In this document: positions 1 to 64,000 of the stretch, one piece after another
Numbering within the stretch: the first letter of the stretch is position 1
Layout of the letters: each line of letters begins with the position of its first letter
Source of the DNA: Flavobacterium sp. W4I14
GTDB lineage: Bacteria; Bacteroidota; Bacteroidia; Sphingobacteriales; Sphingobacteriaceae
Direction: 5' to 3'
DNA length: 64,000 nt
Assembly (NCBI GenBank): GCA_030817875.1
Contig: JAUSZU010000001.1
Coordinates: forward strand, 3,720,001-3,784,000
Position numbers and translations under genes: made by a program
The notes under the pieces: model-generated
What the model was told of the DNA's origin: nothing
What the model saw: the letters and a program-made list of their open reading frames with translations, nothing else
Databases searched by the model: none

Positions 1-1253
1 TAGGCAGCAACATTCGGACTACCATCTGCCCTGTTCTGTGCTTCGGCATAAATTAACAACGTTTCGGCATAACGGATCTGTGGAATATTCAGATCGCTCC
101 TGCTGGTACCCTCTACACCTAGTGTTCCATTTGCAATCAGATCGAAGTGTTTAAAAACATAAGGCTTACCGCGGTTAATCAGCGGCATTTTAAATCCATC
201 AGTATAATAATCGGTAAAGAAATAACCTTCTCTGTTTTTAACCCTTAAATCTCCCGCCTCATACGAACCATAAAAACCTGCAGTTGGAATAGCCGTGCCA
301 ATCCCATCAATTTTAGAGACCAATGGCTGGTGCAAAGGTAAATAAGATGATTGCAAGGGGTTACCAAATCCGGCAGCGTCATTGTATTGGATTCCGAATA
401 AATGCTCTACTTTATTGTCATTCTTCGCATCGTGGAGGGCTCCATAACCAGGGAACAAGCCAAGTGATGCTGGATTCCCGGTTGAATAATCGATTACCTC
501 TTTGGCCTTATCTGCAGCTAATTTATAATAAGCTGCTCCTTTGTTAAGGGGTTGTCCGGCCATGGTTAAATATACTTTTGCCAGTTCAGATTTAATTGCT
601 GCTGTAGAAACACGTCCACTTGCATCCATAAAAGGCAAACCAGTCGCTTCTGCAGCAACCAGATCGTCAACAATGAGTTTGTAAACCTGTTCTTGTGGCG
701 TACGGGAAGGAGAAAAATTGGGATCGTTAGGGCTGGTAATCGGTTTAGTAATTAAAGGCACATCGCCCCATAAACGCACCAGGTAAAAATAGGCCCAGGC
801 CCTGATGAAAGCAGCCTCTCCCAAAATCCTTTTTTTCTGTGCATTGTCCATCGGGTTAATGCCCGGAACTTTATCCAACACCAGGTTGGTTTGTGCAATT
901 ACTTTGTAAAATCCGTTCCAGTTTTGGTTAACATGCAGATTTGTGCCATCATAAATCAGTGAATACAAATTGTTCAGATCGGAGTTTTGTGCGGTTTCGG
1001 TAGATTGTATGCCGGTTGGCGCATCAAGCATCTGCCAGTTGTTGGAATAAATACCTGCACCGTTTCCAATAAACCGGGTCTCTGCATAAACAGCAGCAAT
1101 ACCTGCTTCAGCATGTTCTGGTAAAGTATAAAAATTATCGGGTGAAAGATTGGTGGGATCTGTTTCATCTAAAAACTTCTTACATCCCGAGTTTCCGATT
1201 ATAGCGCTGCTCAGCAACAACAAAGCAGTGATATTTTTTATGTTTATTTTCAT
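1..1253 (-). CDS. SusD/RagB family outer-membrane glycan-binding lipoprotein, partial (C-terminus beyond window edge)
   Basis: The reading frame starts at the ATG whose complement ends at 1253 and runs open to position 1, so the C-terminal part is missing. It opens with a lipoprotein signal (hydrophobic LLLLSS, lipobox Cys at residue 24 followed by KKFLDE). SusD hallmarks follow: NWNGFYKVIAQTNLVLDKV, an AFIRAWAYFYLVRLWGDVPL helix and RSDLNIPQIRYAETLLIYAE near the edge. SusD proteins sit on the cell surface as the lid of the SusC transporter and hold oligosaccharides. It lies 25 bp downstream of the SusC gene, so the two are surely co-transcribed. The substrate cannot be told from the sequence. 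Confidence 0.93.
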   Translation of the reverse strand, partial: MKINIKNITALLLLSSAIIGNSGCKKFLDETDPTNLSPDNFYTLPEHAEAGIAAVYAETRFIGNGAGIYSNNWQMLDAPTGIQSTETAQNSDLNNLYSLIYDGTNLHVNQNWNGFYKVIAQTNLVLDKVPGINPMDNAQKKRILGEAAFIRAWAYFYLVRLWGDVPLITKPITSPNDPNFSPSRTPQEQVYKLIVDDLVAAEATGLPFMDASGRVSTAAIKSELAKVYLTMAGQPLNKGAAYYKLAADKAKEVIDYSTGNPASLGLFPGYGALHDAKNDNKVEHLFGIQYNDAAGFGNPLQSSYLPLHQPLVSKIDGIGTAIPTAGFYGSYEAGDLRVKNREGYFFTDYYTDGFKMPLINRGKPYVFKHFDLIANGTLGVEGTSRSDLNIPQIRYAETLLIYAEAQNRADGSPNVAA

Positions 1254-1278
1254 GTTGATATCTTTCTTTAGTTAATGT

Positions 1279-4200
1279 TTATAATCCAATGTTTAAACCT
1301 ATCATGAAAGTAGTTGGCTTTGGATAATCGAAAAATGTTTGACCTTGTGCAAATGCATTTCCATAGGTAGTTACCTCAGGGTCGTTACCTGTATACTTGG
1401 TTGCCAGGAAGAAATTCTGAACAGATGCATAAACACGAAGTTTGCTTAAGCGTAATTTTTCAACAAGTGTTTTATCAAAAGTATAACCCAGTAAAAGGTT
1501 TTTTCCACGGATGAAAGAACCGTCTTCTAACCAATGGGTATCTACGTTGGTTACATATCCGGCAGATTGATCCCTGATTGCGGCAATCGGTGTATTTTGA
1601 TTCTGGGGAGTCCAGGCGTTTAATACGCTGGCAAAACTATTGGCCTGTACCTGTCTGTCTTCACCTGAGTGATGGGTCATATTCAACACATCATTGCCAT
1701 AAGAATATTGAAGCTCTACAATCAGCTCTAAGTTTTTATATCGGAATGAGTTACCAAACGATCCCCAACCTTTTGGCGTTCCGCTACCAATAATCTGACG
1801 GTCGGCATCAGTAATGGCATGATCGCCGTTTACATCTAAATATTTAATATCGCCTGGGAGCAAAGTTTTACCACCCCGGTAACTTACATATTTGGCTGCT
1901 TCTGCCCTTTCGGCCTCGCTCCAGGTTCCTAAACGTACAAGCCCCCAGAATGAACCCACAGGCTCACCTACCCTGATAATACCAGTTTGATTGGTGAAAT
2001 TTGGGTTACCCACACCAAAGATATCATCAGGAGTAGCCAAAGAAAGTACCTTGTTACGGTTAAGGGAGATATTGAAACTGGTTTTCCAGGTAAAATTGTC
2101 GGTTTGTACGTTTACCGTATTAATCCCTAAATCTAAACCTTTGTTCTGCATAGAGCCGATATTTTTTCTGATCACCGAGTATCCTGTGGTACGTGGAACC
2201 GGCGCATCCAATAACATATCGGTTGTTTTTCTATAATAAAGATCGGCCTCTAAATTAATGCGGTTGTTAAACAAGCCTAATTCTAAACCCGCATCAACCT
2301 GTGCTGTTTTTTCCCAAACCAGATCCGGATTCGCTAACCTGCCGATACCAATACCGGTTACTTTACTATCATTAATAATAGCCGAGTTATTAACCAATGT
2401 AGCGAGCGACTGATAGGCAGGAAGCTCTGAGTTACCACTTAAACCATAACTGGTTCTTAGTTTTAAGTTAGAGATGGTTTTGTTTCCTTTAAGGAAATCT
2501 TCGTCTGAAGCTTTCCAGGCCAATGCTGCCGAAGGGAAAAAGGCGAATTTATGGTTCTCTCCGAATTTGGATGAGCCATCTACCCTACCTGTAAAAGTAA
2601 CCAGGTATTTATCTTTAAAAGCATAGTTTAATCTTCCAAAATAAGAATTAAAAGCCGATCTGTTCCGGCTAGAGCCCACTGTAATCGATTTACTTCCAGA
2701 GCCCATGTTATTGTTTCCGTAAAAATCGGTTACAAAGTTCTCGGCATGGCTGGTATTGCTAAAAAAGCTGGTAGCCTGCCAGGAGATACCCAATAACGCA
2801 TTAATAGCATGCGATTCGGCAAAACGTTTATTATAGGTTAAATAATTTTCCAGTGACCAGAAGGTTTCCCGATCATCAGTTACATTCGCCGTTCCATTCT
2901 GTCCATCAGAGATCCCGTATAATTGTTTGGCATTGTACTCGTTAATATTACGGCTCACAATATTGGCACCCAACTGGGTACGGAACTCTAAATCTTTGCT
3001 AAAGCTAATGGTAGAGTAAATACTCCCCAAAGCAGTTTGGGTAACCATTCCATATTTTTGATCTGTTAAGATGTGTACCGGATTGGAGCCTCCTTCTGCC
3101 CATGGAATCAGTTTATTATCGCCCCACTTGCCATCTGCCAGTTTAATTGGTAGAAAAGGGAATGCTTCTGTAATCATACGGACTGAATTTAAGCCGCCTG
3201 TTCCCTGATCAACAATGTTTTCATTTTGGTTATTGTAGCTCAAATTACCGCCTACCTTTAACCAGGGTTTAATTTTACTATCGAAATTAAACCTGCCCGA
3301 ATAACGTTTTAAATAAGAGTTTAGTAAAAGTCCCTGGTCATCGCGATAGCCTGCAAAAACACCGTAGGTGCTATTTTCGTTTCCACCTGTAAAACCCAGC
3401 TGGTGATTTTGCGAAAGTTTGTTCTGTGTAGATTCTTTTAACCAATCGGTATTATATAATGGATTTCCATTGCCATCGAAAAATTGCGGCAAGGCAATTC
3501 TGGCCGCTTTTGGAACGGGTGTGGATGCGTAACTTCCCGCTGCCCAACCTACCGGATCGTAAACTTTAATATTTTCATAAGCCAGATCCTGCACTTTAAC
3601 ATACTCGAAGGCATCGAGCATCTCAACATGGTGTGCGGCCAGTGTATTGATGCCGAAATCTGCATCATAGGTAATGCGTTGGGCATTTGCTGTTCCTTTT
3701 TTGGTGGTGATTAAAATTACCCCGTTTGCACCCCTTGCGCCGTATATGGCCGTCGAAGAAGCATCTTTTAACACCTCTACTGAAGCGATATCGCTCGGGT
3801 TAATATAATCGATAGCGTTACTGTTCTGTGTTTGCGACCCCACTGGCAAAGCCACACCATCTACCACATAAAGTGGATTGTTGCTTGTATTGATTGAACT
3901 AAACCCACGGATTTTGATATTGGTCTGTCCGCCGGGTCTACCCGAGTTGGTGTTTACCTGGACACCAGAAATACGGCCAGCCAGTGCCTGGTTTAGGGAT
4001 GAAGACGGACGTTCCTGAAGTTCGCTTGCTTTAACCACACCAACAGAACCTGTAAGGTCTGTTTTTTTCACCGATCCATAACCAATTACCACTACTTCAT
4101 CTAACTTATTGGCTTCGGCAGGTGCCATTTTAACGCTAATATTGGCTTCATTGCCTACTGTTACATCTTTATTTTGATAGCCCACATATGAAAAACGGAT

Positions 4201-4479
4201 CACATCATTTGTATTGGCCTCAATGCTGAATTTACCAGCTTCATCAGTTACAGCGGTTTTACCTGACGAAATGTTTTTGATGCCAACTCCAGGAATAGGC
4301 ATGTTTTTTTCGTCTAATACGGTTCCTGTAATTACTTTTCGGTTTTGAATATGCACTAAAGGCATATTTAGCTCAGAAAATCCATCGGATTTTTCAGCAA
4401 CCGGATTCATCGAAAAAGCAGGACTATTGAGCAAAAAAAGCACAGAAAGCCCTGAAATCTTTAGTAGATTGATTTTCAT
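1279..4479 (-). CDS. SusC/RagA family TonB-linked outer-membrane transporter
   Basis: A 1066-residue protein of typical SusC length. A signal peptide (about residues 1-23) is followed by a carboxypeptidase-regulatory-like domain (about 50-125, ITGTVLDEKNMPIPGVGI), a TonB-box-like segment ending VVVIGYG, a plug domain with IRGFSSINTSNNPLYVVDG and VEVLKDASSTAIYGARGANG, and a C-terminal beta-barrel. It imports glycan fragments through the outer membrane using TonB energy. The first gene of a SusCD pair, with the partial SusD gene just downstream. A perfect 22-bp palindrome 256 bp upstream is a candidate repressor site. The substrate is unknown because the rest of the locus is outside the window. 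Confidence 0.95.
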   Translation of the reverse strand: MKINLLKISGLSVLFLLNSPAFSMNPVAEKSDGFSELNMPLVHIQNRKVITGTVLDEKNMPIPGVGIKNISSGKTAVTDEAGKFSIEANTNDVIRFSYVGYQNKDVTVGNEANISVKMAPAEANKLDEVVVIGYGSVKKTDLTGSVGVVKASELQERPSSSLNQALAGRISGVQVNTNSGRPGGQTNIKIRGFSSINTSNNPLYVVDGVALPVGSQTQNSNAIDYINPSDIASVEVLKDASSTAIYGARGANGVILITTKKGTANAQRITYDADFGINTLAAHHVEMLDAFEYVKVQDLAYENIKVYDPVGWAAGSYASTPVPKAARIALPQFFDGNGNPLYNTDWLKESTQNKLSQNHQLGFTGGNENSTYGVFAGYRDDQGLLLNSYLKRYSGRFNFDSKIKPWLKVGGNLSYNNQNENIVDQGTGGLNSVRMITEAFPFLPIKLADGKWGDNKLIPWAEGGSNPVHILTDQKYGMVTQTALGSIYSTISFSKDLEFRTQLGANIVSRNINEYNAKQLYGISDGQNGTANVTDDRETFWSLENYLTYNKRFAESHAINALLGISWQATSFFSNTSHAENFVTDFYGNNNMGSGSKSITVGSSRNRSAFNSYFGRLNYAFKDKYLVTFTGRVDGSSKFGENHKFAFFPSAALAWKASDEDFLKGNKTISNLKLRTSYGLSGNSELPAYQSLATLVNNSAIINDSKVTGIGIGRLANPDLVWEKTAQVDAGLELGLFNNRINLEADLYYRKTTDMLLDAPVPRTTGYSVIRKNIGSMQNKGLDLGINTVNVQTDNFTWKTSFNISLNRNKVLSLATPDDIFGVGNPNFTNQTGIIRVGEPVGSFWGLVRLGTWSEAERAEAAKYVSYRGGKTLLPGDIKYLDVNGDHAITDADRQIIGSGTPKGWGSFGNSFRYKNLELIVELQYSYGNDVLNMTHHSGEDRQVQANSFASVLNAWTPQNQNTPIAAIRDQSAGYVTNVDTHWLEDGSFIRGKNLLLGYTFDKTLVEKLRLSKLRVYASVQNFFLATKYTGNDPEVTTYGNAFAQGQTFFDYPKPTTFMIGLNIGL

Positions 4480-5272
4480 TGGTTTAGGTTTAGTAAATGA
4501 TTAGTTAATAATATATAATTCAACTGCTAGCAGCTAAAACGTTTTATCAATTATTCAATAGAGAATAATTGACGGCAAATCATCATTTTTAATCCGAAGG
4601 CTTTGATTCAAAAGCAATTGTGTGATGGGAGATCGTATTTTTAAACGGGTTAAAAGCTACACACAAATAAACTGCACAGACATATACCGCTCCACAGGGC
4701 GAAAATATTCCTAAGCTCATCATCATATTCGGTTATTGATAAATCGATTTATCAATTCAATATTAAATATTTTATCATAAAATCAAGAATTTATTTTGAT
4801 CGCTGGCAATACGCTATCGTATAAATCTGATTACAGTATGATTACTTTTACAGTGGCAAAAAATTTTGAATAAGTATTTCAGGTAAATGAAAAATAGACA
4901 GGCTGAAATCCATTATGCCTCACCTACTTAAGTGTATTTTTAAGAATTTGATAAAAAATAAGTTTTTTTTCAAGAAAAGAATATCGGTTTTCTCCCCGAT
5001 GACATTCATCAGTACTCCTATTAATTGAAGGGTAATGCGCTAAAACAAGAAAGCCCCATATTGCTATGAGGCCAATTATTTTGTCTTATTCGCATCCACC
5101 AATAAAACTAAACCAAACAAACTAATGAAATTAAAAGACAAATAAGTTTGAGATTTGTTTTTAATAAATAAAAAATCTTTTAATATATTTTATTGCGTTA
5201 TAGGAATAGAAAGATGCTGCAAGTTGAGATCGGTATCAGACCATGATTAAAACGATAGTATAAAATAATTAG
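4480..5272. other. Gene-free stretch upstream of susC
   Basis: No frame here looks coding: it is AT-rich and full of stops. It holds the 22-bp palindrome at 4735-4756 and a short imperfect hairpin at 5053-5072 (GCCCCATA/TATGAGGC, four-base loop, one mismatch) followed by a partly T-rich run. The promoter of the SusC gene must lie here, but I found no exact match to the Bacteroidota -7 consensus TAnnTTTG. Confidence 0.5.
4735..4756. promoter_or_regulatory. Perfect 22-bp palindrome, candidate LacI-type operator for the SusCD pair
   Basis: The half-site ATTGATAAATC is followed directly by its exact reverse complement, giving a spacerless dyad with a central CG. LacI/GalR-family operators typically are such dyads with a central CpG. 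It sits 256 bp upstream of the SusC start. No LacI gene lies beside it in the window, so the cognate regulator is unknown. The dyad is seen directly; the operator role is inferred. Confidence 0.5.
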
Positions 5273-5800
5273 GCTGTATCATAAATACAGAATTGTCATC
5301 TTGAGAGGTTAGAATTTTTAAAATACATCGGAGTGTGGATGACAGGTCTTGACGGTTCGTCACTCCCAACCCGATAGCTATCGGGTTGATTGGGAACCAC
5401 GCAGTGCTCATGAATGCCTTTGAAGAGAAGAAAGCCTATGAATAATCGTAATGCAAGCGCTTTAAGATTCCCGCCTGCGCGGGAAAGACGACCTCTCTTT
5501 TTAATCTATCATTGATAGGGTTAATTTATAGTATAAAAATCAATATAAATGGCATGATTTTTTAAAGAACTGTGGCTGCGAGGAATCGTCATTGCGAGAA
5601 GGCTTTTTCAGCCGACGAAGCAACCTTACAACGATCGCTAACAGCGGGCGCATTAAGATTGCTTCGTTCCTCGCAATGACGATTTTTCTATTAGAGTCTG
5701 TCAATGTTAGCTTGTCGAACGTCCTATTTTAAATATCTTACAAGGCGTTTCGACAAGCTCACATGACAAATTAGAAGTGAATTACAATTTATGATACAAC
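5273..5800. repeat. Nested palindromic intergenic repeat (MITE-like composite)
   Basis: Outer ends are inverted copies of a 14-base word (GCTGTATCATAAAT at 5273, ATTTATGATACAAC ending at 5800; 13 of 14 match). Inside are several further dyads: ACCCGATAGCTATCGGGT near 5369-5386; TTCCCGC/GCGGGAA near 5468-5486; a long imperfect inverted repeat at about 5584-5684 whose arms begin and end with AATCGTCATTGCGAG and its complement; and a pair of AGCTTGTCGAA/TTTCGACAAGCT arms at about 5709-5760. No coding frame is visible. Repeats of this style are scattered through Bacteroidota genomes. The block separates katG from the SusCD locus. Confidence 0.65.
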
Positions 5801-5829
5801 TTCTTTATAATCCTGTGATACATTTAAGC

Positions 5830-8121
<2,292 letters not shown>

Positions 8122-8216
8122 TTAGTGAATCCGATCCGCTATTAAAAACTTAACCAGATTATTATAAATTTAGAGAATTGAAAGAACTAATCACAATCAT
8201 TTAATTCTATAATGGA

Positions 8217-8231
8217 ATAGTTAGAATCTAT
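8217..8231. promoter_or_regulatory. Possible OxyR-type half-site upstream of katG
   Basis: The sequence ATAG-N7-CTAT occurs once here, matching one dimer half of the OxyR motif known from proteobacteria (ATAGnnnnnnnCTAT repeated). A second CTAT lies 6 bases before it, close to but not at the expected spacing. It is 111 bp upstream of the katG start. The match is short and the region is AT-rich, so chance is a real possibility. Confidence 0.3.
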
Positions 8232-8366
8232 TACTATGTTATATCAGCAATTTAGGAGGATGCCAGGGCTTATATCATTAAAATTTAACTTTATATTAAT
8301 CCTTCCTTAAAATAAAAGGCCACATTAAGTATTTAAATTTCGGAAGGTATGGTGTAACTGGCTTTC

Positions 8367-9755
8367 TCAGAATATACCCAGAAATTTCTTCTTCTTTTTA
8401 CCGTTCTGTTTCCTGGCTTTTTCGGTTGCTTTTACTTGCTGCGCCCATTGCATTTTTGCTTTCCGGATGCTGTCTTCTCTCGCTTCTTGTAGCGCTTGCC
8501 TGTATTGCTGATTTGCGATTTCAAATGGTGACCGGTATGGGGTTGTCGGCACGGCCGTAATATTATTGTTTTCTGTCTTAGTTAAGCTGTAAACTACAAA
8601 GGCTACAACTAAAGTACAGGCGGCAGCGTAACCTAAAAAAGCCTTTCTTGGGGCATGGATGTAATTTTCCTGGTGATATTCACCGGTCGAAGTATTGTAT
8701 TTTATTCCGGCCTTCAGGGCCAGGGATTTTAATGTGGCCAGCTCTTTTTCGAGCTTTTCGTTCTTTTGCTGTGTCTCACCATATAAGGCGGCATAACGCA
8801 GGGCTTCGTTAGGCATGGTGTTTTCTGTACGGCCAATATCTTGTGGGGCCGACAATAGCCCGGCAGTAACTGCCTTCTGCAATTCCATTCCATTGGCATA
8901 TCGGTCATCTGGATTTTTTTGCAGGCATCGCCCGATCAGCTCAATCAACCAGTAAGGTACCTGCATTTCCGCATGCAGAATATCGTCCTGAAAGGTATCT
9001 TCCAGATTGCTTTTACGCAGTGACATGGCATCGGGGATTTCCTTTTCAAGATGTGAAATCATGACCGTATTGCGGGCGGTATCGCCTCCCCCTTCGAGTG
9101 GAAAAGGTACCTGCCCGGCCAGGAGTTCATACAGAATGATACCGTAACTATAAATATCTGTCTGTAACAACATTTTTCCTTCGTGCTGTTCCGGTGCCAT
9201 AAACTCTACTGCCCCGGCATGGCGAATGCTTGTTCTGCGCTGCTCTTCACTCATAATGGCCAGGCCAAAATCCAATAGCACATAATTGGCAGTCTGCGTA
9301 TTGTACTTCACATTATTGCTTTTAACATCGCCGTGTTTGACCCCAAACTGATGACAGTGTGCAAGTGCCGCAGCCAATTGTTCAGCGACTTTTAACAGTT
9401 CTTTAACAGTGAAAACTTTTTGATGCGGAGGCAATAGCAGTTCGCTAAGTTCGGGGCCTTCGATGTATTCCATTTCTATATAAGGAAAGGACCCGCTGTC
9501 GGTAATCCCTGAACTAAGTATCTTTACGACGTTCGGGCTGGGATGGATGTTTACCTGCTGCAGCTTATTCACTTCATTGAGAAAATTCCGGTAATTTTTA
9601 TCGCTGTCATCTTCCACGTAGATTGGTGTAGGAATAAGTTTGATGGCAGAATAAACCGGTCCCATGCGCATCCCTTTGTAAACAGACCCCTGCCCACCGG
9701 TTTTTAATGCGCCAAGGTTTTGTAGCCCTTCTGTAATTGTAAAAATTTTACTCAT
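8367..9755 (-). CDS. Membrane-anchored Ser/Thr protein kinase (last gene of the kinase-FHA-PP2C-FtsW/PBP operon)
   Basis: A 462-residue Hanks-type kinase. Visible motifs: glycine loop GGQGSVYKG (residues 20-28), ATP lysine Lys39, alpha-C Glu61, catalytic loop HGDVKSNN (141-148, Gly in place of the usual Arg of HRD), DFG at 162-164 and APE at 187-189. The kinase domain ends near 300; a likely coiled coil (about 320-350) leads to one transmembrane helix (about 372-391) and a basic, Gln-rich tail of about 70 residues. The HGD form suggests a non-RD kinase whose activation-loop control differs from RD kinases. It overlaps the FHA gene by 8 bp and is a close paralogue of the kinase at 17310-18653, so the operon is bracketed by twin kinases. 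Confidence 0.93.
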   Translation of the reverse strand: MSKIFTITEGLQNLGALKTGGQGSVYKGMRMGPVYSAIKLIPTPIYVEDDSDKNYRNFLNEVNKLQQVNIHPSPNVVKILSSGITDSGSFPYIEMEYIEGPELSELLLPPHQKVFTVKELLKVAEQLAAALAHCHQFGVKHGDVKSNNVKYNTQTANYVLLDFGLAIMSEEQRRTSIRHAGAVEFMAPEQHEGKMLLQTDIYSYGIILYELLAGQVPFPLEGGGDTARNTVMISHLEKEIPDAMSLRKSNLEDTFQDDILHAEMQVPYWLIELIGRCLQKNPDDRYANGMELQKAVTAGLLSAPQDIGRTENTMPNEALRYAALYGETQQKNEKLEKELATLKSLALKAGIKYNTSTGEYHQENYIHAPRKAFLGYAAACTLVVAFVVYSLTKTENNNITAVPTTPYRSPFEIANQQYRQALQEAREDSIRKAKMQWAQQVKATEKARKQNGKKKKKFLGIF

Positions 9756-10548
9756 GATGCTGCGGCTTAAAGCTAAACTCCAATACGACAGATTCGCCTA
9801 AGATAATCTGATCTCCCTCGGCTAATTCTTGCCCGATCTGGGTAGCATGGAGTTTTACGGTCTCTTCGGTAAGTGCTGAACGAAGTTTGACCTTATTGCG
9901 GGGTGGTATTCCACCTTCATCTGCAAAGATTACAAATTTGGCTATGCTGGTATCCCATTCGATATGCGCATGCTGCCTGCTGATGTACTTATTTCGTTCA
10001 TCATCACTTTCAGATGGAAATGCAATGTGGTTGGTGCGGAAATAACCCTCATCAGACTGTGCCTTTTCATCTCTGCCGATATTGTATTTTCCACCCGCTG
10101 AAGTTATTTCGTAGATTGGCTTTAAAGTCTTGCCGCTAAGTGCTTTCAGGTAGGCTTTAGCCTGTTGCATAACAAAATGGGTTTTGGTTTTCACCAACAG
10201 TGCTACCGGCAGATTTTGCATTTCAACCGCATCGTCAGGAATAGCTTCATCGAAAGCAACTGTGAGTGACCAGCCTGAGGGCAGATCCAGGGAATAATCA
10301 TCACTGATGCGTTGTATCTCATTTTTTAATTGATCGGGATCCTCGGTAAATACTGCAGCTTCGTACACATGGCGCGCTGCAGGGCTGCAGTGGATAAAAA
10401 TACCTAAACCTTTGATATTTGCACCTTCTCCACCCTCCGCTTTTTGCAACTCCTGTTTTACAAATTGTAGTAATGCGTGCCTGATTCCCTTCACATCATC
10501 GGGATGTTCCCCACTTGCGCTTTTGAAGAGGTCGAATATCATTTTCAT
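9748..10548 (-). CDS. FHA-domain phosphothreonine-binding protein
   Basis: A 266-residue cytoplasmic protein without signal or membrane segment. The C-terminal part (about 150-262) is an FHA domain with its key residues intact: Gly158-Arg159 (YNIGRDEK), Ser190-Arg191 and His193 (YISRQHAHIEW) and Asn218, then GDQIILGESVVLEFSF. The N-terminal 140 residues form a separate alpha/beta domain that I do not recognise by name; its place ahead of an FHA domain recalls mycobacterial FhaA, whose N-terminal domain is DUF3662. It probably binds phosphorylated kinases or the phosphorylated cell-wall enzyme. It overlaps the downstream kinase gene by 8 bp and follows the FtsW/PBP fusion by 130 bp. Confidence 0.88.
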   Translation of the reverse strand: MKMIFDLFKSASGEHPDDVKGIRHALLQFVKQELQKAEGGEGANIKGLGIFIHCSPAARHVYEAAVFTEDPDQLKNEIQRISDDYSLDLPSGWSLTVAFDEAIPDDAVEMQNLPVALLVKTKTHFVMQQAKAYLKALSGKTLKPIYEITSAGGKYNIGRDEKAQSDEGYFRTNHIAFPSESDDERNKYISRQHAHIEWDTSIAKFVIFADEGGIPPRNKVKLRSALTEETVKLHATQIGQELAEGDQIILGESVVLEFSFKPQHHE

Positions 10549-10678
10549 CTGTATATTTTGTTAATGCTTTGCTACTGTATTTATAAAAATTGTCGGACTC
10601 AACACCTGCGCTGTTCCCCATTGTGATGAAGCTATACAAATTATTGATTGATGGTTTGAGTTAAAATGTTTCATATCT

Positions 10679-13600
10679 TCAATTAAATTCCGGTATAGTT
10701 GCATTGTCATCAGTTTTGTCAGAAGGAACAATACTTTTGATATAGCCGCCCTCTTTTAAGAACGGGATTACATGCCTACCTGCCAACCGGACAGCGTCCG
10801 ATGATCCTTTGGTGGCCTCAATGCGTATGCAGACTACAATATGGCCATTGCCAGTTGCAGTCGGTGCAAAAAATACATACCAGCCATCATTAATCTGCTG
10901 TTTCTTCCAGATCCGCTCCGGCGTACCGGTCTTACCTGCAACGGCCAGTCCGAGGGTTTGCGCTTTCGGACTGCTCTGTTTGATCATATACTCCTGCATC
11001 AACCTGGCGTATGCCGGATTGTTTACCAATTTCGTACCAGTTTTTATCGCCTGCGGCTGATCGCTTACTTTAAGTACAAACCTGTTTGCAATCATGTTTC
11101 CATTATTTGCAATCCCGGCAGCCATTCTTGCCACTGCCGCTGGGGTTGCAATAAGTGCACCCTGTCCCCAAGACATTCCGGAAATTCCCTTTGCCCTCGT
11201 CTTTCGGATATTGTTGGGATCATACTTTGGCTTGGTGTTGAATTCGGTCCTTCGCCAAAGCTGTTTCCATTTTTCTTCCTGTGCTGCGTTTTCGCTGGGT
11301 TTATTGTAATAATACCCTCCGGCACCGTGTAGGAACATGCCTGTTTTTAAGTACAGCTCACCCATGTTTTCCTGCAGCTGCTCCTGGTTTGCAAGTTTGA
11401 TAAAATAGACGTTGTTGGATTTCACCACTGCCCGTTCCAAATCAATCCATCCCGTTTCATCCGGCTCGATACCTTTTGTCCGGATACGCTCCCAGGAGGC
11501 CACCTGGTATTTTTTTTCGGCAGCGGCCATGCCTAGTTTATTGAAGGATGCCATGGCGGTAATCAGCTTAGCAGTTGAGCCTGGCTGTGTGAAATTGGTA
11601 AAGCCAAGGTCAGCGGTCGTTGTCCACCCCGAAAGCTGGTTCTGTTCTGCATTGGTCATGGTTAACCGTTCCCAATCATGTATGGGCGGCAGTGGATATA
11701 CGGCTGAAGTAAGGACATCACCAGAACTCGCTTCCATGATCACTACAGAAACCCGGTTATCCGATAATGAAGTGTCGCGGGCAATTGACTTTTGGATCTT
11801 GGTCTGCAGGCCGGCATCCAAGGTTAACTGTACATCGCGGTTTTTATTTTTGAAATCTTCCACCTCTTTGCTGCTGATTCCGGCAAGGAGTAAAGGAGAA
11901 AGTGCGGCATAATCTTTTTTTACGACCGTCATTTCCTTAACTCCCCGTGCCAGGAAACGGTTTTCGCTGTATCGCTTTGCAAGTACTGTAAAACTCTTTA
12001 GAGGCAGTTTAAAGCCGCGGAGTTCGGCTGCGTGTTCATAATCGGCAAAATAGCCGTTAATACTTCCGTTAAATATACCTGAATTTGCATCGCCTGTCCA
12101 AAAAAACAGTTGTTCTTCAAAAGGATAATAGCGGTCTAAACGCTGATGTACCGCCGAATCGAGATTGTAATTCGGGATACCTGCACCCATGAGCTTAAAG
12201 TGTTGTGCCTTAACACTGTCGACGTTGCTGGTTGCCATTAAAATTCCCTTGCGGTCGTGTATGGTTCCGGCTTTTAAACGGCTCATCAATATTGCGATCC
12301 GGGGATTGTAACTGAACATTCTCGCGCCGCTGCGATCGGCTACCAAAGCCGGCTGTACTACCCATTTCCGGTTGTTTAACACATAGCCTGCTACATTAAC
12401 TCCCAATAGCAAGATGCCCAAACAGGCTGCAATTAAGGCCGGCACCAGATTTTTGTCCTGCGTTTTAGCGATGTACTGCATCTGTACATCGCTGCCCCGC
12501 ACGGCAGATACCGACATTAAAAATCCGGCCGCTAAAAAATTGAGTACGAGTGATGATCCCCCATAACTTTGAAAGGGCAGCGATACCCCCGATAGCGGTA
12601 GCGCTCCGGTAGAACCACCTGCGATGAGCAGAAACTGTACAAAGGTGGATACGCCGACCCCTGCACTTAAATAAAAGAGAAATGGTGATCCGGTCCTCCT
12701 CCCGATAATAATGGATCGGTGAAGGTACAACAAGAACAACAGGAAGATGCACAATATGCCAGTCAATCCAAATTCTTCACCTATCGAGGGTAAGATCATA
12801 TCGGTATGTGCTTCAGGAATGGTTTTGGCAAAGCCCTGCCCCACTCCCTGACCAGTTGCGCCACCGGTAGACATGGCCCATAGGCCGTTGGCCACCTGGT
12901 CGCCTCCATAAACCTCATTGTTCCAGGCATCCTGCCAGATGGCTTTGCGATCTCCCAGGCGCTGCACAGGCCCAGGGAAGACGCGGTCCAGATATGGAAT
13001 CTGATCAATCGTTAAAAAAGCCGACATGATCACCAGCACCATGATGGCGGACTCACTGAGCTGCCTGCGCCCGAAAAACATCAGCGTACCAACCAAAAGC
13101 AAGGTAATCGCGGTTGATATCCATACGTTTTCAAAAATCCATGAGGACAATACGTACAACACGATAGCGCCTGCCATGAACATAAAATCGCCCCGGGAGA
13201 ATGAAAATAGTATAATAAAGGTGAAACAAACCACCATCGCCGGACCAAGATCTCCCAATATCAGAAATAACATGAGCGTTAACAGTATTGCCAATAGGGC
13301 AAAGGAGAAAAATGACCACCTTTTTTTCCAGCTCATATATTCACTGATCAGTTTCTCGTTTACGGCAAAAAATCCTGCAAGAAAAAAAATGATCAGATAC
13401 TTTACCACTTCACTAGGCTGAAATCCGAACAGGTTTACCTTTACACCACTTCCTTCTGGCCCGGTTCCGAATAAGATAGTGAGTGCCAGCAATCCAATGG
13501 CGGCCAGGGCCCATGGCCAGCCGTTTGCGGCTGATCGGATGTTCTTAAATAAAAGCAGGCGATAAACCCAGGTATCGGTATTGAAACGACGCAGTTTAAT

Positions 13601-14782
13601 GCACAGCATCAATAAGATACCCCCGAAACCCATGAGCAGGTATAAAAGGGAATCTTTAGCTAAAAAACGGTCGCGCAGCGGATCCTGCAAACTCAGCAGC
13701 ATCAGGAATGATATGCCAGTAAGCATCATCACTACGGGCAATATAACCTGATCGGCAGCGCTGAATTTCCATGACAGGATGAAGTGGAGAAGTAAAAATC
13801 CACCAATCAGGCTTCCGCAGATGATCATAAACCACTTGTTGAATTCTTCGGGTGTTCTAATGATCAGTGATTTTTCCTTTTTGAGGATATTAAAGTCTCT
13901 GGTAGAGAAAAGCTTTATCGTATGTGGGCGCTGTTCAAATGTGAAGGCGATATTTGCATCAAGGTTTTGTACGCCCTTTGAGGCGCCAAACTGAAAACCT
14001 GGTTTTAAAGGCAAGATCTTGAATGCCTGGTTGCCAGGCAACTTGGCAAAAGTGAATTCCCCGGCAGTACCAGTGCGGGCATAGGCAGTAAGCTGGAGTA
14101 ATTTCCGTTTACCGGCAGTATCCAAAGTATAAACCTTTGTAATGCCATTGGCCTTTTCAGTTATATTTTTAATGGTTTCTGTCGGCTCGTCGTTGTAAAT
14201 ACTGTCCTGTGGCAGTATCATTTCCAAACGGACCAAAACACCAGGCGCAGCTTTTTTATTCTCTACGATTTTTCCACTGATAGCATGCTCGCCCATGCCG
14301 AGATTAACCTGGGCGGGGTATGGACGGGGTTTACTTTGCTCCTGGTCGAATTTAAGCGAATCATCGCCCGTATAACCAAGCAATGCCCGGGATGCCAGCA
14401 CCCTTGCTTTAAATGATTTACCCCCTTTTTTATAGGCCTCATCTGCAGACAAAAAGTACCTGCGTTTGTTCACTTCGCCGATGTTGTCGAGTTCCTGGGC
14501 ATTAGGCGTTGCAGATGCAATGGTTTTTTCTATCAGATCAATGTCCCGCTGATCTTCAAAATAGTAACCTTTTTTAAGTAGGTTGCGGATATGTTCGACA
14601 GGTTTTTCGGCATTCAGGTTAACCATCGTGCCTGCTTTTAAGCGTGGCGCAACTTCTTCAAACCTGGGCTGAATGATTGCGTATAATTGGTAGAAGAAGA
14701 GCGCGAGAACGGTTGCGGTTGCGAATATGAAGATCCGTTCCTGAGTCCGGCTCACTTTGACAGTTCCTTTATTCTGCTCCAT
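10679..14782 (-). CDS. FtsW/RodA glycosyltransferase fused to a penicillin-binding transpeptidase
   Basis: A 1367-residue fusion. Residues 12-34 are a membrane helix; about 35-310 are predicted periplasmic and include a carboxypeptidase-regulatory-like fold (HAISGKIVENKKAAPGVLVRLE to LPGNQAFKILPLKPGF). About 315-760 is a SEDS polymerase (FtsW/RodA) with the signature PEAHTDMILPSIGEEFG, where Asp661 matches the catalytic Asp of RodA. After another helix near 800-815, a class B penicillin-binding transpeptidase follows with Ser1069-x-x-Lys1072 (GSTAK), Ser1122-Asn-Asn and Lys1284-Thr-Gly-Thr. All catalytic residues are present, so one polypeptide could both polymerise and cross-link peptidoglycan. 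SEDS and class B PBP are normally two partner proteins. The gene overlaps the PP2C gene by 14 bp. Confidence 0.95.
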   Translation of the reverse strand: MEQNKGTVKVSRTQERIFIFATATVLALFFYQLYAIIQPRFEEVAPRLKAGTMVNLNAEKPVEHIRNLLKKGYYFEDQRDIDLIEKTIASATPNAQELDNIGEVNKRRYFLSADEAYKKGGKSFKARVLASRALLGYTGDDSLKFDQEQSKPRPYPAQVNLGMGEHAISGKIVENKKAAPGVLVRLEMILPQDSIYNDEPTETIKNITEKANGITKVYTLDTAGKRKLLQLTAYARTGTAGEFTFAKLPGNQAFKILPLKPGFQFGASKGVQNLDANIAFTFEQRPHTIKLFSTRDFNILKKEKSLIIRTPEEFNKWFMIICGSLIGGFLLLHFILSWKFSAADQVILPVVMMLTGISFLMLLSLQDPLRDRFLAKDSLLYLLMGFGGILLMLCIKLRRFNTDTWVYRLLLFKNIRSAANGWPWALAAIGLLALTILFGTGPEGSGVKVNLFGFQPSEVVKYLIIFFLAGFFAVNEKLISEYMSWKKRWSFFSFALLAILLTLMLFLILGDLGPAMVVCFTFIILFSFSRGDFMFMAGAIVLYVLSSWIFENVWISTAITLLLVGTLMFFGRRQLSESAIMVLVIMSAFLTIDQIPYLDRVFPGPVQRLGDRKAIWQDAWNNEVYGGDQVANGLWAMSTGGATGQGVGQGFAKTIPEAHTDMILPSIGEEFGLTGILCIFLLFLLYLHRSIIIGRRTGSPFLFYLSAGVGVSTFVQFLLIAGGSTGALPLSGVSLPFQSYGGSSLVLNFLAAGFLMSVSAVRGSDVQMQYIAKTQDKNLVPALIAACLGILLLGVNVAGYVLNNRKWVVQPALVADRSGARMFSYNPRIAILMSRLKAGTIHDRKGILMATSNVDSVKAQHFKLMGAGIPNYNLDSAVHQRLDRYYPFEEQLFFWTGDANSGIFNGSINGYFADYEHAAELRGFKLPLKSFTVLAKRYSENRFLARGVKEMTVVKKDYAALSPLLLAGISSKEVEDFKNKNRDVQLTLDAGLQTKIQKSIARDTSLSDNRVSVVIMEASSGDVLTSAVYPLPPIHDWERLTMTNAEQNQLSGWTTTADLGFTNFTQPGSTAKLITAMASFNKLGMAAAEKKYQVASWERIRTKGIEPDETGWIDLERAVVKSNNVYFIKLANQEQLQENMGELYLKTGMFLHGAGGYYYNKPSENAAQEEKWKQLWRRTEFNTKPKYDPNNIRKTRAKGISGMSWGQGALIATPAAVARMAAGIANNGNMIANRFVLKVSDQPQAIKTGTKLVNNPAYARLMQEYMIKQSSPKAQTLGLAVAGKTGTPERIWKKQQINDGWYVFFAPTATGNGHIVVCIRIEATKGSSDAVRLAGRHVIPFLKEGGYIKSIVPSDKTDDNATIPEFN

Positions 14783-16214
14783 TTTTCGAATCTGCGGTTT
14801 TAGGGGTGTTACGTTTTAGTGTACCAATCTTCATCAATTCTGCATTTACCGGTTTCCGGTCAAGGAAATAAATGCTGTTCTGTACCGGAAGTAAACAATT
14901 GGTGAAGGTGACATTTTTGAGTAACAGTGCCTGGTCTGAAATGGCGATAGCGGTAGCGAAGCCTTTAAACTGCAAACTGTCCAGCTTCAATAGACTGGAT
15001 TGAGGGAGCATCGTTATCGCTGCACCTTTGTATCCGCTATCCGCTTGCAGCACAATACCCTTTGCCATAACATACAGGGTGTCTTTCCGCAGGCGTAACG
15101 TATCACTGATCAGAACCGGACTTTTAAAAATCGAGTCGGATAGTACCAGCGTGTCACCCAGGGCATGGTCAAATGCATCTTGCAGTAACTGCTCCTGACT
15201 GTTTCTCATCTTTTGTTTGGGTGATGGATTTAGTGTTGAAACAGGGGCTGCTGGATGCTGATTCTGCAGGTACATAAATATGGTAGTGCCAAGAAGGATG
15301 AGGCATAAAATAACCAGCGCGGTGAACCGATAATTTCTTTTGGGCGATTCAGGAGTTGCCAGTTTTGGATTTTCAAGCGGCGGTATGGCCTCATTTCTTT
15401 CTGCTCCTACTGTTGCCTGGGCCTGTTGTGTATAGTCTGGTCTGGTGGGTTTTACCTCTTGAGGCTTTTTGTTGTTCTGCAGCAGTACAACGGTGATGTT
15501 GTCACGCCCGCCGTTTTCATTGGCAAGTGCAATGAGATTGCCTGCTTTTTTAGCAAGCGTATCTCCTTGTAGAAGCAGGGTAGTAATATCCTGCCTGTTT
15601 ACCATATCGGTCAACCCATCACTGCATAATAAGAGAAGATCGCCAGGAAGGAAAGGAGATTGACCAGTTTCAATATAACTCTCATCGGTAGCAATCTGAT
15701 CACTAAAACCGATCGCCTTATTGATTTCATTGCGTTTTGGATGCTGCATAGCAGCAGCCTCATCCAATCTTCCCGAATCTTCCAGAAAACCTACAAACGA
15801 ATGGTCTTTAGAGATTTTGATCAGCGATCCGTCCCGCAGCAGGTATAATCTGGTATCGCCAACGTGCGCATAATAAAATTGATTATGCTCAATATCTGCA
15901 ATGACCATAGTGGCCACACAGGCCATTTCGGAAAGTTCTGCCTCTGTTTGCTTTTTGGCAATGATTACTTCATTTGTATTCCTGAATGCCATGATCATCT
16001 CCGAGATTGGATCGGCCGGACGACCTGAGAATTGGATCGAAATCTGTTCCGTAGCAATACCCGCCGCTACTTCGCCGCCATGATAGCCGCCTACGCCGTC
16101 TATTACAGCTGCCAAAATCAACTGCTCGTCGGTGAGGGACTTAACAATAAAGCTGTCCTCGTTATTGTCTCTGGATTTGCCGGTGTCTGTGAGGCCAAAA
16201 AAGTGTTTATCCAT
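14769..16214 (-). CDS. PP2C-family Ser/Thr phosphatase with one membrane helix and an exported C-terminal domain
   Basis: A 481-residue protein. The N-terminal 245 residues carry the PP2C metal-binding motifs: SRDNNED (Asp20), VIDGVGG (Asp39), AHVGDTRLYLL (Asp120), LLCSDGLTDM (Asp199) and GGRDNITVVLL (Asp238). A proline-rich linker leads to a transmembrane helix (about 297-316). The remaining 160 residues should lie outside the membrane and read like repeated short beta-strands (ISDTLRLRKDTLYVM, GAAITMLPQSSLLKLDSLQFKG, AIAISDQALLLKNVTFTN), suggesting a small beta-helix or beta-solenoid sensor. It would reverse the kinase reactions of this operon, as PstP does in mycobacteria. It overlaps both the microprotein upstream and the fusion gene downstream. 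Confidence 0.93.
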   Translation of the reverse strand: MDKHFFGLTDTGKSRDNNEDSFIVKSLTDEQLILAAVIDGVGGYHGGEVAAGIATEQISIQFSGRPADPISEMIMAFRNTNEVIIAKKQTEAELSEMACVATMVIADIEHNQFYYAHVGDTRLYLLRDGSLIKISKDHSFVGFLEDSGRLDEAAAMQHPKRNEINKAIGFSDQIATDESYIETGQSPFLPGDLLLLCSDGLTDMVNRQDITTLLLQGDTLAKKAGNLIALANENGGRDNITVVLLQNNKKPQEVKPTRPDYTQQAQATVGAERNEAIPPLENPKLATPESPKRNYRFTALVILCLILLGTTIFMYLQNQHPAAPVSTLNPSPKQKMRNSQEQLLQDAFDHALGDTLVLSDSIFKSPVLISDTLRLRKDTLYVMAKGIVLQADSGYKGAAITMLPQSSLLKLDSLQFKGFATAIAISDQALLLKNVTFTNCLLPVQNSIYFLDRKPVNAELMKIGTLKRNTPKTADSKNGAE

Positions 16215-16305
16215 TTTTATTACGGGAATTTTTAATGTCTTTAAAATGAACGATCATCAGCGCAACGACCAGTGATAACAATAAAATTGATAGCAGCTGC
16301 GACAT
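16207..16305 (-). CDS. 32-residue single-helix membrane microprotein
   Basis: This short frame fills the gap between the FHA-like gene and the PP2C gene exactly. Its ATG lies 3 bases after the stop of the upstream gene, and its stop overlaps the PP2C start (ATGGATAA, 8 bp). The predicted product starts MSQLLSILLLSLVVALMIVH, a single hydrophobic helix, followed by a polar basic tail (KDIKNSRNKNG). The tight packing on both sides supports real translation. No function is known; a membrane partner or regulator of the kinase, phosphatase or FtsW/PBP protein is a guess from context. It may instead act only as a translational coupler. Confidence 0.55.
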   Translation of the reverse strand: MSQLLSILLLSLVVALMIVHFKDIKNSRNKNG

Positions 16306-16308
16306 AAG

Positions 16309-17262
16309 TTAGGATTTAAATAGGTTTATACCGATTATGCCGTTGAGCAACATCCTGGAGTTCAGCGGCAAAGAAACCCATTGTGGTGAATTGATTTCGC
16401 TGCGTGGTACCAAAACCTCGTTCAAAGTAGTAAGTTCGCCGAAAGAAGCTAAATAGAAATTACCGTCTGTTTTGTTATAGCGGATGTGTAGGTGTGGTGA
16501 ATTGGCCCACTCTGAGGCAATCTTGAAAATATTGGAATCTTCGCGCCCGTCATCATTTCCCGAAACGATAGTATCTTCTGTTTTAATTAGGAACTCTATT
16601 TTTTTGCCCGAAAACTGCTTGTCGGGTATGATGGCTTCCAGCCGGCCGAAAACGGCCTGGTCCTTGGGCGGGGTCGTATTACCATCAACATATTCCAATT
16701 GAGCATCGTATGGGATTTCCATATAGCCTTCACTGTAGTAAGTGAAGCCCTTTAAAATATCGTTGTTGATATCGAATGTCTGCGCAATACCGGTTTGTCG
16801 GGGAATGAATGTTACACGGAGATTTTCTGATTTCTGATTGTTGTCTGGCAGCAATTTTCCGATAAAACCCTTATCGCCCCTTGCGTAATCGGGATGTGAC
16901 ACCAACCGGAATACCCATTTTGAGCCTGATGGCTCTACATTTTTCCCGGCTTGCCGGTGTTCTCTTAAAATCGCATAGAATTTTTTAACTGTTTCCTGTA
17001 CGATTAAGCCCAAAATTCCTTGTTTATTGTCGATAAATTCACGGTAATCTTCAGCGTTGAAGGTGATAATGAATTCATGATAAAAAACGATGCGATCGGC
17101 AAAAGATAATTCCCTGATGGACTCCTTAAATTTATCGACGATAAAGCTGTAGATGGTTTCCGGAGTGAGTTGCGGTGCTTTTTGGGCACTACTCTTGTTT
17201 TCATCGGTTAGAAACCAATCCTGAATACCGATACGCTGCCAGAAATTTGATTTTGTTTCCAT
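16309..17262 (-). CDS. Degenerate FHA-like protein of the kinase operon
   Basis: A 317-residue cytoplasmic protein. About residues 35-130 form an alpha/beta domain (LSFADRIVFYHEFIITFNAEDYREF). The C-terminal 100 residues read as an FHA domain: a GNDDGREDSN stretch at 235-244 where the Gly-Arg pair would be, SPHLHI at 255-260 in place of SRxHxxI, GELTTLNEVLVPR, and an ending SLPLNSRMLLNGIIGINLF typical of the last FHA strands. The key Arg residues for phosphothreonine binding are absent, so it may bind phosphopeptide weakly or act as a scaffold. The two-domain layout resembles mycobacterial FhaA (DUF3662 plus FHA); that link is an inference. It lies 47 bp after the first kinase gene. Confidence 0.6.
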   Translation of the reverse strand: METKSNFWQRIGIQDWFLTDENKSSAQKAPQLTPETIYSFIVDKFKESIRELSFADRIVFYHEFIITFNAEDYREFIDNKQGILGLIVQETVKKFYAILREHRQAGKNVEPSGSKWVFRLVSHPDYARGDKGFIGKLLPDNNQKSENLRVTFIPRQTGIAQTFDINNDILKGFTYYSEGYMEIPYDAQLEYVDGNTTPPKDQAVFGRLEAIIPDKQFSGKKIEFLIKTEDTIVSGNDDGREDSNIFKIASEWANSPHLHIRYNKTDGNFYLASFGELTTLNEVLVPRSEINSPQWVSLPLNSRMLLNGIIGINLFKS

Positions 17263-17309
17263 AAATTAGGGTGCCTATGCGGCGGTTAAGGGCAATTGTT
17301 TTTAAAAAA

Positions 17310-18653
17310 TTAAAACTGTACGGGACTAACTGAAGTATCAGGGTTAAGGTCTTCGGCACTATCGGTAGCTTTATCTTTGGCTTTTTTGATCTCCGCGTTG
17401 ATTGCACTATCCACCATCCGCTTTGTTGCTGCTGCTTCAGCCAGCTTGCGCTGATTCGCCATTCTCCTTCTTTCCTGTGCTGTGGTATCAACTGCCGGTG
17501 GGATTGAATCTATGGGCTGTATTGCTTGCTGTGCCTGTGGCTCGCTGCGAAACTGTGAATAGCCCAAAAAAGCAATCAATCCAATAATTGAGATGACCAT
17601 AAGGGCAAACGCAAAATGAGATAACAGTATACCGTTTTTTTCCGGAGCCTGGGCTATACTTTCAAGTTCCAATACCTGTTTACGGAGCATATCGTTCTCC
17701 GTTTTGAGCGAATCCATAGCTGAATGGTCCATGGGTAAAACATTGCCCGATAAGCTTCCGCTAAGCACCGCTTCATGCAAGACCATTCCATCGCTGTATC
17801 TGAGCATAGGATCTTTCTGCAGGCATTTTTCGATCAGTTTTAGAAGCCAATCCGGAACCTGCATTTCACGGGTTTTCTGGTCCTCGGTCCAGTCCGTGGG
17901 CAAGTTTGCTTTTCGCAGGCCTACTACGTCAGGCACTTCGCTTTCCATATGACTGATCATTACCGAATTACGCCCGGTATCACTATTTCCAGAAAGTGGA
18001 AAGGGAACCTCACCTCCGAGTAATTCATATAAGATGATGCCATAACTGTAAACATCGGTTTGCAGCAGCATTTTACCTTCATTTTGTTCGGGCGCCATAA
18101 ACTCCACCGCACCTGCATGCCGAATACTACTTCTACGTTGCTCCTCACTCATAATAGCCAGTCCAAAATCCAGCAGCACATAATTCGCTGTATGCAAATT
18201 GTATTTAACGTTGTTACTCTTAACGTCGCCATGTTTTACCCCAAGTTTATGGCAGTGCTCAAGGGCAGCAGCGAGATGTTGCGCAACTTTTATAACTTCG
18301 CTTAGCGTAAATATCTTTTGATGTGGGGGTTGGAGCAGTTCACAAAGATCAGGTCCTTCTATATATTCCATTTCAATAAATGGGAAGGATCCGCTTTCGG
18401 TTATGCCAAAACTGAGCATTTTTACAACATTCGGACTTGGATTTTCATTTACCTTGAGCAACTTTGCTACCTCGTTTTCAAAATTGCGGTAATTTTTATC
18501 ATCGCGGTTCTCGGTGTATATTGGAGTAGGGATTAATTTCACTGCGGAGTAAATTGTACCCATGCGTTTCCCTTTATATACCGATCCCTGTCCGCCCGTT
18601 CGCAGCGCTCCTAAATTCTCTAACCCTTCTGTAATTGTAAATACTTTACTCAT
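17310..18653 (-). CDS. Membrane-anchored Ser/Thr protein kinase (first gene of the operon)
   Basis: A 447-residue paralogue of the kinase at 8367-9755, nearly identical in the catalytic core: glycine loop GGQGSVYKG (20-28), Lys39, Glu61, HGDVKSNN (141-148), DFG (162-164) and APE (187-189). A heptad-like stretch (about 312-335) precedes one transmembrane helix (about 342-364). The tail of about 80 residues is rich in Ala, Lys, Arg and Asp and differs fully from the tail of its twin, so the two kinases probably respond to different extracytoplasmic cues or partners. Being the first gene, it would be transcribed from a promoter just upstream of 18653. Confidence 0.93.
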   Translation of the reverse strand: MSKVFTITEGLENLGALRTGGQGSVYKGKRMGTIYSAVKLIPTPIYTENRDDKNYRNFENEVAKLLKVNENPSPNVVKMLSFGITESGSFPFIEMEYIEGPDLCELLQPPHQKIFTLSEVIKVAQHLAAALEHCHKLGVKHGDVKSNNVKYNLHTANYVLLDFGLAIMSEEQRRSSIRHAGAVEFMAPEQNEGKMLLQTDVYSYGIILYELLGGEVPFPLSGNSDTGRNSVMISHMESEVPDVVGLRKANLPTDWTEDQKTREMQVPDWLLKLIEKCLQKDPMLRYSDGMVLHEAVLSGSLSGNVLPMDHSAMDSLKTENDMLRKQVLELESIAQAPEKNGILLSHFAFALMVISIIGLIAFLGYSQFRSEPQAQQAIQPIDSIPPAVDTTAQERRRMANQRKLAEAAATKRMVDSAINAEIKKAKDKATDSAEDLNPDTSVSPVQF

Positions 18654-18711
18654 ATTTCTCCTTATAACAATAATAGGAATTTTTTGTTGCCAAATAATAA
18701 TTTAAATGTGA

Positions 18712-18915
18712 TCGAGGCTTACACTGCCCTTCCTTTTTTTTTGCCTGGCCAGGAGGAAATTCCCACGGTTGCCGGCAGTCCTCGATTTATACCATGAGCT
18801 GGTTAAAAAGATGATTGATATTGCTAATAACGTGCCTCGGTTTCATATCTTATTCACGGAGCCATTATTATGCCAGAACAGGGTGGTAATTCATAAGGTT
18901 ATCGTTGTGAACTAA
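18712..18915 (+). pseudogene. Possible gene remnant between the kinase operon and the DUF2807 gene
   Basis: A 67-codon open stretch on the plus strand, without an early start codon, reads like protein rather than noise, with helical stretches VLDLYHELVKKMIDIANN and ILFTEPLL, ending in TAA at 18913. I do not recognise the family. It may be the broken C-terminus of an old gene. No matching upstream part is visible because the kinase gene starts 59 bp before it. The rest of 18654-19191 shows no convincing gene. Confidence 0.22.
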
Positions 18916-18952
18916 AAAGCGGTGAGTCCAAACGTTCGCCGACTCACCGCTT
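18912..18952 (-). terminator. Strong hairpin terminator, minus strand orientation
   Basis: A perfect 12-bp stem (AAGCGGTGAGTC with GACTCACCGCTT) around a 12-base loop, followed on the minus strand by TTTTT. No well-supported minus-strand gene lies directly upstream of it (18953-19191), so either it shields the kinase operon from upstream read-through or it belonged to a lost gene. Confidence 0.6.
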
Positions 18953-19191
18953 GATTTACCTCGTATATGCATCATCTGGCAAAAAAGAAAGATCCATTTC
19001 ATCTCTAAGGGGAAAAAACCTGGAAAATTCACAGCGACCACCATCTTTTTGTCTCTGAATTCCTGGCGTTTGTCGATTAGCTTCCCAGGCTGGTATAATG
19101 CTGCGATTTGCGCTGAAACGTTTCCAGTGGTTGCACGTCTTAATATCAGAACAATCAATAAAAACATTATAAAAATTAAAACTCAAAGCAT

Positions 19192-19782
19192 ATGAAAACT
19201 TTATTCAAAACATTATTCGCATCATCTTTAGCATTGGTATTATCTACTTCAGCAGTATTATCAGCTAACGCATCTGAAACCATCAAACCTGTCCATGCTG
19301 CAAAAGCATTGAGCTTCAAACGCATCAAAGTAAAAGGAAATGTAGAACTGACCATCATACAGGGAAAACGTACCGGCATCAGCTATGCAGATGAAAACAC
19401 TGGTAAAGTTAAGGTTGTGCAGGGCGGAGATGGTTTAGAGATCACCTCGCTGGATAACAGCACCGCAAAACTTACCATTTACGTAAATGAGATCTATCGT
19501 ATCCATGCAATGGATAACGCAAGAGTAAAAACACAGGGTAAAATTAACACGCAATATTTGCAGGTTTTCTTAAGCGGAAATGCATCACTAGACCTAAACT
19601 CACAGACTGAAGGGTTGTATACTGTGATCGAAGATCATGCTGATTTAACCTTAAGTGGTTCAACTGGCGACCATATGCTCGTAATGGGCAAAGGACAAAA
19701 GCTGACCATGGATAAATTCGTTGCAGCTAATACAAAAACCAGCCTAAACACTGAGAATGCACTAGCTTTTCTTAGCAAATAA
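19192..19782 (+). CDS. Exported DUF2807 (GIN-domain) protein
   Basis: A 196-residue protein with a signal peptide ending near ANASE (residues 1-28). The mature part matches the DUF2807 putative auto-transporter adhesin head pattern: FKRIKVKGNVELTIIQG, then VVQGGDGLEITS and repeated short beta-strand turns with Gly-Asn/Asp (LSGNASLDLNSQTEG, EDHADLTLSGSTGDH). Such proteins form a beta-solenoid and are found outside the cytoplasm in many Bacteroidota; the function is unknown. It is transcribed alone and ends in a strong terminator. Confidence 0.8.
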   Translation: MKTLFKTLFASSLALVLSTSAVLSANASETIKPVHAAKALSFKRIKVKGNVELTIIQGKRTGISYADENTGKVKVVQGGDGLEITSLDNSTAKLTIYVNEIYRIHAMDNARVKTQGKINTQYLQVFLSGNASLDLNSQTEGLYTVIEDHADLTLSGSTGDHMLVMGKGQKLTMDKFVAANTKTSLNTENALAFLSK

Positions 19783-19804
19783 AAAAAGAATTATATTTTG
19801 GTTC

Positions 19805-19834
19805 AGGCGGTCTGTTTACGGACCGCCTTTTTTG
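19805..19834 (+). terminator. Rho-independent terminator after the DUF2807 gene
   Basis: Stem AGGCGGTC/GACCGCCT with an 8-base loop, followed by TTTTTT, 22 bp after the stop codon. Confidence 0.9.
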
Positions 19835-19894
19835 TTTAATCGATACAGGTCTATTCTAATCACTTCCAAAAAGTGGTTTTCTCCCTCAATTACA

Positions 19895-20362
19895 TCAGAT
19901 AGGATATGCCGTTTCGCTTTTAGGCTCTGAGAGTACAAAATAACTTTGAACAGTTGTGATATTGGGTAGTGTAGCGAGTTTATTTCGCAGAAATTCGTGG
20001 TAATCGTCCATATCCCTGGTAGCAATACGGAGAATAAAATCGTGAGCACCAGTCATCTGTAAACATTCCATTACCTCGCCGAACTTAGAAACTTCAGTTT
20101 CGAATTCGATCAGGGTTTTAGCCGTATGTTCTTTCAACAGTACATGCGAAAAAGCGATCAGGTTTCTGTTGATCTTTTTCCGGTCGAGAATGGCCACAAT
20201 CCTTTTAATATAACCTTGCTCCTTTAACCGTCTAATCCGTTCATGGATGGTGGCTATAGATTTATGCAGTTTCAAGGATACTTCTTTATTGGTTAAAGAG
20301 GCATCATGTTGCAACAATTTCAGTATTTCTACATCAACCTGATCTAAATCTCCGTGGGTCAT
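19895..20362 (-). CDS. Lrp/AsnC family transcriptional regulator
   Basis: A 155-residue protein of the usual Lrp length. The N-terminal winged helix-turn-helix (DQVDVEILKLLQHDASLTNKEV, then SIATIHERIRRLKEQGYI) is followed by the ligand-sensing RAM domain (about 65-145; VMECLQMTGAHDFILRIATRD). It is divergent from the cysteine synthase gene, which begins 200 bp away, so it may control that gene in response to an amino acid. The inverted repeat ATAGC-GATT-GCTAT at 20530-20543, 18 bp before the cysteine synthase ATG, is one candidate binding site. Confidence 0.93.
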   Translation of the reverse strand: MTHGDLDQVDVEILKLLQHDASLTNKEVSLKLHKSIATIHERIRRLKEQGYIKRIVAILDRKKINRNLIAFSHVLLKEHTAKTLIEFETEVSKFGEVMECLQMTGAHDFILRIATRDMDDYHEFLRNKLATLPNITTVQSYFVLSEPKSETAYPI

Positions 20363-20561
20363 AAACGTTAATAAATTGAAAAAAAATATAATGGACCTTC
20401 AAAAAAACAGTCAAAACAAAAATAAAGACTAAATTTTTATCAAAAAAGCAGAAATTTTCTGTAAAAAACAACATGTATTGACGTAAAAAATTATAATACT
20501 GAATTTTACCGAAATAAAAATCAATCAGAATAGCGATTGCTATCCGATTTAATCAACAGTT

Positions 20562-21608
20562 ATGACCGCAATAACAGCAAATAAAATGACTTCTGCCATG
20601 GAGGGAAAATTCGAACATTTATCGCTTCTGGTTGGTAACACACCAATGCTTGAGCTTACCTACACCTATCAGGGGAGTGTAGGCAAAATTTATGTTAAAT
20701 GCGAGCATTACAACTTAACAGGTAGCATTAAAGACCGGATGGCACTTTACACGCTAAAAAAAGCGTATGCCGAAGGTAAGATCAAAACTGGTGATCGGAT
20801 TGTTGAAGCCACCAGCGGCAATACCGGGATTGCATTTGCGGCCATAGGTAAAGCTTTGGGGCATCCGGTTACCATCATTATGCCAAATTGGTTGAGCAAA
20901 GAGCGCATGGATATTATTAAAAGTTTAGGTGCAGAGATTATTCTGGTGAGCAAAGAAGAAGGCGGTTTTATCGGCAGTATTAAACTTGCAGAACAGATGG
21001 CAGCAAGCGATCCAAATATTTTCTTGCCCAAGCAGTTCGAGAATATCGCCAATCCGGAAGCACATGAACATACCACTGGTAAAGAAATCTGGGAGCAGTT
21101 GCGCTTGAAAAACCTTTCGCCCGATGCTTTTGTTGCCGGAGTAGGAACTGGGGGAACTATAATGGGGGTAGGAAATTTCTTAAGAAAGCAAAATCTGGCC
21201 ATTAAGATACATCCATTGGAGCCTGCAGAATCGCCGACCTTAACTACTGGTTATAAAGTAGGCAGTCATAGAATCCAGGGAATTTCTGATGAATTTATCC
21301 CCGAAATCGTTAAACTGAACGAGCTGGATGAAGTGCTACAGGTAAACGATGGCGATGCCATACTCATGGCACAAAAACTGGCCGAGAAACTTGGTTTAGC
21401 CGTAGGCATATCATCAGGCGCAAATGTAATCGGCGCCATAAAGCAACAACAAAAAATGGGTACAGAAAGCTGTGTAGCGACCATCTTTTCTGATAGCAAC
21501 AAGAAATATTTAAGTACCGATTTAATGAAGGTAGAACCTGTTAAAACCGGATACATTAGCCCTGAAGTAGACTTTATCGACTACCAGGCATTTAGCAGAT
21601 TACATTAA
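20562..21608 (+). CDS. PLP-dependent cysteine synthase family protein
   Basis: A 348-residue fold-type II PLP enzyme that would form L-cysteine from O-acetylserine (or a related substrate) and sulfide. The Schiff-base lysine is Lys57 in LTGSIKDRM; the substrate loop [12 protein letters not shown] and the phosphate-binding [10 protein letters not shown] are clear. The C-terminus ([12 protein letters not shown]) is typical of the CysK/CysM group. The first 12 residues are poorly conserved, so translation may begin at a later Met (20586 or 20598). The divergent Lrp-type gene suggests control by amino-acid levels. A related beta-substituting enzyme such as cystathionine beta-synthase cannot be excluded. 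Confidence 0.9.
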
Positions 21609-21636
21609 TCAGAACAATCAACAAATAAACCACAAC

Positions 21637-22086
21637 ATGAAAAAAATCACCATTTTATGCTGTGCCGTATGCCTGATCAGCCTTAGCGCATACAGCCAGA
21701 TTTTAAAACCTGTAACCTGGAGTTACGCAGCAAAAAAAACCGGACCGAATACGGCTACTGTTTTCATTAAGGCCACTATAGACCAGGGCTGGCACCTCTA
21801 TTCGCAATTTGTTAAAGATGGCGGTCCGGTTAAAACAACCTTTAGTTTTCCAGCATCGGGTGCTTACACCCTAGTTGGAAAAACCATCGAACCAAAAGCC
21901 ATAACCAAATTCGAATCTACTTTTAAAATGGATGTAAGCTATTTTGAAAAATCAGTAGTGTTTCAACAAAAAGTGAAGCTAAAAGGCAAAACCGCAACCA
22001 TTAAAGGCAATGTAGAGTTTATGGTATGCGACGATAAGCAATGTTTACCACCAGAACAGGTAGATTTTAGCATTCCTGTAAAATAA
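21637..22086 (+). CDS. Exported DsbD N-terminal-like domain protein
   Basis: A 149-residue protein with a signal peptide (about 1-20, ending AYSQ). The mature part matches the periplasmic N-terminal DsbD domain: KATIDQGWHLYSQFV, VVFQQKVKLKGK and a final MVCDDKQCLPPEQVDF with two cysteines (CDDKQC) that should accept electrons. In proteobacteria this domain is part of DsbD; here it is its own gene, 2 bp before the membrane/thioredoxin part, so the two form a split electron shuttle for disulfide reduction outside the cytoplasm. Confidence 0.85.
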   Translation: MKKITILCCAVCLISLSAYSQILKPVTWSYAAKKTGPNTATVFIKATIDQGWHLYSQFVKDGGPVKTTFSFPASGAYTLVGKTIEPKAITKFESTFKMDVSYFEKSVVFQQKVKLKGKTATIKGNVEFMVCDDKQCLPPEQVDFSIPVK

Positions 22087-22088
22087 GT

Positions 22089-23759
22089 TTGGAAAAGCAT
22101 ATGATATCCTTAAAAAATTTTAGTCGTCTTGTTCTGCTGATCTTATGTGCAATATCCTTAAATGGATATGCACAAGACAGCACAAATACAGAAGAGCTGA
22201 CTTTTACAGAGATTAAGCCAGAAGCAGTTGACAGCACAATTAAAACAACTGATACTGTTGCTAAAATAGCTGCTCCTGTTCCTGCTGTTACTCAAAAAAC
22301 CATTGACCAACCAAAAGAAGAACACAAAACCTTGTGGGGGATTTTTATTGCAGGTTTTGTTGGCGGCTTAGCAGCTTTGCTGATGCCCTGTATCTTCCCC
22401 ATGCTGCCCCTTACGGTAAGTTTTTTCACCAAAGGATCAGAAAAAGGAAGGGCCTTTCGGCGCGCGGCACTCTATGGTTTTTTCATCATCCTCATATATG
22501 TGGTTCTTGGGCTTTTGGTAACGGTAATTTTTGGTGCCGATGCCCTGAACAGCCTGTCCACCAATGGTATTTTTAACTTTTTCTTCTTCTTATTACTGGT
22601 TGTTTTTGCAGCTTCGTTTTTAGGGGCATTCGAAATTACCCTGCCCTCTTCATGGGTAAATAAAATGGACGCCAATTCTGATAAAGGCGGCCTTGCGGGA
22701 TTATTTTTCATGGCCGGAACTTTGGCCCTGGTATCTTTCTCCTGTACAGGCCCTATCATCGGCACGCTACTGGTACAGGCAGCCACAACAGGGGCTTTAT
22801 TAGGACCTGCAATAGGCATGTTCGGTTTTTCCCTGGCCCTGGCCATTCCTTTTGCACTATTTGCACTCTTTCCATCGGCAATGAACAAACTGCCCAAATC
22901 TGGCGGTTGGTTAAACAGCGTAAAAGTAGTATTGGGTTTTCTGGAACTTGCATTCGCATTAAAATTTTTAAGCAATGTAGATCTGGCCTACCATTGGGAG
23001 TGGTTTGACAGGGAAATATTCTTAAGCCTCTGGATTGTTATTTTCGGGATGATGGGCATCTATCTTTTGGGCAAACTGAAGTTTTCGCATGATAGTCCGC
23101 TGGCTTTTATCTCCGTACCAAGGCTTTTTCTGGCAACAATAGTTCTTTCCTTTACCATTTACTTAATCCCTGGTATGTGGGGGGCACCGTTACGCAGTGT
23201 ATCGGCTTTTCTTCCACCACAGGAAACACAAGATTTTGACCTCTACACCACTGGGTTATTGGCAGGAAAACAAACATCAACAAATGATGGGCCGCATAAA
23301 TATGCAGATAAGTTCCACGCACCGTTAAAGCTAAATGCTTATTTCGATTATAGCGAAGGTTTGGCCGCAGCCAAAAAACTAAACAAACCTGTGCTGATTG
23401 ATTTTACCGGCCATGCCTGCGTAAACTGTAGAAAAATGGAAGCTAATGTTTGGCCGGACAAGGATGTGTACAAAATGATCAATGATGATTATGTATTGAT
23501 CCAGTTATATGTAGATGATAAATCGGAACTGGCACCAGCTGACGTAGTAATTACACCAGAGGGAAGAAAACTCAATACCATTGGTAAAAAATGGAGTGAT
23601 CTGCAAGCCAGGAAATTCCAGTCTAATTCACAGCCTTTTTATGTACTGCTCGATCCCAAAACAGAAGCACTACTGGCACAACCACAGGGTGCAGATTATG
23701 AAGTAACAAATTATAAAAAATTCTTAGAAAGCGGATTAAACTCTTTTCATAAGAAATAA
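22089..23759 (+). CDS. DsbD-like thiol:disulfide interchange protein (membrane and thioredoxin domains)
   Basis: A 556-residue protein. An N-terminal signal-like segment and a Thr/Pro-rich linker lead to a CcdA/DsbD membrane domain (about residues 80-375) with the cysteine motifs LLMPCIFPMLPLTVSFF and SFSCTGPIIGTLLV. The C-terminal thioredoxin-like domain holds the Cys444-Val-Asn-Cys447 active site (GHACVNCRKMEANVW). It moves electrons from cytoplasmic thioredoxin to exported partners. It lacks the N-terminal acceptor domain, which the preceding gene supplies. The second ATG, at 22101, may be the true start. Confidence 0.92.
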   Translation: MEKHMISLKNFSRLVLLILCAISLNGYAQDSTNTEELTFTEIKPEAVDSTIKTTDTVAKIAAPVPAVTQKTIDQPKEEHKTLWGIFIAGFVGGLAALLMPCIFPMLPLTVSFFTKGSEKGRAFRRAALYGFFIILIYVVLGLLVTVIFGADALNSLSTNGIFNFFFFLLLVVFAASFLGAFEITLPSSWVNKMDANSDKGGLAGLFFMAGTLALVSFSCTGPIIGTLLVQAATTGALLGPAIGMFGFSLALAIPFALFALFPSAMNKLPKSGGWLNSVKVVLGFLELAFALKFLSNVDLAYHWEWFDREIFLSLWIVIFGMMGIYLLGKLKFSHDSPLAFISVPRLFLATIVLSFTIYLIPGMWGAPLRSVSAFLPPQETQDFDLYTTGLLAGKQTSTNDGPHKYADKFHAPLKLNAYFDYSEGLAAAKKLNKPVLIDFTGHACVNCRKMEANVWPDKDVYKMINDDYVLIQLYVDDKSELAPADVVITPEGRKLNTIGKKWSDLQARKFQSNSQPFYVLLDPKTEALLAQPQGADYEVTNYKKFLESGLNSFHKK

Positions 23760-23900
23760 AAAATACTGGCCATTGTAGAAGTATGGCTAGTAGTTAGTGA
23801 TAGTTAAGACGACGATATGGGCATTGCCGGATGGCATGCCCATTTTTACCACCAGATGCGTGTGATAAAACACACCTAATCCCACCTTAATACCTAAACC

Positions 23901-26834
23901 ATGAAACTTAAAATTTTTGTTGCTGCTGTATTATCAATAGCAAATACGCTTGTCAACGCACAGTCCCTGTACCAGTGGAAAACGGCCAGCAGCGGCGGTT
24001 ATACCTATAAGTATGTAACAAATGACCCGACCCATTCCCGATTTTATACGCTCAATAACGGATTGACTGTAATACTGTCCCAAAACAACAAAGAGCCAAA
24101 TATTGTATATAAAATGGCGGTTAGAACAGGCAGTAATACCGACCCCAAAAGCAATACCGGTTTGGCGCATTATCTTGAGCACCTTTTATTTAAAGGCACA
24201 GATAAATTCGGCACACTGGACTACGCTAAAGAAAAACCGTTGCTGGACAAAATTGAGGATCTGTATGAGCGGTACAATAAGACCAAAGATGGGCCGACAA
24301 GGAAAAAGATCTATCAGGAAATCGACAGCATATCCGGCGTAGCCTCCAATTACGCTATTGCCAATGAATACGATAAAATGATGAAAGCTGTGGGTAGCCA
24401 AAGCACTAATGCTCATACAACCAGTGAAGAAACTGTTTACGAAGAAAACCTGCCATCCAATGCCATCGAAAAATTTCTTGCTGTACAGTCAGAACGTTTC
24501 CGCATGCCAGTGTTCCGTATATTCCATACAGAGCTTGAAGCAGTTTATGAAGAAAAAAACAGAGGGCTTGATGACGATGGCACCAAGATGTACGAAGGCA
24601 TGCTAAATGCACTTTTCCCAACCCATAATTATGGTCAACAAACTACCATCGGAACAGTTGCACATCTAAAAAATCCTTCCCTGGTAGAAATCAGAAAATA
24701 TTACAACAAATACTACGTACCCAATAATATGGCGCTGATTATGTCTGGCGACATTAACTATGATGCGCTAATTAAGGTGATAGACAGAAATTTCGCTTAC
24801 ATGGTTTCAAAACCATTTACGCCATATGAGCCTGCTCAGGAAAAAGCATTGACAAAAATCCAAAAAATTGACATAAACGGCCCAAGTGCGGAAAGTTTAT
24901 ATATTGCTTACCGCGGCTTCCCTCAGAACAGTCATCAGAGTTTATTATTGGATCTGATTGGCAGCATCCTATCGAACGGTAAAGCAGGGATGCTTGATAT
25001 AAATCTGAACAAACAACAAAAGGTTTTAAAGGCCAATGCCGGATACAACCAAATGAAAGATTATGGTATGTTCATATTGTCGGCATCACCAAAAGCGGGA
25101 CAAAGCCTTGAGGATGCTCAAAAACTTTTGACCGGGCAGATTGAGTTGCTAAAAAAAGGTAGTTTCGATGAAGGGCTTATTAAAGCAACTGTTGCAAACA
25201 TCAGGCTGGGCGAGTTACAGGCTTACGACAGCAACGACGTGCGTGCAGATGCAACGATGACAGCCTTTATTCTAAACCGTGGTCAGGAATGGGACAAGAT
25301 GCTTTCGTCGACTGATGCCATGGCCGGGATAACCAAGAAGGAAATTGTTGATTTTGCAAACCAGTTTTTCATCAATAACTATGTAATCGTGCTTAAACAT
25401 AAGGCCGAGGACAAAAGCATTGAAAAAATGGAAAAACCGATGATTACTGCGGTAAAAACCAATGCAAACGAAGTTTCCAATTTCGCAAAGAACATCATAT
25501 CCTCAGCCGTTAAACCCATTGCCCCGAAGTTTCTAGATTACAAAAAGGATCTTGCGCAGGGCAAAGTGGGCATCGCCGACCTGATCTACGTACAGAATAC
25601 CGATAACAGCATCTTCCGCATGGGTTACCGCTTTGAAATAGGCTCATACCATTCCAAACTTTTGCCTTATGCCGCCCAGTACCTATCCTTTTTGAGCAGT
25701 GACAAATATACTGCTGAAGATATCAGCAAAGCATTTTACAATATAGCATGTAGCTACAGCGTAAATGTTGGTACTGAGGAAACCACGGTTTATATCAGCG
25801 GTTTACAGGAGAATTTCGACAGGGCAGTAAGCTTGTTAGCGGATCTGCTCTCCACTTGTAAGCCAGATGAAGCTGCTCTTGAAGATTTTAAGGCCCGCCT
25901 GCTGAAAACAAGAGACAATGCAAAACTAAACAAGAACTCCATACTTTCAGGACTGATGAGCTATGCGCAGTACGGCAAGGAAAATCCATTTAATTATGGG
26001 CTGAGTAATGATGAAATCAAAAATTTGAAGTCGGCCGACCTAATAGATATCCTGCATAAGCTGGGAGACTTTAAACACACCATCATCTACTATGGACCCA
26101 AGCCAATGGCTGACATTGCAGCGCAAATAACAAAACTGCATAGGTTGCCCGGTTCTTTCAGTTACATCCCTTCCATCAAAAAATTCAATTATGAGCCTAC
26201 CAATGCCAACAAAGTGTACTTCGCCGATTATGATATGGTTCAGGCAGAAATCCGGTGGATCCGTAATGCAGGATTGTACAACCCGGCCCAAAGAGCGAAA
26301 ATCAGTTTATTTAATGATTATTTCGGCGGAGGTATGGGCTCTATCGTATTTCAGACAATCAGGGAATCAAAGGCTTTGGCCTACTCTACGTTTGCCATGT
26401 ACTCCTCGCCAAAAAGTAGAGATAAACAAAATTCGGTAGTGGCCTATGTAGGTACACAAGCCGATAAAATGAATGAGGCAATTGCTGCGATGAACGAACT
26501 GCTAAGCAGCCTGCCCGAATCGCAAAAGGCATTCAGCCTATCAAAAAACAATGCATTGAGTGAACTGGAGGCCGAAAGGATTAGCAAAGACGGGATAATT
26601 TACACCTATCTCGCGGATAAAAAACTAGGCTACGACTACGATTCAAGAAGAGATGTCTATTCTGCACTGAAGCCGCTGGGTTTCGGTGATCTTAAGTCTT
26701 TCCATCAGCAGAACATTTCTGGCAAAAACTATAATTACTGCGTTGTGGGTTCAGAGAAAACCATCAAAACGACCGATCTTGAAAAACTCGGCACATTGGT
26801 TAAGCTGGATTTATCTACCATTTTTGGTTACTAA
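23901..26834 (+). CDS. Exported M16 family zinc metallopeptidase
   Basis: A 977-residue protein with a signal peptide (1-20, VNAQ). The inverted zinc motif His90-x-x-Glu93-His94 (GLAHYLEHLLFKG) and the distal Glu ligand in ELEAVYEEKNRGLDDD mark the catalytic M16 half; a second M16-like half at the C-terminus carries the R/Y-type pattern (LFNDYFGGGMGSIVFQTIRESKALAYS). The double-length layout is that of insulinase/pitrilysin-type enzymes, which degrade peptides in a closed chamber. It stands alone between the dsbD pair and the nag locus. Confidence 0.93.
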   Translation: MKLKIFVAAVLSIANTLVNAQSLYQWKTASSGGYTYKYVTNDPTHSRFYTLNNGLTVILSQNNKEPNIVYKMAVRTGSNTDPKSNTGLAHYLEHLLFKGTDKFGTLDYAKEKPLLDKIEDLYERYNKTKDGPTRKKIYQEIDSISGVASNYAIANEYDKMMKAVGSQSTNAHTTSEETVYEENLPSNAIEKFLAVQSERFRMPVFRIFHTELEAVYEEKNRGLDDDGTKMYEGMLNALFPTHNYGQQTTIGTVAHLKNPSLVEIRKYYNKYYVPNNMALIMSGDINYDALIKVIDRNFAYMVSKPFTPYEPAQEKALTKIQKIDINGPSAESLYIAYRGFPQNSHQSLLLDLIGSILSNGKAGMLDINLNKQQKVLKANAGYNQMKDYGMFILSASPKAGQSLEDAQKLLTGQIELLKKGSFDEGLIKATVANIRLGELQAYDSNDVRADATMTAFILNRGQEWDKMLSSTDAMAGITKKEIVDFANQFFINNYVIVLKHKAEDKSIEKMEKPMITAVKTNANEVSNFAKNIISSAVKPIAPKFLDYKKDLAQGKVGIADLIYVQNTDNSIFRMGYRFEIGSYHSKLLPYAAQYLSFLSSDKYTAEDISKAFYNIACSYSVNVGTEETTVYISGLQENFDRAVSLLADLLSTCKPDEAALEDFKARLLKTRDNAKLNKNSILSGLMSYAQYGKENPFNYGLSNDEIKNLKSADLIDILHKLGDFKHTIIYYGPKPMADIAAQITKLHRLPGSFSYIPSIKKFNYEPTNANKVYFADYDMVQAEIRWIRNAGLYNPAQRAKISLFNDYFGGGMGSIVFQTIRESKALAYSTFAMYSSPKSRDKQNSVVAYVGTQADKMNEAIAAMNELLSSLPESQKAFSLSKNNALSELEAERISKDGIIYTYLADKKLGYDYDSRRDVYSALKPLGFGDLKSFHQQNISGKNYNYCVVGSEKTIKTTDLEKLGTLVKLDLSTIFGY

Positions 26835-26850
26835 AATTAAACAATAAACT

Positions 26851-26890
26851 GAAGTCCCAGGGTCGTTGGATCGTTGGGACTTCTTCATTT
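26851..26890 (+). terminator. Hairpin terminator after the M16 peptidase gene
   Basis: Stem GAAGTCCCA/TGGGACTTC with a 15-base loop and a moderately T-rich tail (TTCATTT), 17 bp after the stop. Confidence 0.65.
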
Positions 26891-27036
26891 AGTTATAGGG
26901 CGTGTGGGCCAAGATGCAACCATCTTTCAAAAGCCGAGGAAATATTGAGCGCAACTAAACCACTGGTGCATGTCCTATGCAGCGGTTACCTACAGGAAAA
27001 ACGGCTGGCGGATTAAGATTTTAAACTGGTGTAAAT

Positions 27037-27792
27037 TTAAAGGATGTATTTTGCACTATCGGGATCTAGAAAAACAACTGTTCCTTTATGTTCGCGTAGT
27101 ATTGTAGAGGGGAAAGCAGTATCAATTGGCTGCGTAAGCGTATTAAGAACAGCCTGTGCCTTTGTGCTGCCCGGAACTACACAACTAATTACTTCGGCAC
27201 TTATTAATACCGGAATTGTTAGCGTTAAAGCTTTGGTAGGCACCATATCCAAACTGGTAAAACAACCATCATTAACCTGTTGCTGCCGGCAGGCAAGATC
27301 AAGGTCGACCACCTTTACTTTCCTGGTATCGTTAAAGTCGGCAACGGGCGGATCGTTAAAGGCCAAATGCCCATTTTCTCCTATTCCCATGCAAACGATA
27401 TCCGTTGGATAATCTTCAAGGAGTTTCGCATACCGATCGCATTCTTTTTCCAGGTCATCAACATTTCCGTTAAGATAATGAACAGATCTGAAATCGAAAT
27501 GGTCGAAAATCCGTTCCTTTAAAAAGTTACCAAAACGTTGAGGTGCTGTATCTTCCAGATTAACATATTCATCCATATGAAATGCATTTACACTTTGCCA
27601 CTGTATATTTTCGTAGTAAAGTGCCTTTAAAAATTCGTTTTGCGACGGCGCCGCGGCAAAAATAATATTAACCGTACTTTTTTTCCTTAATACAGTATCT
27701 ATGGCAATGGAAAGACGATTTGCAGCAGCCTCTCCCATCGATTTTCTAGAATCGTAAACCCTAACTTCAGGTAATTTTAAATCTTTTAGCAC
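27037..27792 (-). CDS. nagB: Glucosamine-6-phosphate deaminase
   Basis: A 251-residue enzyme that turns glucosamine-6-phosphate into fructose-6-phosphate and ammonia. The signature GIGENGHLAFNDPP is intact, and FHMDEYVNLEDTAPQRFGNFL matches the substrate lid region. Length is normal for NagB without the long C-terminal extension found in some Bacteroidota. It is the last gene of the amino-sugar locus, 87 bp after nagA. Confidence 0.95.
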   Translation of the reverse strand: MLKDLKLPEVRVYDSRKSMGEAAANRLSIAIDTVLRKKSTVNIIFAAAPSQNEFLKALYYENIQWQSVNAFHMDEYVNLEDTAPQRFGNFLKERIFDHFDFRSVHYLNGNVDDLEKECDRYAKLLEDYPTDIVCMGIGENGHLAFNDPPVADFNDTRKVKVVDLDLACRQQQVNDGCFTSLDMVPTKALTLTIPVLISAEVISCVVPGSTKAQAVLNTLTQPIDTAFPSTILREHKGTVVFLDPDSAKYIL

Positions 27793-27879
27793 TGTTAATT
27801 TTATATATTAATAAACCAATTTTGATGAAGGAAAACCAATACCAACGAGAGGCAACCTTATTTGAGAGGCTGAATTTGG

Positions 27880-29076
27880 CTATTTACAAAACAGCTCGTC
27901 GGTATAAATATTTTTGCCCTTAACCATGGTGAGCAGAACATTGATATCATCATCAAAAATTACGATATCAGCATCTTTTCCGGCAGTTAAAGATCCTTTA
28001 GCATTTTGTAAACCCATAATAGTGGCCGGGGTTAAAGAGGCCATTTTCACGGCATCAACAATTGTTGCATCGGCTAAGGAAACCATGTTTCTCACCAAAC
28101 TATCCATTGTTGCCACGCTTCCGGCAAATGCACTTCTATCGGTTAATTTAGCTACACCATTTTCAACGATAACTTCAAGGCCATCCTTTTTACTGCCAAG
28201 TTTACTTAAACCTGGCGGCATTCCTGCTGCCCGCATGGCGTCGGTTATAAGCGCTATTTTATCTGCACCTTTAATCTTAAGCACAAGTTTGAGCAACGGG
28301 GGCGGAAGATGAACACCATCGGCAATAATTTCCACCGTCATCTCATCAATTAAATAAGCACTTTCAATCACACCAGCGTAACGGTAAGCATTTTGCCTGG
28401 AAACCCCCGACATGCACGAATAAAAATGTGTGGCATGTGTAAAACCATTTTCGAATGCAGGCACCACTTCTTCATAAATGGCATTGGTATGTGCTATAGA
28501 TGGCAATATATTCCTCTTTTTGAGGTATTGCCCGAACGCAATGGCGCCTTTAAGTTCAGGAGCAGCACTCCACCTTTTTATATTATTGGAACGGGCGATA
28601 ATACCTGTATACTCCTCAACATTTGGTACCCTTATATATCTTGCATCCTGAGCACCTTTTTGTTCCATAGAAAAATAAGGGCCCTCAATATGAATTCCAA
28701 TAAATTGTGCTCCATTGAGGTTTACTTTATCTGCTTTTTCATACACATCCAAAGTATCGATCAGGTCTTGATATTCGCAGCTTAAAGTAGTTGGCATTAG
28801 TGAGGTGGTTCCGTGTTTCGCGTGCAGCGCAGCAATAGCCAGGCACCCATCAATTTCATTGTCCATAAAATCATGACCACCACCACCATGTACATGTAAA
28901 TCGATAAAACCCGGCGAAATATATTTTCCTTTGGCATCGATTACAACTGCTCCGGGAACATTGATATCGCTGTGGTTAACACTTTCAATCTTACCATTTC
29001 TGATAATCACACAGCCCCCATCGATCACCCTCAGTGGAGAGATTATCCTTCCGTTTTGTATTTTAATTAAATTCAT
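27880..29076 (-). CDS. nagA: N-acetylglucosamine-6-phosphate deacetylase
   Basis: A 398-residue amidohydrolase that removes the acetyl group from GlcNAc-6-phosphate ahead of NagB. Visible motifs: HVHGGGGHDFMD, the metal ligand region HIEGPYF, SIAHTNAIYEE, THFYSCMSG and the catalytic Asp in LITDAMRAAGMPPG. Full family length. It sits between the GH20 gene and nagB, so the locus encodes the complete route from released GlcNAc-phosphate to fructose-6-phosphate. A sugar kinase is not seen in the window. Confidence 0.95.
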   Translation of the reverse strand: MNLIKIQNGRIISPLRVIDGGCVIIRNGKIESVNHSDINVPGAVVIDAKGKYISPGFIDLHVHGGGGHDFMDNEIDGCLAIAALHAKHGTTSLMPTTLSCEYQDLIDTLDVYEKADKVNLNGAQFIGIHIEGPYFSMEQKGAQDARYIRVPNVEEYTGIIARSNNIKRWSAAPELKGAIAFGQYLKKRNILPSIAHTNAIYEEVVPAFENGFTHATHFYSCMSGVSRQNAYRYAGVIESAYLIDEMTVEIIADGVHLPPPLLKLVLKIKGADKIALITDAMRAAGMPPGLSKLGSKKDGLEVIVENGVAKLTDRSAFAGSVATMDSLVRNMVSLADATIVDAVKMASLTPATIMGLQNAKGSLTAGKDADIVIFDDDINVLLTMVKGKNIYTDELFCK

Positions 29077-29253
29077 TTTTGAACCTTTTATTATCTCTAA
29101 CGTTTCCGCTCCTGCCTAAACCATTAAATGTCCGAAAACGGAGCCGTTCTGTAAAAGGTACAGGCTTTACAAATAAACTACCGTTGCCAGGGAGCAGAAA
29201 CCACAAAACAACAAATGTATTAACCTGATTTATCTCACCTAAACTATCCTTCA

Positions 29254-30801
29254 TCATCTTATTCTTTTCAATCTGGCCAGTAAAACATTTATCCGGGCAT
29301 TCCTGTATTCTATTTCCTGCGCAATTTCAGCCGGATACATCACATCTTTATTCAGATCAGCGAACTTCTTATCGAGCGATTTGCTTTTTAAAGCCTCCAG
29401 GTCCTGGATTAAGCTTTTTATTGAATCCTCTTTGATGTCATCAGCATTCGCCCGCGATTCAATTAACTGATAAGAAAGATACTGAATGCGTATATCGGTC
29501 ATCAACTTATAATGCTCAAATTCCTCAGCATTTTTTTTGGGTTTTAGTTTATACAAAACCGTACCGGCAATTCTGGTGCTATCCAGTAGCTGTTGGATGG
29601 AAAGTTTTGTATTTACCGGTATGCCCTGGATAATTTCGAAAGGAACCGCCGATATTGCATTCCAAAAAGCCTTCGAGGCGTTATCGTCGAAACCATATCT
29701 CGATTTGGCGTAGTCATTGATAAAACTTTTGTAATCTAGGGGATCATCTTGCTTAATGCCCCTTAGAAAGGCCGCTATCAGCATATTAAAACCACTGATG
29801 GGATATACACGCCTAATTGCATACAGATCCGAAATATCCCTGGTGCTTTCGAAAACAGTAGAATATAAACCCGAGGTAGACCATGAGGTCATTATAATGC
29901 CTTTATACCCAAACTTCCTTGTCATCGGCACAAAATCTGTAATGTTCTTAAAATGTTTTTCCCATTGGGTTAGAAAGTAATTATCGGGATGGCTTCTAAT
30001 TGCCGGTGCTCCCCATATTTCAAATCCGCTCTGCATCAGTTTCTGATGATCACCGAACATGTTGATGTCCCAACCATAGTTCCAATCTACAAAAATGGTT
30101 TCCTTGGGAAGGCCTTTTAATGCTTCGGGATATTTTAGTGCAATATCTGCCCATAAAACCGGTTTTTTTCCTAAACTTACAACCACATCGCAAAGCATTT
30201 TAATATAATCGCCATATAAACGGCCAATGCCAACTGCTTTTATCTTCTTTTTAGATTCTTCACCATGGCCTAAAAGATAGGTTTCATCGCCACCAATGTG
30301 GATATAAGGTGAATTGTGGGTTGATATTAAATCTTTATACAGTGTGGTAAAAAGTTTTTTTGCGGCCTCTTCCCTGATTGGATTAACTTGCGAATAATCC
30401 TTTTGATCCTCCCGAAGATCTTTAAACTTTGCATTTCTTAAAATATATTCTACATGCCCAAAACTTTGTTGAAGCGGAACAACATCAAGTTTAATCCCAT
30501 TACAATAGGCAATAAAAGACTTCACTTCTGCTCTTGAGTAAGCATACCGGTTCGGAATCAAAGGTTCATCTTTAAAAGGATAGGTACCTTCCCACTCCAT
30601 AATCAACGTATTTATTCCACCTTCGCTAAGCTGTAGGGCCAGTTTTTTAAGTGCTGGCATTGGAATAGCTTGAATGCGGAGATCCAGATGGAAGCCTCTT
30701 ACCGGGAAAAGGTTTGGATTTCCAGGTCTTCCGGATTGAACTGCATCAGACTTAAAAATAGCCGTACACAAAAGTAAAATCAGCAAAATTTTTATTTTCA
30801 T
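29254..30801 (-). CDS. GH20-type beta-N-acetylhexosaminidase
   Basis: A 515-residue exported enzyme (signal peptide about 1-20). The TIM-barrel carries the GH20 catalytic pair Asp172-Glu173 in YIHIGGDETYLLG. RGFHLDLRIQAIPMPALKKL and the aromatic WADIALKYP and VDWNYGWDINMFG stretches line the expected site. The usual N-terminal GH20b domain is missing, so it is a minimal form. It should release terminal GlcNAc or GalNAc from oligosaccharides in the periplasm or at the surface. Its place upstream of nagA and nagB fits an amino-sugar locus. Confidence 0.87.
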   Translation of the reverse strand: MKIKILLILLLCTAIFKSDAVQSGRPGNPNLFPVRGFHLDLRIQAIPMPALKKLALQLSEGGINTLIMEWEGTYPFKDEPLIPNRYAYSRAEVKSFIAYCNGIKLDVVPLQQSFGHVEYILRNAKFKDLREDQKDYSQVNPIREEAAKKLFTTLYKDLISTHNSPYIHIGGDETYLLGHGEESKKKIKAVGIGRLYGDYIKMLCDVVVSLGKKPVLWADIALKYPEALKGLPKETIFVDWNYGWDINMFGDHQKLMQSGFEIWGAPAIRSHPDNYFLTQWEKHFKNITDFVPMTRKFGYKGIIMTSWSTSGLYSTVFESTRDISDLYAIRRVYPISGFNMLIAAFLRGIKQDDPLDYKSFINDYAKSRYGFDDNASKAFWNAISAVPFEIIQGIPVNTKLSIQQLLDSTRIAGTVLYKLKPKKNAEEFEHYKLMTDIRIQYLSYQLIESRANADDIKEDSIKSLIQDLEALKSKSLDKKFADLNKDVMYPAEIAQEIEYRNARINVLLARLKRIR

Positions 30802-30851
30802 ATGCTATATTTTAACCCAATACACCGCCAGGGCAATTGGGATCTTATGGT

Positions 30852-32361
30852 TTAATTAATGACAATATCCAGGCTTAATTCATTTGCGAAATATCCCCCG
30901 TTATGATCTCTTGCCTCGAAAACAATCTTATCGGCATTGCCCGTACCACCGTAAAGGTATTTTACAGCACCCTTTGCAATATCTGCCTGAGAAAATGAAG
31001 CATTGGCAGACAGCGGAACGCCATATTTAACCAAGTATCCTGCTGTTGGAACCTGTTTAACGGTATAAGTGATATTCTTATCATCTGTACCTGTCATTTG
31101 TAAATTAGTGGCGGTTAAAGGTACAATTGGTTTACTGGCAGATACATTAAGCGGGCTCACCTGCCCAAGTTTCAATAAGGTTATTGGCGGAGAGGTAACA
31201 GCTATATAAGCGGCAAAACTACCTGAAGAAAATTCCCTTGGCCTAAGCTTGATAAAATTATCGACATTATGCCTTAGAAAGACATTGATAAAGCTTCCGT
31301 TATTTGCATAAAGCTGGCTAACAGCCGAGGTAACATCAAAAGAAACCCAACCCACAGTAGCCCCCGGAACCGGAATGGTTGACATGGCCACCGAATTATA
31401 TGTTGGTGCATTGTTCCAGGTAATAGTGCTTTCTGTCCAATCCTTATTCTCGCCCAGGTGTGCAGAAAAAGAGTAAATGGTTTGAAGCAGTAAGGCCGGT
31501 ATTGTAAACATATACAAACATTTTGGCCGCTCCGATTTTATCCCCAAAGCCTGGTTTTGTTAAGGGGAACTGCATTACCCCTATCCTACCCACGGTAGCA
31601 TCGGCCGAGCTTACAGCTTTTAAATCCATTGTTGCAGCATCATTGAAATTGGCATTATTATTACCGTTTCCGCCACGTATATAAACATCCTTGGTTACGT
31701 TTATTTTTTCGGTTACCACATTTCCGCCGGGAATTGCATCATCAGCCTTTTCATCAAGCAAACGGTAAAAAGTAAATTGTGCGGTTACCTGCGCCACGCC
31801 ATTGCTAAATTCCAGATCCTGGCTTCTTACCACAGCTGCGGTAGAACTCAAAGATGAGTTTTGGTTGATGGTTAAAATGTATTGATCTGAACTACTGGAT
31901 GATCTACTGTAATAAATAAAATTACCATTAATGGTTTCCAATTTTCTCGATTCGCCCAGACCAATATCAGTCGACTTCAATTTTCCTTTTATGATAAGAT
32001 CTTCAAGCAGGTTTTTGAGTATGATTGGGGGAACCTGATCTACAGATGTATAACCAATAGTGGCCAGTAATTGTTTCATGGCCGGGTTGGTTAAAAATAC
32101 GCTTGTATAACTATCACCTGTACCAAATAGATCCAGTAAACCCGCTCTTTTTACGGCAGCTGAAAAAAGATCCAGTTCGGTAAGATCTGTACTATGATCT
32201 GTAAGCAAAAACTGTTTTATGGTCTGCGCTTTGAGATTGGCTCCGGCGGCCGCTCCATTGCTATCTTCATTTTTCAATAGTTCGAATTTGCTGCAGCCTG
32301 CTGCAACCATCAAGCCTGTACAGAAAAACAGTGTTTTTAAGTAAAGTTTTAAATTTTTCAT
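30852..32361 (-). pseudogene. Surface lipoprotein with FAS1, DNRLRE and cadherin-like domains, interrupted by a frameshift
   Basis: The first frame (32361 to 31444) gives a lipoprotein (lipobox Cys23, VAAGCSK), a fasciclin-like domain (about 45-135) and the start of a DNRLRE domain ending VYVYNTGLTASNH. The domain then continues in another frame (TIYSFSAHLGENKDWTESTITWNNAPT) to 30852, ending with a cadherin/CSPG-like repeat (LTATNLQMTGTDDKNITYTV). One extra base near 31490, in a CAAACC run, explains it: removing one A restores ...TASTIYSFSAHLGENKDW. It follows SusD by 12 bp, the place of a surface glycan-binding protein. It is either a true frameshift or a sequencing error in the A run. Confidence 0.85.
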
Positions 32362-32373
32362 CTGGAGCCGTTT

Positions 32374-33825
32374 TTATTGATAATATGAATTTTGATCTAA
32401 AAGTGGGTTTAACCTAATTTCGGTGAGATTAATGGGCCACAGGAAATTTTCAGGATTTGAGATGCCGTTTATCGGTCCAAGAACTTTCAGGGCCTTACCC
32501 GTACGCACCAGATCATACCATCTTTTGCCCTCGTAACAAAGCTCCCTTGCGCGTTCGTCCAAAATAAGGTCTTCAATCTGATCAGTTGTCAAACCTGCAT
32601 ATGACGCTGGTGTATAGGCTACGGCTCCAGCCCTTGTTCTTATCTGGTTAACCAAAGTCATTGCGCCGGCAACATCGCCTGTTTTGTTCAGCGCTTCTGC
32701 CCGTAACAGCATAATATCTGCCAGGCGGTAAACAATAATATTCTTATCATCCTGCGTACCGCGAACAAACCCCGATTTTTCAAAGAACTTAACAATGCCC
32801 GAATTGGTATCAAAGTTCACTTTTGATCTTAAATCTGTTGAAGTAAACTTACTGGAAAGATAACCGCTTGCTTTGAAAAATGGCTGAAACCCTAAATCAC
32901 CATAAACCGTAATCAGGAATGAACGTGTTGCCCGTTCCGAAAAGTTATAATCAATTTCAAAAATCGACTCTGTTGAAAACCCTTTGGTAAACATCTGGGC
33001 ATAGGCTGTATTATCTATCAGCGCAGGGTTAACATTATAATCTACGGTTGAGGAAGCGCTATATAATGCCGTTAAAGCATAAGTAGAATTAGATAAAATT
33101 TTCTGAGAAGCCGTTAATGCGCTTTGGTATTGATGCCTCCACATGTAAAAATCGGTATATATCGCATTTACTGCCCCCAGGGTAAACTGCGCCCTTGTTG
33201 CTGAAGCTGTAGAATAAGAAGCGGGTATTGCCGCAAGTGAGGCAGAATCCAAATCTGCCTGAATGCGGGCGTAAACTGCAGTGGTATCTGAGCGGGCAAT
33301 GCTTACATTCTGGTTGGCGTCTGTTAAAGGTTCGGTCACCAAAGGCAGTTTACCCCAGATACGCGTCATATAGAAGTAGCAAAAAGCCCGAATGGCAAAT
33401 GCCTGTCCCCTAACGCTGCTATAGTCGGCAGCTTTGCCTAAATACAAACCTTTATTTTTCATCTCCGAAGTATTCTTTAAAATCAGATTACTTTGATTAA
33501 CAACCTGGTAAATACCGTTCCAGCTAGTAATAGGCAAACTCGAATTAAGGTTATTGGTGAGCAGGTTTAAGGTTTGGGAGCTCAGGGCCAATGGGTTTAG
33601 CGCTACATTATCGGCCCGCCCCTCGCCATACAAAACAGATTCTGGCGCCATTGCACCCTGCAACAGATTATAAGCGCCAAAAAGTGCCGCCGTTGCCTGC
33701 GATGTTTCAGTCCAATAGTTGGAACTGGAATATGATGTTGTAGGATCTATCTCCAATGCCTTTTTACAGCTTCCCAAAAGAAGCAGTCCGATAAGCATGA
33801 AGCTGTACATTTTATAATCTTTCAT
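32374..33825 (-). CDS. SusD/RagB family glycan-binding lipoprotein of the amino-sugar locus
   Basis: A 483-residue protein with lipobox Cys20 (LLLLGSCKKALEID). SusD features: NSSLPITSWNGIYQVVNQSNLILK, the SVRGQAFAIRAFCYFYMTRIWGKLPLVTEPL helix pair, NIIVYRLADIMLLRAEALNKTGD and the C-terminal LILDERARELCYEGKRWYDLVR. It lies 11 bp downstream of the SusC gene and forms the lid of that transporter. Given GH20, NagA and NagB in the same direction, its ligand is probably an N-acetylhexosamine-containing oligosaccharide (inference). Confidence 0.95.
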   Translation of the reverse strand: MKDYKMYSFMLIGLLLLGSCKKALEIDPTTSYSSSNYWTETSQATAALFGAYNLLQGAMAPESVLYGEGRADNVALNPLALSSQTLNLLTNNLNSSLPITSWNGIYQVVNQSNLILKNTSEMKNKGLYLGKAADYSSVRGQAFAIRAFCYFYMTRIWGKLPLVTEPLTDANQNVSIARSDTTAVYARIQADLDSASLAAIPASYSTASATRAQFTLGAVNAIYTDFYMWRHQYQSALTASQKILSNSTYALTALYSASSTVDYNVNPALIDNTAYAQMFTKGFSTESIFEIDYNFSERATRSFLITVYGDLGFQPFFKASGYLSSKFTSTDLRSKVNFDTNSGIVKFFEKSGFVRGTQDDKNIIVYRLADIMLLRAEALNKTGDVAGAMTLVNQIRTRAGAVAYTPASYAGLTTDQIEDLILDERARELCYEGKRWYDLVRTGKALKVLGPINGISNPENFLWPINLTEIRLNPLLDQNSYYQ

Positions 33826-33836
33826 TTTCGTAATAT

Positions 33837-36800
33837 TTAAAGACTAAAGTTTAACGACAAATTATATGTTCTGGTTCTAGGGAATGCGCCTCTATCTACC
33901 CCCACTGCCAGTGCATTTGTGGATGAGCTTACTTCTGGGTCATATCCGGTATACGAACCGAAGGTTAACAGGTTAACCACTGAAAAGCCAATATTGGCAT
34001 TGCTGATTTTTAGTTTATTTAATAGTTTAGAAGCTATTCTATAATTTAGTGCAACATTCTGTAGTCTGATAAAAGAACCATCTTCGACAAACCTATTGGA
34101 GATGGCATAATTCAGCATAGGGTCGGTTTTCACCAATCTTGGCACATCTGTTACATCGCCCTGTTTCCTCCATCTTCTGAGCTGATCGGTTGTGAGGTTC
34201 TGATCATACGGCGAAGCATCCAGGTTTCTTTTTACCTCGTTAAACACATCATTGCCAAAACTGTAGGTAATGAGCGTTGAAAGTGTGAAGTTCTTATAGG
34301 TAAACTCATTCTGAAAACCGCCTGTAAAATCGGGATTTGGATTACCGATAACCTGTAGATCAGCATCATTAATAATTCCATCACCATTTACATCTTCCCA
34401 GATCACATCTCCACCTTTATATACTGCGCCATTGGCCGAACCCTGGCGGTAAGGCGTTACAGCTCCGGTGGTAGGGTTTTTCTGGTAAACATTATCCGCA
34501 TCGTAAGCATAAACACCAAGTGCTTTCAGGCCATAAAATACACCAGCCGTTTCACCAACCCTTGCCATATTGTATATATTAGGCCGGTAGTCCTGATTTC
34601 CCGGAAGGGAAAGAACCTTATTTCTGTTCAGTGAAAAGGTCAATGTAGAATTCCACTTAAGCGCACCATCGAGATTAATTGTCGACAAGGTAAACTCAAG
34701 CCCTTTATTCTCAAGGCTTCCAAAGTTTGCAGGTACTGTAGCATAACCTGTTGTGCCTGGCACCGCAACATCAAATAAAAGGCCTGTAGTTTTTTTCAGA
34801 TAGGCATCTGCAGTGAAGCGGATTCTATCGTGGAGAAAAGCTAAATCAAGGCCTATATTGGTCTGTTTTGTGGTTTCCCATCTCAAAGAAGCATTGGGTA
34901 CACCATTGCTAACAATGGCAACATTGCCCAAATAAGTGCCTGGGGTATAAAAGGAGCCTTGCCAGGCGTAATTTCCGATCGACTGATTTCCGGTAACGCC
35001 AAAACTTCCCCGCAGCTTGGCATCAGATATAAAAGTGATTTTTTTAAACCAATCCTCCTGCGAAAGTCTCCAGCCGCCAGAAAAGGAAGGAAAATAACCA
35101 AAGCGGTTTTGGGCACCAAACCTTGATGATCCATCTGCCCGCATAACCGCAGAAAACAGGTATTTGCCTTTATAATCATAGTTGGCCCTGCTAAAATAGG
35201 AAAGCAGGCTATTTTCTTCTATATTTTGATTGTACAAGGATACCACCGAAGTTCCGTTTATAGAGGTGATGGTTGCATCAATCAATCCCCTTCCAATCAC
35301 ATCCACAATGTTATCGGTAAATTTTTGATAAGACTGGCCCAATAAAAATGTAAAATGGTGGTTGTTTGCAATGGTTGTCCTATAATTTAAAGTATTCTCG
35401 TTGATAAACGAATAATTTTTACCGGTGGTCAGGTAAGAAGAACTGATCTGCCCCTGTGGCAAAAGCGCCTGAGGCGTGAAGTTGGTTTCTTCGGTATTGG
35501 AATAATCCAAACCCAATGAGGTTTTAAACTCCAGGTCTTTGATAATTTTCACTCTAACATCCTGATTGCCAAAAACCCGCCAGCGGTTTATTTTATTTGC
35601 AGCAAGCTCCGATATTGCGATCGGGTTGGGTTTGCTTCCCTCAAGCAAAGGAATAAGCTGGCCAGTTACGGGATCATATGGTGTGTAAACGGGCATGGTA
35701 CTCAGCGCCTGGTAAATTGCACTCTGGTTGCTAAGGCCACTGAGAATTCTGTTATAGTTATTGGTAGAAATGTTAAAATTGGTGTTGCCCGAAATAGACT
35801 TATTTATGGTATAGTAAACTTTTGCCGAAGCAAAGGCTTGCTTAAATTTCGTATTGATGATGATCGGATCAATATCCTTGTAACCGGCACTGATAAAATA
35901 GTTCATGTTGTTTTCTTTCGAAGCGCCCTTTATGCTCACATCTGCCTTGTACTGGTAAGCCGAACGGTACATCAGGTCCTGCCAGTTGTTTGGTTGGGAA
36001 TAGTTAGGATGCAGGGAATCGATTACGGAAACCTTTGTAGTCTGCGCTCCGGTAAAATTATAGATGGCATCAATAAAGGCACTCCTGAACTGGCTTGCGT
36101 TAAGGACACCGATCTTTCTGGTTATATCGGCGACACTTCCATTTGCGGATACCTGGATTTCCGGTTTTTTGGCGTTCTTGCCACTTTTTGTAGTGATGAT
36201 AATCACCCCATTTGATGCACGGGAGCCATAGATCGACGCGGTACCATCTTTCAGCACCTCAATAGATTCGATATCTTGCGGATTCAGATCAGCCAAAGGA
36301 CTGAAAGTAGAAGCATCATCTACCAATCCGCCCGCATAGGTATCTGAATTGATGGGAATACCATCAACAATGTATAATGGCTGACTACTTCCATTTACGG
36401 AAGAGGCGCCACGGATTCTGACAGTTGCCCCTGCTCCCGGCTCTCCTGAATTGCTCGTGATCTGAAGACCGGCAATTTTACCCTGTAAACTGCTATTTAC
36501 ATCACCAAGGGCATGACTGTCCATTTGCTTTGCCGAGATAGAGCCTACAGCGCCCGTTATTTCTTTAACCTTTTGGGTACCATAACCCACATTAATGGTA
36601 ACCTCACCCAGTTGCTGGGCGTTAGGAGTAAGTTTTATATCCAGGGTTTTGCGTTCGCCTATATTTATGGTTTGATTTTTATAGCCCAGATAGTTGAACG
36701 TAATTATTGCACCCTGGCTCACCCTGATACTGAAGTTTCCATTTTTATCAGTTGCCGTACCCACATTGGTTCCCTGAACCCTTATCGAAACCCCAATAAG

Positions 36801-36938
36801 CCCGTCGTTGGTTTTATCTTCGCTAACCTTTCCGGTAAGCATGAAGGTAGGTACCGGGGCGGTACTGACCTGGGCAGCAGCATTCCAAATAGAGAACAAG
36901 GCTACAACAGCCATCATGTATATTTTTTTCATATGCAT
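33837..36938 (-). CDS. SusC/RagA family TonB-linked transporter of the amino-sugar locus
   Basis: A 1033-residue protein. A signal peptide (about 1-22) and a short linker lead to a carboxypeptidase-regulatory-like domain (about 32-115, LTGKVSEDKTNDGLIGVSIRVQ), a TonB-box region (GEVTINVGYGTQ), a plug domain (VRIRGASSVNGSSQPLYIVDG, IEVLKDGTASIYGSRASNG) and the beta-barrel. The 15-bp locus word sits at 37017-37031, 79 bp upstream of the start, so this gene is probably repressed by the LacI regulator encoded at 40078-41133. Confidence 0.96.
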   Translation of the reverse strand: MHMKKIYMMAVVALFSIWNAAAQVSTAPVPTFMLTGKVSEDKTNDGLIGVSIRVQGTNVGTATDKNGNFSIRVSQGAIITFNYLGYKNQTINIGERKTLDIKLTPNAQQLGEVTINVGYGTQKVKEITGAVGSISAKQMDSHALGDVNSSLQGKIAGLQITSNSGEPGAGATVRIRGASSVNGSSQPLYIVDGIPINSDTYAGGLVDDASTFSPLADLNPQDIESIEVLKDGTASIYGSRASNGVIIITTKSGKNAKKPEIQVSANGSVADITRKIGVLNASQFRSAFIDAIYNFTGAQTTKVSVIDSLHPNYSQPNNWQDLMYRSAYQYKADVSIKGASKENNMNYFISAGYKDIDPIIINTKFKQAFASAKVYYTINKSISGNTNFNISTNNYNRILSGLSNQSAIYQALSTMPVYTPYDPVTGQLIPLLEGSKPNPIAISELAANKINRWRVFGNQDVRVKIIKDLEFKTSLGLDYSNTEETNFTPQALLPQGQISSSYLTTGKNYSFINENTLNYRTTIANNHHFTFLLGQSYQKFTDNIVDVIGRGLIDATITSINGTSVVSLYNQNIEENSLLSYFSRANYDYKGKYLFSAVMRADGSSRFGAQNRFGYFPSFSGGWRLSQEDWFKKITFISDAKLRGSFGVTGNQSIGNYAWQGSFYTPGTYLGNVAIVSNGVPNASLRWETTKQTNIGLDLAFLHDRIRFTADAYLKKTTGLLFDVAVPGTTGYATVPANFGSLENKGLEFTLSTINLDGALKWNSTLTFSLNRNKVLSLPGNQDYRPNIYNMARVGETAGVFYGLKALGVYAYDADNVYQKNPTTGAVTPYRQGSANGAVYKGGDVIWEDVNGDGIINDADLQVIGNPNPDFTGGFQNEFTYKNFTLSTLITYSFGNDVFNEVKRNLDASPYDQNLTTDQLRRWRKQGDVTDVPRLVKTDPMLNYAISNRFVEDGSFIRLQNVALNYRIASKLLNKLKISNANIGFSVVNLLTFGSYTGYDPEVSSSTNALAVGVDRGAFPRTRTYNLSLNFSL

Positions 36939-37016
36939 TTTCTATTATCAGTTTCGCGTTTAGTAACTATTAATCAATTATCCCCCGTGTAAAATAATGA
37001 CGATCGGGAACAATTC

Positions 37017-37031
37017 GTTAACGTACACGAA
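37017..37031 (-). promoter_or_regulatory. Candidate LacI operator upstream of susC (copy 1 of 4)
   Basis: The word GTTAACGTACACGAA (plus strand) is identical in four places, each just upstream of a minus-strand gene of this locus. The core CGTTAACG is self-complementary with a TTAA centre. Confidence 0.7.
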
Positions 37032-37051
37032 AAAAGTTCAATTTTTTTTAA

Positions 37052-37840
37052 TTATGGTGCTGGTGTAAACTTAAAGCTTCTGATCACGATCTCAACTTCT
37101 TTTGCATCACTTGGCGCCAATCCTTTGAAACACCAGAGATTCATCTTCACTGGCAGTGCAACGCTGGGAATAGAGGTTGCAGGCGCCAAAAATGTATGAG
37201 AAAAAAACATATTGGTATCGTCGTTGTAAAAACCGTTCATACTTTTAAGTACAACTGAATTGCTTGTCCAGGTATAACGATGGGTACTGGAGCTCCCCCC
37301 TGATTGTGTCCATTCGGTGGTTATATGCTGCTGCGTTCCGGTAGTACCTGCAGCCGGATATACACTATAGTTTACGTTTGGTTTGGCAGCATTGCCCCAT
37401 CTTGCAAATTCTATATCCATTTCATTATAGCCATCAGGACCAGAATAATGGAAAAGACCCACTACCACATTTTTATCGAGCGTACTAACTGGCCCCTGCA
37501 CCTGCCATTGATAGGTTCCATAGCCCAGATTAACTGTAGAGGTAACTCCTGCACAAATCCACTTCGAGGTTGCGCTATCGTAAGAGAGTTTAAGGTGCAA
37601 CAGACCTCCGCTGTCTTTCCATACATTTTGGGCAGCCCAAATGTTTGGACCAGGGCCGAGGCCACTCCCACTTTTTACCGTCCAGGAGTAACCGCCAAAA
37701 ATTATGGTTGTAGCAGTAGCATTTTGCTCAGCTGCAGTAACTGTTTTGGCTTTCAATGATGCAGATTGCATTTTTTGAGGCAGCAAAATATCCTTTTTAC
37801 ACGCCAAAAGGATGGGTAACATCAGCAGTAATTTGTTCAT
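37052..37840 (-). CDS. GH16-like (concanavalin-fold) lipoprotein
   Basis: A 262-residue lipoprotein (lipobox Cys14, ILLACKK). The jelly-roll pattern and the motif NEMDIEFARWG contain the GH16 catalytic arrangement Glu140-x-Asp142-x-Glu144, and YGTYQWQVQGPVS and NVVVGLFHYSGPDG match the strands before it. GH16 enzymes cut beta-linked glucans, galactans or related polymers. It may act as the surface endo-enzyme of this locus. The assignment rests on the motif and fold pattern; a non-catalytic binding role is possible. The LacI word sits 100 bp upstream. Confidence 0.7.
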   Translation of the reverse strand: MNKLLLMLPILLACKKDILLPQKMQSASLKAKTVTAAEQNATATTIIFGGYSWTVKSGSGLGPGPNIWAAQNVWKDSGGLLHLKLSYDSATSKWICAGVTSTVNLGYGTYQWQVQGPVSTLDKNVVVGLFHYSGPDGYNEMDIEFARWGNAAKPNVNYSVYPAAGTTGTQQHITTEWTQSGGSSSTHRYTWTSNSVVLKSMNGFYNDDTNMFFSHTFLAPATSIPSVALPVKMNLWCFKGLAPSDAKEVEIVIRSFKFTPAP

Positions 37841-37939
37841 TTTGTTTTGGTTAATTGGTTTTGGTTGAGCTGTTGATGAGTTAAAATCAATTTATAACTA
37901 AGATTATAACTATCTATCTGCTAATATATTAAAAATAAC

Positions 37940-37954
37940 GTTAACGTACACGAA
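37940..37954 (-). promoter_or_regulatory. Candidate LacI operator upstream of the GH16-like gene (copy 2 of 4)
   Basis: Identical 15-bp word GTTAACGTACACGAA; here the context AACGTTAACGT extends the dyad on the left side. It is 100 bp upstream of the lipoprotein start at 37840 and just past the stop of the CBM9-like gene, consistent with an internal promoter. Confidence 0.7.
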
Positions 37955-37972
37955 AAAATATTAAAAAATATT

Positions 37973-38638
37973 TTACCCTTTAATATCATCAGTTACAGGC
38001 TGTTTTATCTGCATAAATTCTACAGACCCAAAATATTCCGGACGATGAAAATCCGGTAATGCACTCAGTATACGATTCCAACAGAGATAATGGGGATTTG
38101 GTAATCCATCGCCACACTTAAAAAAATTGGCTTTTGCATTTTGCCCTTCAAAACTTCGGAGTTTATGGTAAACAAAAACCTCTGCCGGGATTTTGAGTAG
38201 TATATCCCAGTTGAAGCTTTCTCCTTCATTCCTCCATTCCACTTTTGTGCGTATTTTACCTATTACATCTTCGTTTAATAGTTTTCTTCTTCCGCTTTTA
38301 TTCCCATAGGCCACTTTCCCTGTACCGAAGGCATTAAATTCCAGATTATAATAGCTGTCAGATTCATCAAATGAAATAAAAAACTCAACACAATTATCAA
38401 GATGGACATCGCTGTTGACTGGCCTGTTGATGGAAGCAAAATAATCATCGGTTACGAAAAACTTGATTAAAATGTATTTTGACTTATGGGCAATTTTGAA
38501 TGAAGCATTACAGGAAGTTGGGATATGTGGCCATGAGTTATTGTCCAGGTCATGTTTGGGTAGTGCTTCCAGTTTGTTCCACAGGTCAGCAGGAGATCCA
38601 TCGGTTTCGTCTTTAAAAAAGGGTACGGTTAAGTTCAT
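37973..38638 (-). CDS. CBM9-like carbohydrate-binding protein, no signal peptide
   Basis: A 221-residue protein. The beta-sandwich pattern matches the family-9 carbohydrate-binding-module-like group: ASFKIAHKSKYILIKFFVTDDYFAS, the VHLDNCVEFFISF strand and YNLEFNAFGTGKVAYG, ending in CWNRILSALPDFHRPEYFG. No signal peptide or lipobox is seen, so it seems to stay in the cytoplasm, unusual for a carbohydrate-binding domain. It lies 28 bp after the transporter gene and is probably co-transcribed with it. Function unknown; sensing or handling of imported sugar is a guess. Confidence 0.7.
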   Translation of the reverse strand: MNLTVPFFKDETDGSPADLWNKLEALPKHDLDNNSWPHIPTSCNASFKIAHKSKYILIKFFVTDDYFASINRPVNSDVHLDNCVEFFISFDESDSYYNLEFNAFGTGKVAYGNKSGRRKLLNEDVIGKIRTKVEWRNEGESFNWDILLKIPAEVFVYHKLRSFEGQNAKANFFKCGDGLPNPHYLCWNRILSALPDFHRPEYFGSVEFMQIKQPVTDDIKG

Positions 38639-38665
38639 ATTAAGTTTTAAAGTGGAAAATACGGG

Positions 38666-39952
38666 TCAAAGTCTCCAGCTTTTTAGCTTATAACCTTTGT
38701 AGGCATAGAATAAAAGATACAGATAACAGGGCAGCAATACGATGTAAGCATTTTTCAGTCCATAAACATCAGCGAGGTGCCCATAAATTAATGGAAGAAT
38801 GGCATTGCCTGAAAGGCCCATGATCAATACCGCTGCCCCTATTTTGATAAACTTGCCCAACCTGTCCATAGACAGCGGCCAAATTCCGGCCCATATCATC
38901 GAGTTGGCAAAACCGAGCAGCACAATAAACCAAATTGAAACATCTGCCTGATGACCGAACATTTTAATCTGTCCGCCCGAAAATAAGATGCAAACGGTAA
39001 ATATAATACCAAGCATCACACAGAGGCGCAGCGCCAAAAGCTGGGAAATGTATTTTGGGATCAATGAAATTCCCAACAGGTAACCTGCTATGGTTGCAGA
39101 AAGGGTATACGATGGAAAAACCTTGGCCTCCAGTAAAGAAATGTTCATTGAATGTGCATATCCGATGATGGTATCAACGGCGATAACCTGCGATCCCACA
39201 TGAACGAAAATGGCCAGTGCGCCCAATATCAGATGGGGAAACTGGAAAATATTCGTTTTCTCCTTATTTAAAGCCGCCGTCGTTTTATCTTCCTCTTCAG
39301 TATTGATTTCGGGAAGTACCGAAAAACGGACCAGGAAACCCAGAACCAGCAAAATGATGCCAACCCCTGCATAAGGATAAATTACCCTTCGGATCAATTC
39401 GTCAAGCACAGCAGCCCTTTCGAGGGCAGCCATTAATTTTACCTGCTCAAATAATTCCCTGTCTGATGGTTTTAGTACCACAGCAGCAAAAAGCAAGGGA
39501 GCAAGGATTCCGGCGAACTTATTGCAGATACCCATTATACTAAACCGCTTCGCTGCACTTTCTTTGGGCCCGAGGATGGTGACATAAGGATTTGCCGCAG
39601 TCTGCAGTACCGCCAGTCCCGCACCTAAGGTGAACAACCCGCACAAAAACAAAAGGTAGCTTCTGTACATGGCTGCCGGAATAAATAAAAAGGCGCCCAG
39701 AGACATTACCCAAAAGCCAACCATCATTCCATTTTTGAAACCGGTTTTCTTTAATAGTAAGGAAGCAGGATAAGAAATGAACAGATAGGAAATGTAAAAA
39801 GCAAATGCGACAAAATAAGACTCCAGGTTATTCAGTTCGCAGCATAACTTAAAATAAGGGATAAGCATGGCATTTATCCAGGTGACAAACCCAAAAACAA
39901 AAAAGAGCACAGCAATAATGCAAAGTGATTTTGTGTATGTCTTCTTATCCAT
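38666..39952 (-). CDS. FucP-type sugar:proton symporter (MFS)
   Basis: About 428 residues from the ATG at 39952, MDKKTYTKSL; an upstream in-frame GTG at 39994 would place the start inside the LacI word and is unlikely. Twelve membrane helices are evident, with the family signatures FVFGFVTWINAMLIPYFK in helix 1 and AVLQTAANPYVTILGP in helix 4, and SMIWAGIWPLSMDRLGKF late. The FucP/GluP/NagP group carries fucose, glucose or N-acetylglucosamine across the inner membrane; with nagA and nagB in the locus, N-acetylglucosamine is the likeliest cargo. The LacI word lies 31 bp upstream. Confidence 0.92.
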   Translation of the reverse strand: MDKKTYTKSLCIIAVLFFVFGFVTWINAMLIPYFKLCCELNNLESYFVAFAFYISYLFISYPASLLLKKTGFKNGMMVGFWVMSLGAFLFIPAAMYRSYLLFLCGLFTLGAGLAVLQTAANPYVTILGPKESAAKRFSIMGICNKFAGILAPLLFAAVVLKPSDRELFEQVKLMAALERAAVLDELIRRVIYPYAGVGIILLVLGFLVRFSVLPEINTEEEDKTTAALNKEKTNIFQFPHLILGALAIFVHVGSQVIAVDTIIGYAHSMNISLLEAKVFPSYTLSATIAGYLLGISLIPKYISQLLALRLCVMLGIIFTVCILFSGGQIKMFGHQADVSIWFIVLLGFANSMIWAGIWPLSMDRLGKFIKIGAAVLIMGLSGNAILPLIYGHLADVYGLKNAYIVLLPCYLYLLFYAYKGYKLKSWRL

Positions 39953-39982
39953 AAAATTTTTGTCTAGCTGATTAACATATAC

Positions 39983-39997
39983 GTTAACGTACACGAA
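39983..39997 (-). promoter_or_regulatory. Candidate LacI operator upstream of the sugar transporter gene (copy 3 of 4)
   Basis: Identical 15-bp word GTTAACGTACACGAA. This copy has the best symmetry: TATACGTTAACGTACA is a 16-bp dyad with one mismatch. Confidence 0.75.
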
Positions 39998-40077
39998 TTA
40001 ACAAAACATATATTGCAATTCCAAATCAATATGCCTTTGATCAGCTAAGGAAAAGAAACATTAAAATTAAGACCGGC

Positions 40078-41133
40078 TTAGTTAATGTAGAAATCGCAGT
40101 TTTCGGCAGTAATGATATCAATTGGCATAAAATTGTTTTTTTCTCCGGTTTTTGCATGCACAACGAACTGGTACAGTGCCATGATACCTTTGTATCCCTG
40201 CTCCCGGGGTTTTTGACAGATGAGAAAATCAATACTCCCCTGCTTTAAGAACTGTAGATTTTCTTTCGTGTAATCAAATCCGATCAGCATTTTACGCGCA
40301 TTAGTTTGATTTAAATATTTTGCTACTGCCGACACTCTGGAGTTGGTCACAAAAATGGCCGATATATTATTTTCCTTAAAAACTGTTTGCAACGATGCAG
40401 ACACGAATTGATAATCAGTCTGTACAATATCAATTTTGAGGATGGTATTTTTTAAATCCTTCTCTTTAAAGTAACTACGGAAACCCTGTTCTTTACGGAG
40501 CAGGTGATGGTGATCATCTATTTCGTGGGAGATATTGACAATCAGTATCGTTTCATCTTCCTTGATAACATACTTCATTAAATGGGCAGACAGATAACCG
40601 CTCTGGTAAAGTTCAGGCCCGAAATAGCTCAAACTGTTATGGCCCTGGATATCTGAATTGATAAAAACATAAGGAATCTTCCTTTTGTCCAGTTTGATGA
40701 GAAAATTTTCAGATTCCTCAATAAAAATTGGTGCGATAAGAACGGCATGAATATCCGAAAGATCAATTTGGTCAATCTGTTGAATAAAGGAGGCTTTGTG
40801 GTTTAGATCGTAAAAATATTTTTTCAGGATAATTCCGTAAGGAGCTATTTCACCTGCCGCCTGCTCAATACCCAGCAAGGGTTCTTGCCAATAATCCGTT
40901 TCATCGGAAACTGAAGGGATGATCACAGCAAAAACAATCTGTTTTTTAGAGGCTAATCTGCGGGCCAAAATATTGGGCTGATATGCCAGTTCTTCAATAA
41001 TAGCCAGTATTTTATCTTTTGTTTTCTTGGAAACACCTGTTCTGTTATGTAAAACCCGATCTACCGTACCAATAGATACATTTGCACGGCGGGCAATTTC
41101 CTTAACACCAACAAGTTCTTTATTTCCTTCCAT
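40078..41133 (-). CDS. LacI family transcriptional regulator
   Basis: A 351-residue repressor. The N-terminal helix-turn-helix (VGVKEIARRANVSIGTVDRVLH, about 8-30) and hinge region (YQPNILARRLASKK) precede a periplasmic-binding-protein-like effector domain (VFAVIIPSVSDETDYW; IPYVFINSDIQGHNSLSYFGPELYQSGY; ISAIFVTNSRVSAVAKYL). The T-V-D-R in the recognition helix suggests a non-standard operator. It is the first gene of the amino-sugar locus, and the same 15-bp word occurs upstream of it and of three further genes of the locus, so it probably controls itself and the locus. The effector is likely an amino sugar or its phosphate. Confidence 0.94.
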   Translation of the reverse strand: MEGNKELVGVKEIARRANVSIGTVDRVLHNRTGVSKKTKDKILAIIEELAYQPNILARRLASKKQIVFAVIIPSVSDETDYWQEPLLGIEQAAGEIAPYGIILKKYFYDLNHKASFIQQIDQIDLSDIHAVLIAPIFIEESENFLIKLDKRKIPYVFINSDIQGHNSLSYFGPELYQSGYLSAHLMKYVIKEDETILIVNISHEIDDHHHLLRKEQGFRSYFKEKDLKNTILKIDIVQTDYQFVSASLQTVFKENNISAIFVTNSRVSAVAKYLNQTNARKMLIGFDYTKENLQFLKQGSIDFLICQKPREQGYKGIMALYQFVVHAKTGEKNNFMPIDIITAENCDFYIN

Positions 41134-41171
41134 AATTAATTCTTAGCTAGTCTTTTGCCGTTCTTTCTTAA

Positions 41172-41197
41172 AAGGCATTTATTATCTAAAAATGCCT
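41172..41197 (-). terminator. Hairpin in the LacI gene leader
   Basis: An 8-bp stem AGGCATTT/AAATGCCT with a 9-base loop lies between the LacI word at 41253 and the LacI gene start at 41133, with TTTTAAG after the stem on the minus strand. It could weaken transcription into the LacI gene, or be a chance hairpin. Confidence 0.3.
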
Positions 41198-41252
41198 GTC
41201 ATCTTAAAGCTTCTTCCCTTTGAGTAAAATCGGAATATGCCATATGCATTCA

Positions 41253-41267
41253 GTTAACGTACACGAA
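41253..41267 (-). promoter_or_regulatory. Candidate LacI operator upstream of the LacI gene (copy 4 of 4)
   Basis: Identical 15-bp word GTTAACGTACACGAA, 120 bp upstream of the LacI start, consistent with autoregulation. The rest of 41134-41537 shows no gene; the promoter of the divergent SDR gene must be near 41500. Confidence 0.7.
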
Positions 41268-41537
41268 AATAACAATTATTAATTATAAAACGGGGCTTAG
41301 CTGTAACACTCCTATTATAACCGGGAATACGAATGTTACAGTAGGCAAGCTGATCAGAAGAAAATTCAGCGTTGCCAAATGCGTTCTATCTAACTTTATT
41401 TATCCTCTTAATTCCCACTTTTACGCGAAATCGTATTTGTCCGGTACGATATATGAGAAATGTATAATTCTTGCCCTTAAATGTATAAGCAGGCAGCGAT
41501 TTGATGATGGAACTTTGTGTAATCAAAAATAAAAACG

Positions 41538-42305
41538 ATGAACACAACAGATCAACAATCGAAAATCGTCCTGGTAACCGGTGGTAGCCGGGGAATAGGA
41601 AAAAGCATTGCATTAAATGCAGCAAAACGCGGCATCGGCGTAATCCTCACTTACAATAGCCAACCCGAACACGGACAAGCGGTGGCTGATGAGATCAACC
41701 AAAATGGTGGTAAAGCGGTTGCATTGCAGCTCAACTCGGGCGATACGGGATCGTTCAGCAATTTCGGCAACCAGGTACTGCAAGTGCTTAAAACAATATG
41801 GGACCGGGAAAGCTTCGACTATCTCGTTAACAATGCGGGAATAGCTCAACGAACACTTATTAAAGATACAACAGAAGAACTGTTCGACCAACTGGTGAAC
41901 GTCAACTTTAAAGGTGTATTCTTTCTGACACAAAAGCTGCTTCCTTTCATCTCTGACGGCGGCCAGATCATTAACATTTCTTCCGGGCTGGCAAGGTTTG
42001 CGTTTCCGGGCGTAGCGGTGTACGGTGCGCTGAAAGCCGCAACTGAAGGTTTAACACGATACTTCGCCAAGGAATATGCTAACCGGAATATCCGGGTGAA
42101 CAGTGTTGCGCCCGGTGCAATCGATACCGAGTTTGGCGGTGGAAAAGGTGATGAAGACCATAGGCATCAGATTGCAGCCGGTATAGCCCTGGGGCGCCTT
42201 GGTGTAGCAGATGATGTAGGTCTTTTTGTTGCATCGCTCTTATCAGATGACAGCAGGTACGTAAATGCCCAGCGTATAGAAGTGGGCGGCGGTATAATGA
42301 TATGA
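41538..42305 (+). CDS. SDR family NAD(P)-dependent oxidoreductase
   Basis: A 255-residue short-chain dehydrogenase. Nucleotide motif TGGSRGIG (14-21), NNAG (98-101), catalytic Ser149, Tyr162 and Lys166 (VYGALKAATEG) and the C-terminal RIEVGGGIMI are intact. The substrate is not evident; FabG-like and sugar-alcohol dehydrogenases both look like this. It starts a plus-strand trio with an AraC regulator (53 bp later) and an alpha/beta hydrolase, and stands divergent to the LacI gene with about 400 bp between them. Confidence 0.92.
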   Translation: MNTTDQQSKIVLVTGGSRGIGKSIALNAAKRGIGVILTYNSQPEHGQAVADEINQNGGKAVALQLNSGDTGSFSNFGNQVLQVLKTIWDRESFDYLVNNAGIAQRTLIKDTTEELFDQLVNVNFKGVFFLTQKLLPFISDGGQIINISSGLARFAFPGVAVYGALKAATEGLTRYFAKEYANRNIRVNSVAPGAIDTEFGGGKGDEDHRHQIAAGIALGRLGVADDVGLFVASLLSDDSRYVNAQRIEVGGGIMI

Positions 42306-42358
42306 TCAATTATTAATAGCAAGCTTATGCCTGTCCTTATTCAAACGGGAAATGAAAT

Positions 42359-43330
42359 ATGAAACAGCAAATGCCAGGTATGTTTACTAAATTTGAATCA
42401 GGGTTAGACAACGGTTGTATGGATTATATAGATATCAAATCAATTGCCGAACTGCATGGTTTTTTTCATTACGATAAACCGCTGCACCCACTTATTTCCG
42501 TTATAGACCTGGCCAGGGTTGACCGCTCGAACAGAAAACCTGGAGCCTCTTACCGGCTTGACCTGTACTCCATAGCTTGTAAAAAGATCGAAGGTGTGTT
42601 TAGATACGGCCGGACCAGTTATGATTTTTCAGCGGGTTCGTTAATGTTTACCGCACCTGATCAGGTACTAACCCCGGGAGCCGAAAACAAGGTGGAGGGC
42701 TGGGCAATTTATATACACCCTGATTTTTTAAATGCAACCAGCAGAGGCCGTAAACTATCTGAGTATTCTTTCTTCGGTTATGACACCAATGAATGTCTTC
42801 ATATTTCAGATGCTGAAAAGGATGTTTTGGAAGATTGTTTGCGCAATATCAGTAAAGAGATCGGAAACAACCTTGATAAACATTCGCATAATTTGATCCT
42901 AACAAACCTTGAACTGCTTTTATCTTACTGTTCAAGGTTTTACGACCGGCAGTTTTTAACCAGGGTGAAAGTGGGAAATGATATTGTTGAAAAATTTGAA
43001 AGACTTTTGAATGATTATTTTGCTCAAAACTCCCTGATTAACACCGGTATTCCGGATGTTAAGTATTTCGCCTCGCACTTAAATTTATCTGCCAATTACC
43101 TATCCGACCTATTAAGTAAATATACCGGCAAGTCAACACAGGAACAGATCCATTTGAAATTAATTGATAAAGCAAAGCATTTATTATGGAGTACAGAAAG
43201 CGCAATCAGCGAAATTGCTTATGGACTCGGCTTTGAGCACCCCTCGCATTTCACCAAAATTTTTAAAAACAAGGTCGGGCAGTCTCCGAAAGAATTCAGG
43301 AACCTGAATGAAAGAGGACAACGGCTATAA
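42359..43330 (+). CDS. AraC family transcriptional regulator
   Basis: A 323-residue regulator. The N-terminal part is a cupin-like sensor (YDFSAGSLMFTAPDQVLTPG); the C-terminal 100 residues are the double helix-turn-helix (VKYFASHLNLSANYLSDLLSKYTGK; SAISEIAYGLGFEHPSHFTKIFKNKVGQSPKEFR). Translation may start at either of two close Met codons (residues 5 and 8) instead of the first. Ten bases separate it from the alpha/beta hydrolase gene, so the three genes probably form an operon it controls. Confidence 0.92.
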   Translation: MKQQMPGMFTKFESGLDNGCMDYIDIKSIAELHGFFHYDKPLHPLISVIDLARVDRSNRKPGASYRLDLYSIACKKIEGVFRYGRTSYDFSAGSLMFTAPDQVLTPGAENKVEGWAIYIHPDFLNATSRGRKLSEYSFFGYDTNECLHISDAEKDVLEDCLRNISKEIGNNLDKHSHNLILTNLELLLSYCSRFYDRQFLTRVKVGNDIVEKFERLLNDYFAQNSLINTGIPDVKYFASHLNLSANYLSDLLSKYTGKSTQEQIHLKLIDKAKHLLWSTESAISEIAYGLGFEHPSHFTKIFKNKVGQSPKEFRNLNERGQRL

Positions 43331-43340
43331 ATAAAAAGCT

Positions 43341-44132
43341 ATGAAAACGTTAAATATCCATCATCAGGCAAAAGCGATTTGGCTGCTTTTGCTGTTCGTA
43401 CCATTTATATTTTCCATTCCGGTAAAAGCGCAGGATACCACACACGTCCGAAATGTGGTGCTGGTTCACGGTGCTTTTGTAGACGGATCTGGCTGGCAGC
43501 CGGTTTACGAAATACTTACTAAAAAAGGATATAAAGTAAGTGTAACACAACATACGCTTACCTCTTTTGAAGAAGATATAGCAGCGGTAAAGCGAATAAT
43601 TGATCAGCAGGACGGGCCCTGTATCCTGGTTGGCCATAGCTATGGAGGAGCCATTATCACGGTAGCCGGCAATGATCCAAAAGTGGCCGGCTTGGTATAT
43701 ATTGCTGCACATGCCCCTGATGATGGCGAGTCGGAGGCAAATAACGGCAAGATGAATCCTTCGGCTTATAAGTCGCTGATCAAGGGAAAGGACGGCTGGG
43801 ATTATATTGATCCGAAATTCTTTGCAGCCGATTTTTCAGCGGATCTACCGGCATCAAAGGCCGATTTTATGGCCAACTCGCAAACGCCAACAGCGGATTC
43901 CGTATTTCATGCCATTATCCACAACCCTGCCTGGAAAACAAAGCCGAGTTGGTATATGGTAGCCAAGTCCGACCGGATCATTAATCCGGATCTGGAAAGA
44001 ATGTATGCAAAACGTGCAAAAAGCCAGGTAATAGAAATAGAAGGAGCCAGCCATTCGGTTTACATCTCGCACGCTAAAGAAGTAGCCCAACTCATTATTG
44101 CTGCAGCCAAAGGTACAATACAAAACAAATAA
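43341..44132 (+). CDS. Exported alpha/beta hydrolase
   Basis: A 263-residue protein with a signal peptide (hydrophobic WLLLLFVPFIFS, cut near VKAQ). The nucleophile elbow GHSYGG, the acid VAKSDRIINPDLE and the histidine GASHSVYISH give a full catalytic triad. The opening VLVHGAFVDGSGWQPVYEILTKKGY is that of the methylesterase/hydroxynitrile-lyase-like group, esterases acting on small molecules. Substrate unknown; co-transcription with an SDR suggests a two-step conversion of one small compound. Confidence 0.88.
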   Translation: MKTLNIHHQAKAIWLLLLFVPFIFSIPVKAQDTTHVRNVVLVHGAFVDGSGWQPVYEILTKKGYKVSVTQHTLTSFEEDIAAVKRIIDQQDGPCILVGHSYGGAIITVAGNDPKVAGLVYIAAHAPDDGESEANNGKMNPSAYKSLIKGKDGWDYIDPKFFAADFSADLPASKADFMANSQTPTADSVFHAIIHNPAWKTKPSWYMVAKSDRIINPDLERMYAKRAKSQVIEIEGASHSVYISHAKEVAQLIIAAAKGTIQNK

Positions 44133-44205
44133 CCCGTTGAAAACAGATTGGCGTCGCATGAACTGTCCAATTTATGTTTGTCCCGCTTCTATTTACAGTT
44201 CAACA

Positions 44206-47200
44206 CTACTTTTTGCTTAGTTTTTTGGCGATATACACTGATGGCAGCATATTAAATTCTTGTTTAAAATACTTGGTAAAGTACTTTGGGTTGTTGAAAC
44301 CAACCTCATAGGCAATTTCGGAAACGGTTAGCTGCGATTTTTCCAAAAGCTGGATTGCTTTTCTTAAGCGGTAAAAACGGATATACTCTACCGGAGATTT
44401 CCCCGTTAAAAGCAGTACTTTTTTGTAAAGGCTTACACGGCTCATGTTCATGTCTTGGCTCAGCTGATCTACAGAATAATCAGCATTGGATACATTGGTT
44501 TCGATCAGCACAGAAAGCTGCCGCATAAATTTTTCATCAACAGACTCTATTTCATCGGCTTTGGGACTGATATCGACCTGCTTTTTATATTTTATCTTCG
44601 AAGATGCTAACTGTTTCAGCTGATTTTTGATTTTGAAAAGCAGTATTTCAAAATTAAAAGGTTTCATTACATAATCATTAGCCCCGGTTTGAAGACCAGA
44701 AAGTTGCACCTCTTCGCCGGTAAGTGCGGTCAGTAATATTACCGGCGTATCGGCAGTGCGTACATCGCCTTTAATTTTTTTACACAGATCGATACCGTTC
44801 ATTCCGGGCATACTGATATCGCTCACCACCAGATCTGGATGGGCAGATAAGACTTTTTGCCATCCCTCTTTTCCATTTACGGCTTCGTAGATCTGATAAA
44901 ATTCGTTTAAATTATCTTTTAAATAAAACCTAAAGTCATCGTTATCCTCTACCAATAGTAACACAGGTTTTTTATCGAATCCCGATACAGCCTCATCATT
45001 ACTTTCTTCGGTTGCTACTCTGGTAGACAGCTTAGCTGTAAAACTGAGCTTACTATTTTCTACTATTGTTACATCCGCCTCATCAAAAGGAATTTTAACT
45101 GTAAAGGTAGAACCCGCACCAACCTTACTTTCAGCCCAAATCTCACCACAATGCAAGCGGACAAACTCTTTGGTAATGGCCAAACCTATTCCGCTGCCCT
45201 GATTAACAAGAGATCCTGGGATATCGCTCTGAAAGAAGCGGTCGAATATCCTGTTGAGTTTATCTTCTTCAATACCGATACCGTCATCGCTAATACTGAT
45301 CAAAAGACAGGTTTGATTAAAATTATTCAGCGTCGAACTTAACAGCACACTAACCGATCCACTTTCGGATGTAAATTTAAATGCATTGGAAAGCAGATTG
45401 AACAGTATCCTTTCTATTTTATCATGATCAAAAGCTGTGATTAAGCTGATGAGTTCGGATTCGAAATAGAATTTAATATTTTTCTTTTCGGCAATATCGG
45501 TAAAAGAATAGGTCAGGTCTTTTATAAAATCGACCACATCGCCAAGTTTGCAATCAAGCTTTAACTGCTGCACTTCCATTCTTCTGAAATCAAGCAGCTG
45601 GTTTACCATGTTCAGCAGGCGCCGCCCATTTCGATGGATCATTTGCATCTGCTGTTTTTTTCCTTCGTCTGCTGTCTGTCTGATTAGTTTTTCCATCGGG
45701 GTAATGATCAGTGATAAAGGTGTACGAAACTCGTGACTTACATTGGTGAAAAATTTGATCTTCATCAGACCCAGATCGTGCATACGTTTTGCCTCATGGC
45801 GCTCCTGCTCCAACGCAAATTCGCGTTTTAATTTTTGGATACCGCGGTGTCTGATCAGAAAAAGTATTCCGCCGGCAAGCGCAAGATAAAGCAAATAAGC
45901 TAATGGCGTTTTCCAGAAGGGTGGCAATATTTTGATAGAAATTCTTTTCTCGTTCGATACCCAATCGCCTGCAGAATTGGTAGATGAGACCCTGAACACA
46001 TACGATCCCTGATCCAGATTGGTATAAGTTGCCCTGCGTAAATTCCCTGTAGGCTCTTGCCAGGTTTTATCAAAGCCTTCCAGCATATACCTGTACCTGA
46101 TCTTATCAGGGTTAAAGTAATTTAATGCTGTAAATTCAATCGAAATTACGTTATGTCTATGGGTTAAAGATAAATTTTCCGAACTATTTAAGGTTTTATG
46201 CAAGATCACCTCTCCATCAATCTCCTCGTTAACCGCCACGCTTTTATCGGCAATCTGCAGCTCAGAAAGGGCAATTTCAGGTGTTGTATGATCAGTCCTG
46301 ATATCATCTGGCTTAAATAGATTAAAACCATTTGCACCTCCGAATATCAGTTCGCCGTTTTTGGTAATATAACCGGAATTGATATTAAACTCCCTTCCCT
46401 GCAGGCCGTCCTGCTGATCGTAATTTCTGAAGGTGTAAGTAAGACCTTTATCCGTTTTTTTTACCTTGATAAATGTTAAGCCTTTTGTGGTGCTTAACCA
46501 AAGGTTGCGGTTTTTATCTTCAAGGATCTTTAAGGTATTGTTATCAGGAAGCCCATTATCAATTCTAAACACATCAAATTGGTTGTTTTTAGGGTTATAG
46601 CGGTTCAGTCCATCCCTAGTTGTTACCCAGATATACCCATAACTATCTTCCAGGATATCATAAACATTGCCATTGCTCAGTGAGTTTTTGAGGTGTGGGT
46701 CTGCATTAAAATGCTTGAATTTCCCTGTTTTCTTCTCCCAAAAATCCAGACCTGAAGAGGTGCCGATATAGGCATTGCCATATTTGTCTTTTAATAAAGT
46801 CGTAATAAAATTAGACCCTATAGTATTGGTTGATGAATAGGCCTTGTAATGCGAAAAGGTGCCTTTTGAACGGTCCAGTACGTCGATACCTGCACCCAAA
46901 GTGGCAATCCAGAGCTTTTGGTCATCCCCTTCAATAATATCCCATATCCGGTCATCGCCAAGGCTCCTGGCATTGTTTGGATCGTGGCGGTAATTTTTAA
47001 AATTCTGTCCGTCAAAACAGTCCAAACCGCCAAAATAAGTGCCGATCCACAGTTTTTTTTGATCATCGATAAATAAGCTTACTACAATATCGTTGCTGAT
47101 ACTATTGGTATTATCGGCCTGGTGACTATAGGTCTTATAACTTTGTGTTTTTCTGTTGTAATAAATCAGCCCTTGTCCATTGGTGCCAATCCATAGATTG

Positions 47201-48333
47201 GCCTGATCATCTTCTACAAAGCTGTTTACATCATCGTAAGGCAAGCTGCGGCTATCAGAGGCCAAATGCCTGAACAGTGGAAATTTGATGATGTTTTTAT
47301 GGTAATAGCTAATTCCCTTTTTAAAAGTTCCAATCCAGATAATTCCTTCGTTATCCTTATAAAGGCTCACTATACTATTCTGGCTTAAACTTTTCGGATC
47401 GTCCTCCCTATTTTGCACATAGGTTACTTTAAGGGTTTGCTTATTTAAAATATTAATGCCGCCATGATCGGTACTGATCCAGATAGTACCACTTTCATCC
47501 TGGATTACGTCGGTTACCAAACGATTATTTAAACTACCTGTTTTTTGACTAAAATACTTTACAAGATGATGTTTTGGCTGGTAATAAGTTAGTCCTTCCC
47601 GGTCATCAAAACTCCAGATAAATATGTCACCGCTATTATCGATAAAAAAACGGAGCGGTTTAAAAGCAGCCTTTTCTTTAATCTTAAAATCATAACACCT
47701 CCATTTAATCATTAAGGTATTGATATCTAAAAGTTCGAAAGATTTATCGGTATGCAAAACGTAAATATTGCCTTTAGCATCACTTTGGATATGGGTAACA
47801 GGTGCTGATCCCAAAGCATTCGGAGCACGGTCTGAACATTTTAAATGGTGGGTTTTCTTTGTAATCACGCTGTAAACATAGATGCCTTCGGCTCCGGCAT
47901 TGAACCAAAAGTTACCAATTTTATCTTTTTTAATACCTATTACTTTTGTAGTAGGTATACCCATGCTTTTAAAGTAAGGGGCAATATTCTGGCTAAATTC
48001 CTCCTTTTCCAAATCAAAAACATTTAGGCCTGCCCGGGTATCGATCAGGAGTTTCGCATCAGGCAGTTCGCTTATTGTATTGATGAAATCATCACTTAAG
48101 GATTTTAGATCCCTCGCATTATGCTTAAAAACCTTAAACTGGTAACCATCATATCGGTTTAATCCGGCCATGGTACCAAACCACATATAGCCCTGCTTAT
48201 CTTTATAAATAGCGGTTACCTGATTACTGGAAAGTCCGTTTGATAGATCAAGCCTTGAAAACTGCAGTTGCGTTTGCTGCGCATATGCAAATCCACAAAT
48301 AACCAATAAGATCAGGATGATTTTAACACGCAT
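44206..48333 (-). CDS. Hybrid two-component system sensor/regulator (HTCS)
   Basis: A 1375-residue one-protein signalling system typical of Bacteroidota glycan loci. Signal peptide (1-18); fourteen or so two-component propeller repeats (about 25-640; for example GTIWISTDHGG, NLWIGTNGQGLIYY); a Y_Y_Y domain (about 700-770); one membrane helix (about 785-805); a histidine kinase with His867 (VSHEFRTPLSL) and ATPase GSGIGLAITKEFV; a receiver with Asp1172 (VVSDISMPGMNG); and a C-terminal AraC-type helix-turn-helix. It senses an oligosaccharide in the periplasm and binds DNA directly. No SusCD pair lies beside it; its nearest carbohydrate gene is the GH12 lipoprotein. Confidence 0.97.
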   Translation of the reverse strand: MRVKIILILLVICGFAYAQQTQLQFSRLDLSNGLSSNQVTAIYKDKQGYMWFGTMAGLNRYDGYQFKVFKHNARDLKSLSDDFINTISELPDAKLLIDTRAGLNVFDLEKEEFSQNIAPYFKSMGIPTTKVIGIKKDKIGNFWFNAGAEGIYVYSVITKKTHHLKCSDRAPNALGSAPVTHIQSDAKGNIYVLHTDKSFELLDINTLMIKWRCYDFKIKEKAAFKPLRFFIDNSGDIFIWSFDDREGLTYYQPKHHLVKYFSQKTGSLNNRLVTDVIQDESGTIWISTDHGGINILNKQTLKVTYVQNREDDPKSLSQNSIVSLYKDNEGIIWIGTFKKGISYYHKNIIKFPLFRHLASDSRSLPYDDVNSFVEDDQANLWIGTNGQGLIYYNRKTQSYKTYSHQADNTNSISNDIVVSLFIDDQKKLWIGTYFGGLDCFDGQNFKNYRHDPNNARSLGDDRIWDIIEGDDQKLWIATLGAGIDVLDRSKGTFSHYKAYSSTNTIGSNFITTLLKDKYGNAYIGTSSGLDFWEKKTGKFKHFNADPHLKNSLSNGNVYDILEDSYGYIWVTTRDGLNRYNPKNNQFDVFRIDNGLPDNNTLKILEDKNRNLWLSTTKGLTFIKVKKTDKGLTYTFRNYDQQDGLQGREFNINSGYITKNGELIFGGANGFNLFKPDDIRTDHTTPEIALSELQIADKSVAVNEEIDGEVILHKTLNSSENLSLTHRHNVISIEFTALNYFNPDKIRYRYMLEGFDKTWQEPTGNLRRATYTNLDQGSYVFRVSSTNSAGDWVSNEKRISIKILPPFWKTPLAYLLYLALAGGILFLIRHRGIQKLKREFALEQERHEAKRMHDLGLMKIKFFTNVSHEFRTPLSLIITPMEKLIRQTADEGKKQQMQMIHRNGRRLLNMVNQLLDFRRMEVQQLKLDCKLGDVVDFIKDLTYSFTDIAEKKNIKFYFESELISLITAFDHDKIERILFNLLSNAFKFTSESGSVSVLLSSTLNNFNQTCLLISISDDGIGIEEDKLNRIFDRFFQSDIPGSLVNQGSGIGLAITKEFVRLHCGEIWAESKVGAGSTFTVKIPFDEADVTIVENSKLSFTAKLSTRVATEESNDEAVSGFDKKPVLLLVEDNDDFRFYLKDNLNEFYQIYEAVNGKEGWQKVLSAHPDLVVSDISMPGMNGIDLCKKIKGDVRTADTPVILLTALTGEEVQLSGLQTGANDYVMKPFNFEILLFKIKNQLKQLASSKIKYKKQVDISPKADEIESVDEKFMRQLSVLIETNVSNADYSVDQLSQDMNMSRVSLYKKVLLLTGKSPVEYIRFYRLRKAIQLLEKSQLTVSEIAYEVGFNNPKYFTKYFKQEFNMLPSVYIAKKLSKK

Positions 48334-48530
48334 TTTAATCGCAAAAAAAATATTTGGTTAGGGTAAGGCATATGCAATGTAACAATAAAACTACAAAAAC
48401 CAATAACAGGTTATTTTATAATTAACTCATAAAATATAACGAAATGTGCTTTATTAGTTTTGAAAGTGTTTTTATAGATTCCTATATGTATCTTAGATAC
48501 AGGCGTAAACTAATATCCTCCTTACCCAAA

Positions 48531-49049
48531 ATGAATAACCACAGTTTTCTAACAGACAAGCATAAAAGTATCTGGTTAGCGTATTTGTTTATGCTTATGT
48601 TGGGCACATTTATTTTTTCGTGCAAAAAGGAACGAACAGCAGATGTTAAAACCGACATTCAGGCTGAACTGTTGACCAGACTCAACCAGATAAGAAAAAC
48701 AGGCTGTACCTGTGGAACAGATATTATGCCACCGGTACAAAAGGTGACCTGGAATACCGCACTGGAAAAAACCGCCACACTGCATGCTGAGGACATGTTG
48801 AGCCGAAACTACTTTAGCCATCTCACACCCGAAGGTGTTCCAGCAGTGCAAAGATCGCGGGTACAGGGATATACCGGAACAGCGGTTGGGGAAGTTATCG
48901 CTAAAAATTATAACAGTGCTGCCCTGGTTATGGAAGCATGGATTGCTAGCGAAAGCCATTGTAAGGCCATGATGGACTCGGCCTATAATGAAGTAGGTGC
49001 CGGCAAAGCTGGCACCTACTGGGTAATGGATTTAGGTAGAAAAAATTAA
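48531..49049 (+). CDS. CAP-domain (SCP/PR-1-like) lipoprotein
   Basis: About 172 residues from the ATG at 48531, where the product begins with a lipoprotein signal (lipobox Cys31, TFIFSCKK); an upstream in-frame ATG at 48444 would add 29 residues that spoil the signal. The CAP domain is clear: LNQIRKTGCTCG, the WNTALEKTATLHAEDMLSRNYFSHLTPEG helix, VGEVIAKNYNSAALVMEAWIASESHCKAMMD and YWVMDLGRKN. His and Glu positions typical of the CAP cavity are kept. The role of bacterial CAP proteins is largely unknown. Divergent from the HTCS gene. Confidence 0.88.
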   Translation: MNNHSFLTDKHKSIWLAYLFMLMLGTFIFSCKKERTADVKTDIQAELLTRLNQIRKTGCTCGTDIMPPVQKVTWNTALEKTATLHAEDMLSRNYFSHLTPEGVPAVQRSRVQGYTGTAVGEVIAKNYNSAALVMEAWIASESHCKAMMDSAYNEVGAGKAGTYWVMDLGRKN

Positions 49050-49075
49050 TACGCCCGTTATAAATTGTTAATTAG

Positions 49076-49831
49076 TTAATTAAAGGATACGGTATAGTTA
49101 TTTACATAGTGATTTCTTCCACCAGCGGTGCTGGTTACCTCAAAGCCGAATTGAACGCGGTCTATGGTTTCGTTCCCAATCCAGCCGAGGTCGTTTTTAA
49201 GATAGTTCATAATATCTTTGATATTAACATTGCCTGAGGTTGAGTTACTGGTACGCAGGAAAGAAAATACCTGTTTGCCACCCGAACCAACAGGGCCTTT
49301 GTATACATTCCAGGTATGTCCGCCAACAGTTTTGTTAGATACATCGATTTGAGCCACACCACCTGGATACGCACTGGCTATTGGCCCAACACTTCCTCTG
49401 TAGTTCATCCACAGCATAATTTCGTATTTGTCATTACTCGTCCAAACATCATAATCTGCGCCCCACGATCCGTCTGAAGGTACAGTAATATTATATTGAG
49501 AGGTAAGGCTATTCAAACTGCTCAGCAAGCGCTGCACCTTACGTTCGGAATTAGGGTAAGATTTTATACCTGATGTATTTGGATGGCTGGACCAAATGCC
49601 CCAATTGTTTCCATTATTGGCCCAGATACTCTGGTAACCAGGATTTGCACCCCATACATTATTAAAAACAGTATATGGAGAATAAGTTTTACTGGTATAA
49701 TTGGATGAGCTATTATCCGAGGTCCAATCGGCTTTTACTTCTCCGGCTTTATCTGTTACAACTTGTTGCTCTTTTTTGCATGCTGTAAATAAGAGCATGG
49801 TTACTGCTGCGCATGTTAAAAATTTTCTCAT
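49076..49831 (-). CDS. GH12 family endoglucanase/xyloglucanase lipoprotein
   Basis: A 251-residue lipoprotein (lipobox Cys18, LLFTACKKE). The beta-jelly-roll carries the GH12 catalytic pair: nucleophile Glu137 in KYEIMLWMNY and acid/base Glu231 in QFGFEVTSTAGG, with the usual spacing for the family. GH12 enzymes cut beta-1,4-glucans such as cellulose or xyloglucan. It would sit in the outer membrane or on the surface. The gene is isolated, its only plausible local controller being the HTCS encoded 0.7 kb away. Confidence 0.88.
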   Translation of the reverse strand: MRKFLTCAAVTMLLFTACKKEQQVVTDKAGEVKADWTSDNSSSNYTSKTYSPYTVFNNVWGANPGYQSIWANNGNNWGIWSSHPNTSGIKSYPNSERKVQRLLSSLNSLTSQYNITVPSDGSWGADYDVWTSNDKYEIMLWMNYRGSVGPIASAYPGGVAQIDVSNKTVGGHTWNVYKGPVGSGGKQVFSFLRTSNSTSGNVNIKDIMNYLKNDLGWIGNETIDRVQFGFEVTSTAGGRNHYVNNYTVSFN

Positions 49832-50293
49832 AATTGGTTAGAATTTTGGCTAGTAATTTTTTCTATCCAAATGTAGTTGCAAAAAGTCTCTGGCGTAGGT
49901 ATCTTTTGTTTACATCTAGGGGATAAATTGTTAAACCGACCCAGAAAAAAGTATGGATATGACCATATCTGGGCAGCAGACCTTCAAGACAACGTTTTAA
50001 AATACAACGAGATAAAATTATATTTTCGTTGACGGATAATTGGGATATGGGAGAATAAACTTTTGATTGGATTACAAAAGGTTTTATCAAATCGCAGCGA
50101 AAACAAGTTCATTTGTGTTTTGAGCTTAAATTACATATTACATGCCAAGCTTCAGAAAAAATTAATAAAGTAGAAAGTAACAAGAACAATATCTAACGAC
50201 AAGAGCTATACTACATTTTATATTCGTTCATTCACCTTAAATGCATTTATTTGAGTGCTTATTTCATGCTGAAAAACCGCTATTTCAAGACGC
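49832..50293. other. Gene-free stretch between the GH12 gene and tRNA-Ala
   Basis: No convincing coding frame. A 14-bp dyad GATATG-AC-CATATC lies at 49956-49969, 125 bp upstream of the GH12 start; a regulator site there is possible but unsupported. Apart from that I see only AT-rich spacer. Confidence 0.4.
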
Positions 50294-50324
50294 AAAAAAA
50301 AGCCCTTAAATTTAATTAAGGGCT
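50294..50324 (-). terminator. Terminator of tRNA-Ala
   Basis: Perfect 9-bp stem AGCCCTTAA/TTAAGGGCT with a 6-base loop; on the minus strand it is followed by eight T residues. It starts 10 bp past the tRNA CCA end. Confidence 0.9.
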
Positions 50325-50333
50325 TAGTAATAA

Positions 50334-50410
50334 TGGTGGAGAATATCGGATTCGAACCGATCACCTCTTCACTGCCAGCGAAGCGCTCTAGCCAAATGAG
50401 CTAATCCCCC
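50334..50410 (-). tRNA. tRNA-Ala (anticodon GGC)
   Basis: A 77-nt cloverleaf on the minus strand. Acceptor GGGGGAT pairs with ATTCTCC (two G-U pairs), D-stem GCTC/GAGC, anticodon stem CTTCG/TGAAG with loop CTGGCAG (anticodon GGC, reading GCC and GCT), T-stem ATCGG/CCGAT around TTCGAAT, and an encoded CCA tail. No integrated element is seen at its 3' end. Confidence 0.95.
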
Positions 50411-50531
50411 CAATTTTAAATATTCAATAACCAAAAAATTAAATAATCATCGGTAACTGAACAAGCTTCCTGCTTGAGCAGCAAAAATAGCAAATACTTT
50501 CTCGAATGCAAATCATAATTCATTTTTTTAA

Positions 50532-50738
50532 TTAATCTTTAGGTTTAAAAGCAAACATGGCCATTAAACAGATTACAGCGAAAACCGATTGCATAGGATA
50601 ATTGATGAACAGAAAAAGTACAAATGTGGCAATAAGTAACAGCACAAAAAACATAAAGGCCTTAAAAGCAGTATCCATATAACACATGGCTATAATGGCC
50701 AAAAGATAAAAAGGAATAATAACGGCAGCTATAAACAT
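50532..50738 (-). CDS. Small membrane protein
   Basis: A 68-residue predicted protein that is almost entirely hydrophobic: about three helices (1-20, 25-47, 50-63) and a short polar C-terminus (KPKD). It lies 71 bp after the acetyltransferase gene in the same direction. I recognise no family. The strongly hydrophobic yet polar-ended pattern and the position in a collinear gene row favour a real gene, but in AT-rich DNA such frames can occur by chance. Confidence 0.45.
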   Translation of the reverse strand: MFIAAVIIPFYLLAIIAMCYMDTAFKAFMFFVLLLIATFVLFLFINYPMQSVFAVICLMAMFAFKPKD

Positions 50739-50809
50739 CGCCGAAAATAAATTCCTAATATTAACCGAACATTAAATATCCTTTAGGTTTAATTCCTTAA
50801 AGTTTTGAA

Positions 50810-51454
50810 TTAAATATATTCGTTAACCTCTTTTTTGTTTAATAATTCCTGATAGGCATCTACAAATTGCGCAACGTTATAACCATCCATCAAAGCATGG
50901 TTTACATGTATAGAAACCGACATTATTTTTCTTCCGTTTTCATCTCTAACCTTGCCAAAAGATATTTTAGGGCAGCTGTCCTGATAAGCATAATTGCGGG
51001 CGTGCGATAAGGAAGTGAAATTTAACCAGGGCAGTGCCGAATAGTGGATCACATTTTCACCTGATGAGGAAGGAATTAAACCCGTGCTGGCCTGCACCTT
51101 TTCGATCTCCTTATTGGCTGCTGTTCTAAAATCTTCAAAATCCCTGTAGAAATCCATGTAACCAAATCCAAATGTGCCATTTGGTCTATTGATGGTAGCT
51201 GCGGCATTTACACTATCGTATTTCCAGACTTCACCATCAATAATGCGGTAACTAAAAGGTTCTACCTGATTTGCAGCAAGCAGCGATTTGTGCAGATAAA
51301 GCAGGAAAAAAGAAACCTTATGTTCTTTTGCTTCTTCGTAGGTAGCAGTACAGTCTACCTCTACGGTTACACCAAAGAAAGGTTCATCAAAGGCGCTAAA
51401 AAATTTAAAATGATCTTTTCTGATCCAGGTGTTTATATTTATTTTTTCTTTCAT
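50810..51454 (-). CDS. Chloramphenicol acetyltransferase-like acyltransferase
   Basis: A 214-residue member of the trimeric CAT family. The C-terminal active-site motif is HVNHALMDGYNVAQF with the catalytic His and the structural Asp-Gly; the N-terminal TWIRKDHFKFFSAFDEPFFGVTVEVD and FSYRIIDGEVWKYDSVNAAATI match CatA-type proteins. It may acetylate chloramphenicol or another hydroxyl compound; many chromosomal CAT-like proteins of Bacteroidota have no proven resistance role. It overlaps the HAD gene by 4 bp (ATGA), so the two are translationally coupled. Confidence 0.88.
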   Translation of the reverse strand: MKEKININTWIRKDHFKFFSAFDEPFFGVTVEVDCTATYEEAKEHKVSFFLLYLHKSLLAANQVEPFSYRIIDGEVWKYDSVNAAATINRPNGTFGFGYMDFYRDFEDFRTAANKEIEKVQASTGLIPSSSGENVIHYSALPWLNFTSLSHARNYAYQDSCPKISFGKVRDENGRKIMSVSIHVNHALMDGYNVAQFVDAYQELLNKKEVNEYI

Positions 51455-52146
51455 TCAATTAATTTTGGTAAAACATCAGATAGACTTTCCATCTGATAAA
51501 AATTTGCATGTTCAATGGTGTGGTCGATATGCTCGTGCATCCATGTGGTATGGAAGGGGATGTGAACAGCATGTCCGCCAATATTCAGTACGGGTAAAAC
51601 ATCCGATTTTAAGGAGTTGCCCAGCATTAAAAACTCCTCAGGTTTACAATCCAGGTGTTTGATCAGTTTTTGATAATCTTTTTCCTGTTTATCGCTCATA
51701 ATTTCAATATGGTGAAAATAGTGATCAAGTCCTGATTTGGTGAGCTTGCGCTGTTGATCGAGCAGGTCGCCTTTCGTGGCAACCACTAATCTGTATTTCC
51801 CGTGCAGGGCTTTAAGTACTTCTTCTACCCCATCAAGCAGTTCGACTGGTTTATTGAGCATTTCCTGTCCAAGTGTTATCGCTTTACTAATCACAACGGG
51901 GTCTATTTTACCTTCAGTTATCCTTAAAACTGTTTCGATCATACTCAAAACAAAACCTTTAATCCCGTAGCCATAAAGTGGCAAATTGGCAATCTCAGTC
52001 TTGTAAAGTTCTGCCAGAATACTGTGATGAGGCATAAAATCTTCTAAAAGACCTGCAAACTGTTCTTCAGTTTCGCGGAAATAAGGTTCATTTACCCAAA
52101 GGGTATCATCAGCATCAAAAGCAATTACAGTAATTTGATTTCTCAT
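51451..52146 (-). CDS. HAD family hydrolase
   Basis: About 231 residues from the ATG at 52146 (MRNQITVIAF); a longer in-frame start at 52185 adds an unlikely leader. HAD motifs are visible: nucleophile FDADDTLW (Asp-x-Asp), VVATKGD for motif II, and LGNSLKSDVLPVLNIGG for motif IV. The helical cap between motifs I and II fits phosphoglycolate phosphatase- or haloacid-dehalogenase-like enzymes. Substrate unknown. It is coupled to the CAT-like gene and divergent from the Crp/Fnr gene. Confidence 0.9.
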   Translation of the reverse strand: MRNQITVIAFDADDTLWVNEPYFRETEEQFAGLLEDFMPHHSILAELYKTEIANLPLYGYGIKGFVLSMIETVLRITEGKIDPVVISKAITLGQEMLNKPVELLDGVEEVLKALHGKYRLVVATKGDLLDQQRKLTKSGLDHYFHHIEIMSDKQEKDYQKLIKHLDCKPEEFLMLGNSLKSDVLPVLNIGGHAVHIPFHTTWMHEHIDHTIEHANFYQMESLSDVLPKLIE

Positions 52147-52224
52147 AGATATGCTTACTTTAGTGCCACAAAAGTAAAGCAACAACTCCCTTTAAAAAAG
52201 GACATTTGTCTCGACTAAATAAAT

Positions 52225-52866
52225 ATGCTACGTACCAACCTTACTTTCTTATCTTTTATTGAACGTTTTTGCGTCGAAAATGAAGGAGAAGCCATTACAC
52301 TTAAAAATTTTAAAGCGGGTTATAGATTTATTGAACAAGGAGAAAAAATCAGCAGTATCTACATCATCAAGGATGGAATTAGCAAGTGTTTTATTTCTGA
52401 AGAAAACGGTAAAGATTTTATTATCGAATTTTTAGGTAAGGGCGAAGTAGTTGGCGAATTAGAAGCTTTAAAAAAGATTGATTGTTTGTGCAACGTAGCG
52501 GCAATAAGTGATGTTACCGCCTATGTTATCCCTGACCATCTATTCCTTTCCCTAATTAATAAAAGTAGCGAATTTACTACAATCTTACTCCAGGAACTGT
52601 CTACCAGAATTATACAAACCAGTACACGGGCATCCTTTCAACAGCTATACACCTTAGAATATGCACTTTTAAAATTACTCAAACTACAGGCCGATGAGCA
52701 TATCTCCATCTCAAAAGAAGACATGGCTGCCTACCTGGGTATCTCGGTAAGAAGTTTTAACAGAAGCTTAAAGCAGGTGATAGATAAAGGTGGTTTTGAT
52801 ACGCCCGAATTTAAAAACATCCTAGAGCTAACCAACATGAAAAAGCTCTTGGAAAGGTTAAATTAA
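52225..52866 (+). CDS. Crp/Fnr family transcriptional regulator
   Basis: A 213-residue protein. The N-terminal cyclic-nucleotide-binding-like fold (YRFIEQGEKISSIYIIKDGISKCF; FLGKGEVVGELEAL) is joined by a dimer helix to a winged helix-turn-helix (ISKEDMAAYLGISVRSFNRSLKQVIDKGGF). No cysteine cluster for an iron-sulfur centre is seen, so it is not an Fnr-type oxygen sensor. It faces the HAD/CAT pair across a 78-bp gap and may regulate them. Confidence 0.92.
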   Translation: MLRTNLTFLSFIERFCVENEGEAITLKNFKAGYRFIEQGEKISSIYIIKDGISKCFISEENGKDFIIEFLGKGEVVGELEALKKIDCLCNVAAISDVTAYVIPDHLFLSLINKSSEFTTILLQELSTRIIQTSTRASFQQLYTLEYALLKLLKLQADEHISISKEDMAAYLGISVRSFNRSLKQVIDKGGFDTPEFKNILELTNMKKLLERLN

Positions 52867-52937
52867 TTAACGTATTTGCGGTATAATTATTGCTCAAGGC
52901 CATTAAAAAAAATGGATCACTCTACAATATAATGATA

Positions 52938-53143
52938 TCCTTAACTATCATTTAATAAAGCCTATGGCAATTTGCCCATTTTTGCAACCTTAATTGGTGC
53001 AATTATTACCGAGCTAACCAATGGTGTTTGTCATTTCACCCAGGAAAACGTGTGGTATGATGCTAAAAATGTATTAAGAGAATCGTTGGTTAACTTATAC
53101 ACGCTTGAAGAACTGCCTAACCACATTAACAAGATGCGGTAGC
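52938..53143 (+). pseudogene. Probable gene remnant (C-terminal fragment)
   Basis: A plus-strand open stretch with no start codon reads as protein: NKAYGNLPIFATLIGAIITE, then LTNGVCHFTQENVWYDAKN and LYTLEELPNHINKMR, ending in TAG at 53141. I do not recognise the family. The lack of a start and the stops directly upstream suggest the 3' end of a decayed gene. The remainder of 52867-53301 shows no other feature. Confidence 0.35.
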
Positions 53144-53301
53144 TGTTGCCAGTTAAAGATCATTTTTAAAGCCAATATTAATCCGCGTTAAACAATAACG
53201 GTGATTGATATTGGCTTTCATTTTTCTTCAGATAAATTTAATCGAGACTCTAAAAAATCAGATTAAATGGGATATATTCGAACAGATTTACTGCTCGATA
53301 A

Positions 53302-53961
53302 ATGAATACATTTGAAGAAACCGGTGGTGTTAGAATAGGCGGCTTTAAGGCAACCTGGCCTTTTGCTACTTTAAAAGTAAGCGAATTTAAACTCGAACTT
53401 AACGCATCCATCAGGGGTAATTTTGTTTTTAAACGCTCAGATATTATCGCCATTACTCCCCACACTTCTTTATTAGGTAGTTCAATCAGGATTACCCACC
53501 GTGTTGAAAAATATAATAAAGATATCTTCTTTACCTTTCTGGGAAATGCAGAGGAGCGGATGACAGAGATTATACAAACCGGTTTTCTTAATGATACCGA
53601 ACCTACCCCAAATTACATTGACCAGGAGATCAGCAAGCTTCAGGCTCAAACTGGTTTCCCGATTAAAATTCCAGTTGCCATAGGTATAGTGGTGATCTGG
53701 AACTTACTTTTCCTATCGGATTTTTTCAACATATTTAACACCAGAAAAGAGACAGAATTATTTGGTATTGGTGTTGGCTTAGCGATTGCTTTCGTATTTT
53801 TAATCTGCATATCATTGCTCACTTCAGACGTAGCTAGACAACTGATGTTAAAGAATGGTGCTAATACAGCTGGCCTTAAACCTTTTTTATTTTTCACAGC
53901 CTTTATTACATTTATGCTATTTATTGCTGGTTTCCTTCCACAATACCTCTCAAACCATTAA
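53302..53961 (+). CDS. Membrane protein of unknown function
   Basis: A 219-residue protein. The N-terminal 105 residues form a soluble beta-rich region with a PH-like feel (VRIGGFKATWPFATLKVSEFKL, IIAITPHTSLLGSSIRITHRV, DIFFTFLG). Three membrane helices follow (about 125-145, 153-173, 193-213). I cannot name a family. It is monocistronic, with the carbonic anhydrase gene 150 bp downstream in the same direction. Confidence 0.75.
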   Translation: MNTFEETGGVRIGGFKATWPFATLKVSEFKLELNASIRGNFVFKRSDIIAITPHTSLLGSSIRITHRVEKYNKDIFFTFLGNAEERMTEIIQTGFLNDTEPTPNYIDQEISKLQAQTGFPIKIPVAIGIVVIWNLLFLSDFFNIFNTRKETELFGIGVGLAIAFVFLICISLLTSDVARQLMLKNGANTAGLKPFLFFTAFITFMLFIAGFLPQYLSNH

Positions 53962-54112
53962 ACATTTAACATAAAAAGTTGTTAGTTAAGCTAACGAAAG
54001 GGAAGATGAAGAACTTGTCAAAATGAGAGAATCTTTTTTTAGTTTTACAGCACAATAAATGCTCAATTTACCAATATAACATATATCCCCAAATTCTATT
54101 TAAAGCAAAAGC

Positions 54113-54739
54113 ATGAATGTAGAAGAAGTTTTTAAGAACAACGAGAAATGGATCGCCGAAAAACTGGCTATTAATCCTGATTATTTTACCGAATTATCGA
54201 AAGGTCAAAGCCCTGAGTTTTTGTACATCGGCTGTTCAGATAGTCGCGTTACGGCAGAGGATTTAATGGGTATACAACCAGGGCAGGCTTTTGTGCACCG
54301 AAATGTGGCCAACCTGGTAAACAACGTAGATCTAAACGTAATGACGGTTTTAAATTACGCCGTACGCCATTTAAAAGTAAACCATATTGTGGTTTGTGGC
54401 CATTACAATTGCGGAGGCGTTAAAGCAGCCATGCAACCAGCAGATTTAGGTATCTTGAACCCTTGGTTAAGAAACATCCGCGATGTATACCGCATCCATA
54501 AAGATGAACTGAATGCCATTGAAGATGAAAGCCTTCGTTATAATAGATTGGTAGAGCTCAACGTTCAGGAGCAGTGTGTAAACCTATTAAAAACAGCTGC
54601 CGTTCAGGAAGCTATTGCCGGTCGCGGATTAACCGTTCACGGTTGGGTTTTCGACATCCATACTGGCCGGTTAATTGACCTGAAGATCGATTTCGAAAAG
54701 ATTTTGAAAGATATTAAGGAGATATACAACTTGTATTAA
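54113..54739 (+). CDS. can: Beta-class carbonic anhydrase
   Basis: A 208-residue zinc enzyme that interconverts carbon dioxide and bicarbonate. Ligands and catalytic residues are visible: Cys41, Asp43 and Arg45 in GCSDSRV, His97 and Cys100 in CGHYNCGG. Length and the HRNVANLV loop are typical. No signal peptide, so it acts in the cytoplasm. It converges with kduD across a repeat-rich spacer. Confidence 0.96.
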   Translation: MNVEEVFKNNEKWIAEKLAINPDYFTELSKGQSPEFLYIGCSDSRVTAEDLMGIQPGQAFVHRNVANLVNNVDLNVMTVLNYAVRHLKVNHIVVCGHYNCGGVKAAMQPADLGILNPWLRNIRDVYRIHKDELNAIEDESLRYNRLVELNVQEQCVNLLKTAAVQEAIAGRGLTVHGWVFDIHTGRLIDLKIDFEKILKDIKEIYNLY

Positions 54740-54750
54740 CAGCCAGGCGC

Positions 54751-54837
54751 TTGGCGCTGAGCGTTTGGAGTCCAAAGTGAATAAAAAAACCAGGTAGGGT
54801 TTTAAAAAGTTTGGCGTTGAGCGTTAGGAGTCTAAAG
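54751..54837. repeat. Two direct copies of a 27-bp word
   Basis: The word beginning TTGGCGCTGAGCGTT at 54751-54777 is repeated at 54811-54837 with 24 of 27 bases the same; the copies are 60 bp apart and the sequence after each (ATAAAA...CAGG) is also alike. It lies just after the carbonic anhydrase stop and encodes nothing visible. Confidence 0.75.
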
Positions 54838-54865
54838 CACATAAAACGAGCAGGTTATTTAAAAT

Positions 54866-54902
54866 AAAGGAGTCAAGTTTTTTTTCAAAACTTGACTCCT
54901 TT
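54866..54902. terminator. Bidirectional hairpin terminator between can and kduD
   Basis: A perfect 16-bp stem (AAAGGAGTCAAGTTTT and its complement) with a 5-base loop. Its position between converging genes and the A/T runs on both arms suit termination from both sides. Confidence 0.8.
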
Positions 54903-54940
54903 GGTATAGCCTTCACAAGCTTTTATCGTCTCAAATCATT

Positions 54941-54975
54941 GACTCAGGACTATGGACTCCAGACTAAGGACTAAC
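54941..54975. repeat. Five tandem 7-bp units (GACTnnn)
   Basis: Units GACTCAG, GACTATG, GACTCCA, GACTAAG and GACTAAC follow each other without gaps and run into the stop codon of kduD. A degenerate microsatellite-like array; role unknown. Confidence 0.7.
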
Positions 54976-55739
54976 TACCTTCCCATCCAACCGCCATCAA
55001 CGGTCAAAATTGTTCCATGTACATAGTCACTTGCTGCGGAAGCTAAAAATAATGTAGGTCCTTTAAAATCTTCTGGTGTTCCCCATCTTCCGGCAGGGAT
55101 ACGCGATAAAATAGAAGTGCTTCTATCCTGATCTTCGCGTAAAGCCGAAGTATTATCAGTTGCGATATAACCAGGAGCAATTGCATTTACGTTCACCCCT
55201 TTTGATGCCCATTCGTTTGCAAAAGCTTTGGTTAAAGATGCAATTGCACCTTTACTCGCTGCGTAACCAGGAACAGTAATTCCACCCTGGAATGATAGTA
55301 AGGATGCAGTGAAGATTACTTTTCCGCTACCTCTAGCAATCATTTCCCTTCCGATTTCGCGGGTTAAAATAAATGGTGCAGTTTGGTTTACCGCAATCAC
55401 CTCATCCCAATACTCATCCGAATGCTCAGCAATTGGCTGACGTAAAATCGTTCCGGCATTATTTACCAAAATATCGATAACAGGATGATCGGCCTTAACC
55501 TGAGCTGCAAAAGCCAGGGTACTTTCGCGTTTACCAAAATCGCACTGGTAAGCATAAAACTTTCTGCCCAGTGCTAATATTTCTTTTTCTATAGCGCTAC
55601 CCTGCAGTTCAAGACTTGCAGAAACACCGATAACATCGGCACCTGCTTCGGCCAAAGCTAAAGCCATGGCTTTTCCTATCCCTCTTTTACAACCGGTAAC
55701 TAATGCAGTTTTACCTGCTAAATTGAATATGTTTGACAT
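54975..55739 (-). CDS. kduD: 2-deoxy-D-gluconate 3-dehydrogenase-type SDR
   Basis: A 254-residue short-chain dehydrogenase. Motifs: TGCKRGIGKAM (nucleotide), NNAG, catalytic Tyr and Lys in YAASKGAIASL, ending YVHGTILTVDGGWMGR, which is typical of KduD. It would reduce 2,5-diketo-3-deoxygluconate (the KduI product) to 2-keto-3-deoxygluconate, which then enters the KDG pathway. It lies 101 bp after kduI in the same direction. Specificity is inferred from KduI next door. Confidence 0.9.
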   Translation of the reverse strand: MSNIFNLAGKTALVTGCKRGIGKAMALALAEAGADVIGVSASLELQGSAIEKEILALGRKFYAYQCDFGKRESTLAFAAQVKADHPVIDILVNNAGTILRQPIAEHSDEYWDEVIAVNQTAPFILTREIGREMIARGSGKVIFTASLLSFQGGITVPGYAASKGAIASLTKAFANEWASKGVNVNAIAPGYIATDNTSALREDQDRSTSILSRIPAGRWGTPEDFKGPTLFLASAASDYVHGTILTVDGGWMGR

Positions 55740-55765
55740 GTTTTTATTCTATGATGCATTTAAAA

Positions 55766-55833
55766 GATCTCGCCATTTCGCTACCGATTAGAAATCGGCA
55801 CTCCATCCAATAGCTATCGGATCGAGATGACGA
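55766..55833. repeat. Palindromic intergenic repeat between kduD and kduI
   Basis: Imperfect inverted arms ATCTCGCCATTTCG and TCGAGATGACGAT enclose two smaller dyads (CCGAT-TAGAA-ATCGG and CCAATAGCTATCGG). It resembles the element at 58157-58246 and those at 5273-5800. Confidence 0.5.
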
Positions 55834-55840
55834 TAAGAAT

Positions 55841-56680
55841 TTATTTCAGTTCGGTAATGGCACAATGATCCATATCGCCATAATCTAAGTTTTCGCCAGC
55901 CATACCCCAAATAAAGGTATAGTTGCTTGTACCTGCACCTGAGTGGATAGACCAGTTTGGCGAAATAACCGCCTGATCACTTTGCATCCAGATGTGACGG
56001 GTTTCCTGTGGCTGCCCCATAAAGTGGCAAACGCTCTGTCCTTTTGGAACTTCGAAATAGAAATAGGCTTCCATCCTCCTATCGTGTGTATGTGCTGGCA
56101 TGGTATTCCAAACACTGCCCGATTTTAACTCGGTCATACCCATTTGCAACTGGCAGGTTGGCAAAACACTGTTCACCAACAACTTATTTATTATTCTATG
56201 GTTTGCGGTTTCAGGCGTGCCTAATTCTACGATCTCTGCTTCAGCCTTGCTTACCTTTTTGTTAGGGTAAGTGTGGTGTGCAGGGGCAGAATTGATGTAT
56301 AATTTAGCAGCCTCACCTGGTGTGGCAGATTCAAAAAACACTTCTTTTGTACCTTTACCAATATATAAAGCTTCTTTATAATCCAATTCGTATTTTTCAC
56401 CATCAGCAGTAACGATTGCTTTTCCACCAACATTGATAATACCCAGTTCCCTACGCTCTAAAAAGTAGGTTGCTTTTAAATCATCAGGGTTTGGAAGTGC
56501 TATTTTCTGATCAACAGGCATTGCACCACCAACAATATATCTGTCAAAATGAGATAAGGTTAGGTTTACCTGGTTGGCCTCAAATACGTTTTCGATCAGG
56601 AAATTATCCCGCAAAGCTGCGGTATCCATTTGTTTAACTTCTTTAGGGCTTTGCGCGTAACGGCTTTCGAATTTGTTCAT
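55841..56680 (-). CDS. kduI: 5-dehydro-4-deoxy-D-glucuronate isomerase
   Basis: A 279-residue cupin-fold zinc isomerase that turns 4-deoxy-5-keto-uronate (formed spontaneously after GH88 action) into 2,5-diketo-3-deoxygluconate. Characteristic stretches: VFEANQVNLTLSHFDRYIVGG, the metal-binding AHTHDRRMEAYFYFEV, and IHSGAGTSNYTFIWGMAGEN. Full family length, without a signal peptide. Together with kduD it shows that the cluster degrades a uronic-acid polysaccharide. Confidence 0.96.
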   Translation of the reverse strand: MNKFESRYAQSPKEVKQMDTAALRDNFLIENVFEANQVNLTLSHFDRYIVGGAMPVDQKIALPNPDDLKATYFLERRELGIINVGGKAIVTADGEKYELDYKEALYIGKGTKEVFFESATPGEAAKLYINSAPAHHTYPNKKVSKAEAEIVELGTPETANHRIINKLLVNSVLPTCQLQMGMTELKSGSVWNTMPAHTHDRRMEAYFYFEVPKGQSVCHFMGQPQETRHIWMQSDQAVISPNWSIHSGAGTSNYTFIWGMAGENLDYGDMDHCAITELK

Positions 56681-56765
56681 TGTTAAAAATTGAGTTTTGC
56701 GATAAGGCCTGAACCGATATCAGATCCTATCCGCAAATATATTTATACGATACTTATTATTTGTA

Positions 56766-57989
56766 TTAATACTCAACTTTATAATCCTTTTTTATGCTTT
56801 CTCCGCTCCAGGCTTTTAAACTGGTCCATGGTGCGGGTGTATCTGTCCAAAATTTATTATCGGCAGGTAAACCCAGGGTTAAAAAGCCTAGGGTAGCCAT
56901 GTATAAACTTCCGGTAGAAGTATAGGTATCAGCCACTTCTGGTTGATGACCGTTAAAACCCAGTACCAACCATCCTTTATCATCAAAATTCTGGTTTCCA
57001 TCGTACAGTTTATGCATTACCGCGGTTAAGCCGCCACGAACTTGCGATGGTTTTACATATTCTGGCAGTTTTTCCATTAGCGCTGTTTGGGCCAGGGCCT
57101 GAAAGGCCGCCGTGCGATAAGTGATTGAACGGCCATAGGCAGGATAAGTGCCTTCCGGTGAAATGATCCTTTCCAGATATTCAGAATAACGTACCATTCT
57201 TTTTAATGCAATATCATAATCAGCCTGCGATGCTCTTTTCTTATCGACCAATACCTTTAAAAGATCAACCAGCATGGGATGGATCACATATGAATTGTAA
57301 TAATCCATACTAAATTTTTCGCCATCACTGTACCAGCTATCGCCTACATACCATTCCTTCATTTTATTGATCGAGAATTGAACACGGGCAGGATCGTACT
57401 GTTCACCAATGCTCAATAAAAACCCCTCAGTTAAGCCCGAAAACAATAACCAGTTATTATAGGCGCCGCTTCTCGTGCGCAGCGATTTAAATTCTTCTAT
57501 AAATCTTTTTTTGGTGATTTCATCAAGCGGCTCCCAGAGTGCTTTTGGTGCACGCAAAAAAGCATGTGCAACATAAGCAGCATCAACAATAGGCTGACTT
57601 TCGGAACGGTAACTAATGTAATCAGGACTTGCAGGATTTACCGAATTGGCCAAAGCTTTTAAAAGCTCGGCACGCATGGTTTTTCTAAGTTTACCTTCAG
57701 CAGAGTTGTCATCAGGCAAAGCCAACCATGGTGCAACTCCTGCAATGGTACGGCCCAAGGCTTCGAGGTAAGTAACTTTGGCTACATTTAAGCCATAGCC
57801 AGGGGCTTTTTCTAATGGCATGTTCTTTTTTAAAGTTTCATTGGCCAGGTTATGGATCACCGGGTAGGCAATGCGGTTTAAGGTTTTAACCCAAAAAGCA
57901 CGGTCTTCGGCACCAGTTGCAGGTTTCTTTTGTGCGTTTGCCAACTGAGAAAAAATCAGCAGGGCAGAAAAAATCAGTTTATATTTCAT
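56766..57989 (-). CDS. Exported DUF2264 protein
   Basis: A 407-residue protein with a signal peptide (about 1-19, LANAQ). The helical pattern (RAFWVKTLNRIAYPVIHNLAN; LGRTIAGVAPWLALPDD; YGDSWYSDGEKFSMDYYNSYVIHPM-like) matches the DUF2264 family, an alpha/alpha-toroid group found beside GH88 and pectin or glycosaminoglycan genes. The conserved aromatic and acidic residues suggest a glycoside-active role, but no activity is established from the sequence. Confidence 0.88.
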   Translation of the reverse strand: MKYKLIFSALLIFSQLANAQKKPATGAEDRAFWVKTLNRIAYPVIHNLANETLKKNMPLEKAPGYGLNVAKVTYLEALGRTIAGVAPWLALPDDNSAEGKLRKTMRAELLKALANSVNPASPDYISYRSESQPIVDAAYVAHAFLRAPKALWEPLDEITKKRFIEEFKSLRTRSGAYNNWLLFSGLTEGFLLSIGEQYDPARVQFSINKMKEWYVGDSWYSDGEKFSMDYYNSYVIHPMLVDLLKVLVDKKRASQADYDIALKRMVRYSEYLERIISPEGTYPAYGRSITYRTAAFQALAQTALMEKLPEYVKPSQVRGGLTAVMHKLYDGNQNFDDKGWLVLGFNGHQPEVADTYTSTGSLYMATLGFLTLGLPADNKFWTDTPAPWTSLKAWSGESIKKDYKVEY

Positions 57990-58156
57990 TATAGTTTCTT
58001 TAATAATGTAAGTGGCATTAAATTCATCTTTAGTTTTAAGTTATTTGGAGAGCAGGTTTCTGTACTACAATTCAGGTTTCTTCTGTTCCTATTTTACCAG
58101 ATTAGGCTATCCATATTCTTTTGTAGTGGTTAATTTTCAGACTCTTTTCCTTAAGA

Positions 58157-58246
58157 GATCGTCATTTCGAGCGGAGTGCAACGCAGCCGAGAAATCTATC
58201 CAGATAGATCTCTCCATTTCGCTGCGCTTCAGTCGAGATGACGACC
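58157..58246. repeat. Palindromic repeat element (MITE-like), about 90 bp
   Basis: Long imperfect inverted arms: GATCGTCATTTCGAGCGGAG at the left, and at the right a sequence whose complement begins GGTCGTCATCTCGACTGAAG. The arms also match internally (AGAAATCTATC/GATAGATCTCT), so the whole could fold into one hairpin. It lies in the 286-bp spacer between GH88 and DUF2264; the rest of that spacer holds no gene. Confidence 0.7.
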
Positions 58247-58275
58247 ACGATATATAAATCTGTCATTAATATTTT

Positions 58276-59460
58276 CTATAAATACCATTTTTTATACCTG
58301 GCCAATGCCTCCAAATAATAATAATCAGCATAAATTAAAGGTACATCTATTTCACTGCTTAATGGGTAAGCACCTGTGCTATGCATCAACAAAAAGCCAC
58401 CGTTTTCGCCTAATTTAGCATGATAAGCGCTACTCGAAAGTGAATAGATCATGGTTTCGGCCGCAGACTTGAAAGCTGTTTTTTCGCTTCCTGAAGTGTA
58501 CTGACCAAGCTCTAACAATGCCGAAGCCATCAGTGCACCTGCAGAAGCATCGCGTTTGGCAAAGGGAATCCCCTGTGCATCGAAATCCCAGAAAGGAATT
58601 TTATCGGCAGGTAAATTTGGATGGTTCAATATAAAATGCGCAATACCTTTTGCCTGTTTTAAATAGATAGGATCTTTGGTAAAACGGTACATCATGGTAT
58701 AACCATACAAAGCCCAGCCCTGCCCACGCGACCATGCAGAACAGTTTGCGGCACCCTGCCAGGTAACTTTTTTAATGACCTTACCAGTTTGAGGATTGTA
58801 ATCGACCACATGATAAGAGCTGAAATCAGGGCGGAAATGATTTCTTAAACTAGTATTGGCATGGATAACCGAAATTTCTTTATACTTTTTATCACCTCCA
58901 TTATCGCTTGCCCAGTTCATCATTTCAAGATTCATCATATTGTCAATAATTACCGGGCACTCCCACATTTTGCTTTTATTCCACGATTGGATAGATTTTA
59001 CAACAGGGCGGTAACGCGTAGCCAAAGATTCTGCCGAACGCTGAATCACAGCCTTATATTCTGGCTTCCCGGTTAAGCGGTAAGCATTGCCAAAGCTGCA
59101 GTACATCATAAAGCCCAAGTCGTGGTTTCCCGTATAAGTTTGATTAGGTTCTATTACTTTTAAGGCTTTTTCGGCCTCTTGCTTAATCTCTGCATTTTTG
59201 GTTTGTTCGTATATGTACCACAAACTGCCAGAATAAAAGCCGCTGCACCACCATTTAATATCGTAATTGATGGATTTACCTTTATCGAAACTTTGAGGTG
59301 TTTTGCCTTCAGGTATATTTTTAGCAAGTATTTTATATTGGTCAGCTGCGAATTTAAATTCATCGTTGATTAACTGGGCCATCGGCTTTTTCTCGGTCTG
59401 CGCAAATGAAACTGAACTGCCAAGCATCAGCAATGCGACAGCGAAATTGATTTTTTTCAT
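58276..59460 (-). CDS. GH88 unsaturated glucuronyl hydrolase
   Basis: A 394-residue exported enzyme (signal peptide 1-20, VSFAQ) that removes the 4,5-unsaturated uronate left by a lyase, using hydration chemistry. The two catalytic aspartates are Asp114 (GNHDLGFMMY) and Asp173 (VIIDNMMNLEMM); the substrate region PFWDFDAQGIPFAKRDASAGA is intact. It lies 20 bp after the PL8 gene and is co-transcribed with it, so it acts on the PL8 product. The unsaturated rhamnogalacturonyl variant (GH105) is less likely given the motifs. Confidence 0.93.
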   Translation of the reverse strand: MKKINFAVALLMLGSSVSFAQTEKKPMAQLINDEFKFAADQYKILAKNIPEGKTPQSFDKGKSINYDIKWWCSGFYSGSLWYIYEQTKNAEIKQEAEKALKVIEPNQTYTGNHDLGFMMYCSFGNAYRLTGKPEYKAVIQRSAESLATRYRPVVKSIQSWNKSKMWECPVIIDNMMNLEMMNWASDNGGDKKYKEISVIHANTSLRNHFRPDFSSYHVVDYNPQTGKVIKKVTWQGAANCSAWSRGQGWALYGYTMMYRFTKDPIYLKQAKGIAHFILNHPNLPADKIPFWDFDAQGIPFAKRDASAGALMASALLELGQYTSGSEKTAFKSAAETMIYSLSSSAYHAKLGENGGFLLMHSTGAYPLSSEIDVPLIYADYYYLEALARYKKWYL

Positions 59461-59480
59461 AGTTTAATAGTATGTGTGTA

Positions 59481-61598
59481 TTATTCTTTAATTTTAAAAC
59501 TTGCCGTAGCACCTGCAAAGGCGCCAGCCGGCAGATTACAATCTATACTTTTTGGTTTCGATAATCCTGGCAGCTTTAACAACACGCTTATAGTTGCATT
59601 TTCCTGTGCGGGATCTGCGATATATAACGTAGGGTTCTTACCGTTTAAATCTTTAATGTAAACCGTACACGGCTGATCTACCTGAAGCGAAAGGCCATTG
59701 GCAGCCAGTGTTCCCGCTTTATAAAAAACGGCCTGCAACATATCCAGTCCGGTATGTTTTACAGCCTGCAGTTCATCCGTATTTTTTAATATCTGTATCA
59801 TCGATCGGTTGTATTTTTTTAAACCCGCAGCGTTAATTCCTGGCACTACGATGTATTGATAGCTGGCATTCTGAGGATTTATACCATGATTTAACCAGAT
59901 TTTAAATACGTTATGTTTAAGTTCAGTTTTACGCTGAAAATGGTTGATGCGGTACCAGTTTCCGGTTTGTGCTTTACTGCTGATTTCTAAATTCCCACCC
60001 TGTGGAAAAATATACCCAATACTATCATGAACTGCCCAGCGCTCGCCTTTAGCATTGGCCTGCGCTCCTTTGGGAGAAAGCACATCGCCCCTTAACCAGG
60101 CCTGATTGACTGTTGTGGTGATATTTTCTTTTGTACTACTCTTAATTCCGGCACCCAGGCACACCACTTCCCTATCAAAAAAGAACCATGCTTTTTTTGC
60201 CTGAACACTGTCGTAATTTAAATCATAACATGAAACGCCATAAATACCGTCGCTAACTCCCCCAACAAATTTGGTTGTACCCGGAATTCCCCATTCCTTT
60301 AATACTGTTGCACCATTATCATCAGGATAATCTCTACTGGTGGTTCCAGGGATTTTATCCCATTCCCAAACAGGCATGAGGTTGGCATACTCCGATCCGC
60401 TACGCTGCATATTGGTTGCGCCATCGGGGAGAAATTTCCCCAATATGTTTTCGTTATTACCGCGTTCTGTCCGTAAAGTTCTCGTTGATGCGGTTTGCAC
60501 ACTAAAGGTATAAGCCTTACGGAGATGCAGGGTGTAGCCACTTTTCCAATATTGGTTATGTGAAGCTGTTATCCCATAATCAACAGGTTTTTTGCCTGAT
60601 GTTCTTAATGTTGAAGCATCCCAGTGAGCCGCATTTTCGGGATCAAATAGTTTAATTTTCCCTACCATTCCTCCCATCCCACTACTTAAGGAATCTTTAC
60701 GGCTAATGCCTCGTCCCCGTACATTAAAATCATAAAATGATCCTCTTATGGTTTTTAAGAAAGTATTTTTAAGGTAATCTGCCAAAATTGCCAGCTGATC
60801 TTCCGGTAAAGCATATGCTGTTCCACGCAAATAGAAGGCCGCATTTACCGAATTTCCGGCAAACACCCTTCCATAACTGGCAATGGCCTGCTGTTTTCCA
60901 TGCTGATAATAACTACCATCTACCTGAACACCTTCCTTGCCATCGGTTATGGCAATGGGTTCGAACAGGTATTTTGCAGCAGAATCTAGCGTTGCCTTAT
61001 TCTGCGTTAAGCAGGCACGATATAAATAATGTAATGCTTCATCAGAGGTGTTGGCACCGTCGCCAGTCTTTAATTTTCTGGTCATCCTTTTAATCAGCGC
61101 ATTTTCTAATTCAGGAGGAAGCCCTTCCTTTGCACTTCGCATTAATATTAAGGTTTGTCCAATCGCTTGGGGGTAAAAAATATCATTGTACCACCAATTT
61201 TTGTTCTTCGGGTTTTTATCCAGCCAGTTCCGTAAAGATTTAACAATGGCACTGTGAAGCTCAGCGTTATTATAAAGTTTGTTCGATGGGCGGATGTATA
61301 CTGTTGCCATATCTTTGATCCGTTTTAAAGGATCATACTGCGCATCGGTATAATTAACATCCTGCCAGCTGCCATCGGCATTCAGATTTTTAAGATGACT
61401 GGTAACCTCTTCTGCTAAGGCTTTATCTTTAACAAAAGTCTGCAAATCGTTATTAACACGTTGCAGGATGACATTAAAAGGTTCATTTTGGGCGTTTACC
61501 GATATCCCCATCAGCATCAGGCCTCCAACCACAAGTCCAAACCTAACCTTTCGGTGAGCCTTTATTTTGTTGTTCGTTTTTTTATTTACAGGAAACAT
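59481..61598 (-). CDS. PL8 family polysaccharide lyase
   Basis: A 705-residue exported lyase. An N-terminal alpha/alpha-toroid carries the PL8 catalytic residues Asn183 (GDGANTSDEALHY), His233 and Tyr242 (YYQHGKQQAIASYGRVF); the middle and C-terminal parts are beta-sandwiches (GNLEISSKAQTGNWYRIN; YQYIVVPGINAAGL). PL8 lyases cleave hyaluronan, chondroitin or xanthan by beta-elimination and leave an unsaturated uronate. It is 3 bp after the GH95-like gene and 20 bp before GH88. Which of these polymers is the substrate cannot be told here. Confidence 0.93.
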   Translation of the reverse strand: MFPVNKKTNNKIKAHRKVRFGLVVGGLMLMGISVNAQNEPFNVILQRVNNDLQTFVKDKALAEEVTSHLKNLNADGSWQDVNYTDAQYDPLKRIKDMATVYIRPSNKLYNNAELHSAIVKSLRNWLDKNPKNKNWWYNDIFYPQAIGQTLILMRSAKEGLPPELENALIKRMTRKLKTGDGANTSDEALHYLYRACLTQNKATLDSAAKYLFEPIAITDGKEGVQVDGSYYQHGKQQAIASYGRVFAGNSVNAAFYLRGTAYALPEDQLAILADYLKNTFLKTIRGSFYDFNVRGRGISRKDSLSSGMGGMVGKIKLFDPENAAHWDASTLRTSGKKPVDYGITASHNQYWKSGYTLHLRKAYTFSVQTASTRTLRTERGNNENILGKFLPDGATNMQRSGSEYANLMPVWEWDKIPGTTSRDYPDDNGATVLKEWGIPGTTKFVGGVSDGIYGVSCYDLNYDSVQAKKAWFFFDREVVCLGAGIKSSTKENITTTVNQAWLRGDVLSPKGAQANAKGERWAVHDSIGYIFPQGGNLEISSKAQTGNWYRINHFQRKTELKHNVFKIWLNHGINPQNASYQYIVVPGINAAGLKKYNRSMIQILKNTDELQAVKHTGLDMLQAVFYKAGTLAANGLSLQVDQPCTVYIKDLNGKNPTLYIADPAQENATISVLLKLPGLSKPKSIDCNLPAGAFAGATASFKIKE

Positions 61599-61601
61599 CC
61601 T

Positions 61602-63896
61602 TTATTTTTTATTTAAGCCCCAAAACCAGTTCTGATATTCACTATAAGGAAAAGCCGGCGCTTGTTTTTCTTCAAAACTTGTAGAAACCAGTTGTAAGGT
61701 TTCTCCGATTATGGTTTTTCTGATTTCAATTTTGATTTTTTCGCCTTCTTTATACTGCTGATAATCTATTTTACTCCGCTTATCCGATCGGATGGAAAAT
61801 TTAGCCATATTGCTCACCAGAGTTAAGGTTCCTCCCTTTAAACTGGTTATTCTAATATTTTTTGTCTGCCCGTTTTGCATATCTGCACTAACCAAAAAAG
61901 CGCCTTCTGCCCTAAGTTGTTTAAACGATGTATCTTTCCAGCTAGATGGAATGGCAGGAAAAATCCTGATTTTATCTCCCCAGCTTTGGATCAGCATTTC
62001 CTGTATTGATGTTGCTGCTGCCAATGGCGTTTCGATCACTGGCCCCGATTCGCGATAAAGGGTATTGGGCTGCATAAAACGATCGAACAGTTCGTTTAAC
62101 CATTGGTAGGCCATATCACCGTTTTCCATGCCTGCGTAAATAGAAGCAGCGCCACTGAAAGAAAATCCTGCAAGCGCATTCTTGTACATAAGCCAGTTTT
62201 TCAAAGACAAACTGATCAGTTCCTTATTTTCTGGCTGTTCCCAATTCACGAGGTTATATGGATAAATCATCAGTAAATGTGAATAATGCCTGTGCGAGCT
62301 ATTTAATGGCACATCTTTGCCGATTAAAAAACCAGTATCTCCTACAGGAAAAGCCGCCAGGTTTTTCAATATCAGGCTCCATTTACCGGCATCTGCATCT
62401 TTCAATTGTTGCTCCCCATTCACCTTAATTAAGGTTTGCAGGGCCCAGCTTAAACTCGATAGGGTATAGTTTGCATCTTCTACGTTTTTGTATTCAGGAG
62501 AGTGAGACATTGGAAAATGATAAATCCCTTTCTCATCTTGTTTAAGCTGATGGATTAAAAAATTTGCCGATCTTTTCAGTAAAGGGTAAATTTTAGTACG
62601 GAGAGTCTGCTCATCTTTGGTATAGGTGTAATATTGGTAATAATAATATAACATCCAGGTAAGGTTTGCAGGCTCAAAAGTCCCCTTGCTTATTTCTGCG
62701 TCAGTTATTGGACTTACCAGATCGTAAGAAGAGCTCCTGCCTATGGCAGCTGCATCATTACGCCATTGCACCGGAACATTATTGATTAAACTTTGCCGAT
62801 GAACGTTTAAAGATTTAAACAGCGATTCGCCGAGTTCTAAATGGTTGGCGGTAAAAATTGGAGAATAAGTAAGCTGGGTATTTAAATTCCACCAGATGGC
62901 CGGCCAGGGCGTTGCAGCTGTCCACGGCCCCATTAAGTCGGCAATGGGTTTATCTGCACGGGTAATCGAGGCGAGTTTATAAAGCTGTATCCAATAAAAA
63001 TTTTCCATGCGTTTATCGGGCAGGGCAACAAAACTCTGCTGATAATAACGGTGCCACCAATTGCGGTGTGCAGCAATACTTTCTTTATCGGCGTTAAAGT
63101 TTTTAAGGTTATTTAAGGCTTCCTCTGTTTCATCGAGGCTATTATACCCATCATAGCCTACACTTACAAGCAGTTTGCCCGAACTGGCATTGCCATTAAT
63201 TTGATAAGCCGTGGTATAACCACCATTATTGAGTAAAGGTTGATTACAAAAAGTATAACCGTTATCAATAGTCATTTTTACAGGAGGATTTTCAGGGTAG
63301 TTTGCAGGTTTATCTGTTGGGTAGGCCTGAAGGTACCTCGGGCTGATACTTTTACCAGGGTTCCATTCCCAGCCTGAAACTTTTTCTTGCTGCATTGCAT
63401 CAAGCGAAACGCTAATTACATTTTGATTGGCAGCAACAAAGGCTGTAAACGAGATTGTTCCCTTTGTAGTGGATATACTTCCTTTGGCTTCGGCATTGTA
63501 AATATCAAGTTCTATTTTAGCACTAGTTATTTTACCCTCGGTTTTAAGCGTAAAATAACCGATAGGCAAGCGCGATTGGGTATACAGTTTACCAGCGCCG
63601 GGCATTAGTTTCTCACGGTGATCCACCACATCGCTCCTGCCGATGTCGAAACGGATTAAACTATCGTTTTCCTTATAAATATTGGTACCGAGCAGCCCGT
63701 TACCCAGGATAATACCACTGTAATAATCTTTGCCAAGGTTATCCCACTTTAAATTTTGCCTGGCCATAAAAGCGGGCCAGTTTACCTCACTGCCTGGTAT
63801 TTGAGCTACACAAACAATGAACGGCATCACTAAAAAAGGTGCCAATAGGCATACTTTCAGTATGCTGCAGGTATATTTTAATTTTTTAAACGGCAT
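61602..63896 (-). CDS. GH95-like glycoside hydrolase
   Basis: A 764-residue exported protein (signal region about 1-30, VCVAQ). The N-terminal beta-sandwich (YSGIILGNGLLGTNIY; RFDIGRSDVVDHREKL), the alpha/alpha catalytic barrel and the C-terminal beta domain follow the GH95 order; HRHYSHLLMIYP, QWRNDAAAIGRSSSYD and WNLNTQLTYSPIF are close to family motifs. GH95 members are mostly alpha-1,2-L-fucosidases or alpha-L-galactosidases. It is the first visible gene of the PL8/GH88 cluster, so the target polymer may carry fucose-like side groups, or this member has another specificity. Confidence 0.85.
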   Translation of the reverse strand: MPFKKLKYTCSILKVCLLAPFLVMPFIVCVAQIPGSEVNWPAFMARQNLKWDNLGKDYYSGIILGNGLLGTNIYKENDSLIRFDIGRSDVVDHREKLMPGAGKLYTQSRLPIGYFTLKTEGKITSAKIELDIYNAEAKGSISTTKGTISFTAFVAANQNVISVSLDAMQQEKVSGWEWNPGKSISPRYLQAYPTDKPANYPENPPVKMTIDNGYTFCNQPLLNNGGYTTAYQINGNASSGKLLVSVGYDGYNSLDETEEALNNLKNFNADKESIAAHRNWWHRYYQQSFVALPDKRMENFYWIQLYKLASITRADKPIADLMGPWTAATPWPAIWWNLNTQLTYSPIFTANHLELGESLFKSLNVHRQSLINNVPVQWRNDAAAIGRSSSYDLVSPITDAEISKGTFEPANLTWMLYYYYQYYTYTKDEQTLRTKIYPLLKRSANFLIHQLKQDEKGIYHFPMSHSPEYKNVEDANYTLSSLSWALQTLIKVNGEQQLKDADAGKWSLILKNLAAFPVGDTGFLIGKDVPLNSSHRHYSHLLMIYPYNLVNWEQPENKELISLSLKNWLMYKNALAGFSFSGAASIYAGMENGDMAYQWLNELFDRFMQPNTLYRESGPVIETPLAAATSIQEMLIQSWGDKIRIFPAIPSSWKDTSFKQLRAEGAFLVSADMQNGQTKNIRITSLKGGTLTLVSNMAKFSIRSDKRSKIDYQQYKEGEKIKIEIRKTIIGETLQLVSTSFEEKQAPAFPYSEYQNWFWGLNKK

Positions 63897-63935
63897 TTTT
63901 CATTTGATTTCGTTTCAATAATAAATTTTAACCTT

Positions 63936-63965
63936 AAAAAAAGCCACCAAGCTAGGCAAGGTGGC
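63936..63965 (-). terminator. Terminator of a gene beyond the right edge
   Basis: Stem GCCACC/GGTGGC (extendable) with an 11-base loop; on the minus strand it is followed by seven T residues. It would end a minus-strand gene lying past 64000 and so separates the GH95 cluster from its upstream neighbour. Confidence 0.8.
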
Positions 63966-64000
63966 CCCAAACTAACGATACTAACCATTTTTTTATCAGA

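Follow-up and report, generated by a model that had tools for sequence, protein, structure and literature searches.

The window analysed here, a 64,000-nucleotide stretch of contig JAUSZU010000001.1 of Flavobacterium sp. W4I14, contains a seven-gene operon that, judged from its sequence, probably encodes a self-contained, phosphothreonine-controlled accessory peptidoglycan synthase and is homologous, though divergent, to the actinobacterial fhaA-fhaB-pstP-rodA-pbpA-pknA-pknB locus (a reading to which we give a probability of roughly 0.6). All seven minus-strand genes named in a preliminary description of this DNA were recovered (Table 1), as were its overlaps of 8 bp (microprotein/PP2C), 14 bp (PP2C/fusion) and 8 bp (FHA/KinB). 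Its domain names also stand, with Pkinase, PP2C, FTSW_RODA_SPOVE and Transpeptidase matched in Pfam and the FHA folds identified by comparison of AlphaFold models with PDB structures. Promoter and terminator scans gave site numbers no higher than in shuffled sequence.

Table 1. Genes of the operon, with positions counted from the first nucleotide of the window.
Feature	Position	Strand	Evidence
KinA, Ser/Thr kinase, 447 aa	17310..18653	(-)	Pfam Pkinase 124.6 bits
Degenerate FHA protein (FhaA-like), 317 aa	16309..17262	(-)	AlphaFold fold and profile link
Microprotein, 32 aa, MSQLLSILLLSLVVALMIVHFKDIKNSRNKNG	16207..16305	(-)	Sequence and orthologs
PP2C phosphatase, 481 aa	14769..16214	(-)	Pfam PP2C 50 bits
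SEDS-transpeptidase fusion, 1367 aa	10679..14782	(-)	Pfam FTSW_RODA_SPOVE 144 and Transpeptidase 84 bits
FHA protein, 266 aa	9748..10548	(-)	PF00498 in orthologs and AlphaFold
KinB, Ser/Thr kinase, 462 aa	8367..9755	(-)	Pfam Pkinase 124 bits

The largest gene joins a SEDS glycosyltransferase and a class B PBP transpeptidase in one chain, preceded at the N-terminus by an additional transmembrane (TM) helix and a periplasmic segment that is carboxypeptidase-regulatory-like in relatives. The SEDS catalytic Asp (D661 of the HTD motif, HTDM) is invariant among relatives, as are the transpeptidase motifs SxxK (S1069/K1072, within QPGSTAK at 1066), SxN (S1122, SNN) and KTGT (1284). Because the same genome also encodes complete canonical FtsW/FtsI and RodA/PBP2 pairs, the fusion is its predicted third SEDS-bPBP synthase. 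It has the SEDS and class B transpeptidase chemistry of these pairs in common, with catalytic motifs conserved, but differs from them in being a single chain with its own signalling genes, in the opposite position of its SEDS domain in the tree, and in being additional to both.

The preliminary description had been staked on the genes staying adjacent in relatives, and both their set and their order proved to be kept across Bacteroidota. All five core families lay on one strand within 9 kb in 89 of 101 well-covered loci, which excludes a chance assembly. The order FhaA-like, microprotein, PP2C, SEDS-transpeptidase fusion, FHA is constant while kinase positions vary, and the operon order was found in Pedobacter, Mucilaginibacter, Segetibacter, Niastella, Spirosoma, Larkinella, Fibrella, and others. 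The proposal that the operon is aimed at the cell wall is supported. The microprotein, a single TM helix with an HFxDIK tail and a dN/dS of about 0.11, has an ortholog after 95 of 106 FhaA-like genes, compared with 3 of 1325 genes of other types; it, and not a small FHA gene, occupies the place between the FhaA-like gene and PP2C. Past the core, the loci examined held no extra conserved partner genes. KatG adjoins the operon in close relatives only. A viral or phage origin was rejected, no relative being present in IMG/VR.

Within Pedobacter, the genus to which the organism belongs, the operon was found in 21 of 36 genomes, a patchy distribution that argues against a role in housekeeping growth control. 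Such a third, patchy accessory synthase beside two complete canonical pairs might instead serve chiefly as a device for cell-wall stress or antibiotic tolerance, with the alternative SEDS-PBP replacing blocked canonical synthases (e.g., under beta-lactams) and being switched by the kinases, similar to IreK/IreP with PBP4(5) in enterococci. The module's partial mobility (in Spirosoma oryzicola it lies on a plasmid) and the remoteness of the fusion transpeptidase from every other PBP in our tree fit this explanation, but the conserved neighbours across the loci examined include neither resistance genes nor regulators, and we consider it unlikely.

Single TM segments in both kinases and in the PP2C agree with their initial description as transmembrane proteins. 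KinA has the catalytic Lys, an HGD loop (HGDVKSNN), DFG and APE, and its single C-terminal TM (residues 339-369) is followed by a short periplasmic tail; KinB, 55% identical to KinA, also has the HGD loop and a single C-terminal TM. No match to PASTA (Pfam) was obtained in KinA, KinB or six kinases of other genera, and the top NCBIfam match of the kinases, PknB_PASTA_kin (NF033483), reached 147 bits against a cut-off of 450. The PP2C consists of a cytosolic catalytic domain, a TM (294-319), and a periplasmic domain of ~160 residues, and its top NCBIfam match, Stp1/IreP (NF033484), was also below cut-off (207.5 vs. 230 bits). The PASTA kinase/Stp systems (PknB, PrkC, StkP, IreK/IreP) are thus the best NCBIfam families of these proteins, from which the operon differs in its scores under the family cut-offs, its lack of PASTA, and its linkage to a synthase of its own. 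Since the kinases are non-PASTA and their family differs by lineage, the signalling input may be a different one. In the PP2C tree the operon PP2Cs formed one clade, with neither PstP nor Stp1 singled out as nearer; within it sits the PP2C of a triple fusion from one genome (G420), in which PP2C, SEDS and transpeptidase are all encoded in a single ORF.

KinA and KinB are the only two strong Hanks kinases of the genome and the operon PP2C is its sole PP2C_2 match, as might be expected if kinases, PP2C and FHA proteins formed a general signalling hub (for stress, metabolism, or type VI secretion) with the synthase as one client or an accidental neighbour. Kinase-PP2C-FHA triads control the type VI secretion system (T6SS) in Proteobacteria, the operon PP2C was in raw BLAST at least as close to Rhizobium T6SS-linked PP2Cs as to Stp1, and a T6SSiii is present in the same genome. 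We nevertheless regard a hub as quite unlikely, given that every locus is built around the synthase, whereas kinase families are swapped between lineages, and that the PP2C of G420 is fused to the synthase. As the preliminary description had remarked for this locus, secretion genes are not nearby: none recurs at distances up to ~9 kb in the loci examined. Control of T6SS was rejected, the sheath gene (TssC) lying ~1 Mb from the operon and co-occurrence of operon and T6SSiii across Pedobacter being non-significant (Fisher p = 0.16). The T6SS PpkA-PppA-Fha pathway likewise groups the genes for a kinase, a PP2C and an FHA protein, but the Bacteroidota operon has no T6SS gene nearby and a wall synthase at its centre.

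The FHA fold was found in both proteins previously described as one canonical and one degenerate FHA protein. In fold searches with the full models, where the matches were filled by FHA domains, the FHA protein (pLDDT 86.5) gave a Z of 14.2 to the DgcB FHA, and residues 203-317 of the FhaA-like protein (pLDDT 80) gave a Z of 14.7 to the MDC1 FHA. The former conserves a motif of the phosphothreonine-binding type (GR...SRQH...NK), with G158, R159, S190, R191, H193 and N218 invariant, and PF00498 was matched by 45 of 45 orthologs, the protein itself scoring slightly below the Pfam cut-off (18.7 vs. 20.7 bits). Ahead of its FHA is an additional N-terminal domain, for which profile comparison gave no support as a second FhaA_N. 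The FhaA-like protein, with a putatively FhaA-like N-terminal domain, has no Pfam match, and its C-terminal FHA lacks the full canonical phosphothreonine-site set, much of the site being lost. FhaA_N (PF12401) was unmatched by the Pedobacter protein and 43 close orthologs, whereas relatives at the same operon position in other Bacteroidota classes matched it, above cut-off in L119 (27.4 bits) and L117 (26.5) and below in L116 (19.9). Profile comparison linked the Pedobacter type to the FhaA_N-FHA proteins at E 8.7e-9 on the FHA part, the N-terminal part reaching only E 0.002-0.009.

In the SEDS tree, the fusion grouped with the RodA of the actinobacterial locus and a clostridial FHA-linked SEDS (100/99, in three data sets), apart from the FtsW and RodA of Bacteroidota themselves; actinobacterial FtsW controls grouped with canonical FtsW. 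In approximately unbiased (AU) tests, joining the fusion to the SEDS proteins native to the phylum was rejected (p 0.0003), as was joining it to their RodA (p 0.0001) or FtsW (p 0.014). In tree-free profile comparison, the least diverged fusions scored 161-184 bits with the actinobacterial profile vs. 117-140 with that of Firmicutes FtsW, whereas faster-evolving fusions (Pedobacter, Spirosoma) mostly scored slightly higher with the latter, and nearly all fusions scored clearly lower with Bacteroidota RodA/FtsW profiles. The sample from outside Bacteroidota was thin, comprising plasmid-collection records only, several of which are whole or partial chromosomes entered as plasmids. In the transpeptidase tree, where a long fusion branch lies far from all other PBPs, grouping with PbpA gave p 0.28 and with FtsI p 0.52. 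Taken at the sequence level, the likeness to the actinobacterial locus looks like homology, by transfer or common descent. The "remarkable convergence" offered at first as one option, in which Bacteroidota would have built the kinase-FHA-PP2C set independently around their own duplicated SEDS-PBP pair, draws on kinases of unrelated types without PASTA, on a transpeptidase tree that does not single out PbpA, and on long branches, but is improbable because the SEDS falls on the actinobacterial-cluster side, with the AU tests rejecting a place among the phylum's SEDS, and because the degenerate FHA protein has true FhaA_N intermediates (L119, L117).

In actinobacterial-type loci, PP2C, SEDS, class B PBP and Ser/Thr kinase are genetically linked, and knockdown of the pstP operon in M. 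smegmatis altered the wall, septa and phosphoproteome (PMC6554272). The actinobacterial locus (M. tuberculosis, M. smegmatis; compared here in Tsukamurella, L135, and Actinomyces oris, L171) and the Bacteroidota operon have in common an FhaA-type protein, a transmembrane PP2C, a SEDS, a class B PBP, and membrane Ser/Thr kinases, with the same relative order of FhaA, PP2C, SEDS and PBP. The claim that the parts are those of the mycobacterial cluster holds for this shared set and not beyond it: the Bacteroidota operon has no PASTA kinase, its RodA and PbpA counterparts are one polypeptide, and its FHA gene follows the synthase, with no FhaB-like gene in the usual place between FhaA-like and PP2C, where the conserved microprotein stands instead. 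Its kinases, variable in family, flank the core or precede the fusion, the FHA of its FhaA-like protein is degenerate, and its distribution is patchy and accessory. The clostridial Monoglobus pectinilyticus (L134), whose SEDS falls on the fusion's side of the tree, has an FHA gene directly 5' of SEDS and class B PBP genes, but these are separate, no kinase or PP2C is adjacent, and the FHA protein is small. The preliminary description knew of no account of such an assembly, and we found none for Gram-negative bacteria in the open-licence literature.

As an accessory synthase under phosphothreonine control, the operon would work as follows, with the direction of phosphorylation, its targets, the signal and the synthase activity all inferred. 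The SEDS half of the fusion would polymerise lipid II and the PBP half would cross-link the product. KinA and KinB, in the membrane, would respond to a signal from the envelope by phosphorylating threonines on the cytosolic side, most likely in one another and in cytosolic tails or loops of membrane proteins from the operon. Phosphothreonine would be read by the FHA protein, and possibly by the FhaA-like protein too, so that the synthase is recruited or gated; the transmembrane PP2C would reset the switch, and the microprotein may contribute to the complex as a small subunit, structural or regulatory.

To our knowledge, work on Ser/Thr phosphorylation of wall synthesis has been confined almost entirely to Gram-positive bacteria and mycobacteria. 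The operon would extend this type of module to a large Gram-negative phylum, where it adds an optional synthase to a complete canonical complement. We tentatively suggest that FHA-linked SEDS are a third ancient class beside FtsW and RodA, and that a FhaA-PP2C-SEDS-PBP-kinase module is older than the divergence of Actinomycetota from Bacteroidota and was condensed in the latter into single-chain synthases (SEDS-PBP, PP2C-SEDS-PBP) with a dedicated TM microprotein; if so, phosphothreonine control of the wall would not be a Gram-positive invention. Being an optional extra, the synthase could probably be deleted or rebuilt without cell death, and gating of a SEDS-PBP enzyme by FHA proteins, kinase and PP2C is directly testable in the Bacteroidota operon. 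Structural studies could draw on the natural SEDS-PBP and PP2C-SEDS-PBP fusions as single chains, and in the microprotein wall synthases gain a new candidate subunit.

The operon is a real, conserved system and a variant of the kind of cell-wall signalling locus known from Actinobacteria (fhaA-fhaB-pstP-rodA-pbpA-pknA-pknB). The genome that contains the window is a single contig of 6.45 Mb, and the source organism is most likely a Pedobacter. Re-reading the sequence bore out the seven minus-strand genes and the overlaps of 8, 14, and 8 bp reported in the preliminary description. KinA and KinB each have the catalytic Lys, the HGD loop, DFG and a single C-terminal transmembrane (TM) segment, and PASTA domains were absent from every kinase scanned (these two plus six from other genera). 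The PP2C phosphatase retains its metal-site motifs and has one TM segment; short, repeated strand-like segments occur in its periplasmic part (residues 320–481), which, judged by sequence, is possibly beta-helical and a candidate sensor domain. In the fusion of a SEDS glycosyltransferase and a class B PBP (bPBP) transpeptidase, the HTD catalytic aspartate of the former and the SxxK, SxN, and KTG motifs of the latter are all present. Since the genome encodes separate FtsW/FtsI and RodA/PBP2 pairs outside the operon, the fusion constitutes a third SEDS-bPBP pair, a predicted synthase. Its PP2C is the sole PP2C_2 phosphatase of the genome, and KinA and KinB are the only strong Hanks kinases encoded there.

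Features discussed in the text and their positions
Feature	Sequence	Position	Remark
Seven-gene operon	window	8367-18653	minus strand
PP2C phosphatase	window	14769-16214	
Catalase-peroxidase KatG	window	5830-8106	directly downstream of operon
Hybrid two-component regulator	window	44206-48333	propeller, histidine kinase, receiver, AraC HTH
FtsW, FtsI	own genome (G000)	3.52-3.53 Mb	
RodA, PBP2	own genome (G000)	3.39 Mb	adjoining
T6SSiii sheath gene TssC	own genome (G000)	4728833-4730122	outside window, ~1 Mb from operon
PP2C-SEDS-transpeptidase ORF	L120 (G420)	7262-11416	1384 residues
LysM/SLT lytic transglycosylase	L120 (G420)	3949-6153	upstream, near triple fusion
FHA protein after fusion	L120 (G420)	11479-12753	Swt1-like HEPN
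FHA protein after fusion	L116	11435-12805	Swt1-like HEPN
Entire operon	L132, Spirosoma oryzicola plasmid NZ_CP089545.1	8432-18988	plasmid of 137 kb

Among other genes nearby or elsewhere in the genome, KatG keeps its position only in close relatives, co-occurrence of the operon with T6SSiii was not significant across Pedobacter, and hybrid regulators of the tabulated type are common in Bacteroidota.

Among 59 sampled relatives, 21 had orthologs of operon protein P0002; all 21 belong to the window's own genus, where the distribution is patchy. The fusion was found in 41 of 201 Sphingobacteriaceae genomes. At the level of the whole phylum, a profile search detected it in 15 of 395 genomes, spread over several families and at least two classes. 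In named genomes a scan turned up 299 relatives, and among the best 80 are Spirosoma, Larkinella, Fibrella, Rudanella, Niastella, Paraflavitalea, Segetibacter, Mucilaginibacter, and Pedobacter. Gene order in relatives, proposed earlier as a check, is constant (FhaA-like, microprotein, PP2C, fusion, FHA), and 89 of the 101 loci with enough flank have FhaA-like, PP2C, fusion, FHA, and kinase genes on one strand within 9 kb; no other conserved neighbors were found beside this core in the loci compared. One genome (G420) encodes PP2C, SEDS, and transpeptidase in a single ORF whose PP2C nests within the operon PP2C clade, physically tying phosphatase to synthase in at least one lineage. Because the whole operon lies on a Spirosoma oryzicola plasmid, the module can move. 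In Flavobacterium sp. SUN052, the fusion shares ∼65% identity with the Spirosoma protein and falls among Fibrella/Rudanella in the tree, which likely reflects between-order transfer, unless the genome is mislabelled; the FHA gene lies ∼8 kb from this fusion. A second fusion in G373 has a kinase gene and a DUF4384 gene close by, with no FHA or PP2C beside it. In the plasmid collection, an additional ftsW gene is found on many Priestia plasmids (H2–H9 among the matches).

The microprotein is a real, conserved membrane protein: behind 95 of 106 FhaA-like genes, against 3 of 1325 other genes of these loci, a short one-TM ORF begins within a few bases of the stop codon; the motif [HN]Fxx[ILV] is present in 97 of 98 such ORFs, and substitutions are mostly synonymous (dN/dS ∼0.11). 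The kinases are the swapped part. Those of Sphingobacteriaceae and several Chitinophagaceae are HGD-type and flank the core; those of Cytophagales and Niastella-type genera are HRD kinases from another family, ∼30% identical, between PP2C and fusion.

In three loci from other Bacteroidota classes (L116, L117, and L119), the gene at the FhaA-like position encodes FhaA_N, which passes the Pfam threshold in two of these loci, plus a canonical FHA domain. Pedobacter-type proteins match this type over the FHA part (E 8.7e-9) and weakly, in register, over the N-terminal part. In the AlphaFold model of the degenerate FHA protein, the C-terminus has an FHA fold. This protein is probably a diverged FhaA. 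In L116 and L120, both from other classes of Bacteroidota, the FHA protein after the fusion carries an N-terminal Swt1-like HEPN domain (78–90 bits), which the Pedobacter protein lacks.

The Tsukamurella and Actinomyces reference loci read FhaA, FhaB, PstP, RodA, PbpA, PknA, PknB, with the Tsukamurella PstP gene present though unannotated. In the SEDS trees, which beyond Bacteroidota comprise a handful of records, a 100/99 branch placed the fusion domain, RodA of the actinobacterial locus, and a clostridial SEDS whose gene adjoins an FHA gene on one side, and FtsW and RodA from Bacteroidota, proteins from Firmicutes and Proteobacteria, and FtsW controls from Actinobacteria on the other; the split held after removal of the longest branches. 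AU tests rejected uniting the fusion with RodA (p 0.0001), with FtsW (p 0.014), or with all Bacteroidota SEDS proteins taken together (p 0.0003). The transpeptidase tree left kinship with the actinobacterial locus without resolution, and raw profile scores of fast-evolving fusion members were mixed.

From the parts and knowledge of their families, the membrane kinases would phosphorylate cytosolic threonines near the synthase, the FHA proteins would bind the phosphothreonines, and PP2C would strip the phosphate, and the output of the predicted synthase would be gated. Knocking down the pstP operon of M. smegmatis alters both the wall and the septa, and in this species growth and division are regulated by fhaA, fhaB, and the locus's kinases (PMC6554272). 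The scattered occurrence of the Bacteroidota operon and its presence on one plasmid suggest that it is accessory, so stress or antibiotic tolerance is the foremost rival explanation of what it is for.

The pknB-fhaA cluster has been reported from Actinobacteria and from some Firmicutes (PMC6554272), and we found no report of a Bacteroidota version in the open-licence papers searched. Such a locus is unexpected in this phylum, and, relative to its actinobacterial counterpart, it brings three new features: a single-chain synthase, a microprotein, and exchangeable non-PASTA kinases.
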